From Paulownia fortunei (taxonomy: Eukaryota > Streptophyta > Magnoliopsida > Lamiales > Paulowniaceae): a stretch of DNA of 64,000 nt. The position numbers were made by a program, and so were the translations under genes. Positions 1-64,000 of the stretch are shown here, in pieces (positions within the stretch are counted from its first letter, which is position 1; each line of letters opens with the position of its first letter). The stretch is taken from NCBI GenBank assembly GCA_019321725.1, contig CM033107.1, positions 19,273,445 to 19,337,444 of the forward strand, in the 5' to 3' direction. The notes beneath the pieces are model-generated. The model searched no databases. It was not told where the DNA came from and saw nothing but the letters and a program-made list of their open reading frames with translations.

Positions 1-2338
1 TAAGTCGGTAAGGTTGGAGTATTCAATAATGTTCTCCATTTGTTAGCCCGTTGTTCTTTTTAGAGTTTAGATTTGGCTTCTCGTGCTTGACTTGGGAGGT
101 GCTTGTCCTGGGGTTGTGCTTTAGTGTTTGCATTTCTACATTTTCGATGAATTCGTGATTCCAAGAGAGAAGACAGGTGGGGGGTTTGGCAATATAGATG
201 GATTTAGGAAATGCAATTGAAAGGAAGAAGAGTAAGTAACGAAAGAAGTTGAAAGGTTGGCCACATTAAACTGAAGTGACTAAAGAGATGGAAGAGGCTG
301 GTGACTAATGGTGTGTAAAGTAGGACTCAGAGTAGGATTGCAAAAAGAGGCATATAGGGTTTTTCGTATTGATTTTTGAAAAAATGAAAACAGAGAAATG
401 GAGAATTTTTAGTGAGATGGATAAAACAAATATGAATTTTGTTGTTTTGCATATAAATTATGAAAAGATTCTTTTGAAACGAAACAAACAAGGCTTAACA
501 TTTTTAAACCTCTCTTTCATTGTTTTTCCTTTCCAATTCTCTTGTGAAATTCTCTCATCTTCATTAGTTTATCTCTTCTTCCTTGTGAAAAGATTCTCTC
601 GTGGAGTTATGTTGCACTTGGAGAAGGTTGTCCACCCCAATCCACGAAAAAAGGATAATGGGTCGAGGAAAGGGCTCAACCGACATCGGTTGAGGCAAAG
701 TCTTGACCTCTATTGGTCAAGACACATTGCTTGATTGAAGCAGGCACATCTCAACTATTATCGGTATCCTAGGCTGGGGCTGGCGGAGGCTCCCATGCAA
801 AAAGATTGTTATATATTGTGAAATGTCATAGTTGTGTAGGGTGGTGGGGTGAACATAATTCAATGTCATATGTAAAAAGGTGGATGATGTCTAGAAATAA
901 AAAAATATTTTGACAAAGAAATGTTCTAGAATAAATATTGTGTGTGGATTTAATAAAATGTACTTTATTAACATTCCTCTAAAAATCCCATGAATCAAAT
1001 ATGTAACGGGTGTAGAATTATCGGGATTAATAATCAATAAATCCTCCTGAAAATGGTTGTCGTAGCTTACCATATTATCGCATCACATTCGCTTTTAGTT
1101 CTAGACCGTGCGATGGGGACAAGTTGGTAGTATTCATTTGAGCCTTGTCATATACAAACAGGTTTGAGTTAATAAAATGAGTTTTGGGAAGGTTATGTTA
1201 GGATGATATATGCCCAAGGATACGTGACATAGTAAAAAAAAAAAAAAAAATTAAATTCATAAATGTATTACATTACATGAAGTTAATATGCTTACATATC
1301 CCTTTGCTTTCACAAGATGGATGATATTATTTCTGATTTTGTATATAGGAGATAAACAATTTATACCTCACTTATTTTTGATTGATTATGAGGTTATAAA
1401 TCACAAACCAATTCACGGGATTGCTTCTGATAAACCCCTTGGTGCATTTGGATGGTTCGAAACTTATCCAAATTTGTGGTATGAAAATGTGGGAGTATAT
1501 ATTCTCCAAGTCTTATATTACTTCTCTTAGTAAGATATAAATTTATCCAAATTTGTATGTGGTCCTTTGGTTCGCCAATAAATTAGCAATATGCCCACAT
1601 CATGATTTAATTGAATAATTAAATTATCATCAATCTAACACTTTAACTAACCATATTAGAATTAACTCCCTAGTTTTAAGATACCTAAAAATCATGATTG
1701 ACAATTAGCAAATGCTATGAAATCTCATATATAGGTGAAATGACTATCCTTTTCAATTTGTAATTATCAATGACTAACCTTTTCAATTTGTAATTACCAT
1801 ATTAGTAAGATCATTCAATAATCTAGTTTTTTGATAATGCCTAATGTATAGAATAATTAGTCAAAACTGAATAGCTCAATAGCTATGCATCCATTCCAAA
1901 TAACTTGGCTTTAATTGATGAAATTAGGAAGCATCACTGAAATTATATTTATGAAAAATATAAGAGATTCACACATTTATCTAAACGGATGATGAATCAT
2001 GTCTACCTTTGTGATTCTACATGAAACCAAATACAACTAATTATGTGCAAGGTTACCATATGCCTGTAGTCTAATTACTCTTCCATGATCTTAGAACAAG
2101 AATTCTACATTTAATATTTGTTATTTCCAATTAGGGATTTTTTAATAGAGTGGTTAAGTGAATTTGTTATTCAACAAGTACTCATATACATACACTAGTG
2201 TTACTGTACCAATGACTTTGAGATTGAGATATTTTTCTTTCAAGTATGCATCGAATATGTTAGTCTATATACATCAGTGATGTCTCATTTCAATAATTCT
2301 AAAGTTTGAAACTATTTTAGATCAAAACCAAAAAGACA
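1..2338. other. AT-rich intergenic DNA, no gene recognised
   Basis: No open frame here resembles a protein I know. The longest (369-734 and 1288-1530, + strand) have no recognisable domain and no plausible exon structure around them. The stretch holds an A-run near 1233-1249 and a diverged 30-bp tandem duplication at 1739-1798. It may be old decayed repeat DNA or distal flank of a gene outside the window. Confidence 0.5.
1739..1798. repeat. 30-bp tandem duplication
   Basis: Two adjacent copies of about 30 bp (1739-1768 and 1769-1798) share the core TTTTCAATTTGTAATTA and differ at only a few positions. This is a simple local duplication in intergenic DNA with no sign of function. Confidence 0.75.
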
Positions 2339-2340
2339 TA

Positions 2341-2597
2341 CTCTTCATTTCCAAAATTTCTCACCACTTTCTTTTTGGATATCTCAAAATAAGATTTCAT
2401 TTAATAAAATTAATTTTTTTTTTTTAAAAAACTACCATGTCAACTAAAGTAGTGATGTCACATCAATAATTTTCAACCTTTCAACTATTACTTTGAAGGG
2501 CAATAGTGTAAAAATATACAAATTTTTTATTTTTTCAATTTTCATCTAAAGCTCCGTATTAAATCAAGTTATAACCAAAATTTTGGTACGAAGGGAG
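2341..2597. mobile_element. Stowaway-like MITE (Tc1/mariner type)
   Basis: The element is about 257 bp and non-coding, flanked by the dinucleotide TA on both sides (2339-2340 and 2598-2599), the usual Tc1/mariner target duplication. The left end starts CTCTTCATTTCCAAAA. The right end, read inward on the other strand, is CTCCCTTCGTACCAAAA, so the termini are inverted repeats apart from a 2-base indel and a few substitutions. The right end keeps the Stowaway-type AAGGGAGTA terminus. No transposase is encoded. Termini and TA flanks are seen directly; the family assignment is inferred. Confidence 0.65.
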
Positions 2598-2599
2598 TA

Positions 2600-4482
2600 T
2601 TTTATGATTGTATCATATGTGCAATCATATCCATCAGCTAAGTATGATTTAAAAACTTTATCTAAATTTAATTAATTCAAAACAAAAATGAAGAAATACA
2701 TAGGTTGTTAATATTGAATAAATAAAATAATTACTATAAGAGTACAAAAACTACTAATTTAATTAGCTCACTGAACTACTCTCACAAATTATACATTTTA
2801 ATTTTAAATTGAGTAGATTTGGGATCTACAAATATGAGAAAAAAAAAAAAAAAACTTGATGTAAGTAAACATACATGGATAGAAGACACCTATGCCTTTT
2901 TTCTTTTTCAATAATTGGTTTCCCTCAAGTTGATTCTCATAGTGAAGGGATTGAGTGGCAACTTGAAAAATTCACGATAGGTGGCAATACCTTTATTTAT
3001 TATATTTTATTATATGAGAAAATACTTCAGCATTGTTTGTAAGCCATGTGACTAATCTCGAACACGAAGGGTATGTACACTAATTGAATTGAATCGCAAT
3101 TGAAACAAAAAATTTGATTTGATATTCAATTTGATATCAGTTTTGTCCCTCAAAAATCATATTGAACTAAATATCAGATTAAATTTGTATATATTTTTAT
3201 AATTTTTATATGCATATATTTTTTTTATTCTTTTTGATATTTAGTGTATATTCATTGTTGCCTAATTTAAATTTGTAGATTAAAATCCAAATCCCTCACT
3301 CTTGCCTCCTCGAACCTCAGCCTCGCACCTCAATCCTCATGCCTCACCAACCCAAAATCTCAAACACAATACCAGCCACCATCGTCGGCCTTCCGCACAA
3401 CCACCGTCGACCATCAATGCAGCGCACGACACAGCACCATCATCCATAGGCCTTCATATTCCCAGTCCTCACTGTAAATCTCTACAAAAATAATAGGTTT
3501 GACCTTGCAACTTCTAATCACCATTCTGATCCACACTACATTTGTTATAAACTAATTTTGAAGCCCAAATTAAAAATTATAAATTCATTAAAGACTTAAA
3601 GCTTCATTGATAAACTTGAGAAATTAATTAAATCACCCTATATAATTTTCAGAGTGTGAAATTGTAAAATCTCTTTTTCTATATTTTGAAGTTTGAATTT
3701 TTTTATTATCTTGGTATTTGAGTATGTTTTGGTGATAATATAAGAGTATATTATAGTATGTTATTAAGAAATTATGGGGTTATGTGAATACTAGAATTGG
3801 AATGAGAATAGGCTGTTTGAATGTTTTTTTTTTTTTTATTTAAAATCTTTGATTTACTAATCTATCGAACCGAATTACCATAAAAATTTCAGTAATTTAT
3901 CAAATCAAACTAAATAATTTGGTTCGCTATTCGATATACTATTTTGAAGTACCAAATTTTAATTTGGTTTGATTCAAGTTTACCAACACACGACTCTATC
4001 GGGCACCCAAGCACTGTCGTTCTCACTAGTCTTTTTATTTGAGATTTAGATAAAAACTTGTCCAAACTCCCGAAGTCCCAACTTTTATTATTTTTGAATG
4101 AAGTCTAATCATCAAACTGAATGTGGATTTTCCATGATCTACTTTTCACACGGCTCACAGTTTGCATTTGGGATATTAATGAATTGAGCTCTAACCAAGC
4201 TCGAAAAATATAGTAGACTTAAACGCAGTTATAAAACCTCTAATTCGACAAGCATAATACAAAACTTGAGCTCAAGCTCTATTCAATTTTAAACAAAAAA
4301 GACATTGTGAATTGAATTACATAAAAATTATAGCATTTTTAAGAACTGAATCACATAATAAACAATAAAATATTATCTAGCCTCCATATAAAATCAAAGC
4401 GTGTCATGTTATGAACAAAAAACTTCCGAATGCTTACTTCTAAATCATCCATACTTGTATGTATAAGATCTAAGTATAAGAC
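2600..4482. other. AT-rich intergenic DNA with a GC-richer patch
   Basis: No gene is recognised. Bases 3290-3490 are clearly richer in C than their surroundings and encode a short proline/histidine-rich open frame (3302-3493) without homology I recognise. They are flanked on both sides (about 3080-3200 and 3860-3990) by similar stretches rich in TTTGGTT/AACCAAA words, which suggests an old non-autonomous element of about 0.9 kb. I could not define its ends. Confidence 0.4.
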
Positions 4483-5167
4483 TGTAGGAAATTTAAGGCC
4501 AGATAATCAATTAATGTGTGAATTGATACACTTTTATCAAAGGAAAGAAACATTTATTCATGTTTGATCAGCAACTCGCTTACAAGTTTTCCCAAATGCT
4601 ATGAACGGAACCACATATGATAAAACACCAGAGTGTTTCTCACTCCAATGAATACTGCCAGAGCTTCCATCAATATTTCACATACCTTAAACCCTTGGAA
4701 AACTCTCGTTAATTTGGCGATGCTCCAAGAGAGAGACGTAGAGAGAATATGAAGAGAAAAATTTTCTATTTGGGAGAAAACATAGTGATTGTGATACACA
4801 AGATCGGAAAGAAAATCTTATATAAATATGTATCTCAAACCCTATCACAATTAGAATCCCACTAATAGATATACAAGATCATCCTTATCACATGAAGAGA
4901 TACACAAGATGTTCTTTATAATATTATGATCCTTAAATATAGATGCGAATCTAAAAATACACCAATATCTCACAGTCATACATATTTTACTCGACTAATT
5001 CTAATCACATCCTTGTAATTCTCATCACATCCCTTCTTTCATACAAGGAATAAGTTGTGTGATCAAGCGAAAAAAGAATAGGTGAGGAGAGTTATGTTAA
5101 CTTATCACCGAATTAATATAATCCTATAACTCAAAACTCATTATGTACCTCTAACTATGTGGTTACA
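4483..5167 (-). repeat. Possible LTR-like sequence split by the gypsy element
   Basis: Read on the minus strand, this stretch has a TATA-like box (TATTTATATAAG near 4820), then a pyrimidine-rich leader-like segment, and ends in CCTACA at 4483. That layout resembles the U3-R-U5 order of a copia LTR. It ends abruptly at 5167, where the gypsy element begins after target site TTACA. Before that insertion it was continuous with 25609 onwards. No second copy is present to prove LTR status. It could also be an old gene remnant. Confidence 0.3.
5163..5167. repeat. Target site duplication (left) of + strand gypsy element
   Basis: TTACA directly precedes the 5' LTR and pairs with TCGCA at 25604-25608 after the 3' LTR. 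The two differ only by the transitions expected from decay of a methylated CpG on both strands. Confidence 0.65.
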
Positions 5168-5627
5168 ATATAAGTGCATATTTTGATATATTTTTGTATC
5201 AATTTTTTTATACTTTTCTTGCTTTATTCTTGTTAATATTATAGTTTTGTTAATATTTTGTGTTAGGGAATCAATGAATAAAAATATATCAAAAAGAGCC
5301 AAAATAAAATTGAAGAAGATAACATCTTTCATGAATAAGTTAGGAAATAATATTTTATTTGATCAAAAAAGTATCACAATTAGAAGAAAATTATCATTTT
5401 GCCTAAGTCCATCATGTGTATATCAAAATATATACAAGAAATAATTTAAACTTTACAAGTGATTATTGGATTTGCATTAAATTCAAAATAAGCATTGGTC
5501 CAAACTTGCACAATTTTTGTATTTTGCGCATAACTCCATACTCAAAGCCCTATGGACTTGAATCTTACTTTATTTGAAATCCAAGAGATAGAACTACAAC
5601 TTTGTTATTGGAAACTCAGCCTAATTC
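5168..5627 (+). repeat. Gypsy 5' LTR, piece 1
   Basis: It aligns with the start of the 3' LTR (24021 onwards), beginning ATAAGTGCATATTTTGATAT. Relative to the 3' LTR it keeps about 30 extra bases near 5335-5380. It is interrupted at 5627 by the copia solo LTR, whose left target duplication (AATTC) is its last five bases. Confidence 0.85.
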
Positions 5628-7872
5628 TGTTGGGTTCGCTATAATCGTAGGGGTATACGCAGCGGAAAATTAAAATTTTTATCAAACATAAATTTAACCC
5701 CTTTGATTCGAAAGCGATTTTAACGATCGCGCTTATTCAAGTGAATATATATATAAATATAAAATCGGATTATACCTTTCGTGCACTCCGGTTGTTGTAG
5801 GGAATGAAGCAATCAATTGCTTATCCTGGACTATCAGAACTCGCAGGGATCCAAGTGTCTCCCCTCTATCAGGTCCACGATATGGAAAGCAACACCAATC
5901 AAAAGGATTCGCTAGTATCCTTTTAATTGTTTACTAATCTAGAACCGGAGTATATTTTCAAGAACAATAAAGATTGATTCTTTATGTTCTTGAAACAATA
6001 ATATGAAGAAAATAACAAGAAACTGATTTTCTTTTTTTTTTTTTCTTTTCTTTTTTCTTGAAGAGTAAAAAATAGAAGACTTAAACAAAATATTTTTTGC
6101 TCAAATTTTTGAATTGAATTATGTAATTTTCATCCCTCATATATATATATAGGGTTGAAAATTTTAATCCTTTTCCAACTCTTGGAAAGTTTTTCTATTT
6201 TGAACTACTTCAAAACCTTATCTTGGAAGGATTCCAAATCTTTCAAGAACTCTTCTTTTTTTTCACTCTTCTATTGTATGTGGACTAATTTGAGACTACA
6301 TTAATTATCAAAACTGTCTACATACATTGTTGATATTAATTTGAACTCTTCAAATAATATCAAGATAGATATATATATCATATATATATACTATAATTAT
6401 ATTTATACATAAATTAAATCTTAGTGGCCTATTTTATCCTATAAAATTGGTCACTTTATTTATTTATCTATAAATATGTTAATTAAATAAATTATATTTA
6501 TTTATTTTATTCTCTTCATACTTTAGTGGGCTTCTTAAGTGATCCACATTTATTTTGGGCTTGGACTCAAAAATCCCCAAATCAATTCAATTGATTCAAT
6601 TCCAATTTAATCAATCCAATTGATTAATTTAATTTACTCCAATTGGGCTTCCTAATCAAATTAGGTCCAATTAAATAATCCAATTACTTAATTGAATAAT
6701 TTAATTTAACTATTAAATTAAATAGAACCCTTAATTAATTAATTGATCAGTATTAATTAATTAATTTCCAACCATTGGATAAAATCTAAAATTAAAAATG
6801 TTACTTTTCATAAAGATGTGTGACCCTTTTAGGTTCACTACTAAACTAGTAGTGGGTTTGCAACATTTACAGCTTATGAATAACAATTATTCCAATTAAT
6901 TAATCCAATTAATTAATCCGCTTGGAATCAACTCCTTAATTTCAAGAACCTCACTATCCATGAAAACACCTAGCAAGTAATCATGGCAAACTAGTCTTAG
7001 GTGAAATAGCGAGTAAACCTATTTCAGTTGCGAGTACCATACACGTACGGTCCTTTCGACAGCTAATCTCCTGATTGAATCTAAGGCATGAATTATAAGT
7101 CGAAACCCTAAATGATTCAATTGCTATGATCCCATTTCAAGTTCCAATGATTCTTGATGAATCATAATTCATTCTGCCTTGGCCAAGGTCTTTGAATCAC
7201 GAACTATGAAAACACAGGTGATTCCCTTGTTTAAAAAAAAAACAAGTGTCGAATCTATGTTGGCCACTGACAAACCTCCATGCACACCAGTGCAACACCC
7301 AACATACCCCCTTTGTGATTGTCAAGCAATCAGAAGATATATCAAAGTGCTGTAGGATGCACACAAGGCTACCATCGTGCCTCAAGTCTAAGGACTAGTC
7401 GTGTACTATCGCAACACAGAAATTCTTATTTCGACGGGCAAAGCCTCCAACTAAGAATTTCTTGCGGGCCATATTCGGTGTACTTGTTCCCTAACAAGCA
7501 CCCACATATATGCACTTACGTCTCTACGCTAATGCCAATGGAATGTGACATCCTCGTCTCACGAGCATGCATTATATGTACGAGTCTTACTGAGCTATTT
7601 GATATCCCATCTCAAAAAACTCTCGACTCGGAACTTATTTAAAACCAAAGCCTTAGAGGCATGTTCCATGATCGCCATCATATGCGCGACCATGCCCCGT
7701 AGCTAAATTTGGTCTAAGGACTTTATCTAATGTGCAGAAATAAAAAATGCAAGACATAAGATAAAGAAAATGCCATTTTTATTAATATGATTCCCAATAA
7801 GATTGTCTTTATAAAAGCAAAAGAGTATAATATACCCAATCTAATTGGGGCGTTGGGCATCCTACTCTAACA
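5628..7872 (-). mobile_element. Solo LTR of a Ty1/copia retrotransposon, reverse orientation
   Basis: A 2245-bp sequence that is the reverse complement of the LTR at 11918-14227. It starts TGTTGGGTTCGC and ends CTACTCTAACA, so it has TG...CA ends, and it is flanked by perfect 5-bp target duplications AATTC (5623-5627 and 7873-7877). No internal domain is attached, so this is a solo LTR, the usual product of LTR-LTR recombination. The interior holds AT-rich palindromes such as the TTAATTAATTAATT blocks near 6733-6769. It looks less mutated than the sister LTR at 11918, as its terminal CCCAACA motif is intact. Open frames inside (7197-7385 and 7319-7642) have no known homology. Confidence 0.9.
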
Positions 7873-7985
7873 AATTCAACTTTAATTATAGTAGAAAATT
7901 CATCTAAGTGTTTGCATTGGAAATGATCTATTTATGCCGACACATCTCCTTAAATCAAGTATAACTTTGTCCTTAGTGGTTGGAA
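7873..7985 (+). repeat. Gypsy 5' LTR, piece 2
   Basis: A 113-bp piece matching about 24436-24545 in the 3' LTR. It begins with the right AATTC duplication of the solo copia LTR and ends with TGGAA, the left target duplication of the second copia insertion. Confidence 0.85.
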
Positions 7986-8085
7986 TGTTAGAGTAAGATG
8001 CTCAGTTCCCCAACTAGATTGGGTGTATTGTACTCTTTTTTTTATAAAGACAATCTTATTGGGAATCATATTAATAAAAATGCAC
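7986..8085 (+). repeat. Stub of copia 5' LTR
   Basis: These first 100 bases align with the start of the 3' LTR at 11918 and with the reversed start of the solo LTR (read from 7872 downward). Similarity stops after AAAAATGCAC, and the sequence then runs straight into the internal region. This marks a deletion of most of the LTR and probably of the primer-binding site. Confidence 0.85.
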
Positions 8086-8109
8086 TAATTATAAGAATCC
8101 ACTAGCAAC

Positions 8110-8870
8110 AATTCTTGAACAAAATAAATTAACTGGACTAAACTTTATCGATTGGCTAAAAACCTTGAGATAATCCTTCAATCTGAGAATAGGGTATATG
8201 TCCTTGATGTCGCGCCTCCTTCGGTTCCACCTCCTTCGGTTCCACTAGAGGATATTGCTTTAGAGGCTTATAAAGATTACCTACATTATGTTGATGACAA
8301 TCTGCATGCTAAATGCTATATGTTGGCATCAATGTAAACTAAGCTGCAAAGGCAGAATGAGGATCAAGATATTGCTTATAGGATCCTTATTCACTTATAA
8401 GAGTTGTATGGTGAATGTAATTAGCAGATAAGATATCAGATCTCAAAGGAGCTTTTCAAATGTCGTATGACTGAGGGCTCTTCAGTCCATGACCATAGAT
8501 TGAAAATGATAGCTCTCACTAAAAGGCTGGCATCCCTTGGAGTCGTTATAGAGAATGAACTCTATACAGACCTTCTGTTGTAGAGCCTATCTCCCTCATT
8601 TGACATCTTTGTTGTCAACTTTAACATGCACAACATAGGGACTAGTCTCCCTGAGCTTGTGAACATATTAAAGACAGCTGAGTTCACCAAAAAAAAGAAC
8701 AATACAATTTTGCTTGTTGGATTCTCTTCCAAATCAAAGGCTAAAAAGCCCAAGAAATGAAAAAAAGAAAGGGAAGGGTTCTTCCAAACCCAACAAGATA
8801 AATGTCATTACTGCGGCAAACCAATGCACTGGAAGAGGAACTGTAAGGAGTATCTTGCAAGCTTGAAGAG
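8110..8870 (+). pseudogene. copia gag remnant with zinc knuckle
   Basis: The translated sequence follows the plant copia gag pattern over roughly 250 codons but is broken by several stops (for example after 8337 and near 8400, 8427 and 8580). A CCHC zinc knuckle is intact at 8803-8844 (C-x2-C-x4-H-x4-C, read C..CGKPMH....C), which in live elements binds the RNA genome during packaging. The protein would form the virus-like particle core. The frame is not translatable as a unit now. Confidence 0.8.
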
Positions 8871-8922
8871 TTCAGGTATATATTTTGTTGAAGTTAATTT
8901 GTCTATTAACAATACTTCTTAG

Positions 8923-9291
8923 GAATTGGATATCGGTTGTGGCTCACATATCTGCAATTATTTGCAGATAATGACAAGAAGTAGGAAGTTGAATAGAGGA
9001 GAGATGGTCCTAAGGATGGGAAATGGAGCAAGAATTGACAAATTAGTTATAGGTACCATTAATCTAGCTTTTGAAAATGGTTCTGTAATAGTTTTAAACA
9101 ATTATCTTTTTGTTTCAGATATTATTAAGAACATTATTTCTATTCTAGTTTTGGATAGAAAAAGTTTTAGATTTACCATTGAGAATGAAAATTGTTTCAT
9201 TTTCAAACGTTCTAATTTTATCTATTCGGGTTTTTTGACGAATTATTTATATACTATTACTCCTCATAACCCCATTTTCATAAAACAATAG
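8923..9291 (+). pseudogene. copia protease remnant
   Basis: An open stretch of about 120 codons, ending at a stop at 9289-9291, corresponds to the pre-protease/aspartic protease part of copia pol. It begins with the family pattern around GCGSHIC. The catalytic D-[TS]-G triad reads D-I-G here, so the key hydroxyl residue is lost and the enzyme would be inactive even without downstream stops. In live elements it cleaves the gag-pol polyprotein. Confidence 0.75.
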
Positions 9292-9299
9292 ATAATCAT

Positions 9300-10010
9300 A
9301 GTTCCATGAGCCTATGACACGCAAGATTAGGGTATATTTATGAGAAAATGATTAATAAGTTGGCACAATTGCTTGATCTAAAGAACGAGTAAGACCTATC
9401 AATATGTGAATCTCGCCTCAAAGAAAAGATGATCAAATCTCCATTTGTTGGACAAGTAGAGCGAGTCAAACATCTATTACATTTGATCTATAAGATGTAT
9501 ATGGGTCACTAAGTGTTAGTACCCGAAGGAACTATAACTATTTTTTAACCTTTACCGATGACTTCTCTAGGTATGGTTATGTGTACCTTTTAAGGTACAA
9601 GTCTAAAATATTTGAAAAGTTTAAAGAATTCAAATCTGAAATAGAGAAACAAACTGGCTTAAGTATAAAAACTTTTCAATCTGATCGATGAAGTGAATAC
9701 TTAAGCACATAATTTTTGGATTATCTAAAGAAGAATGAGATTCTCTCACAGTTGACTCCTCCTACTACTCCACAACTTAACGAAGTTGCAAAGCACATGA
9801 ATCAAACCTTATTGGACATGGTTCGATCCATGATAAGCTTCACCACATTGCCTTTTTCATTCTGTGGCTATACTTTGAAAACAATGGCATACTAATTAAA
9901 TAGGGTGTCAACTAAAGTCATGCCCAAAACACCATATGAAATGTGGTGTGGTAGTCTACCTTCCTATAAATACCTTAGGGTATAGAGGTGTGTTGTTTAT
10001 GTGAAGTAGT
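9300..10010 (+). pseudogene. copia integrase remnant
   Basis: Fragments of the integrase catalytic core are readable between stops: FTDDFSRYGYVYLL near 9555-9596, a QSD segment near 9680, and the MNQTLL and TPYEMW blocks near 9800 and 9935. These fit the D,D-35-E core and downstream region of copia integrase, which inserts cDNA into the host genome. At least six in-frame stops break it. It lies between protease and reverse transcriptase, the diagnostic copia order. Confidence 0.8.
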
Positions 10011-10349
10011 TATTGGGAGATAAGTTATATATGAGATCCAGCTTATGCAAGTTCGTGGAGTATCCAAATGAGTCTATTATACTATTTCTATAACACCTCA
10101 GAACAAAAGGTGTTTGTTTCGAGAAATGCCACCTTCCTTGAAGAAAAATTTCTATTACATAGAAATAATAAAGTCGTTGAACTTGAAGAAGTTCAAGAGC
10201 TACAAAATATCCTAAATGTTGCAGTAGATAACACACCAGCTGATGTTGGGCCCTCTGAGGTACAACCTCATCAAAGATCCAAAAGGGTCTCAAGGTTACC
10301 TAAGAGGTACAACTTTTTGTTAGAGAACAAATAAGAGAGACTCCACTTA

Positions 10350-11120
10350 GATAATGATCTAAGAAGCTATGGAGAGGTGATGTTTGACATCGACTCGGAG
10401 AAATGGCAAGAATCCATGAAATCTGAGATGGACTCCGTGTACTCCAACAAGGTATGGACCTTGGTGGACCCACCATAGGAAATTGTTTCCATTAGCTGCA
10501 AATAGGTCTACAAACAGAAGCTTGGAGTAGATGGAGATGTAACGACCTATAAAGTACGTTTGATTGTAAAAGGTTATACTTAGAAGCAAAGAATTGATTA
10601 TAAGAAAACTTTTTTACCAGTACTGATGCTTAAATCTATTCGAATTTTGCTAGCCATATCCGCATATTATGACTATGAGATATGAAAAATGGATGTGAAG
10701 ACCGTTTTCCTTAATGGAAACATTAAGAAAGAGATCTATATGAAGCAGCTAGAAAGCTTCATATCCAGTGGGAATGAGAAAAAGATTTGCAAGCTCCAGA
10801 GATCCATTTATGGACTTAAATAAGTTTTGAGGAGTTGGAACATCCGGTTTGATGAAACAATCAAAATGTTTGATTTTCATAAGAACCCAAATGAACCATG
10901 TGTCTACAAGAAGGTTAGTAGGAGTGTAGTTATATTTGATGTGCTCTACGTTGATGACATCCTACTAATTGGAAATAATATAGGGATATTATAGTCAACG
11001 ATGACTTGGTTGTCTAATTAGTTTTTCATGAAGGACTTGGGAGATGCATCTTTTACCCTAGGAATAAAGATATATAGAAATAGATCCAGAAGGATAATCA
11101 AACTATCACAATTCATGTAC
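10350..11120 (+). pseudogene. copia reverse transcriptase remnant
   Basis: The polymerase domain can be followed from a DSEKWQESMKSEM segment (near 10390) through the MDVKTVFLNG block (near 10690) to an intact catalytic YVDD box at 10947-10958, with about eight stop codons in between. The enzyme would copy element RNA into cDNA inside cytoplasmic particles. The match to plant TNT1-94-type polyproteins is by recognition only. Confidence 0.85.
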
Positions 11121-11177
11121 ATAGACAAAGTGCTAAAAAGGTTTAGAATGCAGGAATCCAAATGAGGATTCCTGCCA

Positions 11178-11880
11178 ATGAGTCATGGGTTTTCACTCTC
11201 TAAGGCTATGTCTTCCAAAACACCTAAAGAGAGAGAAATGATGACTCGCATACCTTATGCTTCCGCAATAAGGAGCATAACGTATGCAATGTTATGTATA
11301 AGGCCTGAAACTGCACATGCTTTGAGTATCACAAGCAGATATAAGTCTAATTTAAGAAAAGAATACTGGAAAACCATTAAGATGATTCTCAAATACTTGA
11401 AAAGGACTAATGATATCTTTTTAATGTATGACAATGAAGAACTAAAACTAGAGGGATATATAGACTCTAGTTTTTAGTTCGATATAGACGACTTAAAGTC
11501 TATGTTTGGATACATATTCACCCTGAATGGTAGTGCGATCAGTTGGAAGAGTTCCAAGCAAGAGACGACTACAGACTCTACCACCAAAGCTGAATATATT
11601 ACTGCATCAAGTGTAACAAAAAAAGATGTTTGGAATAAGAAATTTCATTCAAGGGTTATGATTTACTATGATAATAATGGAGCGATTGCGAAAGCAAAGG
11701 ATCCAAGATCTCATCAAAGATCCAAGCACATTTTGAGATGATATGACTTGATCAGAGAGATCATTGGTAGAGGTGACATCACTATGGATCGAGTTGCCTC
11801 TATAGAAAATGTAGCAGACCCACTCACTAAATCCTTGGCACATAAGGTACTTGATGGATATCTTGAGAAGATGGGCCTTA
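11178..11880 (+). pseudogene. copia RNase H remnant and pol end
   Basis: Two open stretches (11178-11477 and 11502-11741) cover the connection and RNase H domains, including the IRSITYAMLCIRPE segment and the SWKSSKQETTTDSTTKAEY block that carries catalytic residues. The remaining frame runs to about 11870 with a DPLTK-type motif near the end. A stop near 11478 and frame changes after 11741 break it. A polypurine tract (AAGTGGGAGAT, 11907-11917) follows directly before the 3' LTR and would prime plus-strand synthesis. Confidence 0.8.
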
Positions 11881-11917
11881 GATACATGGGCAATTGGAGC
11901 TAGGCCAAGTGGGAGAT

Positions 11918-14227
11918 TATTATAGTAGGATACCCAACGCCCCAATTTGATTAGGTGTATTGTATTTTTTTTTGTTAAAGATAATCTTATTAGGAATCAT
12001 ATTAATAAAAATGCACTTTATTTATCTTATGTCTTGCGCATTAGATAAAGTCCTTAGACCAAATTTAGCTACGGGGTATGGTCGTGCATATGATTATGAT
12101 CATAGAACATGCTTCTAAAGTTTTGGTCTTAAATAAGTTCCAAGTCGAGGGCTTTTTGAGATGGAACATCAAATAGCCCAGTAAAACTCGTGCATACGAT
12201 GCATGCTCGTAAGACAAGAATGTTGCATTCAATCGGTATTAGCATTGAGATGTAAATGCATATATGTACGTGCTTGTTAGAAAATAAGTACATTGAACAT
12301 AGCCTGCGAGAAATTTTTAGCTGGAGGCTTTGCCTATCGAAATAAGAATTTATGTGTTGCAGTAGTACATAGCTAGTCCTCGAACTTAAGGCACAATGGT
12401 AGCCTTGTGTGCATCCTGCAACACTTTGATATATATTTTAATTGCTTGACAATCACAAAGGGGGTATGTTAGGTGTTACACTAGTGTGCATGGAGGTTTG
12501 TTAGTGACCAACATAGAATTTGACACTTGTCTTTTTAACAAGAGAATCACCTGTGTTTTCATAGTTCGTGATTCAAAGACCTTGACCAAAGAAGGATGAA
12601 TTTTGATTCATCAAGAATTATTGGAACTTGAAATGGGATCATATTTATTGAACCATTTAGGATTTTGACTTATAATTCATGCCCTAGATTCAATCGGAAG
12701 ACTAGATGTCGAAAAGAACCAGACGTGTATGGTATTGACAACTGAAATATGTTTACTCGCTATTTCACATAAGACTGGTTTGTCATGATTACTTGATAGG
12801 TATTTTCAAGAATAGTGAGGTTTTTGGAATTAATGAATTAATTCCAAGTGGATTAATTAATTAGACTAATTAATCAAAATAATAATTATTCATAAGTTAC
12901 AAATATTGTAAGTTCACTACTAGCTTAGCAATGAACATAAGAGGGTCACACAACTTTATGGAAAGTAACATTTCTATTTTGGAATTTTTTAATGATTGAA
13001 AATTAATTAATTAATACTGATTAATTAATTAAATAAGGGTTTTATTTAATGATTAAATTAAATTATTTAATTAAGTAATTGAGTTATTTAATTGGACCTA
13101 ATTTGATTAGAAAACTCAATTAGAGTAAATTATAATTAATTAATTGGATTGATTAATATGAGATTAAATCAATTGGATTGATTTATAAACTTTTTAAGTC
13201 CAAACCCAAAAATTAAAGTGGATCACTTAAAAAGCCCACTAGAATATGAAGAAAATAATTAAAATAAATATAATTTATTTATTTAATATATTTAAATAAA
13301 TAAATAAATAGTGACCTCTTTTTATGAGATAAAAATTGGCTACTTGGGTATTTATTAAGTATATATATATATATATATATATTTATGATATATATATTTG
13401 ATATATATCTATCTTGATATTATTTGAAGAGTTCAAATTAATATCAAGAATATATGTAGATAATTTTTTATGATTAATATAGTTTCAAATAAGTCCATAT
13501 ACACTAGAGAGAGAAAAGATAAGATTTGTTGAAAGATTTAGAATTCTTCCAAGATCAAAATTTGAAGTGGTTCAAAAATTGACAAACTCTCCAAGAGTTG
13601 GATAGAAGTGAATTTTCGGCCCCTATTCGTATGGAAGGGCCGAAAATCGCATGGTAATTTTTAGGAAAAATTATTTTGTTTGTCTTCTATTTTTCTCTCT
13701 AATAAAAATAAAAGAAAAGAAAGAAAAAGAAAAGTGTTTCTTGAAAATCCTGATTTTCTTGTTCTTTAAAGAAAATTAGTTTCTTGATATTCTCTTCACA
13801 TTAAAATTTCAAGAACTTAAAGAATTAATCTTTATTATTCTTGAAAGCTTGTTCTTGATCCATCAATTAGGTTAAATGACAAATATTACTTTGGATCTAG
13901 ATTAGAAAATGATTTTAAGGATACTAGTGAATCCTTTTAATCAGTGTTATTTTTCATATCGTGGACCTGATAGAGGGGAGACACGTAGATCTCTTCGAGT
14001 TTGATAAGTCAGGAATATAGAAATTGATTACTTTGTTTCCTAAATCAACCAGAGTGCTCGAAGGTATACTCTGTATTTAATATATTTGTTTATATATTCA
14101 CTTAAATAAGTGCAATCGTTAGAATCGTTTTCGAATCGAGTGGATGTATTTATTTGATAAATCTATGTCTTTATAAAAAAATTATTTTTTCATTGCGCAT
14201 GCCCCTATGATTATAGCGAATCAAATA
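11918..14227 (+). repeat. copia 3' LTR
   Basis: This 2310-bp LTR has its start decayed to TATTATAGTAGG (TGTTAGAGTAGG in the solo copy) and its end decayed to GCGAATCAAATA (GCGAACCCAACA in the solo copy). It is the reverse complement of 5628-7872 throughout, apart from small indels. An (AT)n run sits at 13360-13382. LTRs of over 2 kb are long for copia elements. Confidence 0.9.
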
Positions 14228-15420
14228 TAAAATTAGGTGATTTAAGTTGGAAAAATGAAGCTAACAAACAAATCTACAACTTTCATGTTGATCACTTTTT
14301 CAAATTTAGTTGATTGCATGGAGAAAAGACATGCGAATTTGGAGTACATTTGAAGTTAATTTGGAGTGCATTTGGAGTGAATTTGAAGGTAACAACTTAG
14401 ATACTCTTCTACTATAAATAGGGGCTCTTTGATGGCACTCAAGACACACAAAAACTCTTAGAGGGGAAAGAAAATTTTATTGTTGTCTTTCTTTAGACTA
14501 AATTTTCTAGTAGTAATAGAAATGAATTATCTAGTTTTTCTTTTATTTTCAATCTTTTCTACTTTCATTATATTTTTCTAAATTTCATTTAGTTAAGGAG
14601 AAAGGGTGAACCTCTTGATGGAGGAAGAAGAATGGTTATAAAGATGCAAAATGTTCAGGTGTATTGTGTTATTGTTGTAATTTTTTTATTGAAACCCTCC
14701 TTATTTTGTGATGATTCTTGATTTATGTATCTCAAATGACACAACAAATACTTGAGTTTATTTAGCTTTTTGTACGGTTCTACCTCACCGACTGCTAATA
14801 TAAAATATTGATTTGTTGTAAACAAAGATGTGCATAAATATTTGATCCCATAAATAAGTATTGGCGTTAAAATATTTCTTGTTGTGTGGTGATTCTTGAT
14901 TTATGTATCTCCAATGGCACAATAAATATTTGGATTCATTTAGCTTATTGTATGGTTCTACCCTATTGACTGCTAACGCAAACCCTTGATTTGTTGTAGA
15001 TAAATGTGTGCATAAATACTTGATCTCATAAATAAGTATTGGTGTTAAGAGATAATTTGCAAACAGTAAGATAATATCATGATTACCTTAAAAGGTGAGC
15101 TATTTAATAACATCTTCCCATTGGAACCTTCATTATGTATGGATTCCAATTATGGTATTTAAAAGAGGTAAAAAAATAAATAATTGTTCCTCTATCCAAA
15201 AACTCAAGTGTGGATCCCTAATTCTCATTACTTTTATTACTTTAATTTTTTAGTTATAGCATAAATTTTTCTTTCTAATCTAAATTACATTCACCCCATC
15301 TTTTAAGAAATATAAATCCAAAAAGTTCAAACAATTTTCCTGTGGATCGACCTCAGACTCCTTATAAATTTTTTAGTTGACACAACCTGCACTTAAGTTT
15401 GCAAGCTTAAAGTTGTAGCA
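14228..15420 (+). repeat. Gypsy 5' LTR, piece 3
   Basis: It continues the gypsy LTR and ends at AAAGTTGTAGCA, just before the primer-binding site. A TATA box (ACTATAAATAGG, 14411-14422) corresponds to the one at 24753-24764 in the 3' LTR. It contains a 178-bp tandem duplication that the 3' LTR lacks. Confidence 0.85.
14706..15060 (+). repeat. 178-bp tandem duplication inside the gypsy 5' LTR
   Basis: Two diverged copies sit with period 178 bp (GATTCTTGATTTATG at 14713 and again at 14891). Both contain a GGTTCTACC segment and an AAATAAGTATTGG segment near the end. The 3' LTR has a single copy (about 25070-25240). This accounts for almost all the length difference between the two LTRs. Confidence 0.85.
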
Positions 15421-15426
15421 AACTTT

Positions 15427-15444
15427 TGGCATCGTTTCTGGGGA
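15427..15444 (+). promoter_or_regulatory. Gypsy primer-binding site
   Basis: TGGCATCGTTTCTGGGGA lies six bases after the LTR end. It is a decayed form of the TGGCGCCGTTGCCGGGGA-type site used by OTA-clade gypsy elements, where a host tRNA 3' end primes minus-strand cDNA. The position fixes the 5' LTR boundary. Confidence 0.75.
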
Positions 15445-15659
15445 AGGTAAGGTAAGTATTCATGTTTGTAAATATTTCTCCTTTGTAAATATTGCGTGCT
15501 TGTTTTCATTATGATTATATATTCATATGATATCGTAATCATAATTCTTGTCATTTAGTTAGAAATAATTCTAAAATTTTATTTGAAAATTTATTTCAGT
15601 CACCTCCACACACTTCCACTATAGCTGAAAATAAAAGTGTTCACGATGAAAATGAGAAT

Positions 15660-17240
15660 CAAGTGCATACCATGTGTTATTACTTGCAACCTCTTTGAAA
15701 TTCTGTTCCATCTTGTTTCATTTTTCCTCTCAATGCAAATAACTTTCAATTCAAGCTAACTATGATCCCTTTACTTTCTAGACTCTGAAATCCCTTACTT
15801 GCATTTGAATGAATTTGATGAAGTATGTGCCACTTTTGACGATCAAACTTATATAAATGAGATTGTTAAGTTCAAATTATTTCTTTTTTCTTTAAAAGAT
15901 TGGATTAACTCTTTTAAACCTAGGTCAGTTGGCACTTGGTAAAAAATACAAGCTAAATTTTTTAAAAAGTTTTTTCCAACTTATAAAACTAATGTTTTGA
16001 AAAGACAAATCCAAAATTTTCTCAAAATTCTAATGAAGCTTTCTTTCAATGTTGAGAAAGATTTAAAGATTTGTTAAATTCATGCCTATATCATGATTTT
16101 GAAAAATAACACTTAATTAGTTTGTTTTATGAAGATTTAACTCCTGAAATAAAATAATTTATTGAAACAATGTGTAATGGTGAGTTTCTTGATAAAAAAC
16201 CTAATGAAACCCTAGAATTTTTAGAGCATTTGATAGAAAACTCTCAATCATGACATAGTGTTAATTCTTCTGAAGGTTTTATCTGAACTAATCTTGCTAA
16301 TAGTAATAAAAAAATATTACCTTAGTCAAGAAGATGATCTAAATGCTAGGATTGCAAGTTTAACAAGAAAAGTTGAGGCCATGGAACTTAAAAAAGTAAA
16401 GAAAATTAGATTTGTGCAAGATGAAGAAGTTTGTAACATTTGTGAATTTGTTGGACACTCCACCAATGAATGTCCAAATATTCTAGCACAAGAAAATATC
16501 ATGAACACATTCAAAAAACTTTTTCATTCTCCATATTCTAAAACTTACAATCCACAATGGAGAAATCATCCCAATTTTAGTTGGCGAGATGAGAACCGTG
16601 CCCAACTGCTACATTCACAAAAGTTACCAAATTTTTCTTCTTATTCAGCTCCACATACAAAATCTCTTGAAGAGACCTTACAAGAATTTATACGTTGACA
16701 AACAAATATCAATAACCAGACTTCACAAACCATCAATGAGATCAAAAATACACCTTCAACACTGACAGCTTCTTTGCGTACTCATGAAAAAGGTAAATTT
16801 TCTGCTCAACCTCAACTTAATCTTTCCACTCAGTATCATATTTTTTCTTCAAGTGAAAATTCAATCAAAGAGTCTAATTCGGTCACAACCTTTTGTAATG
16901 GAAAAGTTGTTGATAAGACTATTCATCTCAAGGAGAAAGTTTTTAATCCACAATCAGAAATAAAGAATGGAAATAGACTTGATGATGAAGGTACGTTTAA
17001 AGAAGGTGAATTTGAAAACGATAAAAAAAAACTCACATTTAGCTCTTTTTTCTCAAAGATTGCAACTGAATCAAAAGTTGAACTTAAATGCTGAAATTAT
17101 TGAAGTTTTTAAACAAGTCAAGATTGATATTCTATTATTGGATGCAATCAAGCAAGTTTCACCTTATGCCAAAAATTATGAAAGATTTGTGTACAATCAA
17201 AAGAAAAAATCATGTACAAAAGAAGGTATTTTTAACTGAA
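15660..17240 (+). pseudogene. gypsy gag remnant with zinc knuckle
   Basis: The retrotransposon gag fold region is readable from about 15780 (LHLNEFDEVC) to 16250, with stops at several places. A coiled, lysine-rich stretch and an intact CCHC zinc knuckle at 16432-16473 (C-NI-C-EFVG-H-STNE-C) follow. The frame 16258-16698 stays open through the knuckle. Downstream pieces (16774-17094 and 17088-17390) carry the linker to protease in shifted frames. The live protein would form the particle core and bind genomic RNA. Confidence 0.8.
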
Positions 17241-17244
17241 ATTA

Positions 17245-17700
17245 TTAGTTCAATTATTCAACAATTCACTCCACCCAAGTACAAAAATCCAGGTTATCCA
17301 ACCATTTCATGTACCATAGGAAACACTAGAATAAAATGTGCTTTACTTGATATTTGTGCTAGTATAAATCTTCTACCTTTCGCAATTTAGAAAACAGTTA
17401 GGTTTGGGAGAACTTAAAATAACTTTTGTTGTACTCTAACTAGTTAACTGTTCGATTAAAGTTCCAAAGAGAGTGGTAGAAGATGTGGTGGTACAAATTG
17501 ATAAGTTTTACTTTCTAACGGATTTCATTGTTTTGGACACAAAGCCAATTACACATACACATACATAGATTCCTATCATTTTGGGTCGTCCTTTTTCAAA
17601 TGCTCTTATTGATTATCGGAATGGTATTTTAAAGTTATCTTTTAAAAATATGACTTTAGAACTAAATGTGTTTAATATTTATAAGCAACCTGCAGAAGAT
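17245..17700 (+). pseudogene. gypsy aspartic protease remnant
   Basis: It is recognised by the CTIGNTRIKCALLD block leading to the active site (17349-17363) and by the ILGRPF motif at about 17577-17594. The catalytic D-L-G-A-S of this clade reads D-I-C-A-S, so the conserved glycine of the flap-facing turn is lost. A stop at 17389 and others near 17440 and 17566 break the frame. It sits between gag and reverse transcriptase, as usual. Confidence 0.8.
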
Positions 17701-18269
17701 GTCAAAATACAGAAAATTGATTCAATTGAAGACTTGTTCATGAATATTTTACTTTCACTAATTCCTTTGATCCTCTGGAAACTTGTTTTGAAAGTGAAAG
17801 TATTTGTAAAAAGACATACTCTAATACTCTCTCTGAATTTTCCCAGGTATAAGAAAAATATTTTTGGAAGCTAATGTTTGAATAATTTTCATCATCAATA
17901 GTATAATCTGTTTCATCAAGTATTAAAGCTCTCGTGATTGATTTGAAACTTTTGCCATTTGATTTGAAATACTCTTATTTGGGTTAGAATGAGACTTTTC
18001 AAGTAATAATTTCTTCCAAACTTGATGCATTCCAAGAAGGTAAGTTAATCAAAACTCTGAAAATGCATAAGAATGCTTTATGATGGACCATTGCTGATAT
18101 TAAAGATATTAGTCCTTTATTTGAACACATAACATCTATCTAGAGGAAAATTTTAAACCTTCTAGAGAAATGTAATGAAGGCTAAATCATAATATAAAAG
18201 AAGTAGTGAGAAATGAAGTCAATAAACTCTTAGATAATGAAATCATTTATCATATTTTTGACAGCAAAT

Positions 18270-19020
18270 GAGTAAGTCCTACTCAAATTGTACCGAATAA
18301 ATCTCGAGTTAATGTAGTCAAGAATGAGAATGATGAATTAATTCCAACTAAGATTGTTGCTGGTTGGCGAATGTGCGTTGACTATAGGAAACTCAACTTA
18401 GTTACTAGAAAATATCATTTTCCATTACCTTTCATGGATCAAATCTTAGAAAGAGTTGCAGGACATGAAATTTACTATTTCTTAGATGGATATTTTGGGT
18501 ATAATCAAATTGTAATTGCACTTAAAGATTAAAAAAAAACTACTTTTACATTCTCTTTTAGTGCTTTTACATATCTAATGATGCCTTTTGGATTATGTAA
18601 TGCACCAGCTATATTCCAACGATGCATACTTAGTATTTTTGGTGACATGGTAGAACGCTTTTTTGAAATTTTCATGGATGATTTTTCTATTTTTGGTAAT
18701 TCATTGGACGATTGATTGTCTAATTTAGAAAAAGTTTTGATTAGGTGTAAAGAAAATAACTTTATACTCAATTGGGAGAAATGTCATTTTATGGTAACAA
18801 CTAGTATTGTTGTTGGACACATTATTTCATCAAAAGATATTAAAGTAGACAAATCTAAAATCGAGTTAATTGCCAATTTGTCAATACCAAAATCTGTGAA
18901 GGAGGTAAGATCATTTTTAGGACATGCTAGTTTTTATAAAAGATTTATCAAAGATTTTAGTATAATATCTAAACCTTTGTATAATCTTCTAACCAAAGAC
19001 ACTATTTTTTAATGGACTGA
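18270..19020 (+). pseudogene. gypsy reverse transcriptase remnant
   Basis: A well preserved polymerase domain: GWRMCVDYRKLN (near 18366), the FPLPFMDQ segment, FLDGYFGYNQI near 18480, MPFGLCNAPAIFQRC near 18580, and the catalytic FMDD box at 18671-18682. The thumb/connection region follows up to a stop near 19011. Stops near 18268, 18530 and 18714 interrupt it. The order gag-PR-RT-RH-INT with this spacing defines Ty3/gypsy. Confidence 0.9.
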
Positions 19021-19053
19021 AAATTGTAAAAATATTTTATTGAGTTTAAAAGC

Positions 19054-19480
19054 ATGCTTATGTCTGCTCCAATCATGCACCCTCTAGATTGGACTTTACA
19101 TTTTGAAATAATGTGTGATACCAGTGACTATATTGTTGGAGTTGTCTTAGGACAAAGAAAAGATAAGAAACCATATGTCATTTACTATACAAGTAAAACT
19201 TTGAATATTGCTCAATTGAATTATTCAACAATTGAAAAAAAATTACTTGTTGTAGTTTTTGCATTGAACAAATTTAGATCTTATATTGTTGGCTCACCAA
19301 CTGTTATTTTCAGTGATCATGCAGATTTGAAATATCTTTTATCAAAAAAAGATGTCAAACCTAGACTGATTAGGTGGATCTTCTTACTCCAGGAATTCAA
19401 CATTACAATTCGAGATAAGAAATGAGTAGAGAATATGGTGGGTGATCATTTGTCGAGACTCGTTTGTGATGACTCATTTC
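19054..19480 (+). pseudogene. gypsy RNase H remnant
   Basis: The open frame 19054-19425 carries the RNase H domain: a CDTSDYIVGVVLGQ block with the first catalytic aspartate, YYTSKTLN, the NYSTIEKKLLVVVFAL helix with the catalytic glutamate, and FSDHADLKYLL. A stop after RDKK (19423-19425) is followed by readable VGDHLSRL at about 19438. This domain removes RNA from RNA/DNA hybrids. Confidence 0.85.
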
Positions 19481-19569
19481 AAATACACCCATTAATAACA
19501 CTTTCCCTAATGAACAACTATTTAATATTTCTATTTTATCTTGATTTACTGACATTGTTAATTTTTTTG

Positions 19570-20697
19570 TGGCAGGAAAGATGTCACTACATTGGAATTC
19601 CCAAGATAAAAAGAAGTTTTTGATCGAGATGAAAAAAATTTATTGGAATGATCCACACATATTCAAATATTATTCTGATCAAATCCTTTGGAGATGCGTG
19701 CCAAATAATGAGAAAGATAATATTCCTATTTTTTGTTATTTACGAGCATGTAGTGGTCGCTTTTCGGCAAGAAAAACCATTACAAAGATCTTGCAATGTG
19801 GATTTTATTGGCCAACTCTTTTCAAGACACTTACATATTTTGCAAAAATTATAAAAATTATCAAAAGTTGGGATCCGTTTCAAAGTAAAATATGATGCCC
19901 CTACACCCTATCCTAGTGATTGAAATCTTTGACTGGACTTCAAGGGACCATTTCCATTATCATTTGGTTTTATTTATATATTGGTCGCCATAGATTATGT
20001 CCTAAAATGGATCAAGGTAATTCCCTATCGAAATAATGATCACTAAATAAAGTTGCAACCTGTTATCACCCTCAGACAAATGGACAAGTTGAACTTGCAA
20101 ATAGAGATATAAAACAAATTTTAAAAAAGACAGTTAAACTAAATCGTAAAGATTGGTCTCTTAGACTTACCAATACACTTTGGGCATATAGAACTATTTT
20201 TAAAACATCATTAGGCATGTCTCTTTATAGAATAATTTATGGAAAACTTTTTCATTTACCTCTTGAACTTGAACACAAAGCTTATTGGGCAATTAAAATA
20301 TTTGACTTCAACATTGATGAAGCTTCAAAATTGTGCAAATTGCAAATTAATGAACTTCAAAAATTGAGAAATAATTCTTGATGCATTTGAAAATTCTAAA
20401 ATTCATAAAGTAAGAATCAAAGAATTTCATGATAATAAACTATCAAGAAAAATATTTGAGGTTGGTCAAAAGGTTTTGCTTTATAATTCTCGATTGTATT
20501 TATTTTCTGAAAAATTGAAATCAAGGTGGAGTGGTCATTTTTTTATAAAAGAGGTATATCCTTATGGAGCGATTGACATTGAGAATCCTAGAAATAGTAA
20601 CATATTCAAAGTAAATGGACAAATACTTAACCTATTCTTAGAGAATCAATTTTTACAAGAGGAAATTATTTTTCTTTCTAACCCTTGTTATGATTAG
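19570..20697 (+). pseudogene. gypsy integrase remnant
   Basis: It includes a decayed zinc-binding start, core fragments (LDFKGPFPLSFG near 19940, [16 protein letters not shown] near 20070, [14 protein letters not shown] near 20185, [14 protein letters not shown] near 20260) and an open C-terminal part (20476-20697) with the KLKSRWSGHFFI...FKVNGQ pattern of the GPF/Y module. Several frameshifts separate these blocks. The [12 protein letters not shown] motif is characteristic of Athila/Tat-type elements. Confidence 0.85.
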
Positions 20698-20699
20698 TA

Positions 20700-21712
20700 T
20701 GTGGATATATATACATATTTTCTCTAACTTTGTTTTGTAGGCTTCTTTTTTTTATTTTTTTCTTTTCTTTTTCCAGTTAAGTTGAAGATAATGGTACTCC
20801 GTGCTATTAACATCGGATTTATCAGTTTCCCAAATAACAGAAATTTATGTACAAAGTTTCTTTTCTTTTCTAGTTCTCTTTTCTTATTTTTTTCAAAATG
20901 GATGACATTCTTCTAACTCTCCAGAAGCAATTTTCTTTTCTTCCTAAAAATATCATTTTAAAAATTTATAAAACAAGAATTGAAAGATTAAGGATGCTTA
21001 TGCACAAGGGCATCCCAAGGGACATACGATGATAATTGAAGCAAGGTAAAAGTAGCAGGTGAGTTTTCACATAAGTTTTCAAACTTCCTTATCTACATGT
21101 CTGGTTTTGGTAAAAGCACATATTCAAAAAAATCAAAGGGCGAAAAAAATACAAGTTTGTCACAAATGTGCTCGATGGAATTGCAACACAAAATGTTGTT
21201 TCTTAGGATAGTTTTTAAAAATTGAGAAGATAAAATTCAATTCATTATGGATGGATTGAGTAAGGAGTCTTTACATGATATTATATTGACTTTTGAGATG
21301 CATTCATGTGGATTAGTACAACGTCCAATTCTTGATTTATGGAATCACTTTTGGGATGAATATGAGCGTTATAGTCTTGATATTAAAAGATCCCATTTGC
21401 CATTTATAAGAAAACTGGATGGAAAGTATATCCTCAACCCATAGATGACGTTTAAGCTATTGTTGGACATAAAACTAGAGGTAGATGTGAGCCACAATCA
21501 CAACTACATGTACATTCAAGTTTAAGTAGCAAATTTTCAAAATTTGTGTCCTTATTTTCATTCTTTCTGACAAAATAAAAAGACGAACAATAAATGTATT
21601 CCCTATTAACACCTGAATAAATAACACCGTACTTACTCCATTTTTGCACAACTAACTTTCAAAAAAAGACAAAGTAAAAAAAATAAAAAAAATAAAAGGG
21701 TCTTCCACTCGC
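20700..21712 (+). other. gypsy post-integrase region, unidentified open frame
   Basis: This non-pol stretch lies between integrase and the LOG-like copy. It contains a readable but unrecognised frame at 21247-21444 (65 codons, with EMHSCGLVQRPILDLWNHFW), preceded by shifted-frame coding-like sequence from about 20898. Athila-type elements often have an env-like frame here, but I see no transmembrane pattern that would prove it. From 21450 to 21712 the sequence is AT-rich, with A-runs directly before the LOG-like reading frame, and could be a captured 5' untranslated region. Confidence 0.45.
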
Positions 21713-22340
21713 AAGTTCAATTGTATTTATGTCTTTTGTGCATCCAAAAAAAAAATAGTGAGTTTATAGGGGCTGACAATAACATTGATAGAACTTTAGC
21801 ACAAAGAAAAATTCATTTAGTGTATTGGGGAGGCAATCTAGGGTTAATGGGGAGTGTTGCTACTTTTGCTCATGTAGGAGGAGTCAATGTTTTAGCAGTT
21901 ATCCCAAAACCTTTACCAGTATAAAAATCACAGGTATGACAATTGGAGATGAGCTAAAAGTATTACATATTCAGGATAGAATGCCAAACATGTTAAATAA
22001 TGTGGATGTATTCATCACTCTACCTGGAAGTTTTGGTATGTTGGAGGAATTATTCCAAGTTGTCTCTTGGGCACAACTCAACATTCACCAGAAACCTGTA
22101 GGTATTCTTAATGTTAATGGTTTCTTTGATGGTTTGCTATCTTTTGTAGATCATGCTGTAGAAAAATGTTTTATTTCACCGTCTGCAAGATGAATTCTCA
22201 TTTCTGCTCCAATACCTGACCAACTGATTGATCAACTTCTAGCATATATGCCAGAACCTGATTCAGCATTAGCTCGTGTGGATTGGTCCAACAGGGATAA
22301 TGATCGAAAATGCAAAATGCATTTGATTCTCAATTTATGA
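21713..22340 (+). pseudogene. Captured LOG-like gene (cytokinin riboside 5'-monophosphate phosphoribohydrolase), broken
   Basis: The translation matches plant LOG proteins almost end to end. LOG enzymes release active cytokinin base from its riboside monophosphate in the cytosol. Visible blocks are a start with VFCASKK (LOG: VFCGSS), AQRKIHLVYWGGNLGLMG (GGG turn altered to WGG), HVGGVNVLAVIPKPL, GMTIGDELKV, DRM with the conserved arginine, LPGSFGMLEELF in place of the PGGxGTxEE signature, WAQLNIHQKPVGILNVNGFF, and a C-terminus PEPDSALARVDWS ending at TGA 22338-22340. One frameshift near 21915 and one TGA at 22191-22193 (where Arg is usual) break it. There is no intron, although plant LOG genes normally have several. 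It lies in the sense direction inside the gypsy element. There is no poly(A) tail or own target duplication, so capture by template switching is favoured over later retroposition. Confidence 0.85.
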
Positions 22341-24020
22341 AATTTATCCTTAATGGTTTCAGCTAATAGTATATATTGTGTTGTTTCATCTTTATTTTTT
22401 AATAAGTCACATTTCAGGTAATATCTTCTAAACTTTACTTTTCTATCTATTTTCGAATTGGGGACAATGTTTCAATTAGGTTGGGGGAGGGATAGTTGAT
22501 ATCATGTCTTATGTGTTCAATATGTGTTTTTCTAGTTTTTTTTTTTAAATTCAAGCGTATTTTCTTTTAGATCCGTTGAAACCATGAAAAAAGATGGCAG
22601 AGTAAAGGGTAACTGTAATAATCTTGGGACGCACCCCTATTTTTTTGCATAACATGGCAAGCTTGATAAGTTTTTAACAAAATTTTGTGAATTATCATTT
22701 TTTATTTTTTGGGTCGTAGATGATCTTCAAACTTCAATGATTAAAATTAAGTACGAATAATGTGGTTTGATTGATGATGGTGTTATTTTAGACTTTGACG
22801 TTGTTCTTTGGTTAATATATTTTTATAATAATTATACTCAAATATTTTTGCACAAATAGTTATGTTATTCAGCGTGGAGACAATCATGTCAAAATATGTA
22901 GTTCTTATGCCCTCACTTTAATCATCACTTGGGTTTTCGACATGAAGGTGTTGAGTATTAGAACTTTTTCTTTTGGTCTGTCGAGGCGAACGACTGATTG
23001 AACACCACTTGAAAAATGATTAAGGCATTAAGTTTTCTAGCACCATGGCCAAATCAACTTCTTCCCCATGTGATGTTCCAAGATAACATCCCACATAGTG
23101 AACCACTTTAGCCTTTTAATAAATAAGCATTTTATTTGGTAACCATATATTCTTACCTAACTTAAATATACTATTATCTTACATTTGTTCTAAAAATGAT
23201 TTGGAGTTTAAGAGACATTGCATTGACAAGGTGGGCTTGCAAAAAAAAATTAGGTTGGAATAGAAGATAAGTGTGGGGGAATTTCTCTTCTAAAAAAAAT
23301 TGCAAAGTGTTAAAAATATTACGAGTTGCAACTAAAAATGAAATATTGCAAAATCAATAAGAATGATGAAGAGAGGTCCAATTCAATAACAATAGGTCCC
23401 GGTGTTGAAATTTATGGAGTATGAGAATTCTTCATTGATAAACTATATGTCTCTAATCCCATAAAAATTTTAGAACCTTTGTTGTATCATATCCTTTATT
23501 TTTTTAGCCACATCACTATCATTTGGCCCCATTACAACCTTTGTTGAAAACCTTTTGATTTCGTGTGTGCCTTTGGTGTAGTGGAGATTTGTACCAAATG
23601 AAGAGTTTATGATGTTTAACTCTTTCATTAGAGATTGGATGATTGTTTTTGTGAGGTTCTATGGGAATTAACTTGTTTGAAACATGAATGATTTCATCAC
23701 TGTTGACATGGGTATACTTATTGTGGAAATGTATTGACTTTTGAATGACTAAGGGTTGGATTCAACAATTGTTTGATTTTATTTCCATATTACTTTATTG
23801 CGTCTTGAGAATAATGGTTAGAAGTTAGTTATCATAGGTGTTTGTGGATATCACTGGTGGATTTGCTCACGAGACTATAACTCGTCCTCTGTGGGCTAAC
23901 TAGGGGTTTACAGGCTTGTTGCATATGCTAAATGCAATCGTGATTTCCTATAAAAGTGGATTAGTTTAGGTTTGTTTTAGGCTTGTTCGAGGACGAGCAA
24001 GGGTTAAGTGTGTGGGAATT
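22341..24020 (+). other. gypsy 3' non-coding region and polypurine tract
   Basis: No gene is readable. It contains the GGGGACAATGTTTC...GGTTGGGGGAGGG passage (22459-22490) typical of post-pol DNA in OTA elements. Near the end is a TTGTTCGAGGACGAGCAA passage (23977-23994), followed by a purine-rich GTGTGTGGGAATT tract (24009-24020) that would prime plus-strand synthesis immediately before the 3' LTR. Confidence 0.7.
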
Positions 24021-25603
24021 TGATAAGTGCATATTTGATATATTTTTGTATGAAATCCTTTATACTTTCTTTGCTTTATTCTTGTTAATAATATAGTTTT
24101 ATTAATGTTTTGTGTTAGGAAATCAATGAACAAAAAAAGATCAAAAAAAGTCAAAATAAAATCGAAAAAGATAACAAGAAGCGTCATAATTAGAATAAAA
24201 TTATCATTTTTTCCTAATTCCATCATGTGTAGATCAAAATATATGCAAGAAATCACTTGGACTTTGTAAATGATTGTTGGACTTATATTAAATTCAAAAT
24301 AAGTATGTTTTCAAACTTGTACAATTTTTGTATTTTGGGCATACCTCCATTCTAAAAAGCCTTATGTATTTGAATCTTACTTAATTTGAAATTCAAGAGA
24401 TAGAACTACAACTTTATTGTTGGAAGCTCAACGGAATTCAACCTTGATTATAGCAGAATATTCGTCCAAATGTGTGTATTGGAAATGATCCGTTTATGCT
24501 AATATATCTTCTTAAATCAAGAATAACTTTCTCCATAGTGATTGGAATTAGGTGATTTAAGTTGGAAAAATAAAGCTAACAAACAGATCTACAACTTTCA
24601 TGTTGATCACTTTTGTAAATTCAATTGATTACATGGAGAAAAATCTATGACAAAATTCGAAATTGAAAATAATATTGAATTTAGAGAACATTTGAAGTTA
24701 ATTTGGAGTGCATTTTGAATGAATTTGGAGATGCTAATTTAGACACTATTCTACTATAAATAGGGACTCTTAGATGGCATTCAAAACACACAAAACCCTT
24801 AGAGGTGGAAAGAAATTTTTATTGTTGTCTTTTTTTTAGGCTAAATTTTCTAGTAGTAATGTAAGTTTTCTAATAGTAATAGAAATGTATTCTCTAGTTT
24901 TTCTTCTATTTTTAGTCTTTCCTACTTTCATTATGTCTTTCTAAATTTTATTTAGCTAAGAAAAAAGGTGAACTTCTTGATGAAGGAAGATAAACAATTA
25001 TAAAGGTGTATAGTGTTTAGGTGTGTTGTATTATTGTTTTAATTTTTTATTGCAACACTTATTGTTTTGTGGTAATTATTGATTTATGTATCTCCAATGG
25101 CACAACAAATACTAGGGTTTACTTAACTTATTGTATGGTTCTACCCCACTAACTGCTAACGTGAAACCTTGATTTATTGTAGACAAAAGTGTGAATATTT
25201 ACTTGATCCTATAAACAAGTATTGGTGTTAAGAGATAATTTGTAAATAGTAAGACAATTTCATGATTACCTTAATACATGAGTTATTTGATAACATCTTC
25301 CCATTGGAACATTCATTATGTATGGATTCCAATTATGGTATTTAAAAGAGGTCAAAAGAATAAATAATCATTCCTTTATCCAAAACTTAAAAATGGATTC
25401 CTAATCCTTAGTACTTTTATTACTTTAATTTCTTAGTTATTGCATAAATTTTTCTTTTTAATCTAAACCACATTCAACCATCTTTTAAGAAATATATAAA
25501 CTCAAAAATTTTAAATAATTTTCCTGTGGATCGATTTCGGACTTTCGAGAAATTTATTACTTGACACAACTTGTACTTGGGTTTGTAACTTTAAAGTTGT
25601 AGC
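24021..25603 (+). repeat. Gypsy 3' LTR
   Basis: This 1583-bp LTR starts TGATAAGTGCATATTTG and ends AAAGTTGTAGCA. It has a TATA box at 24753-24764 (TACTATAAATAG). It is uninterrupted and single-copy for the segment duplicated in the 5' LTR, so it serves as the reference for reading the split 5' LTR. Confidence 0.9.
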
Positions 25604-25608
25604 ATCGC
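25604..25608. repeat. Target site duplication (right) of + strand gypsy element
   Basis: TCGCA follows the 3' LTR end and pairs with TTACA at 5163-5167. The CpG is intact here and has become TpA on the left side. Confidence 0.65.
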
Positions 25609-25965
25609 ACCAAATCAAGCATCTCTGATCCTTAGTAACAATAAGTAGAGCATGCCTGAGTTTCAACTCTGTATCCATGCTTTTGACTATATCAAACACA
25701 TTTTGACATAGTTGGTTGGCCTATGAACCAGAGAACATAAATGTGTTACCAGCTTATCTCTAGTTTGGCCTCTTATGTTAATCAACTTGATCGTGACAAG
25801 TTTCTTAGTCATGCTCCAATAGATCGGATCAATCATGGCCATTAGATATATTCTAAAATATCGTCATCAAGCTCACACCTCATAACATGGTCCAGATTTC
25901 CAAAGGGTACTAAAAACAATTAAAGGCTCACACAGTGCTGAAGCAGTTATCTATTCATTCTATGT
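25609..25965. other. Short stretch between two gypsy elements, unidentified
   Basis: About 360 bp that was joined to 5162 before the first gypsy element inserted. It has no recognisable coding sequence. It may belong, on the minus strand, to the 3' part of the copia fragment found at 36410-38105, but I could not prove this. Confidence 0.35.
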
Positions 25966-26529
25966 TGAGTTGGTTTTACACCTATAATTCAAGTGCTTTT
26001 AGCTTATTTAGTTGTTATTTTCAAGTAGTTTTAGTGGCATTTTATGTATTTTGTTTGAGTGTTGTAGAAATCAATGAGGAAGGTCATGTGAATTAAAGAG
26101 ATGAAAGAAAAGTAAGAAAATAGAGAAGGTGGTGTTGGGGTGTCGTGCAAGGCGCTGAGATGCGATTCAGCTAAGAAAAATATTGTGTACGTAGTGTTGG
26201 GTGCTATTCATCGAGAGTTTTGTGAAAGTTCGAATCCACCTCGATGCCTTATATGGGGCTATGGTGCCCTGTTTCACGTCACAGCGCCAGATACTCTTTT
26301 ATTTTTCTTTCCTCCGCCAACAGCACTGCAGGGCTAAACAACCAACGTTGCGGCGCCAACTGCTATATTGCACTGCTTTCTTATTTTTATATTTCTTTAA
26401 TTCACATGACCTATCTCGTTTAATTCTTGCTACCCTTAAACAAAATACATAAAATGCCACTAAAATCACTTGAAAACTAATAACTAATTAAGCTAAAAGC
26501 ATTTGAATTATAAGTGTAAAACCAACTCA
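25966..26529. repeat. Fold-back of two head-to-head LTR starts
   Basis: The + strand arm (25966 to about 26228) begins TGAGTTGGTTTTACACC. The opposite arm (26529 down to about 26243) begins TGAGTTGGTTTTACACT on the minus strand. Both match the first roughly 250-295 bases of the minus-strand gypsy 5' LTR (read from 36409 downward). They meet near 26235 in a short unmatched centre, so together they form an imperfect palindrome of about 560 bp. The minus arm is what remains of the 3' LTR of the minus-strand gypsy element. Confidence 0.8.
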
Positions 26530-26549
26530 AAAAATACCCCAAACTTAAA

Positions 26550-27990
26550 AGATTACTTGTCCTCAAGCAAAAAATATCCATAGAGTCTAGACAAATAAAC
26601 TTGAAGACGTAGACTCAAATATCAACTAGTGCTAAACCACCTACATGCCTCACAGATTGCCAAAATTATATTAAAAATGACCACAAGATGCATCCATATT
26701 TAAGTATCAACATATGCTCCTGTTTTACTCAACTTTGTGACCTTGTGTGTGCATGTACGAGGCTAATTTACCAAATCACATTCATCACTCAAATAGGTTT
26801 ATAAATTTAAATACTTTCTAAATAATACACTTTTGATAAAGAGATGAAGTGCGTACCAAACTCCGTAGACACATCTTTCATACTGATCTCCACTAATATA
26901 GGTATACCATCGCATCAGAAATAAAAAAGACTTTCTAAACATATAGCTTTGGTAAAGATACAAAAATTTGGGAAAATATAGCTCAAAGTCACCCATATCA
27001 CACAATCATCCTAGAACCATACAGGACCATGATATAACACATTACCTACTGAAAATATCTCATCTAAATGAACTTAATACCTAATGCCTTGAAGACCTAC
27101 AATTTTGACCTGTAATTCTCTTCTTCTTCTTCTTTTCTTTTTTCTGTTTTTTTTTTCTCTTTTCTTTGTAAAAATCGTCCTCTTTTGTACAACCCCCATA
27201 CTTATTGTATTTGGTATTCCATGGAATTGTGTTTCAATCTTTCTTGTTTTGAGAAGATCTACTCATACCTCACGTCATCTTCACAAATTTCACCATTACA
27301 ACTCATTGTGCTCCATGTTCTATAATTTCCTCCCAAAATGATCGTGTTTAGAGTGACAAAGGTTATATCATGGGAAAGTATATATGATGCTTAAGGAATT
27401 GTGAATGGGTTATCAAAGAAAAAGGTTTCAATAGGTTCATAAGGGAGCACTAGGATAATTGATATATAGATTGGCTATGTAGGCTTCTAAAAAATGGCCT
27501 ATATCATCTCCCCATACTATGTCACTTAGGATTTTTTCTCGACCAATGATCAATCAAGTTCTAGAGTTTGATGGAAATATCTAAAAGGTTATCATTCCCC
27601 ATAAACTATTTCTAAGAAGATAAACATAATTCAATAAACAACTAGTGTTCGTAAAACTCAGGAGTCACAAACTAAGTTCAACCTGCATACATGTCAAGTA
27701 CTCATACATAAATAACATAAATCGATCCCAATAAGTTTTCATTCAGGCAATCAGGTTTCATCATTGGCTATAATGATTCAGCAAAAAGATAATTTAAAAA
27801 TACACTTTTTTTATTATCCAACTCATAAAATAAAATAAAAGGACAACCGATGAACATGATCATGACACGCATAACAAAGTCAAACACCCCCAATCTAAAC
27901 AAGACATTGTCCTTGATGGAACAAATAACATGAAAAATAGAGGACTTTTCTAAAAAATGTATGTATCACTAGGTGCTAGGTACATTCTTA
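26550..27990 (-). other. 3' non-coding region of the minus-strand gypsy element
   Basis: No protein is recognisable. A GCTTGAGGACAAGTAATC passage (minus strand, near 26575-26555) and the polypurine tract just before the LTR are typical of the region before an OTA 3' LTR. A pyrimidine-rich run lies at 27116-27168 on the + strand. Confidence 0.5.
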
Positions 27991-27993
27991 CCA

Positions 27994-29070
27994 TTAGATA
28001 AAGAGGTAGCGGCAAAGAAAAGTGAATATTAGAGCGTGTTTCTGGAGATACTGAGTTAAAGCACAATCACGAACTAGGGCGTACATCTGATAGGATGCCA
28101 AATGGTGGTCTGTACGACGGACATCACAATGGAGCTTATAGATCTCACTACAAAGGGCATCAATTACCTGATGAAGATTAGGGTTGGAGGCGAAGGCCAT
28201 TGGTAGTTTTTTTCCACAGAAGAAACCCGATGCCAGAAATATGTAGTGGAGCACCTTTCCAAGATATATAGTGCATAGTAGTATTATAGTCTAACATATT
28301 GTTTAGGTGTTGAAGAATCTCTTCAAAGCTTTACTCAATGCCCGTATCACTGTATAGGCCACATGTCAAAGATAGATATAGCAAGCCACCCATCATTGCA
28401 CCTATAATGTGTAGAGGATGGAATTCTAGATCTCACACAGCCAACATTAATGCTTAAATGCTAGGTGATAACATACAATAGTAAGGCCGGTCTTGAGTAA
28501 CGTTACTGTGATAGGTGGCAGACATAAGCTTGGCACAAATAAAGTAATATCAAACCCTACTAAAAACACTGAGCATTGGTAGAGAATGATAATGCAACTA
28601 TAGAGGATTGGTTAGATACCTTCTACTAAGTCCCAGGGTGGCAGAGTGTGCGAATGATCTATTGGATATCATAATCACCAAGGAGGGCGGTGTACTAATC
28701 TTCCTCAATATTCGATAGATAGTATAACTTATTGATAATATGTCGAAGGAATGATACAACCCCCTTATAAAAAAACTTTCTTGTTTAGATGTTATGGTGC
28801 ATTTACATAAAACTCCAGCACCACATAATTGATAGTAGCCTCCAGCTGAGCATGAAATATCTCTCATTCTTGAGCCTCAATCATATGCACAATATGACCT
28901 TCAAGCCAGCCGTCGAGACCAAAACCTCATTTTTCAATGAAACTGTTTTACATGAGGAGTCTATGGTAGCAACGTTAAGTATCCTTACTAGCAAAAAGAC
29001 TCTAGTCATATGAAGCAAAAGTGGTTGCCTTAGCCTTGGCCTTGTCCTTCTTGTCTAGTTTGGGTGCCAT
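27994..29070 (-). pseudogene. Extra retrotransposon frame resembling 'putative plant transposon protein'
   Basis: Read on the minus strand from an ATG at 29070 (MAPKLDKKDKAKAKA), the sequence follows the pattern of proteins annotated as putative plant transposon protein in Tat-like elements. There is an early basic stretch, a GFGLDGWLEGHIVHMIEA block, LEATINYVVLEFYVNAP, and near the end a readable 86-codon piece (28254-27994). Many stops lie between, for example TAG codons within the first 30 residues. It is downstream of integrase on the same strand. The function of this family is unknown; the assignment rests on motif memory. Confidence 0.5.
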
Positions 29071-30089
29071 CTCAACATTATTACAAATAGAAAAGAGAAA
29101 CGAGTAAAGCACATACAAATATTAATTAACCAAAAATCTAACACATGTCAAGAAAGCAAAACCATAAAGTTTACAACAAGCTACAATAAAATGAGACATA
29201 AAGCATGACATTAATCAAGTGGTGTGTTTCGAAAGAGCATGATTGAGATATGTTGATAGTGGTACCAATAGATTGTTCCTCACATGCTTGGTCACACACA
29301 GGGTCAATTACATCAATAGTGTCAAAGAAAGGGCACACATCAATGGCGTGTTTTAATGTAGTCTAGTATACTAGAATGGTACAATGTAGCAACCTAAGAA
29401 AGACTATACACTCAAAAAGACATAAAATAACATGTAAGGCATATACCCGTGGTTTGGGCATTTCAGCAAACAAGTGTTGAGCATGGTTTCAAACCCCTCA
29501 AATCATAACAACTTGGATACCTTAACCCCAAATTTTCACAAATCCACTACTATTCAATAATCCAAAGCATGAAAGTATGAGACTAAAAGTATGAGCCCTT
29601 TTATTTTTTTATCTAGCCCATAATCACATCGGCGCCGCTACGCCAAGTGAACGATGCTGCAACATAATTAAAGTGTAACCACTTGAGCCAAGGTTCCCTA
29701 TTCTATACTGGAGCACAACTGCCTCAGTTTTTACTCATGCTGCGGTACCCTATTCTGTGTCGGGCATCGTAGCCTTAGTTCCATGCAGGGTACTATAGCC
29801 TCAGTTTTTACCATAACGTGACACTTTATTCCTCACCATGGCACCAACTAAACCTTCACAACTCCTCTTAATTAGGAATGACTGGATGTATCTATGTCCG
29901 AGCCTACAAAACATACTTAAAAATGCAAGAAATTCGCACTCGTAAGGATTAAAATGACCAATATTCCTAAGACTAAAATAAAAGGACACAAAGAAACAAC
30001 TATGGTGATGAAATATCGAAAGCTTGGGTTGTCTCCCAAAAAATGGTAAGTTTATAGTCTTCAGCCACACTTAGGTGAGTGCATCAGAT

Positions 30090-31330
30090 GTCATCTCCAA
30101 AAGGGTTGTTGGCAATCTTCCTTGCTTCATTTTTTAATAGTGCTTCACCCGTTGACCTTTGACATGAAACAAAGAACCATTATTACCTTTGAACTCAACA
30201 ACACAAAATGGAAACACATTTTTAAACCACGAACGTGCGCGACGATCTTGACTTCAGTTTGCCCGAAAAGAGCTTCAAACGAGAATTAAACAGCAACATA
30301 TGTTGTCCTGGTTAGAATTCATGCCTCAAAATTATCTTACCATGCATTTTTGTGTCTTTTCCTTATAAATCTTTGCATTCTCATATGCATCATGACGAAA
30401 TTTCTCCATCGCATCTTATTACAATAGTCTATTGGTACCAACAGTTTTCATTGTCAGAATTTACTTGTCTCATCGCCTAATAAGCGCTGTTCCAACTCCA
30501 TTGGTAGATGACATGCCTTTTTCCAAACACCAATTGGTATAGTGTCTTGTAAGTGTGTGATAGGCCTAAAGTGCATCATCCAATTTGTGTGCCTAATCTT
30601 TGCGATTCATACGCACCGTCTTCTCAAGAATTCGCTTGACTTTATGGTTAGAAATTTTTGCTTGCCTGTTGTACTGTGAGTAGTATCCGAGTGCTACCTT
30701 GTGCTTCACATCATAATTATGAAGAATGTTATTAAATAATTTATTGCAAAAATATGTACCTTTACACTAACTATTGCTCTAAGAGTGTCGAAATGTGTGA
30801 ATATGTGCTTGTGTAAAAACTTCAACACTACCTTAGCATCATTGGTCGGCGTGGTATTGGCTTTCACTCATTTTGAGACTAGTCCACAATAATAGAATAT
30901 AGTTATGCCCCAAAAATAGAGGGAAGAGTCCAATAAAATTGATCCCCTAAACATCAAATAACTTAACCTCTATCATATTTGTTAATGGAAGCTCATGACT
31001 TCGTGTGATGGTCTCGACCCATTGGCATCAATCGCAAGTTTGCACAAAAGTATAATAATCTTTAAATAATTAAGGCTAAAAAATTCACATTGTAATACCT
31101 TTGCGACTTTTTGAGTAGGCCCGAAATGACCCCCACATAGAAATGAATGATAATATTTCAAAATCTCTTTAGTCTATTCCATAGGAATACATCGCCTAAT
31201 CATAGGATCATTACATCAATTGAAAATAAAAGGTCATCATGCAAATATGACTTAACATCGTGCATAAATTTCTTCTTTTGATGGGATAACATATACGGAG
31301 GAAAGACTCCACCCACAAGATAATTAACAA
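30090..31330 (-). pseudogene. minus-strand gypsy integrase remnant
   Basis: On the minus strand the zinc-finger region is decayed but readable (YYHSFLCGGHFGP then KVAKVLQCEFF, near 31160-31090). Core fragments follow, with a C-terminal part near 30260-30130 ending in VEFKGNNGSLFHVKGQRVKHY, equivalent to the FKVNGQ module. The catalytic core has many stops. The segment after it (NLPFFGRQPKLS near 30060) is a usual post-integrase tail in this clade. Confidence 0.7.
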
Positions 31331-31399
31331 AATCAACATACCATGGAAGTCTCTCCACAACTGCTAAGATGAGATCATCTAGAAACAACTCCTGAATGA

Positions 31400-31960
31400 G
31401 TGTTTCTACAACACCCCCATCTTTCTTTAAATAGGACAAGTGGTCAGCCACCATATTTTTACTGCCCTTCTTATCATGAATCTCGAGATCAATCTCTTGG
31501 AGCAATAAAATCCAATAAATCATTATGGCTTAGCATCTTTCCTAGAAGTATCTAATGGTTGCATGATCAGCAAAACAATAATTTTAGTGTCCACAAGATA
31601 AGCATGATATTTATTAAAAGCAAACACTACAGCTAACATTTTCTTCTCGATTGTTGTTTAATTTTGTTGTGCACTGTCCAAGGTCTGACTCACATAATAG
31701 ATGGCCTAAAAGATCTTATCATGCCTTTGGCCCAACACCGCTCCTACTGCATAGTCACTAGCATCGCACAAAAGCTCAAATGGTTGGGTCCAGTCAAGTA
31801 CCACCATGATAAGGGTTGAGATGAGTACCTTCTTAACTTGCTCAATTGCGTATAAACAAAAACCATCAAAATTAAAGGGCACTTCTTTTTTCAAGAGATC
31901 ACATAAAAGGTTAATAATTTTTGAGAAATCCTTAATGAATCTTCTATAAAGCCCAGCACC
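31400..31960 (-). pseudogene. minus-strand gypsy RNase H remnant
   Basis: The piece 31894-31706 carries LLCDASDYAVGAVLGQRHDK with the first catalytic aspartate, and 31523-31200 carries the domain end through MVADHLSYL. The sequence between is readable in shifted frames. Its place next to reverse transcriptase fits gypsy order. Confidence 0.8.
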
Positions 31961-32720
31961 AAGAAGCTTCGAATTGCTTTCACATTAGTTGGTGGTGGAA
32001 GTTTCTCAATGGCAATTATCTTGGCACGATCCATCTCAAGTTTTGCAGAAGATACCTGGTGACCAAGGATTATGCTATCTTAACCATAAAATGGCATTTC
32101 TCCCAATTGAGGACTAAGTTAGTCTCCTCGTATCTTTGCAAAATAAATTAGAAATTAAACAAACAGTGATCAAATGAAAAACCAAAAATGAAGAAATCAT
32201 CCATAAAAATATTTATGATCTCTTCCACCATGTCGTGAAAGATGGTCATCATACATATTTAGAAATTAGCAAAAGCATTACACAATCCAAATGATATCTT
32301 ACGAAAAACAAAAGTACTATAAGGACAAGTAACGTTGTTTTCTCTTGGTCTTAGAGGGCAGTGGCAATTTGGTTATACCCTAAATAACCATAAAAAAATA
32401 GTAAAATTAGTACCCTGCTAAACAATCCAACATCTAATCAAAAAGGAAAGGAAAAGTGATCTTTACTGGTGGCCTTATTCAATTTTCTATAACCAATACA
32501 TAATTATCAACCAATCATTGTCCTAGTAGAAATAAGCTCAATATTCTTATTCCTAACTATAGTTATACCCTTCTTTTTCAAAACAACTTGGACTGGACTA
32601 ACACAAGAACTATCTGAAAATAGCATACACAATCCTTGGCTTGAACTATTTTGAAACTTTGACTCGTACAACTTTCTTCGTAGCAGGATTTAAATGTCTT
32701 TGATGCTCAATTGAAGGTTT
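31960..32720 (-). pseudogene. minus-strand gypsy reverse transcriptase remnant
   Basis: The catalytic FMDD box is at 32207-32196 (minus strand). Upstream is the SFGLCNAFANF segment (near 32290), matching the PFGLCNAPATFQ block of the family. Connection-domain sequence continues to about 31960 with frameshifts and stops. The finger region towards 32700 is poorly preserved. Confidence 0.8.
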
Positions 32721-33049
32721 GTAAGAGTCTTCCAGTAAAATTTTATGCATCACAATTTAAGGATTAATGCTTTTCAAATAAAAAATAGATCATCCTATTA
32801 CAGACTTATATTCTCTCAATACTCACAACAATTTATCCAATTCTAATTGAGATAAAGAGGTAGAAACTATTACTGTATATGTTTCATTGTCACCCAAAAA
32901 TGCATATTGGAGGTGTTCAAGCAATTCCTTTAATTCCAATTATGCTTTTTTTGTCTCTTTAGTAGTTATATTTCCAACTTTTCCAACATTCAATCTTTGT
33001 TTCAACCTGCAATATATCTAGAGAAAACACATAATGTACCAAATCCTCA

Positions 33050-33360
33050 TCATCAACCAAATAATCAATACTTTGTGTCATGGAGTCAACAAGTTATCTT
33101 TCTAAGGGGTCTTTAGGCATGTGTTTGATGAGGTGGTATACATGCACTGTTCCATAATGTCTATCATTTTGCAAGTGTTGGATAGGTAAGCAACATATTT
33201 GCTAGTTGTAAGGTAATGGTGGATGACTTTACTTCCCCAAGACCTAATTTTCTGAAAACAAAAAATGGTATCAAAATAATACTTGCTCCAAGATCACAAA
33301 GTGATCAAAGAAAAAACCTCTTATGTTTCAAGGAATAGTAACACTCTATGGATCATTTAA
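33050..33360 (-). pseudogene. minus-strand gypsy protease remnant with intact active site
   Basis: The catalytic segment D-L-G-A-S is intact at 33295-33281 (minus strand), within LCDLGASIILIPF, followed by VFRKLGLGEVKSSTITLQLAN. The frame breaks near 33200. The + strand gypsy element of this window has lost the same motif. Confidence 0.8.
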
Positions 33361-35050
33361 ACTTGTGATGTAGCTTTTTTTGAATAATAGCACTGCATTC
33401 CTATGTAAGTTTGACTGTCTCAAAGTCCACTGATTTTCTCTTTCTTGACATCACATCCTTCATGAATTTGGCATAATTTGGCATTTATTATAAAGCATCT
33501 ACAAGATAGATATTAATGTGAATTATCTTAAAGATTTTTAAAAATTTAGCAAATTGAGCGTCAAGATTTTTCTTTTGTAATCTTTGAGGAAAGAAAAGGA
33601 AAACATCAGCATTAGAATGGATTTCAAGGTTAGGAGTAGATTTAGGCTTCTGCTCATCATGTTAAATCTCCTCTGCTTTTGATGGTTCCACCTCTGGACT
33701 CTGAATAGGTTAGTGAGTTTGAAACCTATCATAGTGGATTTCTCCAATTATGGACTTCTATACTCAATTCCACTCCTAAGTTGCATCGCCTTGCAATGCT
33801 CCTTAGGGTTGACCTTAGTGTCACTCGAAAAATTCCTTTTCTGCTATTGGGTGCTCACTATTGTAGCCAACTGCCCTATTTGGGTCTCCAAAAACTTTAT
33901 ATTTGTGCCCCCACCCATAGTCATATAGGCTCCTACACTTGATGGCAGTTGTCCAATCTAGTTTTTAATGTTATCAAGCTTAGTCACATCACGATTAAAT
34001 CTAGCTATTTTTTACTAATGAAAGTTCCAAGCACTTCATCCATTAATGTCTTCTTCTCAACCTCTTGAGTGTTAGAACTGGATGGATTATTGTAGCTCGG
34101 AGGGGGTTAAAGCATATTACTGTTGTTCCCACAAGATAAGTTTTCATGATTTCATAGTCCCTGATTATAGTGACTAGGCAACTGATTGCCCCTATAATTG
34201 AAGTTTTGGTTTTTCATGAAGTTGACTTCCTCATTAGACTCTTGTGAATTGAAAGGCATGTGAGGAGATGAAGTAGTTTTCCCTCATTAAGGTGTCCCAT
34301 TAGTTGTCAATGCTGCAAACTAATTCGATAGTGCAGAAACTTGCACAACAAAAGCAGTTTAATAAAGCTCAAGAACCCCATCTACCTTCTTAATAAATGA
34401 TCTTTCGAAAAGCCATTGGTAGTTGTTGGTTGTCCTTGTTTGACCATTCAACCCATTATAAAAGTACTGGACTTCCTGTTAATCCTCATATATATGTTGT
34501 GGGCATTTCCTCAAAAGATCCTTGAATCTTTCACTTTTCAGTTAAAAATTTCCTTCCTAGGTGGAAAGAACTTAGCAAGAAATTTCTAAGTCAAGTCACT
34601 CAAGTTAGTAATGCTCCCCAGTGCAAAAGATTGTAGCTACAGTCTTGCCTTGTCTCCAAGAAAGAATAGGAATAAATGGAGTCTAATTACTTTATCAGAT
34701 ATTGCATTCATGTTAGTCGTGTCACAAATCTCTAAGAACATGGCTAAATGGGCATTCAGGTCATCCAATGCACCCCTCTAAATAAGATTTTTGTTGCACC
34801 ATGCTAATGAGTGTGGGGTTTTAGCTCAAAGTTGTTTACATTGATCGAATAGTTTTGATTCATGGTCAGTTGAAAGTACTCTTGAATCGCTTTCTATTGT
34901 TGCGGTTGTGGTACTGGCAAGATCTCATTATTATTATTGTTCTTCATTGCCCAAACTTTGGTTCTTCTTGCTGCCTTTATTTCTCATAGTGTTCTTTCAA
35001 TTTATGGATCAAAAGAAAGTAATTCAACACTTTTAGTTTTTCGCATAAAT
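33360..35050 (-). pseudogene. minus-strand gypsy gag remnant
   Basis: Readable gag blocks on the minus strand include a QEVQYFYNGLNGQTR segment (near 34470), an asparagine-rich linker near 34150, and the gag-protease junction with FPQRLQKKNLDAQFAKFLKIF (around 33595-33530), a highly typical passage of Athila-type elements. No intact CCHC knuckle was found. Several stops are present. Confidence 0.75.
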
Positions 35051-35154
35051 AATCAACACGCAACAACAAAATAAATCTTGCTTAAAACAAAAAATAAATT
35101 AAAATTAAAATCAAGACTACTTAGTAACGATATTAATGTAAATAAGAAAATCAA

Positions 35155-35172
35155 TCCCCGACAACAGCGCCA
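35155..35172 (-). promoter_or_regulatory. Primer-binding site of the minus-strand gypsy element
   Basis: On the minus strand, TGGCGCTGTTGTCGGGGA closely resembles the TGGCGCCGTTGCCGGGGA type used by this clade. It follows the 5' LTR and precedes gag. Confidence 0.8.
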
Positions 35173-35179
35173 AAAACTT

Positions 35180-36409
35180 ATCCATTAAAATTCTTACCAC
35201 AAGTGTACAGTGTCAAGTTTTAAGTAAAATAGTGAATAGAGTATCGTTTCCATAGATATTGATGTCAAATATGCACTAAGTACTGAAATTATAATAGTCC
35301 TATCTTTATCTAGATGTTTCAAGTAAAAGTTGCAATGAAATAAACTAAAATCCTAGAATTAAATTTAGAAGTTCACTCAAGCAAATTATCAAATAGTTGA
35401 TAGGCATACAATTTTAGAGGTTTGATTCACCTAGTTTTTACCTATGTTTATCAATTCAATTAATCAATTTCAAGTCAACAATCTCAAGGTAATCTACTCC
35501 CTCGCTCGAGTACCGAGTGATTACGAATTCTCATTTGGAATTTGATATATGATATCTTTATAAAAATCCTAAACTAAAATTTTACCAAAGTTCCATTGGA
35601 ATCTTTTTCAAGATTTCAAAGAGTTCATAAGCCTTTCCACTCTATGAATTCACAAATTGTGTTATCTTATAGCCGAGTATAAAATTCCCTCTCTCGAGTG
35701 CCAAATTTTATATACGCCAAACAATCTAGATTATTGATCAAGTAATCAATATGCATTCAAGTCACAATAACATAGATAAATTAAAGAACTTGAAGTATGA
35801 TATATTAGAATCTCAAAACATAGGATCCAACGTTGGCTATATCAGCTCCTAGAAATTAGAATTTAGTTCATAACTATTATAGGATAACAAATACATAAGT
35901 TTTGATACATCAAATGAATTGACAAAAATAGTAAAGAATTTAATAAACAAAAAAAAAATCCTCTTCATATCCAAATAAGATATGCCTTTAATTGCATTCT
36001 TGAGTCCTTTGTTTTTTCCCAACCGTTTCCTTATGTTCTCCAAGATGTAAAAGTGTTGGGGATGAATAATGAGTCTTCTATTTATACCTTGTCCCAAAAA
36101 CCCAACAAAAATGAGGACTTTTGCAAAACTCCAGATGAATGGCCCCAAACGCAGTGAAATGATGCCACAATGCCCTATATGGCACCCCCGGTGCCCTATT
36201 CTCTATTTTTACTATAGCAACACTCGTGCTGTGGTGCTAAATACTCTATTTTTTTCTTTCTTCCACCAACGGCGCCATAGCGCTAACTGCTCTGTAGCAC
36301 TATTTTCCTGGTTTTCTTTAATTTTTTTTATTCACATAAACTGCCTCGTTTGAAGACTAACAACTAATTAAGTTAAAAACATTTTTATTATAGGTGTAAA
36401 CCCAACTTA
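35180..36409 (-). repeat. 5' LTR of the minus-strand gypsy element
   Basis: About 1.2 kb. Its first bases (read from 36409 downward) match both arms of the fold-back at 25966-26529. A TATA box (TATAAATA on the minus strand, 36086-36079) lies about 320 bases into the LTR. The exact 3' end next to the primer-binding site is uncertain because the opposite LTR is truncated. Confidence 0.75.
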
Positions 36410-36884
36410 ACACTCTACTTAGAAGGTCGTCATAAAATATATGTAGTATGAGTACATGTTATGATGAAGATCCCACTCAATTTGGGTATGTTGCATTCTA
36501 GACATCACATAAATCTTAGTCCAGTTGCTATTCTAGCATTTAACTCGCTCAATACCAGAAGTCACTTCCAAAAATCTCTTCTAGGACATACTTCATGATC
36601 GATCAAAGTATGATCTCATTTTGGCCTCATGCCAAGGCAATTATAAGTATTAACCTTGCTTATTGTTTCAAGTGCGAAGGTGATCATTAGCATCTCTCTC
36701 AGCAATACGAACTTGATCTATGAGTCTCATCCTACTCACTATGAAAGGACCAGCGCAATTGCCCATGTGAATAGGCCAATCTAAGGTGGCGATATTCACA
36801 CATCAGTATAAACATAGTATACTAACAAATTAACAAGAACAAGAATCTTATTAATCAACAAAATATTTATACAGGCTTAAAAAC
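36410..36884 (-). other. Copia post-pol region interrupted by the gypsy element
   Basis: This lies downstream (minus strand) of the copia RNase H remnant and is cut off by the gypsy element at 36409. It probably represents the 3' untranslated or LTR part of that copia element, but no second copy is available to define an LTR. Confidence 0.4.
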
Positions 36885-38105
36885 TCAAATCCTGTGAAGT
36901 CCCATACTACTAAGAAGCCTTTGGAACACATCTCTTTGCAAAGGCTTAATAAAAGGATCAACGAACATTTCGCTAGTAGGAATATGTCTAAGAACTACTT
37001 GACCTTGCGTAACAACGTCCCAAACAAAGTAGTATCTGGTATCAATATGCTTGGTCCTCCTATAATACTTAGGATCGTTAGCATATGCCAGTGCAATTGT
37101 GTTATCACAATAGACAATAACTACATCATCAACATGAGCTGAAGAAATCTCCTCAATGAGATAGCCTCTTAGACTGCTAATGTACAAGTAACATATTCAA
37201 CTTCCATGGAGGATAAAAAGATATAAGGTTATTTCTTGTTGCACCAAGTGATAGCAGCACCTTCTAATAAGAATACATATCTTGATGTGGATTTACCCTT
37301 ATCATATCCATTGATCCATCACATCACTTGATCCAATTAGCTTTAAACTACCCTCATTGTTACACAAAGTGAGATCACTAGTCCCCTTCTAATATCTGAG
37401 TATCCTTTTAACTGCAACCTAATGGAAACATCTAGGATTACTTTGCTATTTTCTCACCATTCCAATTGTAAAGCACAGGTCTAGTCGAGTGCATATCAAA
37501 TGTACATCAAACTCTTTACCAACTCGCATATAGAAACTTAGCCATGTGTTCCTTTTCTTCTTATGTCTTAAGGCACAATTCTTTGCTAAGAATGTAGTTT
37601 TTGTCTATAGTTGTGTTAATGAGATTAGCATTATTATGCATACCAAATTGTTTTATAGTCCTCTTGATATAAGTCTCTTGAGGCAAAATCAAAAGTTTTC
37701 TAGAATGATTACGTTGTATCGTAACACCAAGTATGTATTCAGCTTCTCTCATATTCTTCATTTCAAATGTAGAGGACAACCATTTATGAGTGGCGACAAT
37801 CATATCCATGTCATTCTAGCTAACAAATGTCGTCCACATATAGTGAGAGTATCTATATGTGAGTATCAAGAAATTCCTCTCACTTCTCTTAACATACACA
37901 CAATGGTCTTTCTTTACCACATGATAATAGTTCAATGAAATTGATGGTACCACTGTGTGGACGATTATTTCATTCCATAAACAGAATGTTTTAAGCAACA
38001 CAATTTGCGCTCTTGTCCCATTTCCTCAAATCTCATTGGTTGATTCATATATATCTCATCGTCTATCTCTCAATTATAAAATATTATCTTAATATCCATC
38101 TAAAA
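36885..38105 (-). pseudogene. Truncated Ty1/copia fragment: reverse transcriptase and RNase H
   Basis: On the minus strand the fragment starts inside the polymerase domain (MNQPMRFEE...LCCLKHSVYGMK near 38050-37960). It continues through a frameshifted YVDD region near 37830, then 37809-37561 with FEMKNMREAEYILGV, and ends in RNase H (37187-36885) with YCDNTIALAYANDP, KHID and a DPFIKPL motif before the stop. Nothing upstream of the polymerase palm survives: after about 38105 the sequence turns non-coding and AT-rich. It is therefore 5'-truncated and inactive. Confidence 0.85.
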
Positions 38106-38707
38106 TAAATTCAAAATTAGGTGCGTGAGAATAGCTAATATATGACGAATAGAGGTTAACATTTAATTATATATTATATATATTTAACATGTATTCAATA
38201 ATTCGAATATATACTTAAACATAAATTAAAATAAATGCCCAAAACAGCCATTCGTAGCATCCCACAAGTTACTTGTAAAACCTTGGTGCTACAATAATTA
38301 GAGTGTGCCATGTTCCAATTTGAAGAAACCAATTCTAACCCAACCTATCTTTTTAAAGTACAACCCACTTTGGATATGTGTTTACGTGTCCCATCAAAAG
38401 AATCAAACTCACAAATTCGCTTTTACTTTTCCTCTTCCCTCTACTTCAATTCCATCTCAATAATCAGCCGTTCTCCTTTTCCCAGTAGCGCACCCAGTCC
38501 CCATCCCCGCGTGAAGAATCAAATTGTAAATTAATTTCATTCCTTCAAAGTCAAGCAAGAATAGAACCCACCACCTTCCCCTCGGAGCCTTTCCTTCATT
38601 TGTTCAGATTCCCTCAAATATTGTTTGCTTTGGGCATTTGCACGCTGAATTCCATGCAAAACGCATCATTCATATATATCCCATGATACATAATTGACAA
38701 TTCAAGC
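38106..38707 (+). promoter_or_regulatory. Upstream region and 5' leader of the UNC-13-like gene
   Basis: An AT-rich stretch (38160-38250) gives way to a pyrimidine-rich stretch (38420-38600), which looks like a promoter/5' leader with CT-rich patches. No TATA box could be assigned with confidence. The gene start lies only about 600 bp from the retrotransposon nest. Confidence 0.4.
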
Positions 38708-41700
38708 ATGGACCCGTTTGGAGAGCTGGGCGTGGACCTTTCTCCGTCGGAGCTCCGGGAAACCTCCTACGAGATCCTTATCGGAGCCTGCCGGAGCTCC
38801 GGCTCTGGGAGGCGGCTCACTTACGTTTCCAATTCAAACTCGAAGGAGAGGACTCAGCAGCTATCTTCGTCGCTGTCGATGCAGAGGTCTCTGTCGACGT
38901 CTGCTGCGAGCAAGGTGAAGACGGCTCTGGGTCTCAAGCCGAAGAAGAAGAAGAGTGACGAGGACGAGTCGGGCGACCCGGCGAGTGAGGGTCAGGGCAA
39001 CTCGGTGAGAAATAAGGGTGGGGTTACTGTTGGGGAGCTGATGAGGGTTCAGATGAGGGTTTCGGAGCAGACCGATTCGAGGGTCCGACGTGGATTGTTG
39101 AGAGTGGCTGCGGGTCAGGTTAGAAATTTGTGATTTTGGCTTTTTCTTGAGGCACAAATGAAAAATGGGAGGAAAAATTTAGTAGTACTGAAGTCTTTTA
39201 TTGTATGGGGTGGGGTGGGGTGGGGTATTAAAAGATGAACTTTTACTGAATTAAATGGGTATGATTTTATTTTGTTTTGTTTTGTGGAAGAGCAGTGCAT
39301 GGTAGATTTCATTTAAATTTTTTTCCCAAGTTTTGGTCCAAAATTTAGAGAATGTTTAATCAATTCGCAATATGTAATTGGAAAATGAGAAGAAATGAAC
39401 TGGGGAAATAGTTTTTATCCTGGTTCTTGGTTGGATGTTTGTTTCATTTCACGTGGTGAATTCCTTGGAACCAAATGGGACCCGAGCAGAGGGGGCACAG
39501 TTTTTTGTCTATGCACTATCTGTTTATTGTTAGTGGAATCATGCATTCTGCAAATTTGGAAAATGGGATTTGGACTGTTTAGTTCTTACTTCTTAAGAAC
39601 TTGAATGATAGAATCAGAAAGGAAATGAGTGTTTGGAGGCAATTTAAGTTGATCTTGGTAAGAGAGGAGGCAAATTTGTATGGAAATCAAAATAAATGAT
39701 AGGAATTGTAGTAACTTAAACTTAGTACATGAAAAACGAAAGGTGGCACTGAAAATTTTGAAAAGGCATGCGTTCCCCGTTCCCGTTCTTCTTCTTCTTC
39801 TTTTTTTTTTCTCCTTTTTTCTGCTTTTTCTGATACAGGACTATTAAAGTGAGGAACTTCTTGTTTTGTGTTTAAAGTATGGTAAGAATGTAAGAAAACA
39901 AGCTTAAGGGATTTTTTTCTATGAATTACTTCAGTTTTACCTTGCTGAGCATGCTCAAAGTGTCATCAGTCATTTGCATGGTTTGATCTGTACTTGTGCA
40001 CTAACGGTGGCTATATCATTGGGTTGTACTGCTCTTGTTTGATGTGACAAGACATGAGACCTGAAGAAGTTTCTTGGATAATTTGTATGTAAGGTGTGAC
40101 AACTATGTATTGATACAGCATCATGACTTTTCATTTGAATTGGTAATTAGCTTTCCTCCTTGGTTTCGTTTCTTGGCAGCTTGGAAGACGTATTGAGTCA
40201 ATGGTTCTGCCATTGGAGCTATTGCAACAGTCCAGGTCATCAGATTTTACTAGTCAGCAAGAATATAATGCATGGCAGAAAAGAAACTTGAAAATCCTTG
40301 AAGCTGGGCTCCTTGTCCACCCACACCTTCCTCCTGATAAATCACAAACGGCCCCTCAACGCCTTCGGCAGATCCTACACACAGCCTCAGAGAAACCCAT
40401 TGAAACAGGAAAGCACAGTGAATCAATGCATGTTCTCCGCAACATCGTAACTTCTCTTGCTTGCAGATCATTTGATGGTTCTGCGTCTGATATGTGCCAC
40501 TGGGCAGATGGAATTCCACTAAATCTCCATCTTTACAAGATACTTTTAGAAGCGTGCTTCGATGTGAATGACGAAGCATCTGTTATTGAAGAAGTCGATG
40601 AGGTATTAGATCAAATAAAGAAGACTTGGGTAATCCTTGGGATAAACCAGGTGTTTCATAATCTTTGTTTTTTGTGGATTTTATTCCACCAATACATTAC
40701 TACAGGCGAAACTGAAGATGACCTTCTTTTTGCTACTGATCTTATGATGGTGGAAGTGGAAAAGGATGCAAACTCAACTCATGATCCAGCATACTCAAAG
40801 ATCTTAAGTTCAACATTAAGTTTGATGTTAGATTGGGCAGAAAAATTGCTTCATCGATACCATGATAATTTTTATAGGAGTAACATAGACGTAATGCGAA
40901 GTGTTCTGTCTCTTGGGGTATCAGCAGCCAAAATATTGGTGGACATATCTCATGAATATGGTAAGAAGAGGAAAGAAGTTGATGTGGCATGTGGCAGGGT
41001 TGACGCATATATCAGGTCATCAGTGCGCAGTGCTTTTTCTCAGGCAAGTATGAGGAAAAATTTTTCTAAAGAAAATAATAGATTTTTATAGCCTAGTTTC
41101 CCCTTTAGGAGAGTTATTGATATTCCTTTGGTCCTCAACTTTGTTTGTTCCATATTGTTCTTTGCAAAGTTAAGCCATCTATTTTCCTGTATATTATTTT
41201 GATTCTCATCTTCCACTGCTGTTTCCACTGCTGCTCTGATTTCTCCGTATCAATTATTTCCAACCCTTCTTTTATCTGTGTATTTAGACATCCAGTGAAT
41301 TCAATGATGATGATCAGGATTATGGATTATGGAATATGGATTATGAATTCAATATTAGTTAAAAAATTTAACTATATTGTATATGGGTAATAGCGTTTTG
41401 CAGATTTTTAGTTCAGATTCCCAAGGGAAAGGAATCAGAATACCATATTGAATTTGAGATTTGATTCCTGGATTTCAGATATAAGCTTCCTAGTTGAGAA
41501 ATCAGTTTCCTTTCCCCAAGTTTAAAAGTCATGCAAAACACAATAATTTGGTGTTAGACAGAGAGAGATCCAATTTGGATGTCATTCTCATCAAACAAAC
41601 GGTGGGACTAAGGGATATGTTCTTTGATCTTTAATATATTTATTTAATTCTTTTCTTGTAATTGTGAACTCAGGCTCCTGTTTGCTCCATTTGAAGACAG

Positions 41701-42522
41701 GAAAGAGAGAAGGTCATCTCAAGCAGGAACTCTTCTAAGAATCAGCAAAGTCCTCTCCCTCTCCTTTCCATCCTTGCGCAAAATATTTGTGACCTGGCAT
41801 TCAATGAGAAAGAAATATATAGCCCTGTACTGAAAAGATGGCACCCTCTTGCCACAGGTGTAGCTGTTGCTACTCTTCATGCTTGCTATGCAAATGAGCT
41901 TAAGCAATTTGTTTCGGGTATAAGTGAATTAAATCCTGAAGCTATACAAGTGCTGCTAGCCGCTGAAAAACTTGAAAAAGATCTAGTGGAAATGGCAGTT
42001 GCCGATTCATTGGACAGTGAAGATGGTGGGAAGGCAACAATTCAGGAGATGGCTCCATATGAAGCTCAGGCTGTGATCACCAACTTTGTGAAATCCTGGA
42101 TACTGACGAGAGTTGACAGACTCGGGGATTGGGTTGACAGAAATTTGCAACAAGAGGTACTTTTCCTTCCCCTTTCGTTTGTATATCTGCAATTGATATG
42201 ATGTCAGGGTTTAGTATTGACCTTCAAATCCATACCCAAGTTGAGACATGCAATATTGTAAAATCAAATAAATGGATTTATGTATTTATTCTGGGCCTGA
42301 TCTGGTTTGCCATAGCTATACAATACCTTGACATTTTTCTTTGCTCATACGTACAGCATTAAGTATGACGATATGCATCATACAAATGTAAAAGGAAAGA
42401 CACAAAGCAAAAAACCTCTAGAGAAATACTATGCAATGCTAAGTATTGCTAAGTTATCTTCACAATGCTTCTTTATGGAAAACCCTGGGCAAGGTGTCTT
42501 GTAATGATAGTAGGTGTACCCT

Positions 42523-42557
<35 letters not shown>

Positions 42558-44682
42558 TTTTGGCCTTTCTTGGGGTGGGTGGGGGTTGGGGTGGGGGGAG
42601 GAGGTGATAGTGTTGAAGGGGGTCATGAGATGCCTCAACTGAAAGTTGCACGGGCTTGATTATTCAATGGAAGGGAGATACTGAAGTGGATAATTTCCAT
42701 TTTGTGCGACAAACAGTTCCTTCAAGGTTGAAGCACAAAGTTTATTGGATTACCAATTACTATAGGGTATCCGATGTTATATGGACCATGTGTTGGGCTA
42801 TTAAACATCTGCATAAATTGAGTATGGCTAAAAGAATTTCAAGATGTATTTGCAGTAAAATCAGTGACTGCTGCCAGGTTCATCCATTGACAAAAGTTGG
42901 CATTGGAGGTAATGTAAAGGGAGACACAGTAAAATTTTATTGAATGAGGTAATCAAGGAAAATTTGAACCATGTTAATTTATCTCTGGCTATGATTGTTA
43001 ATACAGCGGATTTGGAAAATAGGATTGATATAGCAGACTTCAGATAAGTTTCTGATATTGCTTTTATTGAGTTGTGTATAGATGAAAAATAAGACTTATT
43101 TCTGTGTAATCTACAGTATTTTTTAACTTCTTTGTGTGATGGGGCCACTTGGATTGTTTTATGATGTTATTAGTTAATTCTATCACCTCTGGACAGGGTT
43201 GGTATGGCTCCTGTGTTTCATTGTTTTGTGGGGGTAACTATGTTCCATTTCTTTCCAGAGATCATGTAGTGGTATAGTGCAAGCTCTAATTTCAAATGGC
43301 TGTATACTGTCTTCACATATGTAGTCGCAATCTAACCAAGTGCATTTTCATGATACACCCCTCTCTGAATTGAAAATAAGGAATTAAGAGATACTGTCAC
43401 CAATTGATTCACTTTCAAATAAATTTGTTCCACTTGAAAGGGAGGGGAAAAAATGGTTGCTGTATAATGTTACCAACTTCTTTTCACAGGAATGGAGTCC
43501 TCAAGTAAATAAAGGGCGTTTTGCGCCCTCTGCTGTGGAAGTTCTACGTATCATAGATGAGACTTTGGAAGCATTCTTTTTGTTGCCAATACCAATGCAT
43601 CCAGTTTTGCTTCCTGAGTTGATGGGTGGTTTAGACAAATGCCTTCAGAACTATGTCATAAAGGCAATATCTGGCTGTGGTAAACAATATATTCAACATA
43701 TTTGTCTAATTTTTGTGCAAATTTTTGCCTATAGATATTGATGCTGAGCTATTAAGCAGGATCTCGAATTACCTTTATTCCAGCACTGCCCGTGCTCACC
43801 AGATGCACTACTGGTTCAAAATTCAGTGCATTTAAGAGGAAAGACCGGTCACTTATGAGTCCAGGTAGGAAATCCCAGGTCTCTAGTAGAAATGGGGATG
43901 ATTCCTTTAGTGTTCCACGACTATGTCTTCGCATTAATACTTTATACAACATCCGGAAAGAGTTGGAAGCCCTAGAGAAAAGGACAATGTCCAATCTGAG
44001 GAATAGTGGATATGCTCATGATGAAAATGTTGCAAATGGGAATTTTGGGCTTTCAGTAGCTTCGTGCATGGAAGGGATCCGGCAGCTCTCTGAGGCAACT
44101 GCATACAAGGTTGTATTTCATGATCTAAGTCATGTCCTTAGCAATTACCTGTACACGGGGGAAATTTCATCATCCAGAATTGAGCCTTTCCTTCAGGAGC
44201 TGGAGCATAATTTAGAAGTAATATCTATAACAGTTCACGACAGGGTCCGGACACGTGTAATTACTGATGTAATGAAAGCTTCTTTTGAAGGTTTTTTATT
44301 GGTTTTGCTTGCTGGTGGACCCTCTCGGGCCTTTACTCTGCAGGATGCTCCAGTAATTGAGGAGGATTTTAAGTTTCTTACCGATCTCTTCTGGTCCAAT
44401 GGGGATGGTTTGCCAGCTGATTTGATCGATAAGTTATCACCTACTGTAACAGGTGTTCTTTCTCTTTTTCAAACTGGTACCGAGAGCCTTGTTGAGCAAT
44501 TGAAACGTGTCACTCTAGATAGCAATGGAGCTTCAGCAAAATCAAGGCTTCCTTTGCCTCCAACAACAGGTCAGTGGAGTCCAACTGACCCAAACACAAT
44601 TCTACGTGTTTTGTGTAATCGGAATGACAAGATGGCATCGAAATTTCTGAAGAAAACCTATGACTTACTGAAGAAAACTTAA
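38708..44682 (+). CDS. Plant UNC-13 homologue (MUN domain, DUF810), five exons
   Basis: Joined exons 38708-39118, 40180-41043, 41701-42156, 43490-43679 and 43784-44682 give 939 residues, phases consistent and ending TAA at 44680-44682. The start MDPFGELGVDLSPSELRET matches the N-terminus of this family. The middle and C-terminal parts carry the Munc13-homology/MUN region: NEKEIYSPVLKRWHPLA, VSGISEL, LRINTLYNIRKELEALEKR, VFHDLSHVLSNYLYTGEI and a C-terminal FLKKTYDLLKK. Animal UNC-13 primes vesicles for SNARE-mediated fusion. The plant relative PATROL1 promotes delivery of a proton pump to the plasma membrane. This protein is closer to the shorter members (about 950-1040 residues) than to PATROL1 itself. 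All splice sites are GT-AG except intron 2, which begins GC. A few residues usually present between exons 4 and 5 are absent from this model, so that junction is the least certain. Confidence 0.9.
41044..41700 (+). other. GC-AG intron (intron 2) of the UNC-13-like gene
   Basis: The 657-bp intron starts with CAG|GCAAGT and ends GACAG before GAAAGAGAG. No GT donor nearby keeps the frame. GCAAGT is the normal context for the minor class of GC-AG introns processed by the major spliceosome. An earlier AG at 41671-41672 would introduce a stop, so 41701 is chosen as the exon start. Confidence 0.8.
42516..42610 (+). repeat. (TTTA)n microsatellite next to a G-rich tract in intron 3
   Basis: About ten TTTA repeats (42516-42560) are followed within 15 bases by a G-rich run (42573-42605) with at least four runs of three or more G, the pattern needed for a G-quadruplex on the sense strand. 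Both lie inside the 1333-bp intron 3 of the UNC-13-like gene. Confidence 0.8.
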
Positions 44683-45555
44683 CCGCGAACCATTTGATGA
44701 AATCAGTGACATACTGCTGCTTTTTGTTCTGTACCATATCTCACAAGCGGCTGATGATATCTTCACTTGTTTTTTTGAATTATCTTCCTTGAGAAAGTAA
44801 AAGCTGCTAAATTATGATTGTGGGTTGCAGTATTTGTATATCATATATCGTATATAGGCTTCATTTTGCAGTTGTGAAATGCATAAATTTTGGAAGATTG
44901 AATTTTTTTTCCCAATCGAAAATAAATTGTAAATAATAAGGTTGAATACTTAGCTGCAGCTTTGATGGTTGTCTTGATTCTTGATTTGGTTTGGCCCTTC
45001 TCCCCACACACCCCCAAAAAATAATAAATTGGCCATGTCTCTAGTTTTGACAAATCCATCTCAAATTTGTATACACACTCGTGCAAAGGGGCAAAGGGTG
45101 GGCTTGTGTATGAGGATATGCAATGCATGTTCACAAAATAATTTATAGTTTGAGGATTTTGAGTTCGAAATTTCTCAAGTAATGAAATGCCATTGTGAAA
45201 TTATTAATATTCAGAGTCCTTAAAATTTAAGTTTCCAAGACTCGGGAATTTTAAAACGTTGTTTCAATTTAAAATTTTGTGCAACAAACAAAAATCAATT
45301 GTTCCAATGAGACATCCTTCCAAACAAAGTCTAGCTCTTTTTTTACTCACTCCATAATACAATAAGAAAAGGAATAAAGAGAGGCCTAGTTGTGGTGTGG
45401 TTTCAGTTATATTTTCACGGATTTTAAACTAAATTGGCCTGCGATTTTGTCTAATGGCAAGTTTTTATTTCAATTTGTAGTTTTGTAAAGTAACATTTTT
45501 TTAGGTGGTTTGGAGTGACTTTGTGATTTTTAAGACAAGACATAATATACTATTA

Positions 45556-46172
45556 TAGATGAATCTAAATTTTAACAAATCAGTCCCATAAAAAATCTAG
45601 CTAGCTAACATTGAAACCATATTAGCAATTACTATGTGATATGGTTCAACCTCAAGTCTTTTTGAATTTTTAAAAATCGACTTATCATGGTTCCTATTCG
45701 TTAAGGAATGAATATCATTGGGTTCTTCTTGTCTGTGATGCAAATAAATGGTTAGAGGTTTCCAATATTTCGAAGGATTAAAGGTTGTCCCAAGGCTAAT
45801 CCACCAATGCTAAATTCAATAATAAAAATAGAGTGAGAGATAATCAAATGTTAGAGAGCTTAAAAGTTCAATATAAAGTCATACCTCAAAATTGACATCA
45901 CAGATATTTATAAGTGTTTAACTTAAAACTTAGGTCTCACATGTCTTTATCGAATTTTCAACTTATACGTCTTATTAGACTAAAATTTTATATTTTTGAA
46001 TTTAAATTAAAATATGTTTATTTTATAAGATAGGATATGTTAAAGTTCCGTGAACTTAAACTGGATTACATTACTATGTAAAAGTTTTATAATTTCGAAG
46101 TCTAGATGAATCTAAATTTTGAGGAACCAGTCTCATAAAAAATCTAACTAGCTAGCATTGAAAGCATAATAG
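45556..46172 (+). repeat. 70-bp direct repeats 545 bp apart
   Basis: TAGATGAATCTAAATTTT and the following roughly 55 bases, including CATAAAAAATCTA and CTAGCATTGAAA-like words, occur at about 45556-45628 and 46101-46172 in the same orientation with about 85% identity by eye. The sequence between is non-coding. They may be terminal repeats of a small non-autonomous element or a segmental duplication. Confidence 0.65.
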
Positions 46173-46811
46173 CAAACCATCATACCTAATAAAGTTGAAA
46201 CTTACATAATAAGCTACCTACAATTATTAAGTAACGGAATTTGATGTTTCAATTTCAACAACTTAACTGTAGAATGAAAATGCTTATAAGGGCAATGAAA
46301 TAAACCTACCTGGTAGGTCACACTGTTTATTTTTTATTAAGAAATCCCAGATGTTAAAAAATTAAAATTAAAAATAAACCAAAAAAACAACAAATGTTTC
46401 ATCCAAAATTATGAGGTTGTTTTGACCCACAATGCAGTTTTAAGTAAGTGTCAAAAGTATAAGTTTTGTATATTTTTATATTATTATTTTTAAAAATAAT
46501 AATTAAAAATTAGTGGTGTCATATTATTATTTAAATTGAGTAGATAATTTTTAAGAAAATACAATTTTAAAAAATAAATTTTATTTTTAGACATCACAAA
46601 ACGGAAATAGGAATTAATAAATTTGGTAGAGATGCAGTATTACTTAACAAAGGGACCTTCTACTACATCAGCTTTTCAAAACAGTTGAATTTTACTTCTT
46701 TTTTTTTATTTTGAAGCTCAAAAAGTTCGAATTCTTGTCAAATCCACAAATAGCATCAATATAATAGCATGGTAAACTTGCATGCTTGTATGAATGTCCT
46801 CCTTCTTCTTC

Positions 46812-46814
<3 letters not shown>

Positions 46815-46883
<69 letters not shown>
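46815..46883. repeat. Palindromic AAT/ATT microsatellite
   Basis: About ten AAT units run directly into about thirteen ATT units, so the two halves are reverse complements and form a perfect inverted repeat of roughly 60 bases. Such a tract can extrude a hairpin and is prone to length change and assembly error. Confidence 0.9.
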
Positions 46884-48399
46884 GTCATTATTAATGTTTT
46901 TTTACTATTATTATTTTTCAAAAAAAAAATAACATAGTAGTAAAAAAAAAAGTGAAATAGATTATATCCCAAAGAAAAATGATAAAAGTTGGTGTAGGGG
47001 CTTCATGTTGGAAAGCTGTTGTGCATCATTATTGTTTATTGTATGTAATTATTTATGGATTGGTATCTTTATATAATTATGTACACCAACTATATCATTT
47101 TTTTTCAGTTTGATGTAATAACTAATTACATCAAAAATTAACCATTTTCATTATTGATTGGTTGGAAAACTACCCTTTTATTTGATCACCATAGTTTCAC
47201 GTTATAATTTAATTGCTACAAGATTTAATTAGAAAAATATCCAAATTAAAATGATTATAATTTTGTTTAAACAAATTCATCATTTTCATAGGAAATAAGA
47301 GCGAAATATCATTAATTAGACGAATTAACAAAGTTTAAGTTCAACATATTCGAGCAATTATTAGCCTTAAAGGACATTCTTATGACGATAATGAGGAAAA
47401 TTGACATCATTGTACAAAGATATCAATGAGCAACTAATTTTAATTTAAAATGCATAATAAATTAATTGCAATTAACATAATACGATGGGATTCAAATCAA
47501 AGAACTGTTAAGTTAGATTCTTAAGACATCAACCTACTCAACCTCTATCACTTAAACCATACAAACATCATTGACATAGAGAAATTGGCTTGGGACTATT
47601 GGAGATTTCCAACTCATCCCTTAGAAAATACAAATTCATCTCTTTCTTTTTTTTTTTTTTTTTTTTTTTTTCTTTTTTTTTTTTCTTAGGAAACGATTAA
47701 TTGATGCTGCGGAAAGAATCTCATACCCTAAATATGTATTAAAATGACTAATCAAATAAACTTAACTAAATTGAAGTAACATTTCTTCATTCCACAATAA
47801 TTTTAGGTTCAAAAGCAATTGAATTTGAATTTTAACCAACTAAATATTTACTTTTAAAATAAAATAAAAAATGAAAGGCCCACTAGACATTTTATCTTTT
47901 GATGAGTGAAGCTATAATTAGAGTCCAACTTACACAATTGTACAAAATATAAAGAAACAATAAATCTGAATTTTAATTATCTCGAGGGTTCTTTATTTAT
48001 TATTATTTCAAATAAGATAAAAAGTCGATGATCAAGGCAACAATCCTCTTAAACGTGATCATAATAAAACTACTCACAACTATTCATATCGAATTTAAGC
48101 CATAATTACTTTTCATATTGAATTTAAACCATAATTACTTGCTAGTAAAGAAGCCCATCACCATGTATTTATCTTTTATCTGAACAAGATATATGTTAAT
48201 CTGCATGTGGGTAGTGATTATGTGCCTCTTGGCCAGTTCGTTACAGACAAAGGAATAAAGTAAATGTGACATGGATTAATAATTGACATCCAAGAATGCT
48301 TAAGAAACACGACTTCATCAACATGCATGCCATACTAATCAAAATTCAACAAAAGAAATGGCCAAGAGTACAAATCCCCTCAATCATCATTACGGTTTC

Positions 48400-48534
48400 T
48401 CTCTCTCTCTCTTTTCTCTTCCTCTATATATAAGGAGGGGCATATTTGTTAGATACATAACAACCTCTTTCTTAATCAGCTAGCCAAGAAAAAAAAAACA
48501 AACCAAAAAAAAAAAAAAATAGAAAAATATTTCT
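48400..48534 (+). promoter_or_regulatory. Core promoter and leader of the peroxidase gene
   Basis: A CT-dinucleotide tract (48401-48413) is followed by a TATA box CTATATATAAGG (48423-48434), about 100 bases before the ATG. The leader is A-rich (48487-48532) just before the start codon. This fits a plant TATA promoter with transcription starting near 48460. Confidence 0.7.
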
Positions 48535-50822
48535 ATGGCCTTCGTTATAGCAATGTTATGCTCATTAATATTCCTCTCATTTTGTTCACTCGCGAATGCT
48601 TTGAGTTTGAATTACTACGATAAAACATGTTCCGATGTTGAGTCTATTGTTACCAAGGTCGTTAAGGATGCTACCTCGAAAGACAAAACAGTCCCTGCAG
48701 CACTTCTCAGGTTGCATTTCCATGATTGCTTTATAAGGGTAAGCATTTCTACAACTTATATTTTGTTGTGATAGTAAGTTTTGGGATGGAAGTGTATGTT
48801 AAGAAAGCATTGACTTATAACTTTCTACTCAAGTAAAATAGATAAAAAAGGTGGTGGAGGTGGGGACAAAATCATGCCTTTTTAAAAAATAAACTAATTT
48901 ACACTTATGTTCAATTTTGATGGACTAGACTTCTAATAGGTTTGTATTCGGTGTCGGTGGTGTAGATGCTACATTGATTAGGAGTGCATTCCATCATACA
49001 TTTATAAACTAATATATATGTGTGTGAATGTGCGGTGAAATGAATAGTCGGTGTACCATCAGTTGTAACATCTACTATCCGGTGTTACTAGTCCTTTTCT
49101 TCTACTATTAGTTTTTCATTTTCATTTTTTAGATGGGCAAGAAAGTAATTTTCTTCTGATTAATTATGTTTACTTATTGTGTTATTTAAAAAAGGGTTGT
49201 GATGGTTCTGTGTTGCTGGAGTCAAAAAGTGGGAACAAAGCAGAAAAGGATGGACCTCCAAACCTTTCTCTGCATGCGTTTTATGTGATACAAAATGCGA
49301 AGAAAGCAATTGAAGCTGTGTGCCCAGGCATTGTCTCCTGTGCTGATATCTTGGCCTTCGCTGCTAGAGATTCTGTCGTGCTAGTAAGCAATTATCAACT
49401 GAACTGCGATTTTCTTTTTAAAATAAGATTTAATATTTTATAAATTTTAAAATTATTTTATAAAATATTCAGGCTTACAAAATGATATTTAATATGAATT
49501 TAGTCAAATATTCTTCAAATAATAAAATATAACAAATTAAACTTGAGGGGTAAAAAAAGAAATTAAAATCAAGGTCTTTGCTATGGCTCTTAAATTTCAA
49601 ATCCTAAGATTGATTAACGTTCTTAAGAAAATGAATACAATACCCAATTTATAAACCAAAAAACTCTTACTACCTATATATTTGCTTAATTTTTGTATAT
49701 TAATTGTGGCATGTTCATACATGCAAAGATGATCACGATCTTTATTTTATTTTATTTTATTTTTTTATTGATTTAGTTTATTATAACAGTAGAAGCTGCA
49801 ACCACTATCTTTTGTCAAAATGCTAAGTGATGAGTCTAAAAACTTTACACTAGAGCCCCTTTATCTTTATTTAGAACATCATGATAACAAAACTATGAAT
49901 AGAAAATGTAATGATTCTTGCTTCAAAATCCTTTTTTTTTTTTTAATTTAATTTGACCAAATGCATGCATCATACCCAATATATTCTAGTGGTAGTACTA
50001 ATGGTGACCAATGCAATTTTTGTGGCTAATTGGGTCAAATTTTTGTGGGTGTGACAGTCTGGAGGGCCAACATGGGATGTTCAAAAAGGAAGAAAGGATG
50101 GAAGGACATCAAAGGCCAGTGAAACCACACAATTGCCAGCTCCCACTTTCAACATTTCTCAACTCCAACAAAGTTTTTCTCTAAGAGGCCTCTCAATGGA
50201 AGACCTTGTGGCTCTTTCAGGTCAGCAAAAATTTAAAACACATATAGTGTTTGATATCAAGAAATCGAAGCCCTAGAATTGGAATTAGAAATACTTTTAC
50301 TTAAATTATGAAACAATTTTTTCTTAGATTTTCAATCTTAAAAAGTAGATTATAAGTATCCTAACACGAGCATTAGTAGTATAAGGGATCAAATAACAGA
50401 AAAACAACGAATACTTTGTTTCTGCAGGTGGGCACACCCTAGGGTTCTCCCATTGCTCATCCTTCCAGAACAGAATCCACAACTTCAACTCAACCCACGA
50501 CATCGACCCGACCCTGCACCCCTCATTCGCAGCAAGTTTGAAAAGCATTTGCCCCATCAAGAACAAGGCCAAGAATGCTGGCACCGGCATGGATCCTTCT
50601 TCTACGACCTTCGACAACACGTACTACAAACTATTACTCCAGGGTAGAACCCTATTTTCTTCGGATCAAGCTCTACTCACCACTCCAAAGACAAAGAATT
50701 TGGTTTATAAGTTTGCAAGCTCGAAAAAAGCTTTCCACACTGCCTTTGCAAACTCCATGATCAAGATGAGCAGCATCAACGGAGGACAGGAGGTCAGGAA
50801 GGATTGTAGGGTTGTAAACTGA
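48535..50822 (+). CDS. Class III peroxidase, peroxidase 64-like, four exons
   Basis: Exons 48535-48738, 49195-49383, 50058-50220 and 50428-50822 give 316 residues. Residues 1-22 form a signal peptide ending SLANA, so the protein is secreted to the cell wall. The distal haem pocket is LRLHFHDCFIRGCDG with catalytic Arg59 and His63. The proximal histidine is in DLVALSGGHTLGFSHC, and the conserved cysteines are in place (for example Cys32, 65 and 70). The AEKDGPPNLSLHAFYVI, SCADIL and GPTWDVQKGRKDGRTS blocks and the ending GGQEVRKDCRVVN match peroxidase 64 closely. That enzyme oxidises phenolics with hydrogen peroxide and acts in lignin deposition at the Casparian strip. Three introns at the standard positions of the family, all GT-AG, support the model. 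Convergent with STT3A. Assignment to PER64 is by sequence recognition; substrate and tissue are inferred. Confidence 0.95.
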
Positions 50823-51905
50823 AGGCTCTTAGCTTATATTAAGTTAGCCAACGGTAGGCATATCGGTATAATATTTAGCAAGAACTATCGTAATAATATT
50901 TTAGGAAGAACTATCGAAAATGTCTTTCTTATTGTGTTGGTATGAGAAAAGCAACTAATCAAAGTACTTAGTGTAAGTCTTTGAATTGTAATCTTATACT
51001 AGTTTTTATGAAGTTTTACACTATTAAGCTTCCTTTTTTAGAATTTAATTAGCTCCACACTTTTCTATTAGGCATATAAATAAATTGAGTCAAACAAAAT
51101 AATGTTCAAACTAGAAATTTTTATCTATTTGAGCATTGTCTAATGGTTAAATAAGAGCTTTGTATGCTTAACCTAAAGCACTGCAGTCGCACCATTTAAA
51201 ACGAAAAATTAAAAGGTTAAGCAACCCAAAAAATGACTTGAACTCAACTTCAATCAAAAATTTGAAGTTAATTGCTCAAATGGTTTTCATTCAGTTTGAA
51301 TATATATATGACAATCCGTAGCCACCTTAACTATTACTCGAATAAACAAAAAAGTAGATTCGATCTTGAATACTTAAAGAATTCGAATTAATTTAAGTTT
51401 CTAGCTTCAACTTTTACTTCCCATCCTCAAGGAAAAATTAGGAGTGGAAAATTCACTTGTTTGACTAAACTGGATTGAGTGAAAGTTGGAACTATTAATC
51501 CGTAGTGGAAGAATAGACAACAAAGGAGTTTGAGGCACTTCAGCTAAAAAAGAGGCTCAGACCAAAATCCACTACAATTGCATGATGTAAGAACAGTTCT
51601 AACTGAACCTATCCCCCCGACCACAGAAAATTATATATGTGATACCTTGTACAGTCAACAGCCTCAGCTTAAACAGCAAGTCGAAAATCGTTTAACACCG
51701 CTCTACTAGCAAAGCAGCCTATCTAGCAAAGCAGCCTATCAAACATCCGTATGTTAAATAACAACCATAGAAGAGATCGCAAAATCTTTAGTTGACTTCT
51801 TTTTCTATTCTCTATATGATAGACCCAAGGCCGGCCACATACCGGGCATGCAAATATTTTCTGTACTTCAGATTGTCCTAGATAAGTGAGTATCACAAAG
51901 TCAAG
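50823..51905. other. Convergent intergenic region (peroxidase and STT3A 3' ends)
   Basis: The two genes point at each other, so this 1.1 kb holds both 3' untranslated regions. It is non-coding. A perfect 17-bp tandem repeat (CTAGCAAAGCAGCCTAT) lies at 51706-51739. Confidence 0.7.
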
Positions 51906-54900
51906 CTAATGCCAAGGATTCTTCTTTCTTGTTCCGCTTCTTTTTGAGCTTGTTGTAGAGCTAGCTTTCTGCCAAGGGTAGACTTGAGTCAATGAAGTTA
52001 CGTTCACTACATATTACAATTGACCAAGTTTGTCTTTCTACATACCGATTTAGATTTCTTGGTCTTCCCACGGATTCTATTCCTGGGGGCTTTCAATTTG
52101 TATATCCGGACCATCCAATGATGAGTGGTGAATACCTAAAGACAACGTAAAAAAATTAAGAGCAATACAACCACAACAAATACAAAACGAAATAGAGCAA
52201 TAAAGCTCATAGTGAATTCTCTTCTCCAGATCTATCTCCATGCAAAAACATATCATCTCCAGGCTTTAATGGAGAATTGGGAAGGTTAGATGCACCAGGT
52301 CGGTTGTCAATGCTATAATTCAACTGCATGAAACAATAGAAGCGATAAAAAAGTCTAACAAGGGTGATAATCCACCCTTGTTCCGACAGATGTCAATATG
52401 GTCGGAAGGAAATCCTTGTTTGAATTTTCAACTATATTTCTTCATATTATTATAATTGAAAGCACCTTTTCGGCATTCCTCTACCTAGTCTTTCAAGTCC
52501 TTTGAATCCCTTAATCTAAAAGGGAAAAGAGTACCAAAACTAGGATACTAAGAATTGTTGCATGAAAGCGTATATACTCATGCTTTTGTGTATGCTTTCC
52601 ATAATGATCAAATACAGATAGATACAGATGAATAGCCAACACAATGGACATAGACATCGACATGAAGAACCTTGTGATAAAGCAAGTAAAAGAAATAAAT
52701 AGCATTAGTTGCAGGCAGTAAAAGCATAAAGTAGAGATAGGAAGTTTAACTGTTCCATGGTAAGCTACATAAATAAAAAGTTTATGATATCAGAATTACC
52801 TCTTCAAAGTGGGTAAGTTTGAAATACTTTTTCCCAATTTCAGTATGCCTCACCCTGTCAAAGCCTCTACCATCTGTCTCCACAAATCTACAGGACAAAG
52901 CAAGACGCAAGATAAATTTTTGAGTAGAAAGAAAAAAAAAAAAAAAACGTCCATACATATACCAATAAAATCGCACCTGTAATATGAAAGTTTGTACATG
53001 AGGCAGTTAAGCATGGTTGGAGTTGCTTGAGAATCGATCCGGTACTGACCATCTCTCTGTTCGACACCATGATAGAATTCATTAAACAAAGCTCAATTAT
53101 TGTTCAATCAGGTTAAATTAATATGATATAACAGATGACAAAAAAGGCAACAGCTGATGCATTTTCCATTGTCAAACAACCAGATCAAAACAATCACTCA
53201 GCATGGCGAGATCCACATCGCATTGAGAATGTGTATTTCCACTTACTCTCCACCAGCAAAACAAATCTAGTGAGACAGAGAAAGAACCCTAACCAAAGGA
53301 AAAGAAACTCTAGAAGAGTTTTACTACTAGTCAACATATGAACTCAACTAAAATTGCCCTTCAAAACAGGGAAAGTAAGGTGCTATTTGAATAAAACAAA
53401 GCACTATTTTATGAAGCAAGTTAATCTCCAAGGATAAGAACCCAAGTATACAACTTGATAAGGGCATCGCGATTTCTCCTTAGCAGCAACAAGGCTTTTA
53501 CCTTTTAAACTATATCCAGATAAAGATAAGGTTATTTTATGTAGTCTTTCGCCTAACCCATCGTAATAACTACACATACTTGGGTTATGGGTTGCTAGAA
53601 AAGTACAGGAGATCATGTTGCCACATTACAAACAGGGAGATCCTAATGAAAGACAAAGTTCCATACGAAGTTCGAATGAGTAGATCTGAAAAATTTAGAG
53701 AAAATCTCACTCTACTACAAACATTAAACTGAAACTGAACACAAGTAGTCATGAAAACAATGAAAGGTGAAAAAGTAAACCGAGAGCCAAGTGGCTGCCC
53801 GGAGTAAAAGGATAGACTCCATCATCAGTTAAGAGATTGTCGACAAGCCCAGCCCACAACAAAAAACTGGATGGTGTGACATGAAATACAGTTACACACT
53901 GAAAAAATTGAACTCATCAAATGACAAAAGATTAAAGAAAGTATCTGACATAATGTACCAAAAATAGTAGGCGCTTTAAATTTAAAAACAAATAAAAAAT
54001 AAAAAATAAAAAACAAATGACTATATCTTTGTGATCAAATAGCCGATATTGCTGTATATATGGCAATTTGACAAATGTGCTTGACATAAACTGCAGCATT
54101 GGACAGACATAATCAACCATTGTAATAACAGACAGGAAATTAGTATATAGAATCAGAGAATTCAATAAAGAATAGCACTGCTGGTATTAACTACCCACCA
54201 AATAATCAGGTTCCTTAATGTGAGGAAATACACCTCCACCTATCCGAACCATCCACAAAAACTTGTTAATATCATCACTGGGATATCCAACAAGACCTGA
54301 AATGAAGAGGCAGCTGTGAGGACAATATTTTCCTTAAGAAAACTCTTCCCTAATTAGTAATGAAGAACCAACCTCCAAAAACAACTAGAACATATTTCAC
54401 ATCCAACGAGTTGAAAATATCCCAAGCTGCCTTTTCAGGAGAGGACATGGCAGTCCCAACAGTTGCAATATGTGTGTTATTCCAGGTATTATTGTCAACA
54501 ATAACAGTGCGGTTAGCCATAGCAGTTGTTTGGTAACCATAGTCCCACCAAGATGCAACCTGGAATAAATCAGAAGCAACAGGAAGAACCAAAAAACTGG
54601 TGACTTGAATTCTAATAAAAGACGCAATGTTTGGCTTAAAAAAGCTCAGCAGATACAAATTATCATTGTGCTCATTCTGAAACAATCAGAACTAATCTAG
54701 AAAAACAACAATGTGGGGGCTTCAGGCAAGCGCACGCGCATGCGCACGAGAGAGAGAGAGAGAGAGAGAGAAAGAGTGGTTGGGATTTTCTTTGTGTGTC
54801 ATATGAGAATGCATGAATATACACATGTAAGTATAAATATTCTGTACTAAACAACCATCAGGTGGCACACAAAGGGTCAGAACCCCACATAGGCAAGGGA

Positions 54901-57900
54901 ATACAATAGCCCTCAAAGTTTTGAAATTATTTGTTAATTCTCTTGTTGCCCTTCTGGCTTTGAATCCCCACAATTTTGAATTTGTTCATGTAAACTGAGT
55001 TGTAAACCTTCAGTAACAGTCCTTCCTCTTTCTCCCTCATAATACAGTTTTCTCATTTATATATTAAACCTTACTATACATTACTACAACACCATATAAT
55101 GGACTGAATTCCGCAACTACATAAGCCATACGTCACACGTTATATTAAATGTCAAACATGAGTTTGATAGCCGACCTCCAAGCAGTGTAACTTATACCGC
55201 CAGCATCAGATGTGGTCAGGTCTCTAAAGGTCAAACTCGTCAAACCTCTTCACCTTGCTTGTGAGGGTATTGAAAATTTTCAATTCTTTTTATCCTCTTT
55301 TCATTATTTTTATGGTAAAATGATGACCAACATAATCAAAAAGCAGTTTCAGAACAATGTCAACACTATACACTGTAAATTTGTCATCAATATAAAACAG
55401 CTGTCAAATGTTCCAGACCCTTGTTTGGGTGTCTAACATGGGTACACCATGCACTCAGAACACTACAAAGATTATAACCTTTTGTAGGTATAAAAGGAGG
55501 GTCCCTCATGGGTCTTTGAGGCTGTGACTAAGAACCACGTCTCTTTCGGTAGACCCAAAAGGCAGCACTTTCTGTAGAATGGGATCAACAATCAGAAGTT
55601 GAGGCAGAAAGTGAACTTTTGGTATAGTCTAGTAAAGAGGGCTGGCTCCGAACCAGGTTTTCCTAATGTCGAATACAGGCCTATGCTACAGCTTCTTATG
55701 AGTACTATCTACGGCTTCATCAGCACTTTTTCTTCAACTAGTTAGTAATGTAATAGTTCAGGCAAGAAAAGAAGAAAAGATGAAGGAAATATACACTACC
55801 GTTTTTGAAAAAATATGTTAATTACTCTTAGCAATAATGAATCAACCAGAAAAGATTTCCTCATATTTAAAATAGTAATGGCGACACTAGGAGCAGCATC
55901 AATTCGTCGTGCTTAAAATAATGCTCAATTCCACTATCAATTACACTACCCAATCACAACATGTAGTGCTGTTACTAATAGTAGCAAAATTTAACATTGT
56001 CATGATTAGCAGAAGTGTTATAATAACAACAAATAATAGGCGAACAGAAATGCAGGAAATCAAGAGGCAGAATAACTACTTACTTTATCATCCACCTCAG
56101 TGTTATGACGCAACCAAGCATATGCCTCTCTGAAGTCATCAAAGACATGAAGGCCGTCCTGAGAACGAGAGGTTAGCACAATGGATGGAGCAGAATAAGC
56201 CTCTGCTGCAGCCCAGACACAATGGACCTACAACAAGCATTTCCGTAATTAGTTAAACAGGTCAAACCTGCATACAGCACTAGTGGGGCAACAATGAGAT
56301 AGGTAAGAGCACCAATTGCCAATCATAATCCCTGAAACCTCATTTTCATTTTTATTTCATCAATTGTATGCACATACATTTAAAGATTTCATTCATTTTG
56401 GACTAATTGCACAGAACTTGTGAAAGTCAAAATGTCAAGCTTTTTGGGGGCTAACAGTGAGTTGCAAATTGCTAGATAGGCAGCCACTGGGCCTAAAACA
56501 TATCAACAAAGACATGGCGCTTCCAAAGTAATTATAACATGTCGAGCAAAAATCTGGCAGATAAATAGAGTATTTTTCTTGAACAGAATCCCCAACAACT
56601 GTGACAGTTCCAAGTTCAGTGAACAGTGTTAAGACGACTTTAGAAATCATAAAAGTATATGCTTTTCCTTGGATGCTTATAATATTATCCATTAAAATGA
56701 AATTCATAATGAGCAAAAAGACATCATAAATCAACTTGTCAACACAATAATCACATAAGCCAATAAAATTTCAGCAAAAAATATTCTTCTGTACCACCAT
56801 TCGCAAGTTAGTCCTTCAGGAAATATCATCGAAGTTCGTGCTAAACAAAAACATGATTTAATCAGCAACTTATTACATACCACATAAAAAGCACCCAGCA
56901 AGACAAGTAAGAAAACAGCAATCAGAGAAGCCTCCAAGGGTAAGACCAGAAGCCTCTGTTCAATCCGGGATACAAGAGAAACTCTCTCTATATTCTCCTT
57001 TTCCTTCTTCTTACTTTTCCTTGAAGATCGTTCCTTTAGTGAGTCCTCACTTTTCTCAGTCTTCACCACATCATTTTGTGTAACATTAGTAGTATGCCCT
57101 GCCTATGGAGAGATCATAAACATTTTAGTCCCTTAGTTTAAGTATCTGTTATATCAATTACTTGCAGAATGAAAAGCTTGCTTACATTGACCTGGGGGTT
57201 TTGTGTTGCACCAAGCAACTGAAATTTAATTGATCTAGTAAAAACATCAAAAGCTTCTGAAAGAGCAATTCCAGACATTATACAAGCTGCTGGAGCGAAT
57301 ACAAGCATTAGGCGCACCTGGCATATCATCAAAGGAAAGTTACTTGGTGCGGGAGCAGAAAAACAAGGAAAAATGCGATGCATGAGAGTTTCAAGTATGT
57401 ATACCATGACACCAGAAAAATATACTGATGTAACAATATAAAGAACTGCAAAAGAGCTTGCATCAGACAGTGGCAAAAAGCACGCCTGCAAATTCCAACA
57501 AAAAAAGACTATTGTTAAAGCAACAAATGGAGGATAACAACATCAAGTCAGATAAGTTGGATTCCAAGTCAATAAAATATTGAGAACTTACAATAATGCC
57601 AGCTGGAACCAAAAATGCCAAAACATTAATGTCCATAAAGTAAGACGGCCATGTAGGGGGTTGATGTTCACTAACACTTGCAATGATTGGTATGTACTTG
57701 CTCGCATAAGTTCTGTTCTCAATTCGCGCAGGAAAGAAAGTAGGAAGAAAAAAAAAAGTAGAATACGTCAGAGTGCTTCCAAGATAATAATTACAAATAG
57801 AACAAATAAGCAAGTTATCATGATAGGCACACCAAATTCCACATATTACAGGAAATAAAGTTGAGGAAACAAAGTTAAATGTTTGAACAGATATGTCCAG

Positions 57901-60900
57901 TGTAGCATAAGAACACGGGAGTATAGACCAAAAATAACTGGATATTTATAACAAAAAGTAGTCGATTTTTTTTATTTTTTTTTTGCATCAGCTTCAGTTT
58001 TACAGTTAATATCTGGGAACTGGAATTTGAAGATAAATTTATTTTTCTAACTTTAGTACAACTTTATTAGAACAGGGATCAAGTAAGAAATTAATCAGTT
58101 TTTAACTTCTTTTGGTTCTACCAAAATCTATGGGATAGGAGGGAAGGTTGTAAGGTGTGAATTGTGATGTTCAAGCACATTTATATTCCATTAGTTATAC
58201 AAAGACAGAAGCATAATGTCTGAGTTATGTTACAACTAATAATAGTTGACCCCTACAAGCACGCTATCAGCCGCAAAAGAAGATATTTTCCAAAAACTTA
58301 CGTGGACAAGAAATGAATTAGCCCTCAACGCCCATATATTGCTCAATTTGATTCAATGACTAATAATCAAGTAAAATTATTCACAATAACACTGATGACA
58401 AAATCATTCACTAAGTATTTCATGAACTCACAAAAGACAATAATATTTTACTCATATGAGTTGGAATAGGTTCAGCAGACAAAACTGAAATGGACCTTTC
58501 AGATGGACAGTCACAAATTAAAGCTTCAAAGAGCAACACATTCCTCGTACAGAGTGGAACAGGTATCTTTTAGCTTACAAAACCATTTATCATACAAGAT
58601 TTGAGCAACAACTTTATACTACACAAACATAACTATAATAAGGAACTTACGGATCTAGCAGGCTCAGACTTCGTCCGCTCCATCCTTTCGTTGGGCTGGA
58701 AGCTACCATTGCTATTAGTACAGCCAAAACAGCACAGCAAACTATCCTGAATAATGGAAATAAATAATGAGCAAACGGAGAAAATTTTAAGTCTACAGAC
58801 TGTCCTACATAAATTTTAACAATTTTTCCACATACAAACTGTCTCTTATCCTTTTAGTCCACATGACTGACTGAAATGCAATAAAAATTGAGGAAAGAAG
58901 TACTACTACAACGAAAGAGGGATACTTTAGCTCCTTTAGCTCTCATTAACAAGAACACTGTGACACAATGAATACTACTAGAACATACACTAATTGCGGT
59001 TAACCAAGTGATGCTTTATTTTCATTACTGTCCATTTAATACATTAATGATTAACTAGAAATTAGAGAAGAGAGAAGCTTACAGCCCAACTGATACAACA
59101 AGAGTAACTGCTACTTTGAACATTTGGGGCGTGAGAATTCCTTTGATATAATAAACAACAGCCACAACATGTATAATGATGAAGACCTGAGAATAATCAT
59201 CAGAAAAACCAAGCTTAATAAACTGACATCCAACATCTACATGTGTGTCATCACTAACAATAAAGCAAAGCTAACCACATGAAACATGTATGTTTATTAC
59301 AAGAAAGTTTGAATTTGATTTTCTTCGCTCCCAACATTATTAATTCATGTTGACCCCCATTCACAACAAAACGTGCCCTTTATATCAAGAGGGCAAGTCG
59401 TAAACTTTCTTGCACTTTATTTTATGCATTCATCTGTAGTCAGGATAATTTAACTTTGCAATATAATTTACAAGATCACCCTTTTTGACAAAAGAATCAA
59501 ACAAATAAGATTGATGCCGAGTCAGAATGACATCACAGATTTGGTGTTCTAGGGGTAGCTCATCGGCCCAGTCGACAGCCTTGTTATTCATTTAATTTTT
59601 ATTTTTATTTTTTTCCATTGAAAAGAATACAAGTGGCTCTCATAATCTGGACATGATTTTAGCTGAAACCTGGTGCCATTTCAGCACATATACAGAAGGC
59701 TTAAATATCCACAGAATTTACATATTTTATTGGTGGATCCCCTGATGGATCTAAGACTTACAAATTTATGCTAGAAGAAGAAAACAAGGAAGAACATCTC
59801 AAAGCATCAATACAGATCATTATGGCAAAGTTGGCGAGTTTAGGGGTTTCTTGGCAATTTTATCAACTAGGGGATTTTAGTAATTTGCTGAAACCAGTAA
59901 ATTTTAGTATTTTTTTTCACGCCCCAAGCCCATGGGATGGAAGCTAGCACGTGAGACTCCAGCAAAGTGGCCTCTAGCAGCAATTATTTCCCACTCATCC
60001 TAGTTTTCGAAAAACTAGTTAACCCAAGTTGCTAAAAGAGTATATTGTACCTACTTACATACCAATGTGAACATGCTCCCACAATCTATGTAGAACATCA
60101 TAAACACCCCCATTGGACGCACGATGTCCTCATAGAATTCCTTCCACAATTTAGGACCGCTCCTTATATAAATCCGATCAGGCCTCTCGTGTCAATAATA
60201 CCCCGAGGTCGGCTCTAATACCATTTTGCCACGCCTAAGCGTACGAGGAACAAGCCCACAAGTGAGCATCTGGCACAATAAGCTCTGCTAGCAACTACTT
60301 CACACTCGTTCTCGCTTTTGCGAAAATAGTTTACGCAAGATGTTAAGAGTCATTGTACCCACTTACCCACAAGCGAGCATCTGGCACAATAAGCTCTGCT
60401 AGCAACTATTTCACACTAATTCTCGCTTTTACGATAATAGTTTACGCAAGATGTTAAGAGTCATTGTACCCACTTACAAATCAATCCAAACTTGCTCCAC
60501 AATTCATGTGGGACATCATAATCACCCTCAAGGACATCCAACATCTCATCGTAATCCTTCCACAATCTAGGATCGCCCTAATACACATCATAATTGGGCC
60601 TCTTGTGCCGATAGTACCCCAAGATCGGCTCTAATATATTTTTGTCACTACTTAGGCCTATGGGAATGGACCATGCAACGAGACTCCGACATAATGGACT
60701 TCTATAATAACTTAGGTTAACCATTTTCATAAAAGTGATAACAAGTGCAAAACAGTTGCTAGCGAAGCCCATTGTGTCGGAGTCTTGCTTGCGAGTCTAC
60801 ACCTCGTGAACTTAGGGTATCATTTTTTGTTAAAATTTCAATGCTTTAGATTCCTTTTCTTGTCATAAGTTGTAGATGAATTAATTATAAGACAATCCCA

Positions 60901-63340
60901 CTGAATATAAATCTTCTTATTCCTAATGTTTACTTTGCTATTTTTCAAGTAGAATTAGGTTTCAAGAAGTATATGAGCACATTGTAACTTCCCTCAACTT
61001 AAAATAAAAAATTAAAAGTTCAAACTCTTGTAATTTTTGCAACAATGAGATCCATTAAATTTCTCTAAAGAGAGAGGCCTAAGACAGATTCTAAGGCTCT
61101 ATTTGGTATTTTATTTTAATTTTTTTTCTTCTGGGAGAATATGTTCTGGAACAATGAAGAAATAAGTTGACGCATGTTTGGTTTTGTTTTGGGTGTGATT
61201 TAGAGAATAAAAATGGATGAAACTAATATTTGGTATTGTTTTATGAGAGACATTTTTCACTGTAGATTAGTGGCGTCAAATCACCTTTTTTAATGTTTTA
61301 TGTCTATTATTCTTATTAAATTGTATAACAAATATATATTATATATACGTATACTGTAATGATTGGATAATTTAGAATGCAATTGATGTGATGATTGTAT
61401 AATATAGGATTATTTATGTAATGATTGGATTATGTATATGTGTAATGTTAAAATGAAATGGCTATATGTATTTATCTAATTTCTATGATTTGATTATGCA
61501 TGTTATATTTTTTGTATACAGATAAAATAAATATAACATACAAACATATACATACGAAATACACATACTTGTATTTATACTGTTTATACACATATTATTT
61601 GTTGTATGTGTACGTATATTTTTATATGATAAATATAAATTTGTCTGTATGTGTACATATAGATGTAATTTATATCTTTGTACGTATATTTGTTTGTATT
61701 TAATTCGATGTAATTTGATAACAACAATTACACTCGAGCGTAATAATATTTTTACTACTGCAACCAAACATGGAAAGAACAAACAAGATGCAAACAAAGC
61801 GACAACTACAATAAACTAATACAAGCATTCTGCTTAAGCAAATGAAAAAAAACTAGCAAACCATTGAAAAAGGAACTTCATACGAAGGATACTGGGTTGG
61901 GGATGCAAACAAGCTTTCGAAGAAATTCAGTTCTAGCCATGATATCCATGATATGAGTCAAAGTTTCTTGAATGGAGAATTAGATGCCGTGGAACTAGTG
62001 GAGGGGAAGCCATCCAACGACTACTTTGGCCAAATTCTGACTTGGGTTTCTTAAAAGTTTTCTGTCAACTATGTAAATATATATAATTTAGGGATGATAT
62101 CTAATAAATGCACCTCTAAATAATACAAAAAGCATTGCGGAAGGGCAACAACTATTCCTTATCCAATATTTTTTTCCTTTTCTGGACTTTGTCTTGGAGG
62201 CAGGGAAAAAGAGAGAATTTACAGCGAAGTTCCACTGAGCCCCAATATCAGTAGTAGAACTTCACCAAATCATAAAATCGTTGTCGCCCTTCTTTTCTTC
62301 TACTTTCTTTCTTGCAATTTCTTCTTTCTTCCAATTCCAGCATACACTTATTCCCATCATACATTGAAACTTTATAAAGCCCATTTCTTCCAAACAACAT
62401 AAGAAACCAAATGTCCTACATCACTATTTCTCCAATAAAAAATTTCGACCCTCGATGGTTTGTTCATCGTTCTCATCCAACGCTTCATTATGTATTTATT
62501 ATTTAACCCTCACAGTTACTTGCACAATTCTAGGCTAATAAGACATCTGTTGCCCTTCCTAAAGTTATTTGCTTCTTCCAAACATCATGCTAGCGCAAAT
62601 CATGTATTTTTACAAAGAGAACATGTCTTCTTCACTTTTGACCTTGGATATACTTCAACAAACTTAAGCTAATTAGTAATGACATATAGATTTGAATTTT
62701 TTTTCTAAAGACTCTATACCCCTACAAAAGAAAAATTCCTAAATTCCACTTCAGTAATCTCTTTCAGTTTAAAAGTTCTATAAAAATTCTATTCCACAGA
62801 TAATCATAGAAAGAACCAAAGTGAAAAGTAAGTCATTGAGTTTATTAAACATTTAATAAGCATTTACCGTTGAAATGGTACTATGGCTTGTATTATGTTT
62901 CCCTTTTCTCTTTTTCACACTTTGCATGTTGACCAAGAAGAAATTAGAAGAGCTTGGAACTTGAATGATATTTCAAATACACATCAAACTACGGAAGGAA
63001 GTAGTTCAGAACTCACATATGCAACAAGTATTGTAGTATTCCAAAATTTACATCAGCTCATTTATTATAGGTACTCAAACAGAAGATAGCAAGTTAAATC
63101 TTATAAATTCTGAAAAGCATTAAACTTGCAAAGCTGATATGCAAATTCATGGCATGTGTCAACTAAAAAACCATCAATGGGAATAATAAAAACCAAAATG
63201 AGAAAGATACTAATTGATAAAAGTGCAAACAATGGCATTGGTATTCAACTTACTAAAAATGATGCAAAATGCTCTGATGTCATGACAGCATTAAAACCTA
63301 CAACAGGCACCAAAGACGCTAACAATGTTCCCAAGACAAC
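51906..63340 (-). CDS. STT3A: Oligosaccharyltransferase catalytic subunit STT3A (C-terminal part; N-terminus beyond window)
   Basis: Fourteen minus-strand exons join in frame to 530 codons: 63340-63254, 59186-59083, 58746-58651, 57712-57592, 57485-57405, 57317-57186, 57102-56881, 56227-56084, 54559-54373, 54296-54199, 53056-52977, 52887-52800, 52135-52046 and 51968-51906. STT3 transfers the lipid-linked glycan to asparagine of N-x-S/T sites in the ER lumen. Visible signatures are the SVSEHQP loop, several membrane segments, the catalytic-site [10 protein letters not shown] motif, three N-glycosylation sequons in [15 protein letters not shown], and [14 protein letters not shown], the DK-type motif. 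The charged [14 protein letters not shown] linker (exon 57102-56881) and the [19 protein letters not shown] segment fit plant STT3A (about 780 residues) better than STT3B. It ends KKNPWH. All introns seen are GT-AG. About 240 N-terminal residues lie past base 64,000. Confidence 0.95.
52207..52323 (-). other. Possible alternative terminal exon of STT3A
   Basis: Within the intron between exons 52887-52800 and 52135-52046, a good acceptor (TTTCATGCAG) is followed by 38 codons in the correct phase and a TGA at 52209-52207. Splicing to it would replace the normal C-terminus with a polar tail containing [16 protein letters not shown] and [10 protein letters not shown]. It is GC-richer than the intron around it. 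It could be a chance open frame. Confidence 0.3.
54729..54776. repeat. Alternating purine-pyrimidine block next to a GA microsatellite
   Basis: GCGCACGCGCATGCGCAC-type sequence (54729-54746) is directly followed by about 13 GA repeats (54747-54776), inside the STT3A intron 56083-54560. The first block can adopt Z-DNA under supercoiling. Confidence 0.75.
60255..60476 (-). repeat. 111-bp near-perfect tandem duplication within a TRIM-like LTR
   Basis: Bases 60255-60365 and 60366-60476 are nearly identical (CCCACAAG[TC]GAGCATCTGG at the start of each), differing at about five positions. The duplication is much younger than the surrounding TRIM-like copies. Confidence 0.85.
60680..60795. repeat. 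Inverted repeat of a TRIM-like LTR end
   Basis: The arm at 60683-60715 (GAGACTCCGACATAATGG onwards) is the inverse of 60751-60783 (to CCATTGTGTCGGAGTC). The two LTR-like pieces face each other around a short centre, as in the gypsy fold-back at 25966-26529, though the sequences are unrelated. Confidence 0.7.
61095..61790. mobile_element. Possible AT-rich MITE
   Basis: The left border reads GGCTCTATTTGGTATTTTA and the right border ends CTGCAACCAAACATGG, so imperfect inverted CTATTTGGT/ACCAAACAT words face each other around a very AT-rich interior with TATATG/GTATAT runs. No target duplication could be fixed. Low-confidence call for a non-autonomous DNA element. Confidence 0.3.
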
Positions 63341-64000
63341 CTGCAGTCGGAAAGTTAAGGTATTAATGAGCACAGTGATAGATCGGTCTAAGAAAAAACA
63401 AATATAATGTGTATCTCCAGTGTATCCAAACAAATTCACCTACTTTATAGTAAACCAGATATTATCAAATGAGCATATTACTAAGATGTAAAAATATTTG
63501 ATATCGCAAACCAAAAATCACCTACATCTTTCGCATGTAAATGAAGTGTTTCATTTGGTGAAACTTTGTGCCTCAACTAATTAAACTAGTTCTTATTATC
63601 TAGCCATTCTACCAATTATACAGATGCAATTATAAAGGGGCCCACAGAACTAAATGAGCAAACAATTAACCATATCTTGTTTAACAGCATGACAAGTACT
63701 GGTTTGGAAATCCGGATGTAAATAATCAAAACTCATGCACCTTATAGTGTCCCCAGAACCATGTGCCTATTTAGCATAATTTTCCTCAGTTACCAATACA
63801 AAGTTCAAAGCTGGTCTCTATAGACTCCATGGAAGATCACTCACAACTTTATTCTTAAGTGTGAAATTTTCTCTTCTTTAACAGCCTGATGACAATTCTC
63901 ATTTCTCGTTTACAGAAAGCAAGGGAAGCATGCCAGTCTGGTGAAACAGATATCTATACAAAGAAGTTTTGTCATAATACTCGCTTCGTACTCAGCCCAG
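63341..64000 (-). other. STT3A intron running off the window
   Basis: The preceding STT3A exon should encode the segment just before [10 protein letters not shown] could not find it up to base 64,000 on the minus strand, so the rest of the window is taken as intron. Confidence 0.6.

Follow-up and report, generated by a model that had tools for sequence, protein, structure and literature searches.

A dead Athila-type LTR retrotransposon copy of Paulownia fortunei carries two sense frames between its integrase and its 3' LTR, a decayed cysteine-rich frame (ORF-X) and a LOG pseudogene. We consider it probable, at roughly 0.7, that an Athila-type lineage has long carried ORF-X and LOG in sense after the integrase as working accessory genes. 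ORF-X would be a small basic cysteine-rich protein, kin of the carlavirus nucleic-acid-binding proteins (NABPs), and LOG, to judge from its sequence, an intronless cytokinin-activating enzyme. The window, that is, the whole stretch of 64,000 nucleotides analysed (assembly GCA_019321725.1, contig CM033107.1, positions 19,273,445 to 19,337,444), holds one such copy, with the following features.

5168..5627, forward strand: 5' LTR, piece 1, aligned with 24021-24439 (K2P 0.162); nested insertions interrupt the LTR
7873..7986, forward strand: 5' LTR, piece 2, aligned with 24435-24548 (K2P 0.206)
14231..15420, forward strand: 5' LTR, piece 3, aligned with 24546-25604 (K2P 0.172)
15427..15444, forward strand: decayed stretch resembling a primer-binding site, read by eye
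15772..16247, forward strand: decayed gag piece (P0139, 41% identity; PF03732 under its cut-off)
16945..17736, forward strand: decayed end of gag into protease (P0182, 57%)
18128..19027, forward strand: reverse transcriptase with 6 stops (P0182, 65%; PF00078)
19024..19476, forward strand: RNase H (PF17917; P0182)
19485..20610, forward strand: broken integrase (matches to P0182 and P0152)
20898..21444, forward strand: ORF-X, decayed, cysteine-rich, resembling viral NABPs (P0146, P0152)
21692..22340, forward strand: LOG pseudogene, cytokinin riboside 5'-monophosphate phosphoribohydrolase type
24021..25604, forward strand: 3' LTR, TG..CA, from the LTR alignment

The domain order gag-PR-RT-RNaseH-INT is that of the Athila lineage, in which gag-pol order goes together with long LTRs, as in the Paulownia element (3' LTR of 1584 bp). 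The stretch at 15427..15444 is presumably an Athila-type primer-binding site by its likeness, and we take the integrase to resemble that of Athila, although the three-frame scan gave no Pfam integrase match in this decayed copy. A second, archaeal-type RNase H is a mark of the Tat lineage; none appeared in the three-frame scan of the window, which also missed the decayed integrase, and assignment to Tat was rejected on this ground. The 5' LTR starts with TA instead of TG, and the 5-mers flanking the element, compared as possible target-site duplications, differ (TACAA and TCGCA). We also rejected the reading that another element lies in tandem at 5-8 kb, and take the pieces at 5168-5627 and 7873-7986 to be the beginning of the 5' LTR of the same element, which nested insertions have interrupted.

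The identity of the LOG segment is firm. The sequence-only reading had placed a LOG-like gene at 21450-22440 in the env-like slot of a gypsy element. The slot, the sense orientation and the intronless state all hold, with the integrase ending near 20610, whereas the span narrows to 21692-22340, the rest being flank. The piece 21792-22190 matches PF03641 (E 5.7e-22), so that the possibility of a segment unrelated to LOG falls away; all 120 fetched LOG proteins match the 21692-22340 region and nowhere else in the window (E 0.05), and the Paulownia protein P0003, itself a 100% match in the genome, is 77% identical. The damage is heavier than the one frameshift and one stop first read: the start codon is lost (ATA), frameshifts lie near 21750 and 21923, and stops stand at 22191 and at 21922, the latter adjoining the second frameshift. 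The active-site motif, PGSFGMLEE, departs from PGGxGTxEE.

That pol is far more decayed than LOG, as had been proposed, was not borne out. In the window copy, LOG has 1.39 lesions per 100 codons (3/216), the gag-pol pieces 1.86 (22/1185), or 2.28 with five extra stops in inserted codons included, and ORF-X 3.64. Across 40 copies the values are 1.72 for LOG, 2.12 for the integrase end (17 alignable) and 3.20 for ORF-X (30 alignable). The LOG values are thus among the lowest, yet with a small gap and references that are unequally distant they do not clearly mark LOG as better preserved than pol.

The neighbouring frame, ORF-X, recalls plant RNA viruses. Its middle (about residues 33-125) matches both carlavirus-type NABP families, PF01623 and PF05515, and contains a CxxC stretch preceded by a basic one; in contrast to the viral proteins, it is encoded by an LTR retrotransposon, and its second half, which the match does not cover, is conserved. 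Each family was matched by 36 of 40 ORF-X relatives (E<=1e-3). When eight ORF-X proteins were scanned singly, seven exceeded the cut-off of PF01623 and six that of PF05515, as did two of six fused gene models for PF01623. None of the seven shuffled or reversed controls matched the two viral families; one reversed ORF-X matched an unrelated family at 1e-3, and matches near that value alone are therefore untrustworthy. Within the window, 120 ORF-X proteins matched 244 stretches, nearly all inside 20793-22304 (one elsewhere, E 0.015). The predicted fold of ORF-X is poor (pLDDT 58). According to PMC12172455, viral CRPs suppress silencing, and one of them is a transcription factor that induces hyperplasia.

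Many other copies in the Paulownia genome share this arrangement. Family members carry LOG at the same junctions: with a query of LOG plus flanks, LOG included, all 40 scored matches crossed both borders. A query without LOG found 40 places, of which 20 were checked (two pairs look like duplicates); LOG was at least 80% present in 14, partial in two and absent in four, the six broken copies having breakpoints at five scattered points. No empty slot at the LOG borders occurred among these 20, and members with an uninterrupted post-integrase region, named beforehand as the sign of a later insertion, were thus not encountered among them. Shared junctions and many copies of a LOG-bearing element are thereby shown for Paulownia. 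A single late capture, or a LOG retrocopy landing in one element, would fit the intronless state of LOG, but the common borders, the lack of an empty slot in the 20 copies checked, the like order in Citrus and Primulina gene models and the LOG tree led us to reject it as having next to no probability. Capture by the window element itself, as had been proposed, finds no support, and no poly(A) tail was seen on reading the sequence after its LOG.

The same comparisons bear on whether these LOGs belong instead to the host, as a normal gene family that segmental duplication multiplied and that lies close to elements by coincidence. Host-gene annotations do exist for some relatives, as for LOGL10 in Populus. 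Yet the spacer between ORF-X and LOG is common to 28 of 29 compared copies, the 100 bases after LOG to all 29, and the region following LOG, with a threshold of 80%, to 19 of 29; LTRs flank LOG in the copies read further out, and the domain is reported within Populus gypsy consensuses in PMC9289625. We regard a host family as scarcely credible.

Related arrangements were also met in Citrus and Primulina, where gene models fuse an integrase to a LOG related to that of the window. Among ten scanned models, the integrase precedes LOG in seven and ORF-X precedes LOG in six, in the same order as in the window. Residence in an element rests on DNA for Paulownia and, for Citrus and Primulina, on gene models predicted automatically. 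Such models may string adjacent genes together, and LOG is fused to a kinase or to DNA-transposon domains in three of those from Citrus.

In the tree, the window LOG joined the Paulownia LOGs (100/99) and fell within a 55-row set (100/99) separate from five canonical plant LOGs (100/97). It thus grouped with the LOGs of the Citrus and Primulina kind and not with host LOGs, and placing it with the canonical ones was rejected by the AU test (p 2.3e-5). P0152, P0087, L034 and L028 were left out of the careful tree; P0073 is a Rehmannia row. The Primulina LOG (104 residues), which the quick tree had put apart from the Lamiales set, was also not in the careful tree, and the element LOG may therefore not have come down by simple vertical descent. 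The outgroup came from genome contig matches, the best 80 of 559 being retained, all prokaryote-titled; five of them served in the quick tree, and the careful tree used three. Three viral contig searches returned no relatives, and a further one yielded 24 loci at 22-55% identity.

Next, we considered whether LOG has been of use to the element. Between copies, dN/dS was 0.49 for young-old and young-young pairs and 0.70 for old-old pairs, against simulated neutral means of 0.69-0.78 (sd 0.07-0.14). The young set comprised 20 copies hand-picked from the 150 best matches (16 open, four with a stop); the old set omitted L122, L123, L134 and L115, and three of its rows fell within the young clade. 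The ratio of changes at codon positions 1 and 2 over position 3 was 1.07 on internal and 1.19 on terminal branches for the 30 copies first fetched, whose tree is star-like, and 0.79 and 0.61 on internal branches in the larger set; LOG terminal branches (1.19 to 1.28) gave no sign of constraint. For ORF-X in the same 30-copy set the ratio was 0.60 (internal) and 0.85 (terminal), and for the integrase (10 rows) it was 4.77 on internal branches, which had hardly any length, and 0.85 on terminal ones. These values suggest that LOG was under constraint while the lineage was mobile, before insertion, although the 30-copy set showed none. The earlier idea that LOG was kept under constraint for a time therefore finds some support in the mobile lineage, but not in the window copy, which decayed neutrally after insertion: its stops, indels and amino-acid changes correspond to neutral decay since the LTRs parted.

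The terminal branches and the internal 1.07 of the 30 copies would also suit a neutral passenger that merely spreads with the element, as would the finding that a single copy is lesion-free among 40 matching the window LOG region, and the loss of the active-site motif in Citrus. We judge this account quite improbable, since it sits poorly with the dN/dS of 0.49 between subfamilies, with open LOG frames of about 217 aa in several plants (58-68% identity to P0001) and with 92 of the 150 best genome matches lacking an internal stop, a hand count on a best-ranked sample whose surroundings were checked for a minority. PGGFGTLEE was read in 5 of the 40 copies from the LOG-plus-flank query and in 12 of the 20 hand-picked younger copies.

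Enzyme activity might not be what was retained. EAR motifs recruit co-repressors, and the C-terminal L-x-L-x-L of element LOGs can be likened to them; the mobile LOG could then be no longer an enzyme but a nuclear protein whose disordered tail, a basic stretch followed by L-x-L-x-L, recruits a host co-repressor. Such an end is present in 72 of 82 full-length LOGs (many rows being close relatives), a basic stretch lies within the last 14 residues in 73 of 82, and the tail, predicted with low confidence, is probably disordered. In Citrus (23 proteins), the motif reads PGDLATLEA or nearly so in all eight readable copies, the last catalytic Glu being lost, and nine of the 23 end in KKYKL. We nevertheless hold this role to be unlikely: of the 120 LOGs listed, 82 are full-length and 66 of these retain PGGxGTxEE, four proteins near the clade base or alike (P0052, P0062, P0064, P0069) end before LxLxL, the one canonical LOG end readable for comparison is that of P0122, and so short a motif may serve another end.

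We therefore return to ORF-X and LOG as working accessory genes. In active copies, LOG would free cytokinin in the cells expressing the element, which could favour dividing cells that pass on new insertions, while ORF-X may bind nucleic acid in the nucleus, weakening silencing or altering transcription. A more far-reaching version can be put forward only tentatively: an eudicot-wide or older lineage would work with a two-gene module resembling that of a virus that alters growth. It would pair a silencing-suppressor-like nuclear ORF-X, of a type shared with plant RNA viruses, with a cytokinin-activating LOG whose tail is nuclear and of co-repressor type, so that hormone levels rise and silencing weakens in the inheriting cells. 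Paulownia would owe to it well over a hundred LOG copies, many open, with even pol-deleted derivatives retaining LOG.

LOG in plant gypsy elements is already published: PMC9289625, citing Steinbauerova et al. 2011, describes Citrus and Populus Ty3/gypsy elements with a YgdH (LOG) domain, likewise LOG-type, and its Citrus elements are probably those encountered in this analysis. Its section on LOG treats the domain among odd domains rather than as a lasting element part with a partner gene, and names neither Lamiales nor a viral-type neighbour; the Paulownia analysis adds junctions, tree, decay and constraint. Athila elements with env-like frames also bear these in sense between pol and the 3' LTR, as described in PMC7264820, whereas in the Paulownia element these frames are ORF-X and LOG. 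No account of the ORF-X link was found in our literature searches; it would tie a retrotransposon to plant RNA viruses via one small protein. Were LOG active, cytokinin supply could be altered by elements that have many open copies, and 'host' LOG genes annotated in several plants (LOGL10 and others) may be element genes. The predicted model of P0001 matches the Arabidopsis LOG structures, with the same fold as At2g37210 and At5g11950 (PDB 2a33, 1ydh) and 48-51% identity in the structural match, whereas the element LOGs form a separate clade, are intronless and have a C-terminal tail of their own.

The window LOG, a cytokinin-activating enzyme gene, lies with the cysteine-rich frame ORF-X in a dead Athila-type Ty3/gypsy copy, which is laid out as follows.

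5168-25604, whole element, a single element
5168-5627, 7873-7986 and 14231-15420, 5' LTR in three pieces, split by nested insertions
5620-7873 and 11917-14237, arms of a 2.3 kb inverted repeat (79%), within the insertions splitting the 5' LTR
8923-9288, PF22936 remnant between these arms, presumably of copia type
between the LTRs, gag, protease, RT, RNase H and integrase, every scored piece with lesions
20898-21444, ORF-X, after integrase
21692-22340, LOG, after ORF-X
24021-25604, 3' LTR

The three pairs of LTR pieces differ by K2P distances of 0.162, 0.206 and 0.172 in order, and by 0.171 overall (1539 sites), or about 7-22 Myr under plant substitution rates that we assume. The window LOG shares 77% residue identity with Paulownia P0003 and has lost its start codon, acquired two frameshifts and two stops, and altered its active-site motif. 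Under a neutral decay simulation with divergence set to half of the LTR divergence, identity with the copy as inserted should be 82.4% (sd 2.6), and 1.9 stops and 2.5 indels are expected. The observed lesions and identity fit this expectation, plus slight extra divergence from the Paulownia relatives; thus, the frame was probably intact or nearly so at insertion and has decayed freely since. The sequence-only reading had described pol as far more decayed than LOG, which finds no support in the counts: 3 lesions in 216 codons of LOG versus 22 in 1185 of gag-pol (27 including stops within inserted codons).

Copies elsewhere in the 509 Mb Paulownia fortunei genome point to LOG as a standing part of the element family. 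Using LOG and its flanks as the query, we scored 40 matches from 2474 first-look candidates. All 40 crossed both LOG borders, extending at least 89 bases upstream of LOG and 52 downstream, so the junctions proposed for comparison are indeed shared, but because LOG was itself part of the query, this is no proof of its preferential retention. A second query covering the post-LOG region without LOG found 40 places, window included; of the 39 besides the window, 20 (ranks 2-21) were examined on their upstream side. LOG was at least 80% complete in 14 of these, 67 and 77% in two, and 0-9% in four. The six incomplete copies break at 22523 (two, likely a duplicate pair), 22282, 22671, 21907 and 21844, never at the LOG borders. 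Members with an uninterrupted post-integrase region had been suggested as part of the evidence for a later insertion, and no empty slot was seen among these 20 copies.

The integrase end was present in 16 of the 40 scored copies, and 11 were broken in other ways. In 13, a common deletion runs from window position 19876 to about 20775, in some to 21198; reading the sequence of L106 revealed a fourteenth, and L114 and L115 look like a duplicate pair. Within this class, L136 and L138 (contigs C1 and C4) retain gag of the window element's family, followed by more distantly related sequence from the protease region, which matches Citrus P0182 416-779 at 28-46%. They skip RT, RNase H and most of integrase before ORF-X or its remnant and then LOG, and are pol-deleted, chimeric non-autonomous family members. 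L135 lacks gag as well.

Only one of the 40 copies had a lesion-free LOG, whereas 92 of the best 150 P0003 matches (86-100% identity, from 4368 first-look candidates) had no internal stop by hand count of the matched part, a few being partial and the surroundings examined for a minority; as these are the best-scoring portion, the genome-wide share is lower. A tree of the 30 first-retrieved copies was star-like. On terminal branches, the ratio of codon positions 1,2 over 3 was 1.19-1.28, without sign of constraint in the 30-copy or larger sets; nor did internal branches of the 30-copy set show any (1.07). In the larger set, internal branches gave 0.61 (young) and 0.79 (old), and the branch leading to three younger copies gave 0.034 at position 1, 0.020 at position 2 and 0.065 at position 3. 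NG86 dN/dS was 0.70 for old-old (630 pairs), 0.49 for young-old (720), 0.49 for young-young (190) and 0.48 among open young copies (120). Neutral simulations averaged 0.69-0.78 (sd 0.07-0.14, runs of 8 pairs), and we take the lower values as moderate support for constraint on LOG, the pairs being non-independent and the young copies hand-picked.

Related LOGs occur in other plants. Among 120 listed of 233 proteins found, Paulownia, Rehmannia, Reevesia, Orobanche, Populus and Xanthoceras each have more than one. A search restricted to long proteins found 76, among them gene models from Citrus sinensis, Citrus x changshan-huyou and two Primulina species in which LOG is fused with RT, RNase H or integrase. 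Integrase precedes LOG in 7 of 10 scanned fused models and Carla_C4 in 6 (two above cut-off), while P0125 has LOG leading and a different pol behind; automatic models may chain neighbours, as P0131, P0128 and P0142 join LOG to kinase or DNA-transposon domains. The domain order in the Citrus and Primulina models is that of the window DNA. Gypsy consensuses with the YgdH domain, which the paper links to LOG, are reported in PMC9289625 for two Citrus species and, under a looser filter, for Populus, with citation of Steinbauerova et al. 2011; LOG in plant gypsy elements is therefore a known kind.

A careful tree of 66 rows included five canonical plant LOGs, none from Paulownia. The window LOG grouped with Paulownia LOGs (100/99); Rehmannia and Orobanche join them in a set of 14 rows (100/97), itself within a 55-row group (100/99) separate from the canonical LOGs (100/97). 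A single old LOG origin with vertical descent would fit these sequences. Transfer, or several sublineages, is possible because the Primulina piece falls outside other Lamiales in a quick tree. AU tests rejected grouping the window LOG with canonical LOGs (p 2.3e-5) or with Citrus rows alone (p 4.2e-5). Orobanche P0087, P0091, P0092 and P0094 form a divergent type with an altered motif (LDTLED, LDILED) and a retained LxLxL end.

Among 82 full-length LOGs in the 120 listed, many of them close relatives, PGGxGTxEE is retained in 66, a basic stretch near the C-terminal end in 73 and the LxLxL end in 72. In Citrus, the last Glu of the motif is lost in all 8 readable proteins of 23, and 9 of 23 have a KKYKL tail. 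Use as an enzyme is thus likely for the LOGs of Paulownia and Populus; for those of Citrus it is doubtful. The predicted model of Paulownia P0001 matched Arabidopsis LOG structures with TM 0.91-0.93 by target; its tail, modelled at low confidence, is probably disordered.

Records of Xanthoceras, Acer and Populus contain ORF-X as an intact 182-residue frame; in Citrus it sits inside longer models. The search found 296 proteins (120 listed), some representing hundreds of sequences. PF05515 and PF01623, which are viral nucleic-acid-binding families, each matched 36 of 40 ORF-X proteins (best 1.1e-8 and 1.5e-8) and none of 7 scrambled controls. Around its cysteines, the window frame retains a stretch resembling Primulina P0152. 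The gene may have passed from virus to element, from element to virus, or from host to both. PMC12172455 describes viral proteins of this type as silencing suppressors, one of them acting as a transcription factor, with hyperplasia. In the open-licence papers searched, nothing was found that describes ORF-X as virus-like or pairs it with LOG.

The ORF-X/LOG spacer (21396-21520) resembles Citrus P0126, P0129 and P0139 in two reading frames, one of which serves Citrus gene models as an exon running into LOG. The spacer could perhaps be a splice or translation signal.

A second gypsy element in the window gave no match to ORF-X or LOG proteins; it and the remaining features are as follows.

30225-34765, minus strand, second gypsy element, gag-pol related to the same Citrus proteins as the LOG-bearing element
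43756-44679, plus strand, PATROL1-like host gene (PF25761)
50397-50819, plus strand, peroxidase host gene (PF00141)
57466-57945, minus strand, STT3 oligosaccharyl transferase host gene (PF02516)
59944-60648, imperfect direct repeats with a unit of about 111 bases
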